This document shows, piece by piece, positions 1-64,000 of a DNA stretch of 64,000 nt (positions are counted from its first letter, which is position 1; every line of letters starts with the position of its first letter). Source of the DNA: Eurosta solidaginis (Eukaryota > Arthropoda > Insecta > Diptera > Tephritidae). Under the pieces are notes generated by a model. The model ran no database searches, was not told the origin of the DNA, and was given only the letters and a program-made list of their open reading frames with translations. The stretch lies in contig NC_090321.1 of NCBI RefSeq assembly GCF_040869045.1, forward strand, positions 180,577,596 to 180,641,595. The letters run 5' to 3'. The position numbers and the translations under genes are program-made.

Positions 1-541
1 TTATCATTATCACACATTTTGGGAACCACTTCTGGACCATTTCAAGAGTGTTTTAGAGAAAATTTTAGACCTAAAAATGGTACTGCTTTTGAGATAATTT
101 TGGAACTTTTTTGTATTTATTTTGGGGCTATATCGAGATTTTTGGAAGCTATTTCGGAATTGGTTTCTGGACTACCTCCTCAAAGATTTGACCTGGAATT
201 ACATTGGCGAATGCTTTATTTTAAACGCTAAAGACTGTTACTTCAGATGACACCTCAGTTAGAAAGCAGTAAATCAGATGATGGTGGATTCCAAATCCCA
301 GCAAAAACCCAGACTACTGCATTGGACAATGTATTAACACTTTTTGATAAACTGAGACTGCGAAGACTCAGTTTTAGAATGCTAAAGTCACCACCTCGAA
401 TCTCGTTTTTTTGTTTTCTGAAGCGGCTTAAGGTACCACACGATTGAATAATGAGCCAAAGCTTTGCAGGAAAAAAGCAGTTTCATACATTTCAGTCCTT
501 TTTTGAATTTGATTATGTAAGTTTGGTTCTCACTTATTCAG
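1..541. other. no recognisable gene
   Basis: AT-rich sequence with short open frames only. None resembles a known domain, and I see no terminal repeats of an element that would begin here. Confidence 0.5.
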
Positions 542-1660
542 CCCTATTCTGCATTTCGACTTGGATTGGAATTTTTTCGATTTGGCTATCTTGGTATTCT
601 GTGTTCCAATCTCTTTCGATCCAACTTCGAATCGTTCGATTTTTTGTATTCCGCATTTCGATCTTAGTTCCGTTTTTCTAAGTTGCAAATTAGTTGGCGG
701 AAAAATATTTTCTTTTATTTTTTTATTAATTTATAACAGAATTTTAACAAAAATGTAAGTAAAACTTGTTAAGAAACGTAGAAGGCTTGATGATGATTGT
801 TTTTTATATGTTTCCAGGTCAAAAACAACATGTCGTTGTCGAAGTCCTTGGACGTATTTGCCCCGCAAAAGTATCTAGCACATACTTGAAAGCATCCTTG
901 TTAAGTCGAAAGTTTTTTTTTGAACCTAAATAAGAAAATAAGTCATTAAACTTTACCACTTTTAAGTTCAATTTCTTACAATTCGTCACTCATCTCAAAT
1001 GGATTACACAAATTTCGCAATATTTGCCTTTCCATTCTCGCCTGGCAATTTTCGTATGCGTTGCTTTCCAACTCCAAAAATAATGCCGCGGCTATTGATT
1101 CCATTATAATAGACAGCTATAATTTGTGTCTGTTCGTTGAGTCCAATTATATGCCAAAGCAAGCTGCCGGCGTAGAGGAAGGTGAAGCGAAAATGTAAAC
1201 AATCTTTGCGGAAAGAATAAATAAACCTTTATAAAGTATTTTAGGCCAGTGCAATGAAATTAGCATCCTTAAAATTCAAAAATGTCAACTATATTCGTGC
1301 AGGAATCCGTTTTAACAAAACTTGGTGGCCACGGCAGGGAATTGGCCAAAAGAACGACAAAAACGCACTTACAATTATGAAAGCACTTCACTCAAAAAAA
1401 TATAACACTGCGGCAATATATTCTATTGCTTTTTTTTGTACAAAATGGCGTGGATAATAAAATATAAACGTTTTTCAGTGTTTTTTACAAATTTTCATTA
1501 ATTTATTTTGTTCCAATGTTCACACATTCCATACCAACAGCTGATTTCGAAAAATCATTTGCTCTTCCTCTTCTCTTTACGATTCCGTCGTAATGCAGAA
1601 TACCAAACTTCGATTAAAGCGGAGCGTAGAACGGGAACGTAATCGAAATGCAGAATAGGG
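542..1660. mobile_element. PIF/Harbinger-like DNA transposon relic
   Basis: An 18-bp perfect terminal inverted repeat brackets this 1.1-kb segment: CCCTATTCTGCATTTCGA at 542-559 and its reverse complement at 1643-1660. Diverged versions of the motif (TATTC-GCATT-CGA) recur inside both ends, as subterminal repeats. The minus strand carries a Harbinger-like transposase N-terminus at 976-1104. The rest of the transposase is missing, so this is an internally deleted copy. I could not find a convincing 3-bp target duplication (flanks CAG and GTG), so the outer limits may be off by a few bases. Confidence 0.6.
976..1104 (-). pseudogene. N-terminal exon of a Harbinger-like transposase (fragment)
   Basis: Reading the minus strand from an ATG at 1104 gives about 42 codons starting MESIAAALFLELES and ending NPFEMSDEL. 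This layout (MExIAA, an acidic or basic helix, then NPF) resembles the N-terminus of PIF/Harbinger transposases as I remember them. A GTAAG splice-donor-like sequence lies at the end (minus strand, plus 975-979), so the frame probably continued in a lost exon. If unspliced it stops at TAA. The DDE catalytic core is absent. The family call rests on a short stretch. Confidence 0.45.
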
Positions 1661-2274
1661 GTGATTATGTTCTTCGACTCGAGCTTCATGCTCCAGCTTC
1701 AAAAATCAAAATTACCTTGTCTGAAACTTGATTTGAATCACTCAAAGATGTTCCTCATAATACTTATGGGCCTTTAGTTGTTATCCAAGTAAATTACGTA
1801 AGGAAAGCAAAGTCGGTCATGGTGGCAGAAAAATAAATAAATACAAGCTTCAGTTGCGTCGCATTTCATTTTTCCTTCAAATCATCAGTGGGCCGAGACT
1901 ACAACGGCATGCTGACATACAATCAGTTTGTATTCGAAGAAAAATTATTTGTCTTTGCACGTCGTCAGGATCTGATCAAAAGTAAACATAAAAGGTCTTA
2001 GGCAGCATTTTTTATAGTCCGAGTAGATCGTTGACTGCACACCTTCACAATGCAGGCCGATGTTAAATATCTTCATTGCATTCGCTAATTCGTACTTTGA
2101 GTACGTTTCAAACGTTGGTTACTTGATCTAGCTTATTTTTCCTGCATATATGTTCCCCTTTTCCAAAACCTGATGCCACTCGCTGTCCTTGCCGGAAAAC
2201 TTTTCTGACAGTATGCTATCCGCCAGTAACCTTATCATATACCCTCTTCGAATGCTTATAGGCTATTTATCAAA
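1661..2274. other. no gene seen
   Basis: Short frames only. A few GC-richer stretches (2100-2270) could be the upstream part of the decayed LINE that becomes recognisable after 2275, but no motif can be read there. Confidence 0.4.
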
Positions 2275-2520
2275 AGGCATTTCTCGTAGCGCTCGACCTC
2301 TCAAAGCCTTTTGCCAGAGTCAGCCGTGACATCTTACTGAAAGGCATAGATGGATCATCTCTTCCCTCCCAGTCTAAATAGGTGAACCGCCAATACTCTG
2401 AGTGGGCGGTAGGCGTTGGGGAAATCTTGTTACGATATATCTAGGAAGTGGTAAACAAAGGAACAAAAGGGTACTCCTTATTTTGTTTAAGGTTTATCAA
2501 TAGAAGCTTTCCTTCCGACC
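2275..2520 (+). pseudogene. Jockey-type LINE reverse transcriptase fragment
   Basis: Plus-strand translation from about 2279 reads VALDLSKPFARVSRDILLKG followed by DGSSLP. This is RT block 3 of Jockey-clade non-LTR retrotransposons, where the family pattern is ALDLSKAFDTV. The catalytic Asp after AF has become Ala (PFARV). An in-frame stop follows SLPSQSK, and later sequence such as KGTKGYSLF has lost the expected GVPQG block. It lies just upstream, in family order, of the RT segment preserved at 57428-58412, so both may derive from one family. No 5' or 3' end is visible. Confidence 0.55.
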
Positions 2521-3044
2521 GAAAATAATCTTCATTGTGTCTTGCACTTTAAATTGAATTATAATGGGTACATTCGTAGATAATCTATTCTATCTCTTGT
2601 CTTATCAGTTTGCTCATCCCGTGCGTTTTGGGCGTTACTATCACCTACCATAAGGCCAATTTAAACTTAACTTTAAGTTCTCTGAAAAGTGTGTTGATTT
2701 TGTTTATAATCCTTTATTTCACAGAAACACTCTAAGCATCTAATTGGCAGCTGACTTTAACATTTTCATATTCTCTTTTGCAATTATTTGCCACATTTTT
2801 TTGTGCTTTTACTTTTTTTGTTGGTAAAGGATTAGGCCGAAGCATTAAACTAAACGATGATAGCGGCTGCCAAGCTAAAATGGTTAATTCTTTCAGAACT
2901 GAAATATTTCTATTGAATTTGTTTGTGTTTGTGTGTGTTTGGGTTAAATTTTTGTTACAATTTTTTCATGTTTTGCACTAGCACATTTATGCGCATTTAA
3001 TGGTACATCATTTTAACAGGATAACTACCAAAATGGATATATCT

Positions 3045-3843
3045 ACACTGAAAGAAATGGTGCTAGTAAAATCAACTAATCGGTTCTGTTGTTTTTGACT
3101 TAACGGCGATTCGGCCAAATTAATCGAATTATGATTCGACCGAGTTCTTTGTCAAGCGAACAAATTAGTTTAGTCATTTCAACAGAAGAGAAATTGTCGC
3201 TCTTAAGTTAACTTAATTCTGTAAAATTGACAGATTCCTAATCAATTTAACTGATTTTTTTGTTAACTCAACTGATCTCACTGGTCATTTCAACAGCGAT
3301 CAACAGTCAATATATGAGCAAATTTCAAAGAGAATTTTACGCTCACTGCGCTCTCTACTTTGTACTTATGTATGCTGTGTACTATGTGTACTATATGTAT
3401 GCACATATTTACGTATGTATATGGCAGCCGCCGTCGTGTGATGGTAGCGTGCTCCGCCTACCACACCGAAGACCCTGGGTTCACACCCCGGGCAAAGCAA
3501 CATACAAATTTTAGAAATAAGGGGTTTCAATTAGAAGAAAACTTTCCTAAGCGAGGTCACCCCTCGGCACTGTTCAGCAAGCACTCCCGAGTGTATTTCT
3601 GCCATGTAAAGATCTCAGTGAAAACTCATCTGCCTTGCAAATGCCGCAACATAGGTACTTTCGTACAAAGCTGTCGCAACAACTTTTTTTTTTTGTTCAT
3701 TTGACTACTAGAACGGTCAATTACGAATCAACGATTTGTGCGCAGTTGATTCACCACTTGTTGCGTTGGATAAAAATTGACAGAAATTTCGGTTGAATTG
3801 GCCCGTATTTTGGTTGATTTTACCAGTCTTTTTCTTTCAGTGT
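3045..3843. mobile_element. Short TIR element (CACTGAAAG ends), copy 1
   Basis: The left end CACTGAAAGAAATGG...GTAAAATCAAC and the right end, in reverse complement, CACTGAAAGAAAAAG...GTAAAATCAAC form an imperfect inverted repeat of about 30 bp. TA flanks both sides (3044-3045 and 3843-3844). Both ends are closely matched at 56027-57288, so this is a repeat family. CACTG termini hint at the CACTA/Chapaev group, but no transposase remains, so the superfamily is uncertain. A SINE is inserted at 3427-3645. Confidence 0.65.
3427..3645 (+). mobile_element. tRNA-derived SINE inside TIR element copy 1
   Basis: The head is tRNA-like: a box A-like stretch (GATGGTAGCGTGCTCCG) and a box B GGGTTCACACC at 3477-3487. 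The body contains GAGTGTATTTCTGCCATG and AAACTCATCTGCCTTGCA, shared with 39628-39935, 51898-52075 and 59725-60005. The homologous TIR element at 57 kb reads straight through TATGGCAACATAGG without it, which is an empty site. The 3' part (CTCTTCGGAGGTTATCGCGCC) seen in other copies is missing here, so this copy is 3'-truncated. Confidence 0.75.
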
Positions 3844-4418
3844 ATGTATATTTAATATATATGTAGGTAGACAAATCTATGCGCCATAAGGCTGCAGGTA
3901 TCAAAGTAGCTATAAACAAAGACAACAGTAAATTACCGTCCATGCAAAGGAACGCAGTTGGATAAACAAATAGCCAGCGGTATTTATTAGTGTAAATGCC
4001 AAACGGTCATAACAAATTTGTAGGTGCGGAAAGTTGGAAAAGGTTTCAAAAAAATATGGCTGCTATTATTTTGAATTTAAGCGCTTCTTTGATCTTTTGA
4101 CCTTTTTTGTTGTGCCTTTATTGTTTTTGCCTTAGAGCGGAAAGTTTACAATTTATTTTGGGTTAGCTGGTTTTTAATATTCTAGAAAAACTAAGCACTT
4201 CATTAATTTTCCATAGTTCTGCGTACTTTGATCGATCCTTCATCTGGGATATCTAAGCTGCGAGATAAATAAGAAATTATTTGGTTTTGTATATTTACTA
4301 TTAGAGTTTATTACATTGTATTGAATAATGTGTTTCCTTTTAATAGAAGAAAATTGTGTGTCCGTAAACTCGTTCGTTTATTTATTTTTACATTTTTGGC
4401 ATTTCATCATTATTTCTT
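3844..4418. other. no gene seen
   Basis: AT-rich unique-looking sequence with no conserved frame or terminal repeat that I can recognise. Confidence 0.4.
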
Positions 4419-4893
4419 ATACTATGTTCAAACAGAAAAATAAATTGAGGCAATTTCGATTTAAATTGAGTGGTGTTCATACAACAAAATGTGCGTGTTG
4501 GTATAAGGCGAATGGAATGAAATAAAAACATAAAACTTTGAAATGTTTTTGTGTTGCAAGGCGAATTCAGTACCAAAAGCTGAATGCTTCTTCTTGATAA
4601 TTTTCCATACAAAGCCTTGTGCAACAATATGTCAGTTAATCGAAATCAATGAAAATTTTCTTTTGACTTGACATTCTGCACGGCGAATTGGTTGAATTCA
4701 GTTTGCCACAACCTGGTATGGATTCGCCTTGGTAGTAAGACAATGTGTTCAATGTTTTGGTTTCATTTTGAGTTTGCCATCTTCTTTTGACAATCCCTAA
4801 TCCAGTGAAATGAAAAAAATAAAATCAACTGATGAGATGAGCCAACCATATAGTTGAGCCATGCGTAACTGACGTTTAAATCTACTCAATAAA
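4419..4893. repeat. Unclassified interspersed repeat, copy 1
   Basis: It starts ACTATGTTCAAACAG and ends GACGTTTAAATCTACTCAATAAA-like, and is matched at 13609-13984. Homology is interrupted reciprocally: this copy has an extra middle section (about 4560-4735), and the other has a section lacking here. The short frame starting MFKQKNKLRQ is conserved only because the DNA is. No TIR or RNA-polymerase boxes seen. Confidence 0.65.
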
Positions 4894-6262
4894 TTTTTTT
4901 ATTTCGAAAACAATTTTACTGAAAAAATTAGATTTTTTCTAAATGGAAAAGAACTACAAACAACGCAGGGTACTTGGAGAGGAAGTTCTGGATACTTATT
5001 TCTCGAGTTTTGTTTTGAAAAATACGATTACTGTTATTTTTGTTTTTCATATTTTGTTTATTGTTATCATGATTCAATCACAAGAGGTTTGCTTTTTTGA
5101 CAATTGCAGCCATTTTGCTCCCAAATCGAATTGACATTCGTTAACTCTGTTGTTTCTTTGTGATTTTTCGAAAAATATTAGTAGTAGAAATATGAAGCAA
5201 TCAGTTTACAAATACCCGATAAGTACTGAGTTGCATAATTCTTTAGAACAATTTTATAATTTTATGCCCATGATCTATTATTGTGGGTTTTATGAAAAGT
5301 ACGGACACCAAGGAATCGTGCATTTTCGTAAACCTATGAACATATTCATCGTTCAACGTCAAAAACTCGACTAGTAAATCGATTCACGTAAAAATGTCAT
5401 TAGTAAATAACGGAGATGTCATAAAGAAATGTACTCATTGAGCATGTTAACTTATTCATTTCGTATGTTCGCAACATTCGTCTCCATTTAAGAATTTAAG
5501 GAGTCGGTTTATATTTTGAATGTTATGTACTTATATTCTTATTTGATATATTCGGAACTCGTTAGATGGTATCAAAGGAACGTGTTCCGAATATTCAGAA
5601 TTAATGAATACTTAAACGGAAAAGAGCTTTCCGGAATTTCTGAGTAAAAAGTGTAGCAGGACCGCTTAACTCTTAACAATAAGCCATTTTCTTTTATTTT
5701 TTTTTTGTAAGTTCATTGCGTCTGCTGAGTAGAGTATCACCCCATATCGGCTGCCTGTTCCAAATAGTCCTATCTCAAAATATTTAAAAAAAATTTCACA
5801 TTTCAGTATTTGGCACAAACTGCCCTATATTAGAATTAGATTGAAGAACGCCTTATCTCAGATTGCTTTTCATTAAATCCCTCTTATGTCAAAATGCATT
5901 GAACTTATACTCAGATCTGGAGTTTTTGAAACAAATTTTGAGATAGTGTATTTATGAATAAAGTTCTAACGTACGACATTCTTCAAACAAATTCTGAAAG
6001 AATGACCAAACCACCATAACTCTTTATCAATTCACGAAATATTTAGTAGAAAATGAATTATTTCCCCCAAAACCTCTTGGCATTTACAGATTTATTATCA
6101 CTAATAATATACTACTAAAGGTAATTTTCTACTACAATTTTCGCTGAAGGGGATTGAAATATTCACAGATATTTGTTTTTCATATTTTGGTATATACATT
6201 AGATGCCACGCCCCTAAATATTAAAAATACCCCATATGCACTGAAGACTTCTATTTACTCCC
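4894..6262. other. no gene seen
   Basis: AT-rich, short frames only. Sequence such as AAATGAAAAAG and CATTTTG-rich tracts gives no domain match. Confidence 0.4.
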
Positions 6263-6355
6263 TCCAGCGGATCTGCATCCGGCAAAGGATCGTCAACATC
6301 GATAACACTCCCCAAGGCCTTCGGGGAGTGTCGTAATCGCTACAACAACAACAAC
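6263..6355 (+). repeat. 3' tail of a (CAA)n-ending interspersed repeat
   Basis: GGATCTGCATCCGGCAAAGG, then CATCGATAACACTCCCC, a short GGGGAGTG hairpin arm, then TCGCTACAACAACAACAAC. The same tail occurs at 17510-17592. The (CAA)n end suggests a 3'-anchored retroposon. Only the last ~90 bp are present here. Confidence 0.6.
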
Positions 6356-6403
6356 TTCTATTTCCTACAAATTGGAGCAAATTTCATCCAAATCGGCCCC
6401 ACG

Positions 6404-6431
6404 CACAGTGCCGCGAAGGTGGACAAAAATA
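6404..6431 (+). repeat. Left terminal signal: 12-RSS-like
   Basis: Heptamer CACAGTG (6404-6410), spacer CCGCGAAGGTGG (12 nt, 6411-6422), nonamer ACAAAAATA (6423-6431). The V(D)J consensus is heptamer CACAGTG, 12 or 23 nt, and nonamer ACAAAAACC. The heptamer is identical and the nonamer matches at 7 of 9. Confidence 0.85.
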
Positions 6432-7375
6432 CAAAAATCGACTGTCTTGAAACTTAGATGTTTTGATGTCAAGTTACAGCTAAAACTCCAACTAAGAGAA
6501 GTTCATAAGTTGTTTTGTGATAAAAACAACTTTCTGCCTCACACACCCCTCAAAATACACTTATTTTCTACATACTATTTCATTTTGGGGTTTCGCACAT
6601 AAAAGTGGTCGCAGTTAAAAAATTTTTAAAAATACATTTTTATTCCTAGCAAAATCAAATTTTGCACTTTGATGAAGATATATGCGACAAACCAAAAAAT
6701 TTTTGGTACATAAAAAAACACTTATACAAATATTTTTTTTATTAATAAATAAATATATGAATAAACATACCAAAATCCGAAATTTTGGTAAATTTGAAGA
6801 CAAAGAAAACCCAAGTCGGTGACATTTTTTTTTGTTTATGGTAGTTTGGACCTTCTACTAACAGAAATAATCGAAATCTCTTCCGCCTTCTTCCGCCTCG
6901 CGAAAATCTTCAATTTTGAAAAAGTGAATAAATGCCTTTTTTTTGGTACTGCTTTAGCATTAGACGAAACGCGAACAAAAAGAAAAAATAAATATGTGAC
7001 ATATTCATCTTCATCTGCATATTTAGCTTAAGCACAAACAAAAAGAGCTCTGCGAAAATGCACATTAGGGTGGTCCAATTGCTTTTTTTTTTTTTTTTAT
7101 TTATCTCTTTTATAATTTTGTTCACCTAACTAATTACTTTATCTGTGAAAAATTTCATAGTTTTACTATTAGTGGAAGATGGTGCTCAACGCGAGTTTAA
7201 AATTTCATTTATAACTTGTATTTGACATATTTTTTCTATCCATTTAACAAAAAAAATCAGGATTAAAAAATATAAAACAGCAATAAGCACCTTTTATATC
7301 TTAACCGACTTTTCTTAAATTTAAACTTGAAAGTAAAGTATGAGTAACAATATACTGAAAAGGCCAACATTTTTT

Positions 7376-10300
7376 TATACTCAGTTGAGCAGAGCTCACA
7401 GAGTATATTAAGTTTGATTGGATAACGGTTGGTTGTATATATATAAAGGAATCGAGATAGATATAGACTTCCATATATCAAAAAAATCAGGATCGAAAAA
7501 AAATTTGATTGATCCATGTCCGTCCGCCCGTTAACACGATAACTTGAGTAAATTTTGAGGTATCTTGATGAAATTTGGTATGTAGGTTCCTGAGCACTCA
7601 TCTCAGATCGCTATTTAAAATGAACGATATCGGACTATAACCACGCCCACTTTTTCGATATCGAAAATTTCGAAAAACCGAAAAAGTGCGATAATTCATT
7701 ACAAAAGACCGATACAGCGACGAAACTTGGTAGATGAGTTGAACTTATGACGCAGAATAGAAAATTAGTAAAATTTTGGACAATGGGCGTGGCACCGCCC
7801 ACTTTTAAAAGAAGGTAATTTAAAACTTTTGCAAGCTGAAATTTGGCAGTCGTTGAAGATATCATTATGAAATTTGGCAGGAACGTTACTCCTATTACTA
7901 TATGTACGGTTAATAAAAATTAGCAAAATCGGAGAAGGACCACGCCCACTTAAAAAAAAAAAATTTTAACAAAAAATTTAATATCTTTACAGTATATAAG
8001 TAAATTATGTCAACATTCAACACCAGTAATGATATGGTGCAACAAAATACAAAAATAAAAGAAAATTTCAAAATGGGCGTGGCTCCGCCCTTTTTCATTT
8101 AATTTGTCTAGGATACTTTTAACGCCATAAGTCGAACAAAAATTAACCAATCCTTTTGAAATTGGGCACGGGCATAGATTTTATGACGTTAACTGTTTTC
8201 TGTGAAAATGGGCGAAATCGGTTGATGTCACGCCCAGTTTTATACACAGTCGTCCGTCTGTCCTTCCGCATGGCCGTTAACACGATAACTTGAGCAAAAA
8301 TCGACATATCTTTAATGAACTTAGTTCACGTGCTCACTTGAACTCACTTTATCTTGGTATGAAAAATGAACGAAATCCGACTATGACCACGCCCACTTTT
8401 TCGATATCGAAAATTATGAAAAATGAAAAAAATGCCATAATTCTATACCAAATACGAAAAAAGAGATGAAACATGGTAAGGTAATTGGATTGTTTTATTG
8501 ACGCGAAATATAACTTTAGAAAAAACTTTATAAAATGGTTGTGACACCTACCATATTAAGTAGAAGAAGATGAAAAAGTTCTGCAGGGCGAAATAAAAAA
8601 CACTTAAAATCTTGGCAGGTATTACATATATAAAAAAAAAAATAAGCGGTATCCAGCAGATGATGTTCTAGGTCACCCTGGTCCACATTTTGGTCGATAT
8701 CTGGAAAACGCCTTCACATATACAACTACCACCACTCCCTTTTAAAACTTTCATTAATACCTTTAATTTGATACCCATATCGTACAAACTCATTCTAGAG
8801 TCACCCCTGTTCCACCTTTATGGCGATATCTCGAAAAGGCGTCCACCTATAGAACTAAGGCCCACTCCCTTTTAAAAATACGCATTAACTCCTTTCGTTT
8901 GATACCCATATTGCACAAACGAATTCTAGAGTTACCCCTGGCCCACCTTTATGGCGATATCTCGAAACGGCGTCCACCTATGGAACTAAGGATTACTGCC
9001 TTTTAAAATACTCATTAACACCTTTCATTTGATACCCATATTGTACAAACAAATTCTAGGGTCACCCATGGTCCACCTTTATGGCGATATCTCGAAACGG
9101 CGTCCACTTGTAGAACTAAGGCCCACTCCCTTTTAAAATACTCATTAATACCTTTCGTTTGATGCCCATATTGTGCAAACAAATTCTAGGGCCACCCCTG
9201 GTCCACCTTTATGGCGATATCTCGAAACGGCGTCCACCTATGGAACTAAGGATTACTCCCTTTTAAAATGCTCATTAACACCTTTCTTTTGATACCCATA
9301 TTGTACAAACAAATTCTAGGGTCACCCATGGTCCACCTTTATGGCGATATCTCGAAACGGCGTCCACCTATGGAACTAAGGATTACTCCCTTTTAAAATT
9401 CTCATTAACACCTTTCATTTGATAACCACATCGTACAAACGCATTCTATAGTCACCCCTGGTCCACCTCTATGGCGATATCTCGAAAAGGCGACCACCTA
9501 TACAACAACCACCACTCCCTTTTAAAACTTTCATTAATACCTTTAATTTGATACCCATATCGTACAAACACATTCTAGAGTCACCCCTGGTCCACCTTTA
9601 TGGCGATATTTCGAAACGGCGTCCACTTGTAGAACTAAGGCCCACTCCCTTTTAAAATACTCATTAACACCTTTCTTTTGATACCCATATTGTACAAACA
9701 AATTCTAGGGTCACCCATGGTCCACCTTTATGGCGATATCTCGAAACGGCGTCCACCTATGGAACTAAGGATTACTCCCTTTTAAAATTCTCATTAACAC
9801 CTTTCATTTGATAACCACATCGTACAAACGCATTCTATAGTCACCCCTGGTCCACCTCTATGGCGATATCTCGAAAAGGCGACCACCTATACAACAACCA
9901 CCACTCCCTTTTAAAACTTTCATTAATACCTTTAATTTGATACCCATATCGTACAAACACATTCTAGAGTCACCCCTGGTCCACCTTTATGGCGATATTT
10001 CGAAACGGCGTCCACTTGTAGAACTAAGGCCCACTCCCTTTTAAAATACTCATTAACACCTTTCGTTTGATGCCCATATTGTGCAAACAAATTCTAGGGT
10101 CACCCATGGTCCACCTTTATGGTGATATTTCGAAACGGCGGCCACCTATACAACTACCACCACTCCCTTTTAAAACTTTCATTAATACCTTTAATTTGAT
10201 ACCCATATCGTACAAACACATTCTAGAGTCACCCCTGGTCCACCTTTATGGCGATATTTCGAAACGGCGTCCACTTGTAGAACTAAGGCCCACTCCCTTT

Positions 10301-11246
10301 TAAAATACTCATTAACACCTTTCTTTTGATACCCATATTGTACAAACAAATTCTAGGGTCACCCATGGTCCACCTTTATGGCGATATCTCGAAACGGCGT
10401 CCACCTATGGAACTAAGGATTACTCCCTTTTAAAATTCTCATTAACACCTTTCATTTGATAACCACATCGTACAAACGCATTCTATAGTCACCCCTGGTC
10501 CACCTCTATGGCGATATCTCGAAAAGGCGACCACCTATACAACAACCACCACTCCCTTTTAAAACTTTCATTAATACCTTTAATTTGATACCCATATCGT
10601 ACAAACACATTCTAGAGTCACCCCTGGTCCACCTTTATGGCGATATTTCGAAACGGCGTCCACTTGTAGAACTAAGGCCCACTCCCTTTTAAAATACTCA
10701 TTAACACCTTTCGTTTGATGCCCATATCGTACAAACACATTCTAGAGTCACCCCTGGTCCGCCTTTATGGCGATATTTCGAAACGGCATCCACCTATAGA
10801 ACTAAGGCCCACTCCCTTTTAAAATACTCATTAACACCATTCGTTTGATGCCCATATTGTACAAACAAATTCTAGGGTCGCCCCTGGTCCACCTTTGTGG
10901 CGATATCTCGAAACGGCGTCCACCTATGGAACTAAGGATTACTCCCGTTTAAAATACTCATTAACACCTTTCGTTTGATACCCATATCGTACAAACGCAT
11001 TCTAGAGTCAACCCTGATCCACCTTTATGGCTATATCCCTAAATGGCGTCCACCTATAGAACTATGGCCCACTCCCTCATAAAATACTCTTTAATGCCTT
11101 TCATTTGATACACATGTCATACAAGCACATTCCAGGGTTTCCCTCGGTTCATTTTCCTACATGGTTATTTTCCCTTATGCTGTCACCATAGCTCTCAACT
11201 GAGTATGTAATGTTCGGTTACACCCGAACTTAACCTTCCTTACTTG
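7376..11246 (+). mobile_element. Minisatellite-bearing Helentron/DINE-like element, copy A
   Basis: The start is TATACTCAGTTGAGCAGAGC. The end is CTCTCAACTGAGTATG, then hairpin GTTCGG-TTACAC-CCGAAC (11212-11229), then TTAACCTTCCTTACTTG. The inverted ACTCAGTTGAG motif near both ends, a central tandem array (8670-11140), a 3' hairpin, no target duplication and T-rich junctions resemble Helentron-associated DINE-type non-autonomous elements. The class is inference. The non-repeat part contains many short GGGCGTGG and CGATATCGAAAA inverted motifs. It has no coding capacity. It lies inside the RAG1-like transposon, so it is younger than that element. Confidence 0.75.
8670..11140 (+). repeat. ~130-bp tandem array, about 19 units, with higher-order repeats
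   Basis: Each unit contains GTCCACCTTTATGGCGATAT-, TCGAAACGGCGTCCACC, ACTCCCTTTTAAAA and TTTGATACCCATAT. The phrase GGCGATAT recurs about every 130 bp from 8821 to 11028. A three-unit block starting CCTTTCTTTTGATACCC repeats at 9281 and 9670 (389 bp) and again at 10318 (648 bp, five units), showing higher-order amplification. Open frames read across it are artefacts of the repeat. Confidence 0.9.
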
Positions 11247-11391
11247 TTTAATATAAACTTGAACCACCTTAATGCACATATGTGCGTGTGAAAACAAGTG
11301 ACCGCAGCAGGTAAATCGGCACTTGTTTATCTCACTTCAAAATAAAGTGTCGAAAGCCAAAACATAAAACTTTTATAATAAATAAATAAAA

Positions 11392-13495
11392 ATGTCAATT
11401 AAAATCGGAAATAGTAATTTGGTAGATTTATGGTTTGAAACACCCCTTAAAGAAAGATTATCATCAGTCATTTTTGCTTTTGTTTGTGAAAAGTTAACTA
11501 ATGTTGAATTTGATAGAAATAATGTGAGGAAAATTGTTTATAGATTCAGTTATGACATGAACAACAAGTGGAGAGAAGCTGCCTATAAAAAAGAGCGATT
11601 TATTAAATGGAACTCTTCTTGGCTTCAATGGGCAGTCTTTGAAACTGAAGATCCCGATGATTTAATGTATGCCTTGTAGTGTGAAAGTTTGTAATTGAAT
11701 ATAAATTTCAGATACCAAGCACCAGTACGGGAAAAGAGGCAGACCGCAAGTAGAGTTTCAGTAGCTTCAGAAAAGTCAAAATCCCGAAAGATAAGTAAAA
11801 TAATTGAAGAACATAGTAAGGAAGAAATTACTTATGCTGCGCGGAAAGTAAGGAAAGGTGAAAAAGAACCTGATAACACTATAAAGAAGTGTCTTGAGCC
11901 CTTTGAAACGCTGGCCTTATGTTTAGATTTAGATTTATCAGAAGAAAAATATTATAAACTTCGCAAAGTTGTTAATAGTATGCATACGGATTCTTTCCCA
12001 AGCACGTATGAGTTAAGCAAATTCAAACACAATTTAGTACCACATATAGAAGCGACTAAAACTTCAGCAGAAGTGAATTTAAAGGCTTTTCTGCATATTA
12101 CATCAAAACACATCTTAGAAGTTTGTTCAGACAAACACCCAGTGGGCAAACTTATACTTACATGTAAATGGGGAATGGATGGTAGTTCTGGGCACAGTCG
12201 ATATAAGCAAAATTTCTCGGTGGAAGACCTCGCAGATGAATTTATTTTCGTAATTGCTTTTTTACAAATAAAGTTCGTATAAAATCAATTAGTTTCCAAA
12301 GTATATATTGTAAATTTAAAAATTTTTTTTTCACAATTTAAGGCTCATCGATTCCTAATCAGGTAATGAAATATGGGTCAACCGAACTTCTTTCTCTACT
12401 CTCTTATGTAGACTAGTGAAATTTATTTATACGAAAGAAGGAAAAGAGGTAATTCATTCTGATTATAATAAAATGGTTCAGATGATTAATGATTTGGAAT
12501 GCGATATTTTCAAAAATAAGAAGGGAATAGCTGAAATTTCCTACGTCATGCACTGCACTATGATTGACGGTGCAGTAGCTAATGTTTTAACAAACACCAA
12601 TTCTTCGAGCAGATGTTTTATATGTCATGCAAGCCCAACGGAAATGAACAATATTGAACAAAACAAAATACCAAATCCAGATCAATATAAATTTGGGTTA
12701 TCAACCCTCCATTGCTGGACTCGATTCTTTGAATTTTTACTGCACATAGCCTGCCGCCTGCCTTTTAAGAAATGGCAAGTCAGAATAGAAAATAAGGCTA
12801 AATTTATTGAAACTAAAACCCGTATACAAAAAGAATTCAAAGATAAAACAGGTTTGATAATTGATCAAGTCAAGAAAGGGTTTGGCACAACTAATGATGG
12901 AAATACAGCTCGACGTTTTTTTGAAAATATTGACGTTGCCGCAGAAATTACTCGTCTGGATAAGTCTCTAATCAATAGTTTTTTTCTGGTGCTTAGAGTC
13001 CTCTCCTGTGGAAAAGAAATAAAAACCCAAGAGTGTAGTGTTTTGTTGACCGAAACAAGAGAGTTATACCTAAAAAATTATGGTTGGTATAACATGTCAA
13101 GTTCTGTGCATAAAATTTTAGTACATGGATGTGATGTAATTAAATACTTTGATTTACCAATAGGATTTTTATGCTATGTTATGATTTATTTGTCTTAATC
13201 TGTACTTCCACGTTTTTTATCAGGTTCTTTATTAGAAGAAGCCTTAGAATGTTCACACAAAAACATAAGAAAATATCGGCTTAATCATACACGAAAAACT
13301 GGAAGAGTACAAAGCAATACGGATTTAATGACCCGTTTGATATTATCATCCGATCCATTAGTTGCATTTAAAAGAAATATAAAACAGAGAAACAAATATT
13401 CGAAGGATTCTGATCTCAGCTTTAAAAAATATATTGTTGAAAGTGATGAAGCAGACAACGACATGGAATCTTCTGAGGACTCTGAAACTGATTGA
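11392..13495 (+). pseudogene. RAG1/Transib-like transposase, four exons, degenerate
   Basis: Proposed exons are 11392-11666, 11712-12249, 12343-13163 and 13224-13495. Introns 1 (45 bp, phase 2) and 2 (93 bp) are GT-AG; intron 3 (60 bp) ends TTATCAG but begins GA. Motifs in order: WGMDGSSGH (Asp codon 12178-12180, the likely first catalytic Asp, as in RAG1 CDGMGD); CFIC (12614-12625), matching the RAG1 zinc-site CxxC; NDGNTARRFF, like the RAG1 NGNFARK stretch; VHKILVH (HxxxxH, 13109-13126), like RAG1 HKTLAH; and LLEEALECSHKNIRKYR, carrying the candidate catalytic Glu, then an acidic tail. The second catalytic Asp is uncertain (TMIDG is a candidate). Exon 3 needs a frame change near 12360, because the frame with WVNRTSF is shifted from the splice frame. 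Total coding about 635 codons, RAG1-core sized. The start is the first ATG after an AT-rich leader. It is probably non-functional. Confidence 0.65.
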
Positions 13496-13608
13496 TTATA
13501 ATAGTTCTGTTTTTATTTACATAGTCAAGAGCGACTATGCTTTATTTTTTTTACAGAACGGGTAAAATGTAACAAAAAAAAAACCGACTTAATTTTTAAA
13601 ATTAGCGT

Positions 13609-13984
13609 AATACTATGTTCAAACAGAAAAATAAATTGAGGCAACTTCGATTTGAATTGAGTGCTGTTCATACAACTCGATTTAGCTTACACAATGGTAA
13701 TTTGATAGCTGGTTGGCTCATCTCTACAGCAAGAACATACCTTTGTTCAGACTGTCAAAATGTGCGTGTTGGTATTAGGCGAATGAAATGGAATGAAAAC
13801 ATAAAACTTTGGAATTTTTGTGTGTTGTAAGAAAATGTGTTCAATGTTTTGGTTTCATTTTGAGTTTGCCATCTTCTTTTGACAATCCCTACACCAGTGA
13901 AATGAAAAAAATAAAATCAGCTGATGAGATGAGCCCACCATATAGTTCAGCCAAGCGTAACTGACGTTTAAATCTACTCAATAA
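13609..13984. repeat. Unclassified interspersed repeat, copy 2
   Basis: A second copy of the repeat at 4419-4893, sharing ACTATGTTCAAACAG at the left and GACGTTTAAATCTACTCAAT at the right. It interrupts a subterminal repeat unit of the RAG1-like transposon (unit core 13581-13609), so it inserted after that transposon. The frame starting MFKQKNKLRQLR is an unsupported by-product. Confidence 0.65.
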
Positions 13985-14255
13985 ACATACTTTACAAGGT
14001 TGCATTTGCAGTTTGAAACAATTTATTACGCAATTTCTTTTAAATTGGCAATTTATTATTACTATTTGTTATATGATAAATTTCGTAATAAATTACCCAA
14101 ATGGTATAAATTGCCAATTTGGTGTGTCTTTGTACATAGTATAATGTATTAAATTACCCTAATGTAAAGATGCGACAAATTATAACTAAAAATTATATTT
14201 TTCTGAACATTTATAAACAATTATATGCCACATTACAATTTTATATAATAACGTG

Positions 14256-14596
14256 CAAAAACCCGGTTTTTTTTCAATCAGTTCTGGCGAGTACTTCACT
14301 TTTTATAAACATATGTCTACGATGATTATGGCTTATTCGACCTTTTTATCAAATTGTAAAAAAAAATTGTTTTAAATTAATTGGTAACCGGGATTGAATA
14401 ACAGATTTTTTGTCTAAAATTGGCGTGATATAGTCCTTTGAGGTGTGAAGTTTCGGCCCATTCTGACGACTCATTCTACTTATATCAACACATGTCCGCA
14501 ATAACTATTTTCATACAAAAATGCGAGAAAAACTCGGGTTTCTCGAAATGAGTAACCGGTACAGAAAACCCGATTTCATTTTTTAAATTAGCGTGG
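14256..14596 (+). repeat. Subterminal direct repeats of the RAG1-like transposon
   Basis: Diverged units begin with A-rich AAACCCG(A/G)TT and run into TTTTAAATTAGCGTG or AAAATTGGCGTG, then GGTGTGAAGTTTC. Clear anchors: GGTGTGAAG at 14442 and 14595 (153-bp period), and AAAATTAGCG at about 13600 and 14585. An earlier unit starts near 14256. They sit between the transposase 3' end and the right terminal signal. Confidence 0.55.
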
Positions 14597-14629
14597 TGTG
14601 AAGTTTCAGCCAATTCAGACCACTCCTTC

Positions 14630-14668
14630 TATTTTTGTCCATCTTTTGTATGGAGTCGCGGCACTGTG
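14630..14668 (-). repeat. Right terminal signal: 23-RSS-like
   Basis: Read inward on the minus strand: heptamer CACAGTG (14668-14662), 23-nt spacer (14661-14639) whose first six bases CCGCGA and last three TGG match the left spacer, then nonamer ACAAAAATA (14638-14630), identical to the left nonamer. Confidence 0.85.
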
Positions 14669-17261
14669 CCACAGTGCGTTCAAAGAAGGAAATGAAATGT
14701 TTGCGTCTTGCTTTTTTATATAAAGATAAATTTTTTGTCATTTTTACATGTTACTTAAGTAATTTTTAACTTGTATTTGTTTCGTTTTTTTCATTGCTTT
14801 ATTTTGCTGTATATGTTTGTATTTTGACTTATCTCGTACCTTTTCATTAATCAATGCTCGAGCTATATGTATGTACGTATGTATGTATGTATTTAATAAT
14901 TTATAATCTAACACAAAGGCAACATATAATTTTGCCGCAGGTCATGTTTAGACATCAAAACCAATGTGTGGGCGGACAATGTTAAATAGTATAATGGTTG
15001 ATTTATTATGATGTGCACTACAAACATGAATCCTTGACAAAATCATAAATGTGTAATAATGAAAATTATCGAACACTAAAAATGCATTTTGACTGTTTTT
15101 GAAAAAACCGTTCTCTGTAAATAGTTTCTACATTTTGTACGGTACTTTCGTAAACAATGTACAAGTGTTGATTTAGTGATCCAATTATTTCAAAACCAGT
15201 AAAGCTGAACATACTTGCTTTTGGCCGAAAGGCGACGATAAATCAATGTACAAGCAAATGCCTTCACACGTCGATGGGAGGTTAAATACAGTGTTAGGTT
15301 GTGAGCAACGAGATTTATATTAAATCTGTGAATTATTTATTAAACAAAATTAAAAATCATTTAGAAACGCCATTTAACTGGTGCCACATACTTTGCTATT
15401 AGATTTTAATTAAATAGTGGAGTGCGTCGGTCGTTCGTGGAAGAACAAAAGCTTCTGATTCCACTTCAGCATTGTTTTGATAAGAAATTCTGTTTGCAAA
15501 AGTTGCATCAAAAAACCTAAACCAGAAAATAGACCTTAGATATATTACTAACATATTTTCCTTCATATTTGTGTATTGTACTACCCATACTACCGTTAAG
15601 TTCAACTTTCTGCAGGAACAATGAGGTAACAAGATATGTGCGAAGCTGCCATCGTCGATTCAAGGGTTAAGCCGAACTCCATAGCATGCGAATATGTGGC
15701 CTAGTAAATAGTTTCCTGCACCTTTGCTTTGCTCGACATAGGATCCAGGTAGAAAGTCGGTAAGCAATAACTGCGAACCGGTTATTATATTGGATGATTT
15801 TGGGTCTGAAGGTCTCTTCTGTTGAACTTCAACGGATGCTTCCCCATCGAGGCCGCCTCAAAAAGTAATGTTGACCTCTAGCCACAACAAGGAGAGGTGA
15901 TGTGGTAGATGGCTATTTTTCCCGATTTTTTAAACAAACTGCTTACGTCCATGCAGTCAATATGGATTACCCAAATTTTTCTAAAGATGATAAGATAAAA
16001 GAGAGCGAAAAGGGCCGCAGAAAGGGAAAACGGGAGCGTGTGCAAAATGAACGAGCTCCAAGGCGACAGGCGAATCCGAGCATAGAATAAAAATGAAGAA
16101 GGCTGCAAGGAAGAGAGCGTAAAAGAGCCCCCTCACAGTATTGGGCAGCATTACAAAATTGTCAGTGCTGGGGAACCGTATTCGACCCAATATGTAGTCA
16201 AAGCATTAGAAACTTGGCGACGGCAGTTCGCTGACAAAAATGTTGTTGCCAGAACCTTTTCATATTGTGACCGTTATTACGAAGACCAAGATTTTAACAG
16301 AATAAATAGGCAGCTTACACCTGAAGTCGATGGGACCACTTTTAGGAGGCAAAAAGGACCCAGCCCTAGGACTGTGAAACAGGTAGTTAGCACCGATAAG
16401 CCATATACGCGAAGCTAAAGACAGAGGCACTCCAATAGTGTTGAAGCAACTTTCTCGAAAGTTAAGCAGTAGATAAGCGGCGAACAGTAGTTATATACCA
16501 ACAACAGAGAGAACTGATGACGTGGGTGATAAGTCAAATGAAGGTAACATCAGAACTCTCGTATTCTCGTAGAGACAAAAGGGAGGCTATAAGGAAAATT
16601 CGCCTAATCCCGGCTATACCTGATGTTTTGCTAATTTATCGTAACAGTCCATTTTTCATAATTCCTACCAAATGGCGTCGATCGTGACTAGAATGCTGCA
16701 GAACGAACCGCGTAAACAGGTTTCATCATTAGATGCATGCAACAATATCACGACCTTGAGATGGCTTAAGGGTTGCCCTTCAAACGCAAGAACCAAATCA
16801 CACATTTTGAGGTGGTTTATAGCGCACAGATCTACAGAGTATTGGAGCGTGAGTGGTCATCAAAAAAATGCGATATGCTTCCAAACACTCTGCTGTCCGA
16901 GTGGACGGACTCCTCAGACCTAAGTTTAGGTGAGGTATGAGAATATCTAGCAAACTCATATGACAAAACTCTTTGAGAATAAGAATAGAAAAAAACATGC
17001 GCTGGCACGCAATATGCACAATCAATGAAAGGGAATAAGGAACAACTAGGCAATGCATATGTATGTATCAATATACATACGTGTGCTTACATATTAGACT
17101 GGGCCGAAAAAAGCAGCAAAAGTATGCCTCTGTATTTATACATAGCTTAGTTTTGAGGACCTCGACATCTTAAACATATTACTTGAAGCTACCATAAGTT
17201 ACAAAAGTGGACTGAATCGCTAAAATTGCATTCTGTTTCATTTAAAACTCTTCTGTAATTT
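14669..17261. other. no identified gene; short coding-like remnant at ~16190-16419
   Basis: The first kilobase is AT-rich, with a TATG microsatellite at 14864-14893. From about 15640 the base composition rises. A frame at about 16190-16419 reads VVKALETWRRQFADK and DRYYEDQDFNRINRQLTPEV before a stop. This looks like decayed coding sequence, perhaps the first ORF of a retroelement, but I do not recognise the family. Frames at 16672-17058 are overlapping and unsupported. Confidence 0.4.
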
Positions 17262-17592
17262 TAGACTTGCCCAGGGATTAAGGGAGTCTATAAGCGCAAC
17301 CCGATTGACAACCTCCCCTACGCGAGCCGAAGCCTGTCACGAATATAAACGTATCACACAAATGTTTAGCAGGGGAGGCTCTGGCGACCACAAGTTTCTC
17401 ATGGAATTTCATGGTTTGTGATGGGATGGCCTAGAAGGTTCAACGTGGTCATATTTAGTCATTCCCGAGCTGGTCGCGCTTGCACCTTATCGTGCTTGTT
17501 ACCGTCAAGTACGGGATCTACATCCGGCAAAGGACCATCAACTTCGATAATACTTCGAGGAATATCTTTATCGCTACAACAAAAACAACTAA
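17262..17592 (+). repeat. (CAA)n-tailed interspersed repeat, longer copy
   Basis: A run containing CAACCCGATTGACAACCTCC, GGGGAGGCTCTGG, TTCCCGAGCTGGTCGCGCTT and GGATCTACATCCGGCAAAGG, ending TATCGCTACAACAAAAACAAC. The last ~90 bp match 6263-6355, but the hairpin arm is deleted. I recall long versions of this sequence as common in tephritid genomes; its class (LINE 3' region or SINE) is not settled. Confidence 0.6.
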
Positions 17593-17705
17593 AGGCCAAA
17601 GTGGACTTTTTGTCCCAATCTAATCGAATCAAATAACCAAGCTATAATAAAAAATGCATTTCGGCTCTTTCTTTTCTTTGTCTCACCATAATCTTCAAAA
17701 ACAGT

Positions 17706-17916
17706 TGTCACCGACAGTTTGATTGTGAGAGCATTGAGGGCATTCGCTGGTTGACGGTGAAGCAGAACGGTAGTCAGTTCGTGTTACAATCAAGATTCTT
17801 ATTATTTGTATTATAACTTAACCTAAACCTTTTGTTAATTAAATAAACAACTACATGTATTAGTTTTATAAACGTGGTGAGACCATTCATTTTAATTCAT
17901 TTGGACATTCCTGACA
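17706..17916 (+). repeat. 5' LTR
   Basis: 211 bp, TG...CA ends, direct copy of 26431-26641. It contains AATTAAATAAAC, a possible polyadenylation-type AATAAA variant. The upstream CAGT is half of the target duplication. Confidence 0.93.
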
Positions 17917-17931
17917 TCTCAGAATTGGGAT
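17917..17931 (+). promoter_or_regulatory. Primer-binding site, tRNA-Leu type
   Basis: TCTCAGAATTGGGAT directly follows the LTR. It matches 13 of 15 positions of the complement to the 3' acceptor of insect tRNA-Leu as I recall it (TGTCAGAAGTGGGAT), starting a few bases inside the CCA end, as in mdg3-like elements. Confidence 0.6.
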
Positions 17932-18458
17932 GAACATATTTTACATCCATTCCTACATACGAATTGAATTTTCAATCAACGACACAAGCGAGGGGAAAAA
18001 TACCACCTGTAAGCGAATCAACGAATAAATTTAAAAAGAAAAAGAGCAAAAAAGAGATCATTTGCAACAGTTACATACGAAAAGTTACAACGGCGAGTGA
18101 CTTTGCATACGTACACAACAAAAGGTAAACGCAAACGAATCAACAATCGAAGTAGCGAATGTAAGAACACAAGCCGTTAGTTTGTGTGTTTGCAACGACT
18201 TCGATACAAACAAAACGACGAGAACGCAACAACAAAAATAAGACAAAAGCAAGAGTAGATTTTTTTTGTTTTGTGTTTTTGCAACGGCTTAAGCGCAGCG
18301 TATAAGGGGCAGTGGTGTTTATAGCTGCAATATTGAAGAACGTTCTGGAATTCTATGGAGGAGAATTATTATTGTGAGCCATACGGGGTGAACAACAGCG
18401 AGACGTTCAAGAAAACCCAACGTGATTACAAGTGAATTTCTGCAGAACTTAAAAAAAA

Positions 18459-21400
18459 CAAGTAAGGAAGGCTAAGTTCGGGTGTAACCGAACATTACAT
18501 ACTCAGTTGAGAGCTATGGAGACAAAATAAGGAAAATCACCATGTAGGAAAATGAACCTAGGGTAACCCTGGAATGTGGTTGTATGACATGTGTATCAAA
18601 TGGAAGGTATTAAAGAGTATTTTAAAAGAGAGTAAGCCATAGTTCTATGGATGGACGCCATTTAGGGATATCGCCATAAAGGTGGACCAGGGCTGACTCC
18701 AGAATTTGTTTGTACGATATGGGTACCAAATGAAAGGTGTTACTGAGCATTTTAAGAGGGAGTGGGCCTTAGGTCTATCGGTGGACGCCTTTTCGAGATA
18801 TCGCCATTAAGGTGGGCCAGGGGTGACTCTAGAATGTGTTTGTACGATATGGGTATCAAATGAAAGGTGGTAATGAGTATTTTAAAAGGGAATGGGCTTT
18901 AGTTCTATAGGTGAACGCCTTTTCGAGAAATCGCCATAAAGGTGGACCAGGTGTGACTCTAGAATATGTTTGTACGATATGGGTATCAAATGAAAGCAGT
19001 TAATGAGTATTTTGAAAAGGAGTGATCCTTAGTTCCATAGGTGGACGCCGTTTCGAGATATCGCCATAAAGGTGGACCAGGGGTGTCTCTAGAATGTGTT
19101 TGTACGATATGGGAATCAAATGAAAGGTGTTACTGAGCATTTTAAGAGGGAGTGGGCATTAGGTCTATAGGTGGACGCCTTTTCGAGATATCACCATTAG
19201 GGTGGGCCAGGGGTGACTCTAGAATGTTTGTACGATATGGGTATCAAACGAAAAGTGTTACTGAGCATTTTAAGAGGGAGTGGGCATTAGGTCTATAGGT
19301 GGACGCCTTTTCGAAATGTCGCCATTAGGGTGGGCCAGGGGTGACTCTAGAATGTGTTTGTATGATATGGGTATCAAATGAAAGATGGTAATGAGTATTT
19401 TAAAAGGGATTAATCCTTAGTTCTATAGGTGGACGCCTTTTCGAGATATCGCCATAAAGGTGGACCAAGGGTGACTCTAGAATGTTTGTACGATATGGGT
19501 ATCAAACGAAAGGTGTTACTGAGCATTTTAAGAGGGAGTGGGCACAAGGTCTATAGGTGGACGCCTTTTCGAGATATCGCCATTAGTGTGGGCCAGGGGT
19601 GGCTCTAGAATGTTTGTACGATATGGGTATCAAACGAAAGGTGTTGCTGAGCATTTTAAGAGGGAGTGGGCATTAGGTCTATAGGTGGACGCCTTTTCGA
19701 GATATCGCCATTAGGGTGGGCCAGGGGTGACTCTAGAATGTTTGTACGATATGGGTATCAAACGAAAGGTGTTACTGAGCATTTTAAGAGGGAGTGGGCA
19801 TTAGGTCTATAGGTGGACGCCTTTTCGAGATATCGTCATTAGGGTGGGCCAAGGGTGACTCTAGAATGTGTTTGTGCGATATGGGTATCAAACGAATGGT
19901 GTTACTGAGCATTTTAAGAGGGAATGGGCATTAGGTCTATAGGTGGACGCCTTTTCGAGATATCGCCATTAGGGTGGGCCAGGGGTGACTCTAGAATGTT
20001 TGTACGATATGGGTATCAAACGAAAGGTGCTGCTGAGCATTTTAAGAGGGAGTGGGCATTAGGTCTATAGGTGGACGCCTTTTCGAGATATCGCCATTAG
20101 GGTGGGCCAGGGGTGACTCTAGAATGTTTGTACGATATGGGTATCAAACGAAAGGTGTTACCGAGAATTTTAAGAGGGAGTGGGCATTAGGTCTATAGGT
20201 GGACGCCTTTTCGAGATATCTCCATGAGGGTGGGCCAGGGGTGACTCTAGAATGTTTGTACGATATGGGTATCAAACGAAAGGTGTTACTGAGCATTTTA
20301 AGAGGGAGTGGACATTAGGTCTATAGGTGGACGCCTTTTCGAGATATCGCCATTAGGGTGGGCCAGGGGTGACTCTAGAATGTTTGTACGATATGGGTAT
20401 CAAACGAAAGGTGTTGCTGAGCATTTTAAGAGGGAGTGGGCATTAGGTCTATAGGTGGACGCCTTTTCGAGATATCGCCATTAGGGTGGGCCAGGGGTGA
20501 CTCTAGAATGTTTGTACGATATGGGTATCAAACGAAAGGTGTTACTGAGCATTTTAAGAGGGAGTGGGCATTAGGTCTATAGGTGGACGCCTTTTCGAGA
20601 TATCGTCATTAGGGTGGGCCAGGGGTGACTCTAGAATGTGTTTGTGCGATATGGGTATCAAACGAATGGTGTTACTGAGCATTTTAAGAGGGAATGGGCA
20701 TTAGGTCTATAGGTGGACGCCTTTTCGAGATATCGCCATTAGGGTGGGCCAGGGGTGACTCTAGAATGTTTGTACGATATGGGTATCAAACGAAAGGTGT
20801 TGCTGAGCATTTTAAGAGGGAGTGGACATTAGGTCTATAGGTGGACGCCTTTTCGAGATATCGCCATTAGGGTGGGCCAGGGGTGACTCTAGAATGTTTG
20901 TACGATATGGGTATCAAACGAAAGGTGTTACTGAGAATTTTAAGAGGGAGTGGGCATTAGGTCTATAGGTGGACGCCTTTTCGAGATATCGTCATTAGGG
21001 TGGGCCAGGGGTGACTCTAGAATGTGTTTGTACGATATGGATATCAAATTAAAGGTATTAATGAGGGTTTTAGAAGCAAGTGGCCCTTAGATGTATATGT
21101 GAAGGCGTTCTCGCGATATCGACCAAAATGTGGACCAGGTGATCCAGAAAATCATCTGTCGGGTACTGCTAATTTATTTATATATGCAATACCACTAACA
21201 GTATTCCTGCCAAGATTCCAAGGGCTGTTGATTTCGCCTTGTAGAACTTTTTCATTTTCTTCTACTTAATATGATAGGTGTCACACCCATTTTAAAAAGT
21301 TTTTTCCAAAGTTATTTTTTGCGTCAATAAACCAATCCAGTTACCATGCTTCATCCCTTTTTTCGTATTTGGTATAGAATTATGGCATTTTTTTCATTTT

Positions 21401-22457
21401 TCGTAATTTTCGATATCGATAAAGTGGGCGTGGTTATGGTCGGATTTCGGCCATTTTTTATACCAAGATAAAGTGAGTTCATATAAGTACGTGGGCTAAG
21501 TTTAGTAAAGATATATCGGTTTTTGCTCAAGTTATTGTGTTAACGGCCGAGCGGAAGGACAGACGGTGGACTGTGTATAAAAACTGGGCGTGGCTTCCAC
21601 CGATTTTGCCCATTTTCACAGAGAACAGTTATAGTCATAGAATCTATGCCCCTACCAAATTTGAGAAGGATTCGTAAATTTTTGTTCGACTTATGGCATT
21701 AAAAGTATTCTAGACAAACTAAATGAAAATGGGCGGAGCCACGCCCATTTTGAAATTTTCTTTTATTTTTGTATTTTGTTGCATCATATTATTACTGGAG
21801 TTGAATTTTGACTTAATTTACTTATATTCAGTAAAGATATTAAATTTTTTGTTAAAATTTGAATTAAAAAAATTTTTTTTTAAAAAGTGGGCGTGTTCTT
21901 CATCCAATTTTGCTAATTTTTATTCAGCACATATATAGTAATAGTAGTAACGTTCCTGCCAAATTTCATCATGATATCTTCAACGACTGCCAAATTACAG
22001 CTTGCAAAACTTTTAAATTACCTTCTTGTAAAAGTGGGCGGTGCCACTCCCATTGTCCAAAATCTTACTAATTTTCTATTCTGCGTCATAAATTAAACCC
22101 ATCTACGAAGTTTCAATGGCAATGAATTATCGCATTTTTTCGGTTTTTCGAAATTTTCGATATCGAAAAAGTGGGCGTGGTTATAGTCCGATATCGTTCA
22201 TTTTAAATAGCGATCTGAGATGAGTGCCCAGGAATCTACATACCAAATTTAATCAAGATACCTCAAAATTTACTCAAGTTATCGTGTTAACGGACAGACG
22301 GACCGACGGACGGACATGGCTCAATCAAATTTTTTTTCGATACTGATGATTTTGATATATGGAAGTCTATATCTATCTCGATTCCTTTATACCTGTACAA
22401 CCAACCGTTATCCAATCACAGTTAATATACTCTGTGAGCTCTGCTCAACTGAGTATA
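18459..22457 (-). mobile_element. Minisatellite-bearing Helentron/DINE-like element, copy B
   Basis: Reverse orientation relative to copy A. It begins CAAGTAAGGAAGGCTAAG with hairpin GTTCGG-GTGTAA-CCGAAC, then ATACTCAGTTGAGAGC. It ends GAGCTCTGCTCAACTGAGTATA. Flanks join the LTR element's own leader (ACTTAAAAAAAA on the left, AAAAGCAGGCC on the right), so it inserted into that retrotransposon. It contains a 20-unit array and the same 1.3-kb non-repeat arm as copies A, C, D2, E and F. Confidence 0.8.
18560..21150 (-). repeat. ~129-bp tandem array, about 20 units, homogenised
   Basis: Units contain GTGACTCTAGAATG, TACGATATGGGTATCAAA, GGTCTATAGGTGGACGCC and TTTTCGAGATATCGCCATTA, the reverse complement of copy A's unit. 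Units from about 19200 to 21000 are nearly identical. The variant TATCGTCATT recurs at 19831, 20601 (770 bp, six units) and 20987 (386 bp, three units). Confidence 0.9.
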
Positions 22458-22573
22458 AAAAAAAGCAGGCCAATTTTTTCAGTTTTTGGATGACAATTGC
22501 ATGCAGAAAAGTTAATTGCACTATAATATGGGAAAAATGATCAAACACTTTAAAGGTTGATCAAATCAACAAA

Positions 22574-23224
22574 TTGCTACAAAACCAAGGTGCGACGGTA
22601 ATGGGCAATAAAGCAACAAAGATTATTAAATTTACAGAAATGTACGGCGTTGATAAAGTTGATGCTGAAGAGTGGGAGGTAAGCAGCGAAGTTACATCTA
22701 TGCAGAAGCAAATGGAAGAAATGCGTGGCATTATTGCGGGGCTAGCTAAGTCTGTAAACGATTTGGTGACAGTACAGACAAAGCAAACGTTAACACCGTC
22801 GAATGCCACAACGATTCCAGCAGAAGTTAGTTGCCACGATAACCATTCAACTCCCACAACAGAGGTTCACGCTGAAATACCAAGGAGTTCATCGGAACAC
22901 GATATTAATAGTACACCAATAGCAGATCGTCCATTGTTAGTCCCAATGACGCAACGTGAATGGGAAAGAAGCGCAGTACACGACATCATCGCAATATTAC
23001 CTGATTTTTATCCATTAAAAGGGAGTTTAACATCGAAACAGTTTGTTGATAAAGTTATACAGCTACGAGAAGCATACGGATGGTCTGAGCAAGAAATTTT
23101 GTTAGCCGCTCAATCAAAGTTGGGTGGCCAAAGAATGGCTCGATACGCAAACCGTACTTCAACGATGGTCAGCTTTTGTATCAGCATTTCAACAGAATTT
23201 CCTTTCACAATGTGTACGGCATAA
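22574..23224 (+). pseudogene. Gag of the mdg3-like element (broken)
   Basis: An open frame of about 216 codons. The first ATG is at 22601 (MGNKATKIIKFTEMYGVD); codons before it come from a non-ATG opening. A coiled-coil-like stretch (SSEVTSMQKQMEEMRG) precedes a Ser/Thr-rich linker. A capsid-like segment follows (IAILPDFYPLKGSLTSKQF, then LREAYGWSEQEILLAAQSKL), typical of insect Ty3/gypsy Gag. The frame is lost near 23150-23220, and the downstream Gag sequence is readable in other frames until the zinc knuckles, so at least one frameshift and a stop separate them. The upstream part may have been separated by copy B. Confidence 0.75.
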
Positions 23225-23386
23225 GTTCACGCGGAATTATCACGAAGAAAGAGGCGAACAAATGAAACTTTTAGTCAATACTATTACGCTATGTTAAATA
23301 TTGGTAGGCGAGGTAAGGTTGATGAAGAATGAATCAATACATATATTATTGGGGGGTAAAATGACAGTAATTTAACACGCACCCTT

Positions 23387-23851
23387 ATGGCAATGAAATT
23401 ACCATCATGTAACGATTTATTGCGATCTCTTGATAGTTTAGCAAATGTATATTGTGCGTTCAAAGTTACAGATAGTGGTCATAGAAATGTAAACGAGGTA
23501 ACACGAAATGTTACTAGAGAGAAGAAATCTACAAAATGTTTTAATTGCAACGAGTATGGACACATTGCAGCAAAATGTCCAAAGCCTCCAAGAAATGAAA
23601 GATGCGCAAAATGTAACAAGGTGGGACACGATTCTAAGTCTTGCCGCTATGAAAAATCAACGGTTGCGAAGGTAGTTAGTGAAAATTTATATCCACCGTT
23701 AATGTCAAGTGTCTTGCTAAATGGTGACCAGTATTCGGCGTTTATCGATACTGGCAGCGACACATCAATCATATCCGAATCCAAAGTACCAACCAGTATG
23801 GAAAAGAAAGGATTGTTTTGCAGAAGACTTAAGAAAGCTTGGACGTCGTAA
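23387..23851 (+). pseudogene. Nucleocapsid zinc knuckles and aspartic protease start
   Basis: Two CCHC knuckles: C51-x2-C54-x4-H59-x4-C64 and C73-x2-C76-x4-H81-x4-C86. They bind retroelement RNA. The protease active-site motif follows (FIDTGSDTSII, DTGS at residues 121-124). The frame shifts shortly after SESKVP, so the protease is truncated and not joined in frame to RT. The order knuckle then protease shows this is the Gag-Pol junction region. Confidence 0.85.
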
Positions 23852-23962
23852 AACAACAACTATGGAAATCATTGTCAGCACCGAGAAACCAATTACAGGT
23901 AGGCAGTACCAGGTACCTTTTATCCAAAGACCTGTACTTTCCACGATAATTGACACACATAA

Positions 23963-25057
23963 TTGAAACACAATATAATTCGTCAGAGTTCATCACCTTA
24001 CGAAGCTCAAGTTGTAATAGTGAAGAAGACAAATGGGGAAGATAGAATGTGCGTTGACTTTAGGGCACTTAATGCGGTCACCATAAAAAAACAATTTCCA
24101 ATGCCAATAGTAGAAGAGCAGTTGTCAAAGCTTGGGGGTAATACGTTTTTCACCACCCTTGATATGACTGCAGCATATTATCAAATTCCATTACATGAGG
24201 AGAGCAAGAAGTTCACAGCGTTTTTGACGCCTGAGGGATTATACGAGTATAATGTAATGCCATTTGGACTGCGAAATGCACCAATGGTCTTTCAGGAGAT
24301 GATTATTCAACTTGTACGTGGTTTGAGAAACCGAGACAAAATTATAAGCTACGTTGATGAGGTTATAATTGCAACAAAGAATGTTAGTGAAGGTATTGAT
24401 GTCCTAGCCGAGTTTTTGGAGGCAGTACGAAATGCTGGACTCACGCTAAAACCAAGTAAATGCACTTTTATGTCAAGAAATGTTAAATTCTTAGGCCATG
24501 TTGTAAGCCAAGATGGTATTAAGCCTGGTGAGGAGAAAACAAAATCAATTAAAGTTTTTCCTCAACCCACTAATGTAGGAGAAGTCCGTCGATTCCTTGG
24601 CTTAACAGGTTTTTTCAGGAAGCTTATACCAGATTATGGTAGTACCGCTATGCCGCTAACAACGTTACTAAAGAAGGCACAAACATTCGTGTGGACAGAC
24701 GAACATGCCATAGCTTTTGAAAAATTAAAACATGTACTTTGCACTCAGCCGGTGTTAGTTTTGTTTGACGTAGCAAAGAGCCACGAAGTACACACCGACG
24801 CTAGTTCCATAGGGCTATCTGGAGTGTTGGTGCAGCTAGAAGGCGAGGATTGGAAGCCGGTACACTATTACGGCAGACGATGTAATGCAGCTGAGTCTAC
24901 GTATCCATCACATGAATTAGAAGTATTGGCGATCGTAGAGACGCTTGAACGATTACGAGTTTATTTAGTCGGTACACCATTTGTTGTACGAACGTACTGC
25001 AATGCAATTGCAACAACTAAGTCCACTACAGCATTGAAGCCGCGCATTGCCAGATGA
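23963..25057 (+). pseudogene. Reverse transcriptase and RNase H (inactivated)
   Basis: A 364-codon frame. RT motifs: RMCVDFRALNAVT, TTLDMTAAYYQIP (Asp67), FGLRNAP (101-107), YVDE at 130-133 (24350-24361) in place of the catalytic YxDD, and KFLGHVVS. The RNase H domain starts near residue 245: HTDASSIGLSGV (Asp279), YPSHELEVLAIVE, then RTYCNA, where Tyr345 replaces the usual catalytic Asp. The frame ends at an in-frame TGA at 25055-25057 in a position where the family has Trp. The same frame continues past it as LKLQEFDFTF. Two active-site changes plus the stop mean no activity. Confidence 0.88.
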
Positions 25058-25946
25058 TGGCTAAAACTACAGGAATTTGATTTTACATTTATATATCGAC
25101 CTGGGTCTAAGATGCAGCACGCAGACTCACTTAGTCGAGCACCTGTTGAAATACTGAAAAGTACAAACACTGTTGCAGAAAAGGTATTGAAGCTTAACCG
25201 AGGCATTACAATTAATGATTGGGTTTACTCAATGCAACTCCAAGATGAAAATTTAAAACGGATAAGCGATATAATTACAGGGAAAGAAACGGCAGATGAA
25301 GCTACAATTAAGCAAATGAAAACCGATTATACGATGCATAACAGTCGATTATTTAGAAAAGCTAAGGACGAAATGAAATTAGCAGTACCAAAGGCAGTAA
25401 GATGGCGAGTTGTTAAGTCATGTCATGATGACTCTGGACATTTTTCTTTAGAAAAAATATTACAGCGACTATGCAAACATTTTTGGTTTCCACGCATGAG
25501 GAGGTATATCAAATCATACATAGCAGCAGGAGGTAAATCGCAAAGCCAATTGCACGTAAGCGATGTATTGCCGATCCCATTTAGGCACATCTTTATTGAT
25601 CATGTGGATCCATTCCAACGCAGCAAATCAGGGTTTTCGTACATATTAGTAGTTGTATGCGGATTCAAAAGCATTAGAAGAAATCATGGCCATTTTCGGT
25701 CAACCACTTAAAATAACATCAGATCGAGGTACAGTGTTCACTTCGAAGCAATTCGAAGAATTCATTTCCAATCATGGTATTCAACACAACAAAACTGCAG
25801 TACGAACACCGAGAGCTAACGGACAGGCCGAACGCGTAAATAAAACAATTATCAACGCTTTGATATGTATGAGCGAAACGGCCAAAACATGGGATAAAAT
25901 GCTTCCAAACATTCAATGGACGATTAATTCCAACATAACGAGGTAA
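25058..25946 (+). pseudogene. Integrase of the mdg3-like element (broken)
   Basis: After the TGA the frame runs GSKMQHADSLSRAP (tether) and into integrase. The zinc domain keeps His residues (CHDDSGHFSLEKI), but the expected Cys pair is replaced by AAGGKSQSQ, apparently by a small deletion. The first core Asp is in IFIDHVDPF. A frame break near 25660-25690 removes the segment before the second Asp (ITSDRGTVF), and the Glu is in NGQAERVNKT. So D, D and E are visible but in two frames. A further frameshift near 25943 separates the C-terminal part. Confidence 0.82.
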
Positions 25947-26063
25947 CAAAATACACGCCTAATGAACTTGTGTTTTATTTCAATCCTAGAGATGTAACAT
26001 ATAACCGAATGATACAAGCTATAAACGATGATGATAAAGGTAATCCAGATATCGAGGTGAAAC

Positions 26064-26453
26064 GTGATGAAGCAGCAAACAATATCATGGCAGAGAGAAA
26101 AGTGGAAAGGGCGTTATGACAAAAGACACCAAACTCCAAAGAAATATGATGTTGGCGACTTAGTTGTCATTGATCATGTTCCAAAGGCAACAGGTCTCTC
26201 CCATAAGCTGGATCCCGCATTTAAAGGACCATATATTGTTACCAAAGTACTTAACTACGACAGATATATTATCGAAGATCTACCAGACTCAACACATACA
26301 CAAAGACGTTATTGCAACATATGTAGTGTGGATCACATAAAACCGTGGTGTGCATTGATTCCTGAACTTGATGGTATCGACGACGACGATGATTCGTCCA
26401 TGCAGGACGAAATGTCAGGAAAGGCCGAGCTGTCACCGACAGTTTGCTTGTGA
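26064..26453 (+). pseudogene. C-terminal domain of the integrase polyprotein
   Basis: Reads WKGRYDKRHQTPKKYDVGDL, then HKLDPAFKGPYIVTKVLNYD and RYIIEDL: the GPY/F-type module at the C-terminus of Ty3/gypsy integrases. An acidic tail (DGIDDDDDSSMQDE) precedes the stop. The frame overlaps the first bases of the 3' LTR. A weak purine tract AGGAAAGG (26417-26424) lies just before the LTR; the polypurine tract is not clear. Confidence 0.7.
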
Positions 26454-26641
26454 GAGCATTGAGGGCATTCGCTGGTTGACGTTGAAGCAGAACGGTAGTC
26501 AGTTCGTGTTACAATCAAGATTCTTATTATTTGAATTATAATTTAACCTAAACCTTTTGTTAATTAAATAAACAACTACATGTATTAATTTTATAAACGT
26601 GGTGAGACCATTCATTTTAATTCATTTGGTCATTCCTGACA
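26431..26641 (+). repeat. 3' LTR
   Basis: 211 bp, direct copy of the 5' LTR with six substitutions. Followed by CAGT, the other half of the target duplication. Confidence 0.93.
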
Positions 26642-26802
26642 CAGTCTCGTGAAAATACATAAATATAAGTAGAGTAGTTCACATGAGATTGACTGTTGTG
26701 TTTGTTGAGTAAGATATAAACACAAATAGAGGATGAAGTAACCAATAAATTAGTCACAGTAAGTGTGACAAACATACATTCATATAAAAGTACATATGTA
26801 GG

Positions 26803-27455
26803 CAGTGCACGGACTTTACCACTTTATTGGTAGATCTACCAACTTTTAGACCCATTTTCATTTTCTACCACTTCTACCACCAAAGCCCAAAAATCTACCA
26901 ACATTTCAATATATTCGCATTGAAACCAAATACTGCGATCAGTAGGTAAACGTATTTAATTGCCGAGCACACCCAAATAACATTAAGAGGTGACACTAAC
27001 CAAACTAAACAATTTTGAAAAATTTGTGCACAAATTCAGACAAGAAGTAAATTTATTTATGAAATAAATGTGGTAAATGAGCACGCAAATATTTTCCTGC
27101 GCTATTTTCACCAGTTTTTTGTGAATAATTTTGAACGAAAATAAAAAAATTTTTAAGTAAACGATATGCCGAAGTCGGTTATTTTGTGGCAGTATTTTTG
27201 GTACATTGGAAAATTGTTGTTGTAATTAGACGTTTCGGTAAATTTTCGTCAGTATTTCAAGCTTGTTTTGTTTACATGTTTTTTTAAAAGAGTTATTTCC
27301 GTGAAATGTGCTTTATTTATTCTTCAATAAATTATGAATTGTTTTGTACAAATACAAACTGTAGCTATTGTTTTCTTTGAAAAAAATCTACCAACTTCTA
27401 CCACTATTTTAATTTTTCGTCTACCAACATTCTCTTTTTAAAAGTCCGCGTACTG
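26803..27455. mobile_element. hAT-type MITE with perfect 8-bp target duplication
   Basis: The left end CAGTGCACGGACTTT and the right end, in reverse complement, CAGTACGCGGACTTT form imperfect inverted repeats. TATGTAGG flanks both sides exactly (26795-26802 and 27456-27463). Eight-base duplications and CAGNG ends are hAT hallmarks. ATCTACCAACTTCTACCAC-like motifs recur inside both ends. No coding capacity in 653 bp. Confidence 0.85.
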
Positions 27456-27913
27456 TATGTAGGTATGATTATCGGTTTTGCTATGCGCTTATCCGTCAAA
27501 ATATTATTGCACATGTACATACATATATGTATGTAAATATTTCTCAATATTTATGTATATATGTACATTTATGACGTTTAAGGAGTCTCTATTGTAAACA
27601 AGAAAGCTTTTCTTACGGGGGGAATATGAATCTCCCTCGCAGGAATAAAAAACCTTGCGAGAAACTTAGCCTTAACTTGGTTTGAGGTATATCGGGTATT
27701 ATTATTTACATATATAACAGTGTAACGTAAATAAAAAATGTCAGATAAAGATATCTTTGTTATTTCTGTTAGACATTTCCTTGCAGGGAAGCTATCGAAG
27801 TCATACTAGCACAATTGAGCGACTAAGTCAATACGACCATTCGCAGGAGGTGTAATCAAATAATGAGTTAAATGAGGAAAATCGTCAAATACTCGCTTAG
27901 CTTTAATATAAAT

Positions 27914-28500
27914 AAAAAGAATTCTGAGTTGTTGTTGTTACTAGTATATACATACATACATGCATACGGATTTACTTACTTAAACAGCCTAGAGACATGT
28001 AATTAAGCAAATGTGTAGGAAAGTTAATAATGATGATAGAAAAACTTTTAAAAGCACTTTGGTAGTGAGTCCTTAATATTTATGAGCATATATATGTAAG
28101 TAAGCAAAAAAAGTTGTCTTTGAATAATTGAGCATTAGTTGTAATTAGATATACATATCTTACACGTAATAATAATTTACACGTAATAATAATTTTATGT
28201 TTAATTTTATTTCAATCAGCTTAAAAATTAAATGGCGAAATTCCCAATATACATATATTAAAAGCTGATTTCAGAGATAGTTTGTCAAAGGCTGTCGTTG
28301 AGTTTGTTCACAGAGATCCTACTCTGTAAAAGAAAAGATGTAAAAAATCGAAAACAGTTTCCTTCAAATTGTTGAAACTTTTGTGTAACGTTTGCCATTT
28401 TTAAGAAAACTTACAGCTTTGAGCAAAATATTCAAAAATTTAATTATGTTCCATGCAATAATTTTTGTAATTTTTTTTAAACGCAAAATAGATTATAAGG
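27914..28500 (+). repeat. Local direct duplication, left member
   Basis: Matches 32956-33420 in the same orientation, starting AGAATTCTGAGTTGTTGTTG and including AATTAAGCAAATGTGTAGGA, ATTGAGCATTAGTTGTAATT and CATTTTTAAGAAAACTTACA. The left member carries extra sequence (about 28190-28330). Copy C lies between the two members. Confidence 0.75.
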
Positions 28501-29233
28501 GAGTTCAGGGTTTTATGGAAATTGGTGAAATATTTTTACACAAAACGATCAAAAATTTTATAACTATGCATTAGCTACATCATGGCAAATACGCAACCTC
28601 AAAAACCGTAGTTTACTTTTTCAATTTTGAATAGCAAATGAACAACTGTCAAAACAAAACAAAATATGCAATGAAAAAATTTAGAACGAAACAAGTAACG
28701 AAAGCTAAGTTCGGGTATAACCGAACTTTACATACTCAGCTGAGAGCTTTGGAGACAAAATAAGGGAAAATTACCATTTAGCAAAATGAACCTAGGGTAA
28801 CCCTGGAATGTGTTTGTATGACATGGGTTTCAAATGGAAGGTATTAAAAAGTATTTTAAAAGGGAGTGGACCATAGTTCTATAGGTGGACGCCATTTCGG
28901 GACATCGCCATTAAGGTGGATCAGGGGTGACTCTCGAATGTGTGTTGTACGATATGGGTATCAATTAAAAGGTGTTAATGAGTATCTTAAAAGGGATTCG
29001 GCCTTAGTTCTATAGGTGGACGCCTTTTCGAGATATCGCCATAAAGGTGGACCGGGGGTGACTAGAATGTGTTTGTACGATATGGATATCAAATTAAAGG
29101 TATTAGTGAGGGTTTTAAAAGGGAGTGGCCCTTAGTTGTATATGTGAAGGCGTTTTCGAGATATCGAACAAAATGTGGACCAGGGTGACCCAGAACATCA
29201 TCTGTCGGGTACCGATAATTTATATTTATGTAT

Positions 29234-31825
29234 ATTTAAGCTAGGCAGATTTATTGTGTTGGGTGCAAATAAAACAACGATTATTCCACCTTTCAGCTCG
29301 ACGTTTCGCCAATTTTCCTTGGCGTCTTCAGGAGCGTGACACTGTATTTATTTAATAAAACAAAAAACAACAAAGAACACAATCAGATACATATAGAATT
29401 AAAATTTAAAATATTGCAATTAAATATTGTTTGTACAAGAAGTATTTTCTTACTTACAAAATTGGAATTAAACGAAACACATAATTTTCACTAAAAAATT
29501 TAAACATTTAAAAACATTTTAATATTAAAAAATTGTGTAAAGTTAATTGAATGGAAAAATCGATACCACCTACATGCGGTAAACTTGTCATACTAAAAAC
29601 TAAATTACAAACATAATAGGTACGCGGCGGCGATATTGTCTGTATCTTCTTTTTTGTTTATTGTGTTTCCTCTTTTTTGCAAAATTCTTAGGCTTTCTAA
29701 TACCTATATTACACTACTTTATTTTCGTGTATTTTTTCTTGTATTTTATCTTCAATTTTTTGTCGCACTCCCTCCTAATACGGCTTTAGTATTGGTGTAA
29801 GTGTGTAAACTATATTTCAAAAAACTAACGAAATACAAGGAAAATACAATCTAGTTCATTAAAAACAAACGAGCCAGTTTGTATTTCGATAGGTTTTTTT
29901 GACATTCGGCCGTTTTTGATTATTTTTTTCTGACACATGAAAATTTTGTTTTTAGTTTGAAAACTTAGTGCATAAAAACACAATTAAAACCAACCTTCTT
30001 GTGAAAAAAGTGAACCATTAGAGACCGAAATAATTTTCGCGTGTTATTTGCATTGTTTTTATTGTTAAAAGTGTTAATGTAAACATAAAATGTAAAACAT
30101 AAACAAAAACATGTCAAACTCACAAATTTTTGGGAATAGTGGTCTCGGTTTTTCATGATAGAAATTGTTGTGGTGTGTTGAAGTTCCGATAAAGTTTCGT
30201 CAGTTTTTTTTAGCTTGGAATCCAAGCAAAAATAAAGTAGTGTCATATATGCTTAAGGTGTAACGCGCTTTTTCTCTCCTTTCGGTGCCTATTATTTTTA
30301 AACTACATTGCTACGTTGTTGGAGATCTATGGGTGTTTTTGTTTTTGCAAAGCACGTTGCCAAAGTGCAGTTCGACCTGTATGCTAGTTTAGTGTTTGTG
30401 TTTGATGTTTTTGTCAAGTCATGTGTGAAATTTTCTGTGAGCCTAGGAATGTAAGTGACACTGAAGTATCGCTTTGTCTGGTTATTTGTATCTGAAGACT
30501 GTGTTTTTTTGGGTTATATTTTCTATTTCCATTTGTTTCTGATATATTAAATTTGATATGATATGGTCCGGATAATTATTCTTTTTAAGCGTCAATTAAA
30601 TTATCCTAATATTTGCGTCATGAAAACTTTGATGGCTGATAGATAGTATTTTGTCTATAAAGTTCTTCGCCGTATTTATTTTGTATTTGAAAGGCTGTGA
30701 AGATATAAAGATTATGAGGCGCCCAGAAGAGGTTGGTTTCGAGTACCAATCCAATATTAGTTTATTATTGAGCCTGTGTATACGTGTGTCTAGAAAGGGG
30801 ATGTTGTTGTTTTCTTCTTTTTCGATCGTAAACTTTAGTCGATTATGGTATTTATTTAAAACATCTAATATTGTATTTGTGTATTTTCTTGGGATGATGG
30901 CGAAAATATCATCTACATATTTGACTAGGAACTTTATTTGTATGTTGTGTTGTTTTTGTAATTCAGTAAAAGTGTGTGAAAGCGCGTCGTCCATTATTAT
31001 ATCGGCAATGGTTGGGCCCATAAGCATTCGATATGTTTGTGTATATATGTTGTTGTTGTGCACGAAGTAATTGTTGTCTTTTAAGCAGAACACTAAAATA
31101 TTGTGAAACTTGCTCTTAGGTATATTCGTACTTTCCTTTATTTCATCCCATTTTTGCATTATTATTTTGGAGGCCATATTTGTTGGTATATTAGTGAATA
31201 ACGAGACGACATCAAACGACACTAACAATTCATCATTACGTATAGTTAAATTTTTCAGTCTTTCTTTTAACTCAACCGAGTTTTTAATGTTATATTCGGC
31301 GGAAATCAACGACTTGAGAATTGTTCCTATGTATTTGGACAAGTGATAACATGGAACATTGATAGACGAGACAATCGGACGTAAGGGACATTCTGGCTTA
31401 TGGATTTTTGGCAGTCCATATAAACGAGGTGCTGTAGCTGCTGTGCTAGTTAATTGTTGTTTATCTTTTAGGCTAATGTGTTTTCCTTTGAATAGCTCGA
31501 GTATTATATTGTTGTTTTTCCTTTGAAGTGTGGATGTTGGGTCGGCTCATCGCTTTATAGGTATTTTTGTCTCCTAGTAGTTTTTCAATTTTTGTGTTGT
31601 AGTCCGCTTTATATAGACCGACTGTTTTGTTACCCTTGTCCGTGTCTGTTACGATTATGTCATCTTCTTGAAGTTTTAGAAAAGCTTTTGTTTTTTTGTA
31701 AGTCTCTAGTACAAATTTCTCTACGGAATTATGTTTAATGTTGTGCCTAAATTGAAGAATCCTGCTGCACAATTTGTTTCTTGCTATTTCTTTTTCATTC
31801 TCAGTTTCTAATGTTTCAAACACTA
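29234..31825 (-). mobile_element. 5'-truncated Penelope-like element
   Basis: A minus-strand element inserted in copy C. Its host site reads through TTTATATATG-like sequence on both sides, giving an approximate 12-15-bp duplication (about 29218-29233 and 31826-31840). It carries a Penelope-type RT. The last 100 bases of its 3' part (plus 29270-29340) contain a CTGAAGA...GAAAC motif typical of Penelope terminal regions. The N-terminal coding part before MFETLE is missing. A GIY-YIG endonuclease could not be recognised in 29340-30290, which is AT-rich. Confidence 0.75.
30290..31823 (-). pseudogene. Penelope-like reverse transcriptase (frameshifted)
   Basis: Minus strand. 31823-31473 reads DIIVTDTDKGNKTVGLYKAD, the pre-RT block of Penelope-like elements. 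A single-base frame change near 31545 moves the frame to one reading APRLYGLPKIHKPECPLRPI, then (through 30596) LVSFDVVSLFTNIP, MLMGPTIADIIMDD, LVKYVDDIFAI (catalytic YVDD intact) and NNIPFLDTRIH. After a further frameshift the linker continues at about 30470-30290 as FSVTYIPRLTENFTHDLTKT and LATCFAKTKTPIDLQQRSNV before a stop. It would copy RNA at target ends in an active element. Two frameshifts make it inactive. Confidence 0.85.
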
Positions 31826-32955
31826 GTTATTTATATATGTAATACCATGAACAGTATTCCTGCCATGATCCCAATGGCTTTCGATTTCGCCCTGCAGAAC
31901 TTTTTCATTTTCTTCTACTTAATATGGTAGGTGTCACACCCATTTTACAAAGTTTTTTCTAAAGTTATATTTTGCGTCAAAAAACTAATCCAATCACCAT
32001 GTTTCATCCCTTTTTCGTATTTGGTATAGAATTATATTTTTTTTCGCCCATTTTTAATACCAAGATAAAGTGAGTTCAGGTAAGTTCGTGAACTAAGTTT
32101 AGTAAAGATATATCGATTTTTGCTCAAGTTATCGTGTTAACGACCGAGCGGAAGGACAGATGGTCGACTGTGTATAAAAACTGGGCGTGGCTTCAACCGG
32201 TTTCGCCCATTTTCATCGTTACCGGCATAGAAGCTATGCCCTTACGAAATTTCACAAGGATTGGTCAATTTTTGTTCGACTTAATGCATTAAAAGTATTC
32301 TAGACAAATCAAATGAAAAAGGGCGGAGTCATTCCATTTTTGAAGTTTTCTTTTATTTTTGTATTTTGTTGCACCATATCATTACTGGCGTTAAATGTTG
32401 ACATAATTTACTTATATACTGTAAAGATATTCAATTTTTGTTAAAATTTGACTCTAAGAAAATGTTTGTTTAAAGAGTGGGCGTGTTTGTCAACCGATTT
32501 TGCTAGTTTTTATTAAGCATACATATAGTAATAGGAGTACCGTTCCTGCCAAATTTCATCATGATATTTCAACGACTGCCCAATTACAGCTTGCAAAACT
32601 TTAAATTACCTTCTTTTAAAAGTGGGCGGTGCCACGCCCATTGCGTACAATTTTTCTAACTTTATATTCTGCGTCATAAGGTCAACCCAACTACTAAGTT
32701 TCATCGCTTTATCCGTCTTTGGTAATGAATTATCGCACTTTTTCGGTTTTTCGAAATTTTCAATATCGAAAAAGTGGGCGTGGTTATAGTCCGATTTCGT
32801 TCAATTTAAATAGCGATCTGATATGCGTGCTTACGAACTTACATGCCAAATTTCATTAAGATACCTCAAAATTTACTCAAGTTATCGTGTTCACGGACGG
32901 ATGGACGGACATGTCTAATTGAATTTCTTTTTTCGCTCTGCTCAGCTGAGTATAA

Positions 32956-33420
32956 AAAGAAATCTGAGTTACTGTTACTGGTATATATATACATACATGC
33001 ATACGTACATACTTACATACACAGCCTAGAGCCAGGTAATTAAGCAAATGTGTAGGAAAGTTAATAATAACGATAGAAAAACTTTTAATAGCACTTTTAT
33101 AGTGTCTTTAATATTTATGAGCAAATGTATGTATGTAAGTACGCCAAAGAAGTTTTCTGTGAATAATTGAGCATTAGTTGTAATTAGATATACATGTATT
33201 TATGATTTACATAATTCTTACACGTCTATCTTTGGGTTTGTTCAAAGGGAAGAATCTAGATGTAAAAAATCGAGAACAGTTTCTTTCAAATGGCCGAAAC
33301 TTTTGTGTAATGTTTGCCATTTCTAAGAAAACTCACAGCTTTGAGCAAAGTTTTAATTAGGTTGCATGCAATAATTATTGTATTTGTTTTTAGACACAAA
33401 ATAGATTATAGATGAAATAT
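32956..33420 (+). repeat. Local direct duplication, right member
   Basis: Second member of the duplication at 27914-28500. It begins immediately at the terminus of copy C. Confidence 0.75.
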
Positions 33421-33585
33421 ACTATATGTTAAAAAAATATTACAAAACTACAACAACCAAAATGTTTAAAACACGAAAATCTCAAAACTTCTTTGTAAAA
33501 GTTCCCTCTTTCACGCAACACCTCAATTAGTTAACAGTTCCGTTGGCAAAGGCTAACAAATCACATAGGAAATCCTCCCTCTGTT

Positions 33586-33768
33586 GTGAAAACTGGAGGA
33601 ATGAGTATGGAAAACATTGACTTGAGTAACGATGATTCCTCTTTTCTGGACTTATCTTTTAAACTACTCAAAAAATTTAGGAACCAAAAAAAATTTCAAA
33701 TGTTCAGGAAATTTTCAACAGGCCGAGGCATGGAGAGAACGTATGACTCCGAAAAAATGGAATTCTAG
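33586..33768 (+). CDS. Short open frame, BESS-like motif (uncertain)
   Basis: About 60 codons, with an internal ATG at 33601 (MSMENIDLSNDDSSFLDLSF). The stretch DDSSFLDLSFKLLKKFRNQK and then FQMFRKF resembles the BESS motif of insect DNA-binding proteins (Asp-rich start, hydrophobic helix, Lys-rich turn, second helix). I see no MADF domain upstream and no splice evidence. It may be an isolated exon, a retroelement scrap or chance. Confidence 0.25.
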   Translation: MKTGGMSMENIDLSNDDSSFLDLSFKLLKKFRNQKKFQMFRKFSTGRGMERTYDSEKMEF

Positions 33769-34431
33769 TTAGAATTATCTTATTTTGGCATAAGAGCCCA
33801 ACGGGCGTGGAAACATTTTTTATTTTTGCTTAAACATAATTTACATTCAGATTTTAGGTCCACCTAGATCCTGAATGGATGTTGAAATTAAAAGCATCAT
33901 TCTAATTTTTCGTTTGAGACCTATAAAAATGATACGGGTTTTAAGGGCTAGATTATGTATGACGCCGTGACCCTTTCCGACGCTTTAAAACTATATAATA
34001 TCAAAATTTTCATAGAAGTATTTAGGGTTACTTTCACTCACTGAAGTGAATGAATGCTTTTATAGGGCAAGAGTTTTGGTTCACATGAGAAAAAATGACT
34101 TGTTGCTTTAAACGTAATGTGCCCCTTACCTTAGCCCACATTCAGTATCTCCGTCGCTGTGTTTTAAACACCAGAATGGAATGAGATATCGAAAAGAATC
34201 ACCGGAGTCCCCGTAAGCGCCTGTATAGGATACCCATGAGTTATTTCGTTCAGCAGTCTTGATTAGTGCTTTCCATTTTAAGGTCCATACTATCGAAAAT
34301 ATCGAAGTAATTTGTGCTCATATTGTTTGAGATGTTTGTAGTGCTGGGTCAAAATTTTACTGTTGTTGTTTAAGAAAGTGATATAAGCACGAAAGCGTCG
34401 CATCTCTTTATTTTTATGAAACCTAAAACTT
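33769..34431. other. no gene seen
   Basis: Mixed composition, frequent stops in all frames, no recognisable repeat ends. Confidence 0.4.
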
Positions 34432-34505
34432 TATAGAGAAGCTCGACGTTATATCTCTTCGGAGGTTATCGCGCCTTACATTTATTTATTTTTATTTATT
34501 TTTAA
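34432..34505 (+). repeat. 3' end of the tRNA-derived SINE
   Basis: GAGAAGCTCGACGTTATATC, then CTCTTCGGAGGTTATCGCGC and an A/T-rich tail. It matches the 3' end of the SINE at 39628-39935. The head and body are missing. Confidence 0.6.
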
Positions 34506-34689
34506 AACTTTATATTTTACTTCCATTACATTAGCATTGTTTGGTGTTTTCCGGCAATTTCCATACAAAGTTGGAGACTCCTGCAATCTGTTTTTGAGCA
34601 ACTTCCAGGAGAGCAAAGTCTTGAAACTTGGAACAAACATCGGAACCCGGTGACAGTTTTAAGTGAGGCGAAAAAACTATGCCAGGTAA

Positions 34690-35150
34690 TCCAGGGATCG
34701 TGAAAATTCTTAAAAATATCCGAACTTGAAAATTTTGCTTTCGTGTTTTAATGAACTTCCCGATAACTCTGAGACCTTAAACTTTGGAGTCTATAAGGCT
34801 GTAATATTAAGGAATAAAACCTTTCTAAATGGAACCGAGATCGAGATAATCAGAGATATTTAGAAAGACCATTCACATCATGTGGATTCTTATAACCGCT
34901 ATTTGAGTAAGTTCTCTTAGAGCTAGACTCTTGAAAAAAAATTCCACTTTTCCATTCCTAGGGATCGTGAAAATGAAAAAAATAGTCCGAGATAGGAAAT
35001 TTTACTTTCGTGTTTTAAGAAACTTCCCAATAACCCAGAGCACTGAAACTTTGAAAGAAACTTCGGGCTTTATAAAGTTGTAATATTTATGATAAACGAT
35101 TTTTCTATATGGAATAGTGATCGAGATATTCACAGGTTTTGATAAAGCCG
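34690..35150 (+). repeat. Diverged two-unit tandem repeat (~280 bp)
   Basis: GGGATCGTGAAAAT occurs at about 34688 and 34968. Each is followed by TTTTGCTTTCGTGTTTTAA or its variant, AACTTCCC(G/A)ATAAC and AAACTTTG. Non-coding. Confidence 0.6.
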
Positions 35151-35192
35151 ATGTAGAATTCTGAAATCTTTCGATATAATCTTTACCTTATA

Positions 35193-35687
35193 CTGTTTTC
35201 ACACAGAAACTTAATGATCTCATTTCACCTGCTAATGAAATCGTAAATTTTTTGCTTTCACACAGAAGTAACTACTCGATTAGTATGAAGGATGAGACAG
35301 ACAATCATGGCGGAACGATACAAGGTGGGAGCTTGGTGACATACCTACAAACAAAAAAAATTCCATGTACTTGTAAATTCGATGGACAAATGTCAAAATC
35401 GTACTGCGCCGGTAATTGATGTATCAAATCGTTCCGCCATGCAGACAATGACATTTGCTTTGACAAATGACATTTTTAAGCACTGAATACACCAAAAACT
35501 AAGAAGCGGAAACGGAAGCGGAACGCTGCCAATAGAGTTGCATTGTACTTTTGACTTCATTAGGCATTCGATTAGCTACTAATGAAATAATAATAGATTC
35601 GAATTTTGTAGGGAAGATTGAGCTCAATAAGCGTCTTAATGTAGAAAATTGCCTTTATTATTCAATAAGCCTTCTGTGTGAAAATAG
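35193..35687. mobile_element. MITE with CTGTTTTCACACAGAA ends
   Basis: The left end CTGTTTTCACACAGAAACTTA and the right end, in reverse complement, CTATTTTCACACAGAAGGCTTA are inverted, flanked by TA on both sides (35191-35192 and 35688-35689). A second inverted pair, ATGGCGGAACGAT and ATCGTTCCGCCAT, lies inside (about 35309 and 35428), so the single strand could fold extensively. No transposase. Confidence 0.6.
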
Positions 35688-35689
35688 TA

Positions 35690-36273
35690 TTAGTCTAGCG
35701 ATGTGCACTCCACCTATATACATATGTAGTTTTGTTTCTCATAAACATTTTTGCAGTTTTTATGTTTAATTTGAATACCAAAGTTCAACAAGATTATTTT
35801 TTTGTTTAAAGAGAAATTTTTTGTCGCTTTTGGTTCTTTTATATGAAGGAAGTATTTAAAAAAAATTTTATCTAATTTTTTTGTCGCTTCTTATGTAGGA
35901 CCGAATAAAAAAAAAATTTACAAAAATTTGTGGTAGTTTTATCAAAGCGTTCGGCACTGTTAGGATATCTACTTACGTTTTGATAGAAGTCATATGAAAA
36001 TTCTCAAAAATCGACTCTCAACAAAAATGTTTTCATTCTAAAATTCAAAAACGTCTATACGCCCAAATGTTAGCACAGTAATGATAACAGCACCATCGTA
36101 AATCATATTAAACGAACCAATAAATCAACCTAAGTACAAAGAGGAACAAACAATATCAATTTTCATTGCCACGAGCCTCAATTGTCGGTAAGCAATTCAA
36201 ACACGCAACTTGAAAATCGATTAGAACAATGTTAACACATTCAAACATACACACAAACACACATATGTATGTA
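35690..36273. other. no gene seen
   Basis: AT-rich, with ATTTTTTTGTCGCTT repeated twice near 35815 and 35878. No supported frame. Confidence 0.4.
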
Positions 36274-36913
36274 CCCTGCAAAAAATGCGATTAGTCTAGC
36301 ACGAGTCCGAGATGCGTCGCAAAGGAGTATACGAGGAATACCAGTTTTGAAATCTTTGTATGCATTGAACGAACAGTTCGTTTGTTTGAGCTTGTCCTAT
36401 GAAGAGACTAATTGTACCCATTTATACCCAAACGGGAATGATAGGACAAATCCCCTTTGTACCCATATGGGAACGAATGAAGACTAATTCCTTTTCTCAT
36501 CAAAAAGTATTAGGTTTCGTATGGTACGAGGATTTGTACATTTTAAGCGCAATATTAAAACTTGAAAAAAATTTGTTAGATACATCTATGTAAAAATATT
36601 ATCAAGTCGCCAACACATCCCCAGAGATATGGGTCGACGATAACCGAACATATGGTCCAAGTCATTTAAGTTCGATTTAGGACTCCATATTTTTCTTAAA
36701 TAATTCGTATCAATCATCTATAATCTTTTTTATTTAACTCACTTCGTCGCCTCTTTTTTATGTTTCTTAAAATGGGCTACATAGGCTTCAATCTGACTAA
36801 TGCCAACTGTACCCGAAGGGGACTAGAGGGGATCAATTATGCACTAATGTAGATAAAAGTGACCAATCGGAGACCGTTCTCTTTAGGGATTAGTCGCACT
36901 ACTTTTTGCAGGG
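36274..36913. mobile_element. MITE with CCCTGCAAAAA ends
   Basis: CCCTGCAAAAA at 36274-36284 and TTTTTGCAGGG at 36903-36913, with a shared inner GATTAGTC. Inside are repeated GGGGACTA or GGGATTAGTC-like motifs. No target duplication is obvious. The plus frames at 36269-36593 have no domain. Confidence 0.55.
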
Positions 36914-37291
36914 AAACTAAAGCCAATCTTGTAGAAAGATTCAAGATAACTTTATCTCAGTTGAAGTCAGTAAATTATTTGGTATATTTGGAGTGGTTTT
37001 ATTGATTGCTGACTTTGAAATTGTTGTTTTTTTTTTTGTGCTGTATAAATTTGGAAAAGATAGCGAAGCCTAACCAAATTGCTGTAAAATTTTAAGTCAA
37101 AATTCATTTCAATTTCAATTCTAATTAATTATAAAAAGTTTGTTATTTTATATGACATAAATATATGCAGACGTATGTATGTATGAATGCCTCTATAATT
37201 TGTTGGTGATCTTAGACAAATGCTAAATATTCGACTAAGCTAAATAGTTGTTGTTGCACAAGTCAGTTATTCAAACCAATTCCAATAATAA
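36914..37291. other. no gene seen
   Basis: AT-rich spacer with a TATG-type microsatellite near 37175. Confidence 0.4.
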
Positions 37292-37948
37292 CAAGTAAAG
37301 AAGTCTAAGTTCGGGTGAAACCGAACATTACATACCCAGCCGCATACTTGAAGTGCTGTTGTTATTTGTTTTGTGTGCTTAATAGTGTTACACGGCTGCG
37401 CAATAATACAGATACATATGGTTCTGTTCTGAACTAATTTTTCTTCGAGTTATGGCTCCCCAAAACATAGAAAATTGCTTAGTCATAAAAGGGGTGGTGC
37501 CATGGCCATTTTTTAAAATTTGAGGTTTTTCCTATTTGTTGTGATAAATCCACTTGGGAAATGAAATATTATTGATATAAAGCTCTTTTTTGCAAATATA
37601 TAGCTTATTTTATTCATTCACGACCCTTTTAAAAATCTTTTATATAAAAGTGGGCGTGGTCTTAACCGATTTCGTTAATTTTTCTTCAAAGCAATCCTTA
37701 TAGTAAAAGCAACCTCTCTGCCGAATTTTGTTACGATAGGTTTAACGATTTTTGATTTATGATTAATAATATTTGTAAAATTGGTTTTATCACAAGTGGG
37801 CGGTGCCACGCCCATTTAAAAAAAAATTTTTTTTTCAAATTTTTATCAAGAGTCTCAATATCAGTCCACAGGTCAAATATCAACATTCGAGGTGCATTAT
37901 TTACTAAATAATCGGGTTTTTTTGTTTTCCAAAATGTTATATATATAC
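37292..37948 (-). mobile_element. Truncated relative of the minisatellite family (copy D1)
   Basis: Starts CAAGTAAAGAAGTCTAAG with hairpin-like GTTCGGGTGAAACCGAAC, like the other copies. It then diverges (ATACCCAGCCGCATACTTG), keeping only short shared motifs such as GTGGGCGTGGT and GGGCGGTGCCACGCCCA. It appears to be a second subfamily, ending where copy D2 begins. Confidence 0.55.
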
Positions 37949-39581
37949 CAAGTAAGGAAGGCTAAGTTCGGATGTACCTGAACATTACATACTCAGCTGA
38001 GAGCTTTGGAGACAAAATAAGGGAAAATCTCCATGTAGGAAAATGAACCTAGGGTAACCCTGGAATGTGTTTGTAAGACATGGGTATCAAATGGAAGGTA
38101 TTAAAGAGTATTTTAAAAGGGAGTCGGGCATAGTTCTATAGGTGGACGCAATTTTGGGATATCGCCATAAAGGTGGACCAGGGGTGACTCTAGAATGTGT
38201 TTGTACGATATGGGTATCAAATTAAAGGTATTGATGAGGGTTTTAAAAAGGAGTGGCACTTAGTTGTATATGTGAAGGCGTTTTCGAGATATCGACCAAA
38301 ATGTGGACCAGGGTGGTCCAGAACATAATCTTTCGGGTACCGCTAATTTATTTATATATGTCATACCACGAACAGTATTCCTGCCAAGATTCCAAGGGCT
38401 TTTGATTTCGCCCTGCATAACTTTTTAATTGTCTTCTACTTAATATGGTAGGTGTTACACCATTGAATTATTTAACATTATTAAACAAAAATTAGCGAAA
38501 TCGGATGAGGAACATGCCCACCTTAATTTTTTTTTTTTTAAGTAAAAAAATTTAATATCTTTACAGTATAATAGTAAATTATGTCAACATTCGACTCCAG
38601 TAATGATATGGTGCAACTAAATACAAAGGTTAAAGGAAAATTTCGAAATGGGCGTAACTCCGCCCTTTTTCATTTAATTCGTCTAGAATACTTTTAATGC
38701 CATAAGTCGAACAAAAATTCACCAATCCTTATAAAGTTCGGTAGTGACATAGATTCTATGACGATAAGTGTTTTCTGTGAAAATGGGCGAAAACGGTTGA
38801 AGCCACGCCCAGTTTTTATACACAGTCGACCGTCTGTCCTTCCGCTCGGCCGTTAACGCGTTAACTTGAGCAAAAATCGATATCTCTTTACTAAACTCAG
38901 TTCACGTAATTATCTGAACTCACTTTGTATTGGTATAAAAAATGGCCGAAATCCGACAATGACCACGCCCTCTTTTTCGATATCGAAAATTACGAAAAAT
39001 GGAAAAAATGCCATAATTCTATACCAAATATGAAAAAAGAGATGAAACATGGTAATTGGATTGGTTTATTGACGCAAAATATAACTTTAGAAAAACTTTG
39101 TAAAATGGGCATGACACCTACCATATTAAGTAGAAGAAAATGAAAAAGTTCTGCAGGGCGAAATCAAAAGCCCTTGGAATCTTGGCAGGAATACTGTTCG
39201 TGGTATTACATATATAAATAAATTAGCGGTACCCGACAGAAGATGTTCTGGGTCACCCTGGTCCACATTTTGGTCGATATCTCGAAAACGCCTTCACATA
39301 TACAACTAAGGGCTACTCCCTTTTAAAACCCTCATTAATACTTTTAATTTGATACCCATATCGTACAAACATATTTCAGAGTCACCCCTGGTCCACCCTT
39401 ATTGCGATATATCGAAAAGGCGTATCTATAAAACTAAGGCCCACTACGTTTTAAATAATCATTAACACCTTTCATTTGATACAAATGTCATACAAACACA
39501 TTCCAGGGTTACCCTAGGTGATTTTCCCTTATTTTGTCTCCAAAGCTCTCAGCTCGGTTACACCCGAACTTAGCCTTCTTT
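37949..39581. mobile_element. Inverted chimera of two minisatellite-family copies (D2)
   Basis: The left end is CAAGTAAGGAAGGCTAAG and the right end is CACCCGAACTTAGCCTTCTT: both are the hairpin end of the family, in opposite orientation. The left arm (to about 38465) reads toward the array and its flank. The right arm (from about 38485) carries the internal non-repeat part and a short array ending in the same terminus. The TATACTCAG...AGAGCTC end is missing. The arms would pair as a large foldback. Confidence 0.65.
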
Positions 39582-39627
39582 AGAAGCTAATAAGCTTCTG
39601 AAATCGTCCATTGCCGTGTGGTTAGAC

Positions 39628-39935
39628 ACATTTCGGCCGCCATGGTGTAGTGTTAGTGTGCTCCGCCTACTACACCATAGATCCCAGGTTCAATTAGAAA
39701 AAATTAATTCTAAGCGGGGTCGCTTCTCTGTAATGATTTCGCAAACACTCTGAATGTATTTCTTCCATTAAAAGCTTCTCAGTGAAAACTTGTCTATCTT
39801 GCAGATGACGTTCGGAGTCAGCGTAAAACATAAAAGTCCGTAGGAAAATTTACGGGATCACGACGCAAATTGCAAGAGAAACCCGGCATAAAATCTCTTC
39901 GGAGGTTATTGCACCTTTGTAATTTTTTTTTTTTT
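39628..39935 (+). mobile_element. tRNA-derived SINE, near full-length
   Basis: The head GTGTAGTGTTAGTGTGCTCC (box A region) is followed by CCCAGGTTCAATTAG, a partly deleted box B. The body GAATGTATTTCTTCCATTA, the 3' module ATCTCTTCGGAGGTTATTGC and a T-rich run follow. It extends past the 3' end of the copy at 3427-3645 and so helps define the full element. Confidence 0.75.
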
Positions 39936-40205
39936 TTGTATTTGCTGTATTTTTTCGGATAAAAATGCACTTTTTACTTCCATTTCTGCATTTTGGATTA
40001 AAGCATATGCGTAACATTAAACCACGTATGCACTCGACATATTTTAACACATATGCATGTGTTATCAGCTCACTGCCTATTGCAATTTTAAGTTCGTTAC
40101 AATATCCGTCAGCAAGTTGCTTGAAATATTTTTAAATGTTACGTATACGCCACGTTAACCCAGAAACAGAAGTTAACAAACAAGTTGACATTGGCAGACT
40201 GTAAT

Positions 40206-40720
40206 TATACTCAGCTGAGCAGAGCTCAGAGAGTATATTAATTTTGTTCGCATAATGGTACCCCATAACGGCATAAACTAATCGAGATAGATATAGACTT
40301 CTAAATATCAAATTGATCAGGGCGAAAAAAGAAATTTAGCCATGCCCGTCCGTCCGTTTGTCCGTTAACACGATAACTTGAGTAAGTATTGAGGTATCTT
40401 GACGAAATTTGGTATGTAGGTTCCTGGGCACTCATCTCAGATCGCTATTTAAAATGAACGAAATCGGACGTGGTTATACCCACTTTTCGATATCGAAAAT
40501 TTCGAAAAACCGAAAAAGTGCGATAATTCATTACCAAAGACGGATAAAGCGATGAAACTTGGTAGGTGGGTTGACCTTATGACGCACAATGGAAAATTTT
40601 GGACAATGGGCGTGGCACCGCCCACTTTTAAAAGAAGGTAATTTAAAAGTTTTGGAGGCTGTAATTTGGCAGCTGGGTATATAATGTTCGGTTACACCCG
40701 AACTTAGCCTTCCTTACTTG
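40206..40720 (+). mobile_element. Minisatellite-family element, copy E (internally deleted)
   Basis: Starts TATACTCAGCTGAGCAGAGC. Ends with hairpin GTTCGG-TTACAC-CCGAAC and TTAGCCTTCCTTACTTG. The deletion runs from TAATTTGGCAGCTGGGTATA directly to the hairpin, so the array and half of the arm are gone. At 515 bp it shows the minimal ends. Confidence 0.8.
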
Positions 40721-43300
40721 TTTTTTTTTTTTTTTTAATTTTTTTTTGCAGTGGCAGCCCTCAAAATGGCTGTAAACTTTTAATTTTTTTTCTGTTAGTC
40801 TCTGTTTACACACGCTAAGTTTTGTTGCTGGAACTGGTTACATTCAGAAAAGGGGTGACGAGGAAACGGGGTGTGGGCACCGCGTCGCTTGTGCTCGGCA
40901 ACTCGCTTTGTACTGTCTTTCTTCTTTTTACAAATATTGTATACATGTTACTTTGAAATGTGCAACTTAATTTTTTGTATTTCACGAAATATTTTTTAAT
41001 TTTGGTTTGAAAAATCGAAAATTTAACGTTTGTTTTTAAAAATTTCATAAATTAAAAAACTTTTTTAGAATAAATTAAAGCGAAATGATAAATGGTTGCA
41101 TGAGAAGAGTTGCCGTTTTTTAATGTAATGCAAAACACTAGAACAGAAGTTGACGATAATCAGCAAAAAAACTTTTTGTGCGTAAACAGCGACCTAAGAA
41201 CAGAGTAAAATTTTGTCGTTTCAAACTCACCTTTTTGTATTCGTCAGTGCCATATTTTATGTTACAGCAATAATTTAAACAAAATTTCTCCTTCTTTTGG
41301 GTTAACACTTTTAAGTTACGGCTTAAGGATTGCAGAGTTTTTGTTATTTATTTGCGTTAGGTTTAAATTATGTATTTACTAAATTTTTTTAGTAACCACA
41401 TTTTGGTTTATTAATAGCATTTTTGGTTTTGTCACATACACTTATACATACACTTTAACTTCATTTGTCATTTTATTAGCGCAATACTTATCTTACCTAT
41501 ACATTTTTATTAATTTTAAATATTAAGCGTTTTGAATGAGTTTTACAGCAACTATTTTATTAAATTTTCACATAGCATATATATTTCACTATATTGATTT
41601 AATAAACGTAATATTTTATTTTTTTTTTTACCTAAGTTTGTTTGTTTGGTTATTTATTTTTGGTTGGCTACGTTGGTTAGGACTACAAAATATTTTTCCG
41701 TAATTTGTATTTTTGGCTGAAACGAAACAAAAAAGTAGATTATTTAGAAGCACTTCCATGAGAAATTGAAAAAACTACTTTAGTTTATATTAATAAAAAA
41801 TCGTACGGAAATAAGTAGAAGTTTTAAAGCACGCTAGCGGACACCCGAAAGTTGTTATCCTGTCAAAATTTTTGTTTGTATTTAATTCAAAGTATTTTTC
41901 TTTCTTCTTCCTCTCACTCTCCTTATCCAGTCTTCATCCCCCTACTGATTTCCCTCCTTCTCTCAATCTTTATTTGAATTCATAATTTTTCGTTAAGTTT
42001 ATAATAAAACCAAAGGAGTTATGGTAAACCAACATTCACCACACGAGCAAATATACTTTGGGAAAAGTAAAATACAAAATTTTAAAACGTTTGCCTACAC
42101 AAACACTGTACACATGTATTTATGAAAATTACCTAAGATTTAATATGAATTTGTACACGTGTCTTTATTTATATTACCATATTCACCTTGTCACACAAAT
42201 TTGTAAGTAAATCCTTCTTTGAGTTGGTTTTCATCGGAAAAGTTGATATTTCAAAACAGCTGTGACACGAATCAAACGGATTTGCGCTTAAGGCTTATAA
42301 AGCGTTTATAAGTATATATTTGTAAATATGTAATACATGCGGTATGAGTACATCACGTATATATTTGTATATATGTTTTTGACACAAGTTTTTCCAGAAT
42401 TCATTTCAGATTCGTATAAGTGCAATATACATAGCTACGTTCAACATCAATCTACAAACTTCCTGGTAATTCCTTCATAAAGACAGCGCAAAGCTCTTTT
42501 TATATTGAATAAAATTGCATTTAGTAATTAAACAAAATTCAGAATAATCTAAAATAAATTTCGAAATTTTCGTTAAATATTCTCGTTTTTTTCCGAAAAA
42601 GTTTTGAGGTTGGTTTGCATAGTTTCAGCTAAAAATTGTATAGAGTATGTTTTATAAAAAAAAATATCTAAAAAGGAAAAAAACAAGAATTTTATTGACA
42701 AAATTTTATAAAAAATACCGCTGCTAATTTCGTACCATAAACACAACAGTACATCAGGGACCCATTTTAAAAATACTTTTTTTTGAGCAGAAAAGATCCG
42801 GGTAAAACTGTTGTCCCAGGCAAAAGTTAATGGGATCCCGCGGATACCCATAGCATTTTCATGACAAAAGATGCACCCTTCTTTATTTTTCGAAAAAATC
42901 ATAAATTAAAGTAAATTCCGGGCTTTTATTTTATAAGTCCAAAATTTTAAGTTAAATCTGGAGATATTTGCTTGTAGTTTGATACAACGCATTCTGTTGA
43001 AATAAAAAGGAATCTCTTTGAAAAAAAAAAATGGTTTCATTTGGATAAGCCGTTCCATAGTTATAGCGCCACCCTTTTATTCTGTCCTTAAAAAAAGCCC
43101 GGATTTAATAATTTCTTCGGACTAAAAAATTAAATGTCCGAAAATAACTTTTTTTGAAGCACTTTTATTATAAAAGAACAGTTTGGGTCTCTGCAATATA
43201 TGGATATGAAACCTTGCGCGAACAACATTAGCCATCAATATCCCGATGTTCTTCATACTAGCTTTTATCAGTCGGCAGGCGAAATCTTCATCTGAGTTAA
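40721..43300. other. no identified gene
   Basis: Very AT-rich. Minus-strand frames at 40815-41048 (Lys-rich) and 42573-42902 have no recognisable domain. Near 42920 and 43095 CCGGGCTTTT and AAAAAGCCCGG are inverted, possibly the ends of a small unclassified element. Confidence 0.4.
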
Positions 43301-44329
43301 GACTATTGGTCTGGCATATTATTATCAGGAGTTATGTTTCTGTATTTGTTTAAGGTGCAAAAATACTGGCATATGTAAAAGACGCACATGCATTTCTAGC
43401 TTAGCGGAAAGTCATGCGATGAGAAATCAGTAGGTATGAGCTATTTGAGAAGACATTACGGAAAGGGAAACTCTCCTGCAGCTCCTGGATACACATTTAT
43501 CGATAAACCACCACAACGCACCAGAAGCAGCTGAAGCAAACTTGGCTATAAATATACCAATCACGCCGGACCAGACGAGTTTGTCCACTCGCAGCTTATT
43601 TACTCTTTGCAGGCAACAACTAGCTGGCTGCGTCATATTTGTACTGCTTGTTTGGCTCTCAACTATGTTTCGTGTGCGCGGATAATTGCCACGGTTATTT
43701 TAATTGATTCTTTTTCCTACCACTGTAGAGGATTACTCTCTTGTGGTCTTTCTAAGAAACAACGCTCTAATAAATCTGGGTGTACAAAGATACCTAGTGG
43801 GACTAATTGATCAAGTGAAGGAAAATACTTTCCTCACTGGGGAAGTCTGATATATGTACCATTTTTTGTCACAAACATACCTTGTGGTGGTTTTCTTTCT
43901 CCGCTTTTATGGAAACTCACTTTTAAGAGATACAAGTTTGAGAGGGCGGAAAAATTATAGCATATTTTGATGAGGTCGCAGTGTATAGAAACCTAATAAT
44001 AATAATTATGTAACCTGATGAAGATAACATTGCAATGGGTTTTCTTTTGGGCCTCCCGAAGCGGACTCAGCGTCAATTTCGATATATTGAAGCTTTTTTA
44101 TATGCACTAGACGATACAAAATACCACCACTGTACCTTCGGTAACTAAATAGTGTGCGCCTTAATCTGCCCAATAAGTCCAAATTCGTTGATGTATTTCT
44201 GGACAAAAAACCTGAACGAGAAGGTTGACGTAGTTCAGCATCAGAAGAAAGCTTCCATTGCATTATAAACGTGTAAAAGAGTCATTAGCAAAAAACCAGG
44301 GAACGTACTCCCAATATATGTAGATGAAT
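43301..44329. other. no identified gene
   Basis: Composition is less AT-rich than its surroundings and could be part of the decayed LINE that follows, but no motif can be read. Confidence 0.35.
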
Positions 44330-45390
44330 TTATAACGCGATTATTCAACCTATATTGCTATATAAAGTAGACGTATGGTGACCAGCATTGAGCAAAGCAT
44401 TGTTGGGATAAGTGCACAAATCGAATATCGTCGGCGTAAGTGGTTGTCTGAGCATCATTCCAAGCAAAGCCCGTAAGATCATTTATTTTTGATATCCTAT
44501 TCTTGATTTGAGAGAATATGCAGCAGCGGCTACGTCCACTCTATGCTAACGAAAAACATCCAGTAGGAGTATTGAAATCGTAGGATAGTGTAACATACTA
44601 AAAAATTATTGTCTTCCTTCAAGAAGCCTAGGCCGCGGGTGACCAAAATGTGCAGCTTTATGGCAAACATACCCAGCGGAAATGATTGGAAGGAGTCGAA
44701 TCGGTGTTCCACATATTTCCATATACACCGCCGAATCTAAACGAAACTCTTTTTTTATCAAATCCCATTGCTCCTACCCTTTCAATTTTGAAATAACAAT
44801 AAACTGCCACCGATGTGTTCAGAAAGTGGCCGAACAGAACGCTGTACAACTCGCTTGGTCAGGATAGTGGGGCCTTTAGAAAAACTTTATATCAAACGAA
44901 CTTGCTAGGCAGCGCACGGCAAATAGTATTCTAGACAAAGGACGCTTACATTTACTCTTTGCGTCATGCAATGTAATGCTAATATAGTGTTTCTACTGTC
45001 AAGCCAACATAGATAGATATATGACTACAAACCCAGGGTGTCATAAATCTAATTAAAGCCTGTCTAAATTGGTCCTTGAGGAACCCCGTTACGCTCACAC
45101 CTGAGTAGATATAAAATTTACATATATTTTTGGACATAATAAGTGGAGACTACCCTATTGGTAGACTTGCAGGCTAGAAGTGCCATATCGTCGATAATGT
45201 AGGAGTTGTGAGATGACTTAGAAAAGGAAACAAAGAAGCACCTTATATACAATTGGCCGGTTTAGTGCTGCCTAACGTAACTGCCTTTGAGCTCCCTTTC
45301 TGGCTAATCCACGTCGTGGGGTAAGACATCAAGGACTTGGTAGCCTACATCAGTTTTTCGAAGTGGTTCGAAGAGGAGAGATATTGGTAT
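44330..45390 (+). pseudogene. Heavily decayed LINE (R1-like) remnant
   Basis: The plus strand reads VDVW, a stop, then PALSKALLG near 44368-44410. This resembles the ...VVWW-AL-K segment after the RT thumb in R1/LOA-type LINEs. Further along, a frame at 44682-44867 reads GRSRIGVPHISIYTAESKRN, without a clear RNase H motif. Stops and frameshifts are frequent. Family and limits are tentative. Confidence 0.35.
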
Positions 45391-45404
45391 CTTTTGGTGT
45401 TATC

Positions 45405-48000
45405 ATAAAAAAAATAAACTGGGGTTACCAACTAAACTAACATTATTTTTCAGTCACTGTAACTTGAAAAGAAAATGTTGTTGGCTATTTAGTTTCCTAA
45501 TTTTGTTTTTGTTGTTGTGTACTAAAGGTGGTTCAATTTATGTTCATATATTCAAAGTTGTACAACACTTCGTGTTCTTTTATAGTTTTCACATTTAACA
45601 GTGATTTGTTGCTACCAACCTGTTTTTGCTGTGCCCTACTTAAGGTAACTAATAAATAAAATGCGACACTTAAGATCCCTGTTTAATGTGCAAATCGTGT
45701 AGAAGTGCACCATTTTGATTTGGAACAACTCTTGCTCCATAAAATATAAACTTAAGCGAATAATTTCACAGACTGTCTGAATTAAACTACGTTCGTATTT
45801 ATGGTTTTGTTCTTCCACCTTAAATGGTGTATCATAAAAAAAATAAACTGTGGTTACTAACTAAACTAACATTATTTATCAGTAACTGTAACTTGAATAT
45901 TTTTCCAACAATGCAAAGCCACAGCTTTAGAAAATGTTGGTGACTATTTAGTTTCCTAGTTATACTCAGCTGAGCATACCTCACAGAGTATATTAATTTT
46001 GTTCGCATTAAGATAATCCGTAACGGAATAAACCAATCGAGATAGATATAGACTTCTATATATCAAAATGATCAGGACGAAAAAAGAAATTTAGCCATGC
46101 CCGTCCGTCCGTCTGTCCGTTAACACGATAACTTGAGTAAGTTTTGAGGTATCTTGATGGAATTTGGTGTGTAGGTTCCTGCGCGTACATCTCAGATCGC
46201 TATTTAAAATGAACGAAATCGGACTGCAACCACGCCCACTTTTTCGATATGGAAAATTTCGAAAAACCGAAAAAGTGCGATAAATCCTTACCAAAGACGG
46301 ATAAAGATAAAGCGATAAAACTTGGTATGTGGGTTGACCTTATGACGCAAAATATAAAATTAGTAAAATTTTGGACAATGGGCGTGGCCCTGCACACTTT
46401 TAAAAGAAGGTAAATTAAAAGTTTTACAAGCTGTAATTTGGCAGTCGTTGAAGATATCATGATGAAATTTGGCAGGAACGTTACTCCTATTACTATATGT
46501 GTGCTAAATAAAAATTAGCGAAACCGGATGACGAACACGCCCACTTTTTTTAAGTCAAATTTTAACAAAAATTTAATATCTTTACAGTATAAAAGTAAAT
46601 TATATCAACATTCAACTTCAGTAATAATATTGTGCAACAAAATACAAAAATAAAAGAAAATTTCGATATGGGCGTGGCTCCGCCCTTTTTCATTTAATTT
46701 GTCTAGAATACTTTTAATGCCATAAGTCGAACAAAACTTTACCAATCCTTGTGAAATTTGGTAGGGGCATAGATTCTATGACGAATTTGGTTGAAGCCAC
46801 GCCCAGTTTTTATACACAGTCGACCGTCTGTCCTTCCACTCGGCCGTTAACATAATAACGTGAACAAAGATCGATATATCTTTACTAAACTCAGTTCACG
46901 TAATTATCTGAACTCACTTTGTATTGGTGTAAAAAATGGCCGAAATCCGACTAAGACCATGCCCACTTTTTCGATATCGAAAATTACGAAATATGAAAAA
47001 AAATGCCATATTTCTATACCAAATACGAAAAAAGGGATGAAACATGGTAATTGGATTGGTTTGTTGACGCAAAATATAACTTAGTAGAAGAAAAAGAAAA
47101 AGTTCTGCAGGGCGAAATCAAAAGCCCTTGGAATCTCGGCAGGAATACTGTTCGTGGTATTGTATATATAAATAAATTAGCGGTACCCAACAAATGATGT
47201 TCTGATCACCCTGGTCCACATTTTGGTCGATATCTCGAAAACGCCTTCACATATACAACTAAGGGCCACTCCCTTTTAAAACCCGCATTAATACCTTTAA
47301 TTTGATACCCATATCGTACAAACAAATTCTAGAGTCACCCATGGTCCACCTTTATGGCGATATCCCGAAATGGCATCCACCTATAGAACTATAGCCCACT
47401 CCCTTTTAAGATACTCTTTAATAAAAAAAAAAATAAAAATACCTTCCATTTGATACCCATGTTTTACAAACACATCCCAGGGTTACTCTAGGTTCATTTT
47501 CCTACATGGTGATTTTCCCTTGTTTTCTTACTTGTTTTCAGTCACTTTAACTTGAATAGTTCTTTTTTGTCCATAAATTCCAAAAATGCAAAGTAACAGC
47601 TTTAGAAAATGTTGTTGGCTAATTAGTTTCCTAGTTTTGTTTATGTTGTTGTATACTAAAGGTGGTTCAATTTATGTTCATGTATCCAAAGTTGTACAAC
47701 TTTTCGTGTTCTTTTAAAGTTTTCACATTTAACAGTGATTTGTTGCTACCAACCTGATAGTTTGTTGTTGTTTTTGCTGTGCCCTACGCAAGGTAATTAA
47801 TAAATAAAATGCGACACTTAAGATAAATGTCCAACAGTCACTTGTTTAATGTGCAAAATCGTGTAAAGTGCACCATTTTGATTTGAAACAACTTTTGCTC
47901 CATAAAATATAAACTTAAACGCATAATTTAACAGACTGCCTGCATTAAACTGTGTTCGTATTTATGGTTTTGTTCTTTCGCCTTAAATGGTCTACTTTCA
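45405..48000 (+). repeat. ~430-bp direct duplication with copy F at the junction
   Basis: 45405-45830 and 47538-48000 share TACTAAAGGTGGTTCAATTT, ACAGTGATTTGTTGCTACCA, AATAAAATGCGACACTTAAG and TATGGTTTTGTTCTT. A partial third unit (45831-45960) repeats the first unit's start (ATCATAAAAAAAATAAACTG) and is cut by copy F. After copy F the next unit begins again at CAGTCACTTTAACTTGAAT. Confidence 0.8.
45961..47534 (+). mobile_element. Minisatellite-family element, copy F (hairpin lost)
   Basis: Starts TATACTCAGCTGAGCATACC. It has the full non-repeat arm and two to three minisatellite units. It ends GGTGATTTTCCCTTGTTTTC then TTACTTG, so the 3' hairpin and its neighbouring inverted motif are deleted. 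An A-rich tract interrupts the last unit near 47424. Confidence 0.8.
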
Positions 48001-48369
48001 GCTCCAGTTAACCCACATAGCTCGACAACCTATTGAAGCGGCACACACATCCTTGCTCTAACTATTTTGCTACTTTTATTTGCCAACTATTTGTTATGGA
48101 TGAGTGAGTTTATGTGCGTATGTAAGTCACTTGTCAGTGATGTTCCTAACATAATGGGCTACATTTCCTGCACTAATTATAATTAATGATCTCTTAAACG
48201 AACTTTACACTTTCTTCCAACAAATTTTATAAACAAAACCAAAAACATAAAAATATATGTTATAGTTAAACAGATATTAGGTTTAAGGTTTAAAAAGTTG
48301 GAAACATTTTAGAGCGCACTGTAATATGGGGAAAATAAAGTCATAGAATTGGTATACACCTAACACGAG

Positions 48370-48657
48370 CATATTGATAATTAATATTTACTCGGCAGCT
48401 CGTGGTTTGGCTATGCACTGAGTTTAGAGCCCTAAAAAATCCCATCTGCTCTACTCGGATTCTGAATTTACATATTGATCCCGAACTTTAAATACGTGAC
48501 ATCCTCTAGAATGGTCTTTATAAGTTGGACGGACTTTGGAACTCGCTACCCTCCAAGACGAAAGCAATCAGAAAAGCATGTTTCAAACTAGCAGTAATAT
48601 CATATCATAATTCATAAAAAATTACAAATAATTTCAAATTAATAATAATAATAATAA
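48370..48657 (+). pseudogene. LINE 3' end fragment
   Basis: The plus strand reads LDGLWNSLPSKTKAIRKACF, then KLAVISYHNS and a stop. LWNSLP with a following basic helix is the C-terminus of the same kind of LINE that occurs at 63.3 kb (IRLWNSLPSRLRLISNA). An (AAT)n tract (48640-48656) follows as the 3' tail. Upstream frames decay quickly. Confidence 0.5.
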
Positions 48658-48659
48658 CT

Positions 48660-51520
48660 CCAAACATACCCAAGACTATGATTTGGGGGTATGCAACTTG
48701 AATTTCTAGGGCCTTCATATGCAAGGAATCCTTACGGCATGGTTGCGAATGAGGCGGATATGCGTGCAAACTACAACTCACAAGGACTAACGTCAACTAT
48801 ATTGGCTATATACTCGTAAATAAAGAGCAGCGCATGAGGTAACAACTATGGTCTGGAGCAGAGTATGGTTTAGGGTTACATGGTGCATAAAGGGCCACTT
48901 TGTATAGAAACAAAACAGGCGGCGGTAGTAAGCTAGGCATAAAAAATACTTATTTTGAAAATGGAAACGAGTTGCCGGAAGAAAGGGATGCGAGGAGCTT
49001 AATATGATGGACATATTTTAAAAAAGATTTTGCATATTTATAAAGATTTCAGAACCGCTTAAGAATAATAGAGTTTGTAGAACCCTCTATTTTTTCACAC
49101 AACGAGATTTGTGTAATATTCGTCACAATATATTGTAATCGTTGGAAGGAGGATGAATTGTTTAATTAATACAATCCCTTAAAACAATCAAAAATACCTC
49201 AAGACAACGTGTAGATGCAATTTAAAATTACACCTCAAATGGGACATTACAAATAAATTTCACAAAAGTATGAACTGACGTTTCTTATTATATCAATCAT
49301 CTTTGATTCTGACACTCTAAATGCTGGCATTGCATTTCTGACTAGAAAACACTAAAGTAACGGGAAATAATAAGTACCTGCCCAGCTGTTCAAACGTGAA
49401 TGTTAAGTATTGGCAAAAATTATACATTAACTCTTGAAACGCTCGAAAAGTTGTGCCGGAATTTGGAACTACTTAAGTAATCAACGATTAGATTCCTGGG
49501 TAGCTAGAAACTGGATACAAAGAAGCCGAGTTTAGTACACTGTTTAAATGCAGCATAAGGAAAAATTCAGTTTGATAGCGTATATTTAGAATGTTCGTTA
49601 AAAGGGATATTTTGGTCGATATAAAGTATTAACGGTTCGAAACCCATTAACCATGCAAAGCTGAGACGTAGAAAGTTTTTATGTGAGATATTGTGGTATA
49701 TTTTTAAATAATTTCCCGGTGAGATAGAGTCCTCCAGAATCCGATGATAATCGGACACAAGGGAAAAAGGCTTCGCCAGATCGAACGTAGTTGGAGAAAT
49801 ACAAAAACTTCATTCAAACAAGCGAAATATTTCAATAAATTTTCAAATAATATTTTGAAAAGCTAAATACTTAAAACTCGGAAAGCAATTCAGGGTATGA
49901 AAAAAATTTAGTATAATCTTGAAAATAACACTGTAGATAGAAAAATCGGAAGATGGTACACGTTCCGTTATGTTTAGAATATTACTACGAAATAGGAAAA
50001 TATTAAAAGCGATTGTTATGTAACACTCCTGTGAGTTAGTGACTTGAAAACTTAACTTTCTTTCAGAAGCTCATGGCATTGAAATAAGAACCAAAATATT
50101 TCGTTGCTTGAAGAATGTTGAAGCCCATGTTGAAACATATATTAGACTTGAAATCACTGTCACTTGACGGCACGATTGCTCTGATAAAAAATTAAAAAAA
50201 AAAAAAGTTTATAAAATAAAAAGCAGACTATTTTCCCAAAACAAAGACATAGTTTTGATGAACGTTATCACTGAAAAGTTTCCAATATAAGTTCCATTTT
50301 ATTTAGACAAAATTGTTGGGCTCAGTCCATTTGCTGTGAATAATTATTTGTCAACATAAAATTTTTGATTCCAACCAGTTTTCGCATTTTTTTGAAATAT
50401 TTGTTTCTGAAGAGTAAAGGGAAGACGACAACAAAGTGTAAGAAGAAAAGCAATAAGCAGAAAAAAGTAAGAAAAAGAGAAAAATGAAAGGCTATATGAA
50501 GAGAATGGGTGAGATGAGGAGGGTAGAGATAACAATGTCTCAAATTTAGAAAATTAAATTTTTTTTCGCTTAGTCTGGTAGCATGCGCTATTTTAGAATT
50601 ATTTCTCTTACCTATAAGCTAATCTTTATGCAGCACATTTTTTCACAAATTTGCTGGTTTTGAATATAAATGATTTTTGATTTAACATACTTATTACATA
50701 TTTATATAGGTATGTACGTTTATGGCAAGCACTTTTTATTGAACTTTAGCAATGATCAATTCAAAGTTTTTATGATTTTTATTATTAATTTAATTATAAA
50801 ATGATTCACAATGAAGCACTAATTTAATTACCACTTAGTTTTTCTTTGTTATTATTCTAGAAATTTTATTAAATTTTTTTGATTATTTGTATTGCAGCGG
50901 CATTTTTTTCGAAGCTAAAAAGTTTTAAGCTACTTTTAATTTGCATATTAACTATTTATGCTATGTATGGGAGATTTTATAAACTTTTTTAATGCGGGTG
51001 TTTTTATTTTTTATTTTGCAAATATATAATTTAATAAATATTTATATGGATCTATATACTACGTATGTATGTATTGGCATATCGTTTGCATGTCATATTT
51101 TTTCAATATTTACATTACCATCGCAAATTTTGCAATCAGCCCACAAATTTTTGTTACACTAAATTTATTTGCATTTTAAGGGATTTTCACACACGCACTA
51201 TTTGGTTGCAGATGTTTATTAGTTTTTCCAAAGTCTTTTTTTTTATTATTTTGTGTATTTTTTATTTTTTTTATGAATTTTTATTCATATCTTTTGCTAT
51301 TAAGATAATTATCTTTTCAACTTTTTGGTGAAATTTTTTCAGTCAACGGTTTCCCTTAAATATTTGTATAAATATTCTTAGAAAAATATTCATTACACTC
51401 AAGAGCAGTAATACGAGTTTAAATCGAACCAATTTTTGATTATGTGAGACGTAAAAAAAAATTTGTTTCTTTCAAAGTTAAGCTCCAAAACATAGGTATT
51501 GAATTTCGAAGTTTTACCTT
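48660..51520. other. no identified gene
   Basis: AT-rich DNA. The minus-strand Ser/Phe/Leu-rich frames at 50322-50543 are low-complexity. No repeat ends, RNA gene or domain could be recognised. Confidence 0.4.
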
Positions 51521-51526
51521 TCGCTA

Positions 51527-52700
51527 CAGTAAATGTCAAAAGAAAGTACACGCGAGTTTAATGTAACAATATTAGCTATACTTAATGCCTTTCTAGGCGA
51601 CACAATGGAACATATTATATATGTTTTGAAAATGATATGTTATTCTGTTCAATTTAATGGAAAACAAAAACAAAGCTCTTACAGCAAAAATTGCTATGGA
51701 GAAAAAACCGAAAATATTTCATATATCTAGTGCCAAAAGAAAGTGAACAAGCTGGGGTTCATATATTTGCAAAGAAAAAAGTCGTAACACCCGACACATA
51801 AACGCCGCACTATATGGAATAAGTTGTGTCAAAATCAAATTTATTCACAACGACTAAGGATAGACTTATGAAACAGTTGAAAGGTCAAGTTTTTGTTTGG
51901 CAAGCACTTCGAGTGTATTTCTGCCATGAAAATCTCTCAGTAAAAACTCATCTGCCTTGCAGATGCCGTTTGTAGCTCCCGTCCGCAAATTTGTGGGAAA
52001 AATTAAAAGGAGCACGACAAAAATTTGAAGAGAAACTCGGTCTTAAATCGGAGGCTGTCGCGCCTTAAATATTTTTTGTTTTTTGTTTTTGTTTTTCACA
52101 GTGCCCTGCTTTGAATGATAACCTACTAAAATGAACTATTTGAAGTGTTCAGGTATTAGCGATCATTATTTAAATTTTCGGAAGAACATTTTTCGCAATG
52201 AAAAATGCCTATCGACATTCTCGAGCCTGTGGTATTATATCATTAGGAAAGGAAAACCTTCCACCGAATTGAAAATATTAATACTATAGAGATCACAATA
52301 CTGTACGAAATATTATTGAAAAAGCAAAAAATATGGAAAAATGCAAACTCGTTCCAAATTAGGCAGACCACAACGACAAGAAGGTACTAAAATATGGTAA
52401 GTTATGCGAAGTATTGTGAAAAATCCTTCTGATGGTGCTGTAAAATTGTCAAAAAATACTTCAGAAATATCAGAATCGGCGGTAAATGCCATACAATGAA
52501 TGCCAAATCCATCATTATGTGCAAACGGTCTAGATGGGCAAGTTCCACTGAAAAACTTTGTACTTTCAGCAGCGAAAACAAATTTGATGTGTCAGGGAAG
52601 AAAAAGCAAGAAAAATGTGAAGAACATTAAATAAAACACTAGGCGAAATGCAATATTATATCGGAGCGGTTAAGTGATGGAGTAGGGCTATTTGGCCTTA
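51527..52700 (+). mobile_element. Tc1-like DNA transposon relic
   Basis: The left end CAGTAAATGTCAAAAGAAAG follows a TA dinucleotide (51525-51526). The ACAGT...CAAAAGAAAGTACAC pattern is common at Tc1-like ends, and a similar motif (GTGCCAAAAGAAAGTGAAC) recurs at 51731. At about 52350-52640 the plus strand reads LGRPQRQEGT, SIVKNPSDGAVKLSKNTSEI and GLDGQVPLKNFVLSAAKT across frameshifts, resembling the N-terminal helix-turn-helix region of Tc1 transposases. The DDE core and right end were not found. A SINE (51898-52075) interrupts it. Confidence 0.5.
51898..52075 (+). mobile_element. tRNA-derived SINE, 5'-truncated
   Basis: The body starts GGCAAGCACTTCGAGTGTAT and continues CTGCCATGAAAATCTCTCAG and ACTCATCTGCCTTGCAGATG. 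The 3' module AAATCGGAGGCTGTCGCGCC precedes a T-rich tail. The tRNA-like head is absent. Confidence 0.75.
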
Positions 52701-53400
52701 GGCGATGTGGGAAATTTGGTTTTCATAAAATGTTCCATGAATAAACAAGACTATCCGAATATGTTTAAGAATAAATGAATCGTTTAGTATTAAAAGGGCA
52801 CGTGCCCACATTTTTATATTTCTAAGCAGACGAAAAAAACGATGTAACTTTTTTATTTTTCTTATTTTCCAATTATTGTAAATGATAGGTTGTAGGTAAG
52901 ATTGAAGTACCCTTTGAAGCAATTTTTGAAGGTAATTACATAATTATTTTCTAGACTTTTCGTGCGTTTTAGTCTATGGACTTGTGCCCTTCCAATAATA
53001 AATAAGTCATTGAAATACAAAATTGCTGACCGTTTATGTTAAAAATGCTAACAAACATCTAAGGAATAAATAAATAGTTCGACTGACTCTGTTAACAAAT
53101 ATAAAGAAAATGCGCGGGTGACCCCTAATGTTTTTGGGTTTGGGCTATTGGGCTAAACAATAATATATACATATATTTTTTTACGATCCGAAACGGGGAA
53201 ACTTATTTTCTATATATGAGTTAGACGAGCTGGTTGAAGTCGGCCACGCAATGATAATGCCCTAGGGAATATAAGAAATTAAATTTTTGATCATGCTATT
53301 TTTTTTACTTTCTGATTTTGTCGGTTAGCTTACAGTTAATATTGTTCATTAAGCCATTAACGGTCGGCGAATGAGTTAATCTTAACTGTTGGGGATCATC
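52701..53400. other. no gene seen
   Basis: AT-rich. The minus frame at 52698-52922 has no domain. The last ~60 bases may be decayed R1 sequence. Confidence 0.4.
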
Positions 53401-53410
53401 AAATCACTTC

Positions 53411-54240
53411 ACTTCACAGGATTCCATAAAATACTTAGGAGTGCACGCTGACTCTAAGTTAACTTTCAAAGGGCAGTTCAGAGCGGTGGGAGAGAAAATT
53501 ACCAAAGTTAATGGAGCACTTAAGCGAATAATGCCTAACATTGGTGGTCCGAGCGAAGCTACCCGTCATCTATTGTCCACAGTAACCAGTTCGATAATAC
53601 TATACGCAGCACCAGTGTGGTGCGGATCTAAACGGACCCATCAAAAAGATATATTAGCAGCATACCGACTTGCAGCTACAAGAATAGCAAGTGCTTATCG
53701 GACGGTGTCCGACGACGCGATCCTTGCCCTAACCTGGAAAATCCCAGTGGACTTACTGGCAAGCGAAATGGCCGATCTGTATAACACTAATATCGAGCGA
53801 CAATCTGAAGAAGCCAGGAAAAGGCATGGAAACAATAGTTAAGTGACACGACGAGCGTTGGACCTTCACGTTAGTTTGGGACGTAGCTCAATGGAATGAG
53901 CGGAAGCACGACGAACTGAACTACCATCTCACGCAGATACTGAGTGGACATGGCGGTTATTTATGGAAGCGTAGGTTAGAGGAAGATCCTCTTTGCCCAA
54001 TATGTACCACGGAGTTAGAAAACGCAGAACACGTCATATTCCACTGTCCCCGATTACACGAGGAAAGACTCACCTTGCATAGAGTTTTTGGGGAGGAACC
54101 TACCACGAGAAATTTGGTATCACAAATGTGCAACAGGAAGGAATGCTGGACTGCAGTGAGCAAAATTGCATTTATAGTCATGACACGCCTTATGGATGCT
54201 GATAGAGAGCGCAGAGAAATGCCCAGGTGAAGCAGTGGCG
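53411..54240 (+). pseudogene. R1-type LINE, RT C-terminus and zinc-knuckle tail
   Basis: A 134-codon open stretch (53441-53842) reads KITKVNGALKRIMPNIGGPS, HLLSTVTSSIILYAAPVWCG, YRLAATRIASAYRTVSDDAI and IPVDLLASEM, the post-RT region of R1-clade LINEs. After a one-base frameshift the frame continues to about 54229 with DPLCPICTTELENAEHVIFH and then CPRL: the CCHC motif that ends R1 proteins. R1 elements encode an endonuclease and RT on one polypeptide; both are absent, as in a typical 5'-truncated insertion. A duplicated CACTT near 53406 disturbs the upstream frame. Confidence 0.85.
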
Positions 54241-54904
54241 ATTAAATCGACACTCAGAGCAAATAGCAGGAACCTGGACGCAGGAGCAACAGTGGACTCT
54301 TAAAAAATGAGAAATGCGGAAGCTACCCTGAAGTAATGTGAAAGTGATACCGGGGTGGGCGCCGGTTCCAAAACGGAGCTGTTTTTGGGCATTCGGCATT
54401 TTTCAGGCATTAACAGTGTTCGATTTTTAGGGAACCCTATCACCCTTCCTAAAATAGGAGAACTCAGTGATCTTTAAATACGTTCGTTTAATCTCTTGGC
54501 AGAACATCCGCTAGTGATAAATTTCGCTTTATTTTATTTTAAGTCAACACTTGTTAAAATTCAGAACTACTTACGCCATTATTTACCAAAAAAAAATTAT
54601 TTTATAGTCAATCATGTTTGAATATTGACGTTGGGAATATATTCGATCTCTTTGTTTTAAATTTCTCTTGATATAGCCAAAATGTCTATCACACAACAAG
54701 TTAATATGACCTCTAACCCTGAAAACATCACTTAAAAAGCTGATGAGTGGCAGAAGACTGGTGAAGATACCGAATAACGTGTTATTATAAGGGCACAACT
54801 CCACGACATTAGCCCTTCAGAAAATAAACGCAATATTCCGTAACCTATAAAATTGAATAGGATAAAGGTGGATATACATTAAACATTGCATTAAATATGC
54901 AATT

Positions 54905-55445
54905 TTTGCCCAAATGTGGACATTTGCCCTTTTATGGAGCGCAAAACCTCTATAATGTGGCTGGAGAGGCCGAGCTGCGCTAACTTATAGAAAAGCATAT
55001 TCCGTGGGACTGTGTCAAAAGCACTTAAAAAATCAACAAAAAGGCGAAAGTTTTATTCTTCGCGCCAAATTTTAACTGAACTATACTAGCTAAATTATAC
55101 AAATTGTCCATTGTGGATTAGCCTTTACGGAAACCCGCCTGGAGTTCAGAAATTTTATCATTACAATCAAGCCAAGCATTGATGCGGCTCAGAAGCAAAC
55201 CAGCCAAAATTTTTTATTTTTTATATTGAATCAAGCAGTGATAGCCCCCTGTAATTGGATGGAAGATCGGGATCACCCTTTTTGAAAAGGGCAACTATAA
55301 TAGAGTCACGAAACGATTGAGGAATTTGCTTCTTTAAAAATATTACGTTGAACAAAGCAAGAAGCTCAGTTAAGAGACACTCTGGTGCGTACTTTTAAAA
55401 CTCATAACAGATACGATCTTGACCGGGAGCCTTGATGTCTTTTAA
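54905..55445 (-). pseudogene. LINE reverse transcriptase relic, minus strand
   Basis: Reading from 55445 down: IKAPGQDRICYEF, YAPECLLTELLALFNVIF, IPQSFRDSIIVALFKKGDPD, LPSNYRGLSLLDSI, KILAGLLLSRINAWLDCNDK, ISELQAGFRKGQSTMDNLYN and LVDFLSAFDTVPRNML. These are RT blocks 0-3 of a non-LTR retrotransposon, in order, across several stops and frameshifts. FR and AFD are conserved. No single long open frame survives. Clade uncertain. Confidence 0.75.
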
Positions 55446-56026
55446 ACCATTTTATTTTTGCAAAAATTTAACTTTCGAGCGCATTACATAAATGTACAAA
55501 AATAAGTTTAAAATGAGGAAAGAAGAGTGAAAAACTTGGAAAATTTAAAGTTGTTTAATTTTAGCAATGCGTTAAATAAAAAAAAAGAAATACGAAAAGT
55601 CAAGGCTCGAACTTCGAGATCTATTTTTTCGCATCAGGCTCAATCCCTTCAAAAAATAAAAATAACTAGATACGAAATTGAATTTGGGAAATCATGTGTT
55701 TTAAATTTTAATGGACATTTGGTGCAATAAACAAAAAAAAAAATTATTTGGCCCCAAAGTGCTATTTTCAAATTTTATCTCTTCTTTGTTCACTATTTTA
55801 TGTTGTTTATTTTTATTTCAAATTTATTTCCGGTTTACTTTTTCCTTTTATTTACTGTTTTTCAACATTATTTGCCGCGTATTTTGGTCGCTTAGCTGTT
55901 TTTCAATTGTTGTTCTTGTTAATAGTTGGATTTGGAGCTGCATTGCCAAGACCGGTTGTCGATTGCCAAGTATGCTAACGGTTGTTGCGGCACTTTCAAT
56001 TGGCGTGTTCGTGCATAACATGTCTA
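55446..56026. other. no gene seen
   Basis: AT-rich. The plus frame 55711-56079 is Phe/Leu/Tyr-rich and probably chance. Confidence 0.4.
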
Positions 56027-57288
56027 CGCTGAAAGAAATGGTGCTAGTAAAATCAACAAATCGTTTCTGTTGTTCTTGACTTAACGGAGATTCGGTGAAA
56101 CTGATTTTTCTGGTAACACAACTGAACTCACTGGTCATTTCAACAGCGATCAACAGTCAATAAAAGAGCAAATTTCAAAGAGAATTTTACGCTAACTGCG
56201 CTCTCTACTTTGCACTTATGACTATGGTGCCACTTGTTAAAAAAAAAAAACACCAAAATAAGAAAACCACCAAAACAACAAAAACTAGTTTTTCAGTTAT
56301 CAATACAAAACGAAAAAGCCCTTTTTTGAATTTACTGTGCATTACACTGCAAAAAATTATGCGGTACCGCGACAGCTATTTATCGGGTACAATTTTGTAA
56401 TTTCTCCTCCAAGCGAAATGCAAAATTCCGCCCTCTTGTTGCAAAAGTTGTGTTTGAATGAACAGGATTTTTCCAAAATTAATAACATTTTGTTCAAGTT
56501 TTTACGAATTTCCACTCACGCGAACGAATCTATTAAGATAATAAAAAACATCCTTTTTTAATGTTGATGTTTCCGACAACATAAAAGTTTGAGTTGTTTT
56601 GGAATTGTTTCAACTTAAAGTGTTACGAAAATCAAACTTGCCGAATTACATGTAAAGTTACTCCAGTGATGAATTACCTTCCCGCATTTGATTCTTTACT
56701 TTTCTGTAACTTACAAGTTCTCTATTTAAATATTATGTCAAACATTTATACTGCAAATTTTGTTCGAAACAATCAAGTGTGGCAACTACATGCGAGAGAA
56801 GAAATTGAGAATGAGCTGAGCTGCAACTGAAAGAATTGAGAAACAATTTTGTGACTACTATTTTCAATTCCATTTGAAAAGCGAAGTTCAAGGCTATAAA
56901 TTAAAGAAATTATAAATTATAAAATTTGGTGAAAGTGCGTTTAATAAAACTAAATAATAAAGTGTATATTGTTTAATGTGTGCCAGCATATTTGATGTAA
57001 GCACAATTGAAGTTCGGTGAGTAAGTGCGTACATATGTATGGATATGTAGCAAGCATGCGTATTTATGTATTCACATATTTACATATGTATATGGCAACA
57101 TAGGTACTTTCGTACAAAGCTGTCGCAACAACTTTTTTTGTTCATTTGACTACTAAAGCGGTCAATTACGAATCAACGATTTGTGCGCAGTTGAATCAAC
57201 ATCTTGTTGCGGTGGAAAAAAAATGACAGAAATTTCGGTTGAATTGAACCGTATTTCGGTTGATTTTACCAGTCTTTTTCTTTCAGTG
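56027..57288. mobile_element. Short TIR element (CACTGAAAG ends), copy 2
   Basis: The left end CGCTGAAAGAAATGG and the right end CTTTTTCTTTCAGTG match copy 1 at 3045-3843. It shares CAGCGATCAACAGTCAAT, AGAGAATTTTACGCT and TAGGTACTTTCGTACAAAGC. It is longer because it keeps a middle section (about 56230-57050) absent from copy 1. It lacks the SINE that sits in copy 1. The middle frames (56218-56830) have no recognisable domain. Confidence 0.7.
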
Positions 57289-57427
57289 TGGGGGCAAGAG
57301 CTTTTAGTTAGCTTTCAACTAATTTTTATTTTTGTATATTCATTCATCTATTCCATTTTACATACTAAGTAGTAACATTTCATGAGCTATAGTCCGTTTA
57401 TAAGCTTTTGAGCACCACATACTAATA

Positions 57428-58412
57428 AACATGTCAAAGCTGCCTTCACCACTAGAAGGAGTTACCACTGTATTATACGCCGATGACTACACAATAATGG
57501 CTGCAGGTCCCCGCCCATCCATCGATGAGTTATGTAATAAAATAAACAACTATCTCCCTGATTTCCCCAAACATGACAATGTCACCGACCAAATCATCGG
57601 CGACCTTTTCTACAACATACACAAAACAAATGTCGACCATATTGGACATCCATGTCGATGGTACTACTCTACCGACTGTCTTACATCCAAAATTTCTGGG
57701 TGTGACGTTCGATCAGGATCTACATTTTGTCAAGCATGCATCTTCAATTGGACCTAAAGTCCAGAGCCGTGATAAAATCCGAAGAAAGACGCTCATTACC
57801 ATTTAAAAAGCAATTGGCCGTTCGCTTCCAAGCTACGCGTCTCCGATATGGTCGCCAAAACTACAGATTCCTCACTTGACGAAAATACAGACCTGCCAAA
57901 ACACAGATCTCAGAACCGCCACGGGCTGTTTTCTTATGTCGTCAGAACACTATCTACACAGTGAGGCGTTAGTACTCCTCACTAGGGAGAGAAAGGAAAT
58001 TCTGAACAAACAGTTTCTGCGAAACACCCCGAATATTGGGCATCCCAACCGACATCTAATTGAAGAGGCCCGCCTCTCAGGAACTCTAGAAGTCATCTTC
58101 GAAAGCATTATGAGGAAAAACGGAACCTGAGAACTCTTCTGTATGTAGTAGAAAAACAAAAAGGGGTCTTCAGTGAGATCCACAAAAAGGGGTTGGACCT
58201 CTATTGTCCAGCGTTAAATTCCCTGAACCCGCATTTTTTCAATTGCAATGAGGAGCTAACGCCTTTAACACCCCTCTAATCCTACCCTTTTAAAAGCGCA
58301 AGTTTCCTTGGACTCCAGTTAGAGGATATTGATGACAATTTGTGAGTGATAGCACCTATTGGATGGGGCGAAGCGCTTCTACAAAAACAACATGGAGATA
58401 AATAAATAAATT
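57428..58412 (+). pseudogene. Jockey-type LINE, RT C-terminal part and 3' UTR
   Basis: Reads SKLPSPLEGVTTVLYADDYT, then IMAAGPRPSIDELCNKINNY: RT block 5 with YADD intact. After frameshifts: PKFLGVTFDQDLHFVKHASS, TKIQTCQNTDLRTATGCFLM, HLHSEALVLLTRERKEILNK, and PNIGHPNRHLIEEARLSG. This is the order of Jockey-clade RT C-termini. The 3' UTR follows, ending ACAACATGG-AGATAAATAAATAAAT. It is 5'-truncated inside RT. The RT stretch that would come just before it is seen, from another copy, at 2275-2520. Confidence 0.82.
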
Positions 58413-59135
58413 TCTGAAGAAACTGTGTTGGTTCAGTTTTCCATAATAACAAAAATTTTTTGTACGTAAAGGCGTAATAAAATAAAATGTTTAATAGAGT
58501 TTTAAAACTTTTTTTTTATGTTCCAAAAACTTTATTTTTAGCATTTTCGAAAATATTTTTTCCGCATATCTCCGCTCGCAGCATTACAACTTTCAATTAT
58601 ATTTAATTTCTTTGAGAAAAAGGGATTGTAGCGTTGGCGGGGTGAAATTTTGTTGGGTTGCCTCATTGCCGTAGCAGAAAGGATCACGTACTTTGTAAAT
58701 AGACCATGAAGCAACCCAGCTTGTCAATACACTGCAACATATATGTACATGTTTTCAATGGAGGCGAGCTCGAGAACAAACACCCGATATCGTAAGTGCA
58801 GTGAACACATTCCAAACTCCGGCAAAGACCTTACGTGAACATCTAGCGTTATACAATGCATACTAAGCAGAGTAAGGTCTCGGTTCAACAGTCGCGCTTA
58901 CCTGAAAAAAGGAAGGCACCACATGGCATGTTCCGTCTATAACAGTTTTGCCGAAATGATAATTTTTCCACTTCGGCTATTAGGATTCGCCTTTAGTGCT
59001 CCCGTATCGTACATATCTTGAAAAGTAAATAGAAAAACCTGTACCTTATTGCGAGGGTTTTTAAGTGCTTTCATGACCCTTTTTTAAAGGCTTTTGAGTT
59101 GTTAGTACTTTTTGCATGATGTGAAAATTTATTGA
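58413..59135. other. no gene seen
   Basis: Mixed composition, no readable domain. Confidence 0.4.
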
Positions 59136-59139
59136 AATA

Positions 59140-59592
59140 TTTCGGGCCTTGCTATATGGGGCAGAAGCATGGACCATGACAACAGCAGATGAAGCGGCTT
59201 TGGGAGTGTTCAAGAAAATAGTTCTTCGAAAGGTTTGTTGACCTCTACGCGTTGGCGATGGCGAGTACCGAAAAAGATTTAATGATGAGCTGTACGAGCT
59301 ATACGCAGACATCCACATAGTCCAGCGAATTAGAACGCGGCGACTGCGCTAGCTAGGCCATATTATGCGAATGAAAGATGATGCTCCGGCCAAGAAAGTG
59401 TTTCTATCGAACCCGCCTATGGAAGCAGAGGTAGAGGGCGGCCTCAACTCCTTTAGAAGGACCAGGTGGAAAACGATTTAAACTTCCTTGGTGTGACCAA
59501 TTCGCGGCGGTTTGCGAAGCGAAGAAGCGACTGGAGCGCCTTGATGGACGGTCATAACCGTTTAGACGGTTAAGCGCCAATTAAGTAAGTAT
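59140..59592 (+). pseudogene. RTE-like LINE 3' end
   Basis: Plus strand: LLYGAEAWTMTTADEAALGV, FKKIVLRKV, stop, PLRVGDGEYRKRFNDELYEL, YADIHIVQRIRTRRLR, stop, LGHIMRMKDDAPAKKVF. These are C-terminal RT-tail features of RTE-type elements. Both stops probably replace ordinary residues (the second a Trp in the family). The element ends in TTAAGTAAGTA, a short tandem tail of the sort found at RTE 3' ends. Clade assignment is from memory. Confidence 0.6.
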
Positions 59593-59724
59593 TTCAGGCC
59601 TTTTAAAAATTTGGTTGAAATAAGTCCAAGTTGATTTCCAGACAAGGTACAGCAACCAATTATAGTAATAGCAATTTTTACCAAAAATATTAACCTAATT
59701 CATTCATTTTTGGCGGCAGACTTT

Positions 59725-60005
59725 ATGTGGTGGTAGCGTGAAAAATTTAATTTAAAAAATTTCAATTAAAACGAAAAATTTCTAAGGAGGATCGTCCCTT
59801 GGGAGTGATTTGGCAAACTTTCCGAGTGTATTTCTGCCATGAAAAATGCTTCTCAGTTAAAACACTCATCTGCTTTGTCGATGCCATTCCGATTCGGCAT
59901 AAAACAAATAGGTCCCATTCCGCCAATTTATAGGAAAAATTAAGAAAGGAGCACTCTGCAATTTGGAAGAGAAGCTCTTCCTAGATCTCTTTATTTAATT
60001 TCTTT
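59725..60005 (+). mobile_element. tRNA-derived SINE, head partly deleted
   Basis: TGTGGTGGTAGCGTG remains of box A. Box B is replaced by A/T-rich sequence. The body CCGAGTGTATTTCTGCCATG and CACTCATCTGC is clear. The 3' part GAAGAGAAGCTCTTCCTAGA is diverged. Confidence 0.65.
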
Positions 60006-60437
60006 TGGGAGAGGAAAAACGAGTAGCATTTTTCAAATCTTTTTTTAAAGCCTTTTCGAGACTCTTTTTTTTCATACCTTGAAAGCTTCATTTGATATTA
60101 AATTAAATTATTAATTAAACTGGGATAAAACTGAAATAAGCCAAGAAAGCAAAGCAATTGTTAGGCGATTGTGATTTCAGCAGTTTGAACGCGGTCCGAT
60201 TCCCGGTAAAACCTGTTGAAATAAAATAAGCATTACGAAATTGCCTGACGATGATGACGTGGCGGTTTTCGAAATGGTACCATCGTAATATATCAGTAAA
60301 TGTTTCATTCTTTTCAGCTTTTCCCAATAAAACCAAAAATAGTAATTGAACAGCAATTATCTTTTATCAGTGTTAAGCTCATTAATTCTTGAAAAATCTT
60401 AAGTAAAATTGAACACAGCATTATACATGCAAATATA
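60006..60437. other. no gene seen
   Basis: AT-rich. The minus frame 60115-60336 has no domain. Confidence 0.35.
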
Positions 60438-60590
60438 TGTGACCCGGTCTATAAAAAGGTGGCTTATGACTCAAAAAAAAAAAAAAGAAGTGCACAAATG
60501 TCCTTAAGAAATGCATTGTTTATCTTTAACAGATGTTTCTCGCAATTTCTTTTTTGAGTCAAAAGCCATCTTTTCATAGACCGAGTCACA
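60438..60590. mobile_element. 153-bp MITE, long inverted repeat arms
   Basis: The left arm TGTGACCCGGTCTATAAAAA and the right arm, in reverse complement, TGTGACTCGGTCTATGAAAA pair over about 40 bp through GACTCAAAAAA. TATA flanks both sides (60434-60437 and 60591-60594). An A-rich run lies between the arms. As RNA it would form a long hairpin. Confidence 0.75.
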
Positions 60591-61679
60591 TATAATTAAA
60601 TTATTTTTATTTTTCAAATCTACAGCTGAGCGAAATATCACCTTTCATAGCAAATTTTGAGAAATACCTGTAACAGAGTTTTCTTCAAAAACATCATATC
60701 ACGGCATTTCGATGCCACTCAAATTTCAAAATTATTTTCGAAAATGTTTTTCAATATCATTTTCATGTTTTATAGTTCTCTATAATAGCAATATTAAATT
60801 CCGCCATTTAAAATGTTTGTAATTTCTCTCCTTAAAAAGTTTCAACTTCAAAGTTAAACATTTTTTCTTTACTTATTTTTTGTATTCATGTTTTGAAAGG
60901 AAAACAAGACTTTGACATAAGGATGAGAGTTTCTTAAAGCAAACCTTAGATAGGGTGATAAGCTCCTCAAGTTTTTGAAGTTTTTCAGTAACTCTCTGAA
61001 TATTTTAATTTTTTAAATAATTTTTTTTTTTTTCATTTATAAATCTTAGTTCGTTTGTTAAATTGCAAAATCAAAACCTTTGTCCTTTAAAGATTTAACA
61101 TTTTATTTTTTTCTCAAATTGTTCCCAACAAAAAATTTAAACAAAAAAGGTTGTTTAACTACACTTTTTCACGCTGTAAAAATTTTCTTGCCATATTGGG
61201 CACGTTTTGACTTGAAGTCAATTTGAAGTACTTTTTTATAAAATTCTTTTTTAGCATAACTTTTATAAGTTTAAAGCTAAATATATTTTTAGCTATTTTT
61301 GTTTGGTTTAGGTTTTTTTCTTTTTACACAGTTTTGTTTTTATCTATTTTCTTATTCTATGTATTGGCAAATTTGTTTTATTTATGTTTTTGGAAGCGAA
61401 AATAGTAACACCAAAAAAAGTGAAGAGTTTCATATATTTTTTTGGTTTTAATTCAAACTGGTGAATTTATGACCTGCTTTTTTCAGCTTTAGAATACTTG
61501 TATTTTTATTTCCAATACGCGCTTAGATTAAATGAAAAAATACATCAGCTGCAGTTCCCAATCTAAACAAAATTTCTTCACTTCAGTTTACACTTAATTA
61601 AAATTAAATTTAAAAAAATATTTTCAACCCCATTCATACACATATCAAAAGAGCTGAAAATGTGTCCATTTCATAGAAG
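60591..61679. other. no gene seen
   Basis: Very AT-rich with long T runs. The frame 61223-61405 is Phe/Leu-rich and unsupported. Confidence 0.4.
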
Positions 61680-62250
61680 TTTTCGCGAACGCAAACGCTA
61701 ACACGCACACCGACAACGCTGCACTAAATATTTGAGCTGAATTTGCTGGCGCACACACCGTTACTCAGATCAACAGCAGCCATGCAAGCGACCTAACGAA
61801 CGACTTACCAGCGGGCTAACCGACTACCGACGATGCGACATACTTTAAACGAGCGACCGTCCGCCAGCCAACGACATAAAAACGCGAATCATCAACAGAA
61901 ACACGGATACACAGATTGAGCCGTTAGATTGCAGTATTGCAACAGCCCCTCTGCACAGATGCGGCGCGCACATGCGAAGAAGATGAAGAAAAATAGTGGG
62001 CCAACGGTATTTAGCACTCGTACTATTCCGTTTTGTGTTTTTGTCTTCTTGCTGCGCTACCAACAAAACTGCAGCTATGAATAACACCAACACCAGCACC
62101 GAAAGCGCAAATATATGCACACTCACACCAATACAATTAAATTTGAAAACACGCGCATGTATTTTTGTTTTTGTTTTCTGCCAATAGGTGTGTTCTACTC
62201 AGAGTTTGCACTTGTGTGAGTGTATATGTGCGTGTTTTGCGAGGTATGCT
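61680..62250 (+). other. GC-richer island, possible host promoter/5' exon
   Basis: Base composition rises sharply (CpG-bearing stretch about 61685-62100) within AT-rich DNA. It has TCAGATCAAC (an initiator-like site near 61768), several short ATG frames such as MQAT-stop (typical of 5' leaders) and a donor-like GAG-GTATGC near 62240. Overlapping frames on both strands (minus 61845-62126, plus 61996-62187, the latter from a GTG) have no recognised domain. I infer a host 5' region but cannot name a gene. Confidence 0.3.
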
Positions 62251-62589
62251 AGGGAATTTAGGTTAGGAATATTCCATTTTTAATCCGCTTCCCATTCACT
62301 TCGTTATTTTGTTTTTGGTTATTTCTTTTTGTGTAATTTTTTTTTTACTGCTTTACCACTTCCAAGTTAGAGCTTAAAACCTACTCAGCCATTTCTTTCC
62401 GCAACTTTTTTAAGTAATTTGTGGGGTGAGCAGTTTTTTGTTTTTATTACATTATGACATATTTATATTAGAGACTCATACATTAGCACTTTGTTTGAAT
62501 TTTCCTTATGTTTGTTGTAACATTTATATTATGTATATAAGCACTTCATATCATATCGACTTATTCTTCTCATATTCACTTCACTTTTT

Positions 62590-62955
62590 TCATAGCATAT
62601 TTTCAGGCTGATAAGCTGATGTACACGTGCACCTAAAAGCGATTTTACTACAATTCATGTGAGAGGTTCGTCGGCGACTGAATGCTTTTTCCCCGATTGA
62701 CGTAATCCTGCCTAGCCAAAATTTGCTCACTGTACTGGAATTTCCCAGTATTTCGTGCGATGTCTTGGTATTGGTTTGTGGTGTTGACCCGAAAAGGATA
62801 ACAGCCAGCAGCACGCCCATGTTGTGTATACCGGAAAAACTCACCACGTATTTGTTATGACGAAAAACTTGCTGTTGCGTTTGTTGACTGTTGCTAGTGT
62901 ATGTGTGTGTGTGTATATGTGAATTATTATTAGTTACCGGTATGTTTTCAATCAT
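62590..62955 (-). CDS. Open frame of unknown function, possible first exon
   Basis: A minus-strand ATG at 62955 opens 121 codons starting MIENIPVTNNNSHIHTHTYT, with a Gln-rich stretch (NSQQTQQQVF) and a short hydrophobic run (MGVLLAVILFG). A strong donor-like GTG-GTGAGT occurs at about plus 62836-62845, just after FRHNKYV, so the coding exon may end there and the rest be intron. I recognise no family. The (GT)n tract upstream gives the His/Thr repeats. Confidence 0.3.
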   Translation of the reverse strand: MIENIPVTNNNSHIHTHTYTSNSQQTQQQVFRHNKYVVSFSGIHNMGVLLAVILFGSTPQTNTKTSHEILGNSSTVSKFWLGRITSIGEKAFSRRRTSHMNCSKIAFRCTCTSAYQPENML

Positions 62956-63052
62956 GCTTTCGGTTGGTCCTAACCCAACCTACAAAGTAGCTGTTTGAAA
63001 TTTGAAATATACATATGTGTATGTGTGCGGTGTAGTAGATGAGGTAGAAAGG

Positions 63053-64000
63053 TATTTAATTTGTATTTGTATTTATTAGGCAATTCATCCCAGCACAACA
63101 ATTTGGCAAAAACTATTTTATAGTGCTAGTCGGTAAAAGACATAAAATAGGAACAATTTAAACTTGAAACTTAAAGCTAATGACTATGGCTAAGAAAATG
63201 TTACAATAAATAGTATATTTAATAAATAATAAATAAATAAATAAACGAATGATAAAGTACATTTGCTTAGAAGAAATCAGTATTTTAATTGTCTAGGTTA
63301 TTATAGAAACTTGTTAATTCTTTATTGAAGAGCAGAGCATTGCTTATAAGCCTAAGTCTAGAAGGGAGCGAGTTCCAAAGACGTATGGAAGTAATGAAGA
63401 ACTAGCGATCAGATATTAGCATACGATATCTGAAGTGGGTAAGGAGAACAGATCTAGACGACTGGAGAAAATTTAGCCTCCGATACAGATAGTCAGGTTC
63501 CTTCATATATATTAATTTATGTAGCGTAGTGAGCGTTTTAAGTTTAATAAGGTTATCGAAAGAAATGTTTAGCAACCTGTAAGTATGATGAGAGACGTGG
63601 TCAAGTCTTTTCAACCCATAGAAGTATCTAGCAATGTTGTTATAAACAACATTAAGTTTCCTATTACATACATAGTCACAATTTGAGTAAATCTCACATC
63701 CATAAAGGAGCGTAGGTATTAAGTACGCTTTTGCTATTAGTAGACGAATATGTAACGGAGTAAAATATTGTGTAAGCCAGAGTGTACGAAGCATCCCCTA
63801 CACTTTTCCCACTGTGCGGAAGATGTGATCTTTCCATGTCAAGGTTTTGTTAAAAACTACACCTAGAATTTTTGCCGTGTCAACGTATTCTATAATAGCG
63901 TTGTCTAAAATTAAATTTTCCATTCCACTTTTATCTAGTGACCTTCTATGAATAACTATACATTTCGACTTCTTAGGGTTAAGACATAAGCCGTTCATAA
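63053..64000 (-). pseudogene. LINE 3' end running off the right edge
   Basis: Minus strand from 63998: NGLCLNPKKSKCIVIHRRSL, then YVDTAKILGVVFNKTLTWKD. In the same frame after a TAG (63798-63800): GMLRTLWLTQYFTPLHIRLL, LIPTLLYGCEIYSNCDYVCN, YNNIARYFYGLKRLDHVSHH. A second TAG (63402-63404) precedes FFITSIRLWNSLPSRLRL, and the frame ends near 63284. This is the RT thumb and C-terminal domain of a non-LTR retrotransposon. The 3' UTR ends with an (AAATAC)-like tail at about 63053-63085. Two nonsense changes, otherwise open, so fairly young. The 5' part is outside the window. Confidence 0.8.

Follow-up and report, generated by a model that had tools for sequence, protein, structure and literature searches.

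V(D)J recombination centres on the 12/23 rule, which may or may not be older than RAG2. According to PMC8355894, the asymmetry is recognised in jawed vertebrates only by RAG1 complexed with RAG2, and some Transib ends also show asymmetry. Transibs are reported to encode a transposase only (PMC4411706), and most of them are said to have symmetric ends (PMC8289069). Of two Transib subgroups, one is described as asymmetric at its ends and the second as including both types, and an NBD-like GRP motif has already been described in Transibs (both PMC9435367). Ends of the 12/23 type are known from Drosophila melanogaster Transib5 and from Anopheles gambiae Transib2, N1, N2 and N3 (PMC8355894, citing Kapitonov and Jurka 2005). 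HzTransib of Helicoverpa zea has inverted repeats with 5-bp duplications and ends similar to the RSS heptamer, but these ends are described as symmetric and as similar to the nonamer hardly or not at all (PMC8289069). HzTransib is reported to cleave at the heptamer and to form the hairpin on the flanking DNA (PMC6941560). Amphioxus ProtoRAG and AanRAGL combine bipartite ends, a RAG1-like enzyme and asymmetric spacers, reported as 27/31 (PMC8355894) and 4/13 (PMC9435367), respectively.

We analysed a stretch of 64,000 nucleotides (the window; 35% G+C) from a probable tephritid fly. Positions 6404-14668 of the window are a decayed copy of a cut-and-paste transposon of the Transib superfamily, with a RAG1-related enzyme. 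Our preferred reading, held with good confidence, is that the ends of this Transib copy share a 13-bp repeat and a 14/15-bp A-rich block as likely transposase-binding sites at 12/23 spacing. Like the 12/23 Transibs of Drosophila and Anopheles, it is an insect element with a heptamer and a nonamer-like motif at 12 and 23 (±1) nt, but it likely represents another family. With HzTransib it shares a transposase homologous over the core, as well as inverted repeats similar to the RSS heptamer, here with a putative 5-bp duplication. ProtoRAG and AanRAGL, comparable in their bipartite asymmetric ends and RAG1-like enzyme, both carry RAG2-like genes, whereas none was found in the fly element. Vertebrate RSSs are matched by an exact heptamer, a nonamer at 7/9 and spacers of 12 and 23 nt; unlike the vertebrate RAG1 system, the fly element is a transposon without RAG2.

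The preliminary description had pointed to a 12/23 asymmetry in an insect transposon without RAG2, provided that it is consistent across copies. Such pairs are already published (PMC8355894, with PMC4411706 on the transposase-only content and PMC9435367 on symmetric and asymmetric ends), and a further family by itself leaves the known picture unchanged. What the window likely adds is one more Transib family, whose heptamer matches the RSS exactly and whose ends have an extended block in common. Among the titles listed by literature searches, in one case 30 of 3,888, no description of a tephritid Transib was found; other searches, including one on Eurosta, gave titles on other elements, mosquitoes or another subject.

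A RAG1-related transposase in four pieces

The RAG1-like gene on the plus strand between the RSS-like ends, noticed in the preliminary description, is borne out as a Transib transposase. Four plus-strand pieces match, in order, a profile of 28 relatives (658 positions):

11407-11646, plus strand: transposase piece 1, profile positions 3-84 (i-E 5.6e-8)
11732-11761, plus strand: KRGRPQVEFQ, a GRP motif similar to the one in the RAG1 nonamer-binding domain; its frame differs from that of its neighbours
11755-12276, plus strand: transposase piece 2, profile positions 110-286, with the catalytic Asp codon at 12178-12180 (KWGMDG; i-E 1.9e-49)
12356-12358, plus strand: in-frame TAA between pieces 2 and 3
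12362-13171, plus strand: transposase piece 3, profile positions 292-563, with the catalytic Asp codon at 12566-12568 (TMIDG; i-E 3.4e-120)
13223-13477, plus strand: transposase piece 4, profile positions 561-643, with the catalytic Glu codon at 13247-13249 (EEALE; i-E 5e-24)

It is evident from the codons and the alignments that all three DDE catalytic residues are retained (residue numbers from PMC6941560). Two of the transposase stretches, queried singly, match HzTransib (6pqn; E 1.7e-54 and 5.8e-13), and the transposase is homologous to HzTransib and the RAG1 core, as is the rule for the Transib superfamily. In a Foldseek search, a structure model of relative P0001, used in place of the window's broken protein, finds HzTransib first (E 1.0e-37) and RAG1 next; on this model the catalytic core fold appears to be shared with vertebrate RAG1, and mouse RAG1 and P0001 are 18% identical in the structural alignment. 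Pfam, which is too insensitive for the transposase pieces, returned no RAG1 match for the four pieces in the window (three unrelated sub-cut-off matches, all on one piece) or for relatives P0001 and P0035. The GRP region lies outside the solved HzTransib chain, which aligns from profile position 154. With RAG1 the GRP motif aligns only weakly (13.3 bits, i-E 0.19), in a comparison made with the relatives; in the window it is out of frame. The profile revealed no second Transib copy inside the window, the four pieces making up one gene; three extra profile matches (i-E 0.21-0.76) were regarded as chance.

Termini and element boundaries

The termini form a perfect 13-bp inverted repeat that begins with CACAGTG and resembles the RSS heptamer:

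6399-6403, no strand: left flank CCACG, putative 5-bp target-site duplication, 4/5 identical to 14669-14673
6404-6416, plus strand: left terminal inverted repeat CACAGTGCCGCGA, opening with heptamer CACAGTG (6404-6410)
14656-14668, minus strand: right terminal inverted repeat CACAGTGCCGCGA, heptamer at 14662-14668
14669-14673, no strand: right flank CCACA, putative target-site duplication, 4/5 identical to 6399-6403

The two 5-bp flanks are identical at 4/5 positions rather than 5/5. We listed all perfect 13-bp inverted pairs beginning with CAC in the 8 kb to each side of the gene, with left starts in 3393-11392 and right ends in 13500-21499. Among the 138 pairs, 6404/14668 is the sole one with flanks identical at 4/5 or more, and the remaining 137 all join a nested repeat (left, 8345-11126) to its second copy (right, 18578-21475). 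The boundaries at 6404 and 14668 are well supported because of this unique pair, on the basis of one insertion. These results also bear on the reading that the termini come from some other, unrelated transposon in which a fragment of a Transib gene is lodged. Nested repeats are indeed present in the region, but RSS-heptamer-like ends with 5-bp duplications are described as typical of Transibs (PMC4411706 among the sources) and no other CAC-starting pair with matching flanks surrounds the gene, which leaves this reading very improbable.

The repeat CACAGTGCCGCGA at up to three mismatches has 13 matches in the window against 4.37 expected, a count reached by 0 of 100 shuffles, and the excess is unexplained. 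Two of these matches are the exact termini. The other 11, each with three mismatches, were rejected as termini, none having a nonamer above 6/9 at spacers 8-30. Searches of two other collections, uninformative on flies, recovered no relatives: in viral DNA, a protein search for relatives gave 2 pattern stretches and 0 relatives, an end-pattern search gave 0, and an alignment-based search gave 106 pattern stretches and 0 relatives; in prokaryote DNA, a pattern search gave 0 and an alignment-based search gave 57 pattern stretches and 0 relatives.

Spacing of A-rich motifs at the two ends

The preliminary description had claimed CACAGTG and an identical nonamer-like motif at both ends, inverted and separated by 12 nt on the left and 23 nt on the right. 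Direct reading confirms it. From 6404 on the plus strand, the left terminus is CACAGTG CCGCGAAGGTGG ACAAAAATA, with the motif at 6423-6431; from 14668 on the minus strand, the right terminus is CACAGTG CCGCGACTCCATACAAAAGATGG ACAAAAATA (reverse complement), with the motif at 14638-14630. This is the arrangement of a 12/23-type Transib, with other registers also present:

6417-6431, plus strand: shared block AGGTGGACAAAAATA, ending in the 9-nt nonamer-like motif (6423-6431), spacer 12
14630-14644, minus strand: shared block AGATGGACAAAAATA, with the nonamer-like motif at 14630-14638, spacer 23
6431-6439, plus strand: second nonamer-like motif ACAAAAATC, spacer 20, 8/9 to the consensus
14641-14649, minus strand: ACAAAAGAT, an alternative register on the right, spacer 12, 6/9

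The left block AGGTGGACAAAAATA and the right block AGATGGACAAAAATA, which contain the nonamer, are identical at 14/15 positions. The left block directly adjoins the 13-bp repeat, and the right block is separated from it by 11 bp; this 11-bp displacement produces the 12/23 difference, about one helical turn. In the 12-vs-23 register the block AGRTGGACAAAAATA (14/15) is the best 15-mer match between the termini, and a shared 15-mer equally good was seen in 1 of 4000 Markov-simulated pairs and in 11 of 4000 random window pairs. Exact matches to AGRTGGACAAAAATA in the window are confined to the two termini; at up to three mismatches there are 12 matches against 9.11 expected, a number reached by 20 of 100 shuffles, so that there is no excess.

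Among 200,000 simulated end pairs, two nonamers of at least 7/9 were placed at exactly 12 and 23 nt in a fraction of 4.5e-5 (3e-5 with real window stretches), and a nonamer of at least 7/9 at any spacer of 8-30 nt was found at both ends in 1.0e-2 (0.6e-2 with window stretches). These frequencies bear on the possibility that A-rich ends and mutation of a decayed copy produced the spacing by chance, in which case it would say nothing about pairing. The copy is decayed, the window has a G+C content of 35%, and about 1% of simulations place a 7/9 nonamer at some spacer at both random ends. The exact 12/23 placement is rare in the same simulations, an extended block is common to both termini, and there are reported precedents in Drosophila and Anopheles, all of which count against chance; we regard it as quite improbable.

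The asymmetry itself is more contested. Against the V(D)J consensus, the best nonamer on the left is ACAAAAATC at spacer 20 (8/9), ahead of ACAAAAATA at spacer 12 (7/9), and the best on the right is at spacer 23. The sequence CACAGTG-12-ACAAAA occurs at both termini, and Transibs with symmetric spacers of 20-22 bp are described (PMC8355894). The ends could then be essentially symmetric: both would carry the 13-bp repeat and ACAAAA at 12, plus one more A-rich motif, placed at 20 on the left and at 23 on the right, and the 12/23 pairing would come down to which A-rich motif is chosen. The 14/15 match of AGRTGGACAAAAATA in the 12-vs-23 register and the rarity of the exact placement both speak against symmetric ends, which we consider doubtful, with an appreciable chance of being right. 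The rival explanations are not all mutually exclusive: symmetric ends and chance spacing both accept a Transib and question only what the spacing means.

The 12/23 asymmetry of the preliminary description stands in part: it is rare by chance and carried by the 14/15 block, but a left spacer of 20 (8/9) and a right spacer of 12 (6/9), which that description does not mention, compete with it. The 12/23 spacing is one among several registers of A-rich motifs, known here from one copy. The common 14/15 block with its 11-bp shift nevertheless points to 12/23, but the end sequences alone leave more than one A-rich motif as the candidate binding site.

RAG2 and a possible pairing mechanism

The preliminary description of an element without RAG2 agrees with the present search. 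Among open reading frames of at least 80 aa with a start codon, the element has only the transposase pieces and 7263-7601 on the minus strand. The 10 longest of the 33 remaining stop-to-stop frames (at least 35 aa, outside the nested repeat and the transposase) have no Pfam match to RAG2 or kelch. The element shows no RAG2-like gene of the kind carried by RAGL/ProtoRAG transposons, in searches that a heavily decayed RAG2 remnant could escape.

By analogy with HzTransib and RAG, the transposase core of an intact member would bind the heptamer, and its N-terminal GRP domain, nonamer-binding-like, may bind the A-rich block. The transposase would pair one short with one long end, their spacing one helical turn apart, cleave at the heptamer, closing the flank into a hairpin as described for HzTransib, and insert with a 5-bp duplication. 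That a fly Transib family with a GRP-bearing transposase and without RAG2 would enforce the 12/23 pairing rule on its own seems unlikely; such a transposase would read ends that differ by a helical turn, the 13-bp block adjoining the 15-bp A-rich block at one end and lying 11 bp from it at the other. A family with the exact heptamer and an extended two-block match would be a clean substrate for testing RAG2-independent asymmetry.

Decay, nested repeats and surroundings

The 6404-14668 copy is dead: it has a stop codon in frame and a nested repeat, and probably also a frameshift or mis-splice. The GRP segment at 11732-11761 and the next piece are in different frames, through a frameshift or another splice, and inspection by eye showed no GT donor where the third junction would be expected. 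Two repeats lie inside the element:

7376-11249, no strand: nested repeat, about 3.9 kb, in which ~130-bp units form a tandem array; edges approximate
13824-13985, no strand: 162 bp also present at 4732-4893 (95%), probably a further repeat within the element

The nested repeat sits between the left end and the gene, and its second copy is at 18456-22483 on the minus strand; the alignment to this second copy begins at 7354. Without the nested repeat, the element is about 4.4 kb. The copy is unable to make a whole transposase and would be mobile only with the help of another copy. Since it is not intact, its own protein is unusable for in vitro end-pairing work.

We identified no host gene in the window. 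A Gypsy-like reverse transcriptase was also found in the window, with 95 proteins past E 1e-60. These matches are the basis for a probable tephritid source, a tentative assignment. The best-scoring proteins are unnamed, and the top-scoring named one belongs to a beetle, Popillia japonica (42% over 99%). By identity, the named matches are led by Eurosta solidaginis (71% over 43%), followed by Bactrocera oleae (60% over 53%), and Bactrocera neohumeralis and Hermetia illucens each match at 51% over 66%.

N-terminal domain of the transposase family

In the transposase family, a helical domain of about 80–90 residues is predicted to precede the GRP segment, corresponding to 11407–11646 in the window. 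In the model of the relative P0001, this putative domain is predicted with good confidence, and the matches between the P0001 model and HzTransib begin only from model residue 159.

Variants of the end motif

With up to three mismatches allowed, the end motif CACAGTGCCGCGA has 13 matches in the window (4.37 expected), a count higher than in every one of 100 shuffles. At the 11 three-mismatch places in the window, no nonamer-like motif matching at more than 6 of 9 positions was found.

An additional CACAGTG lies on the plus strand at 14670–14676, beginning 1 bp beyond the right end of the Transib element and oriented away from it; the target site alone may account for this heptamer.

Repeats and other mobile sequences

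Seven places in the 64-kb window hold complete or partial copies of a family of repeats about 4 kb long, with tandem units of about 130 bp inside. These copies and the retroelement-like frames are as follows.

Repeat family and retroelement-like frames in the window
7376–11249, ~4-kb repeat copy
18456–22483, minus strand, ~4-kb repeat copy
22541–26450, Gypsy-like retroelement frames (RT at 23963–25054)
28689–29239, ~4-kb repeat copy
30599–31546, minus strand, RT-like frame, candidate Penelope-like (judged by eye)
31827–32944, ~4-kb repeat copy
37940–39582, ~4-kb repeat copy
40202–40672, ~4-kb repeat copy
45957–47994, ~4-kb repeat copy

Among named matches, the RT of the Gypsy-like frames shares its highest identity with a sequence of Eurosta solidaginis, at 71% across 43% of the query length. 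A separate 162-bp repeat is present as a pair of 95% identity (4732–4893 and 13824–13985), one copy of which lies within the 3′ part of the Transib element.
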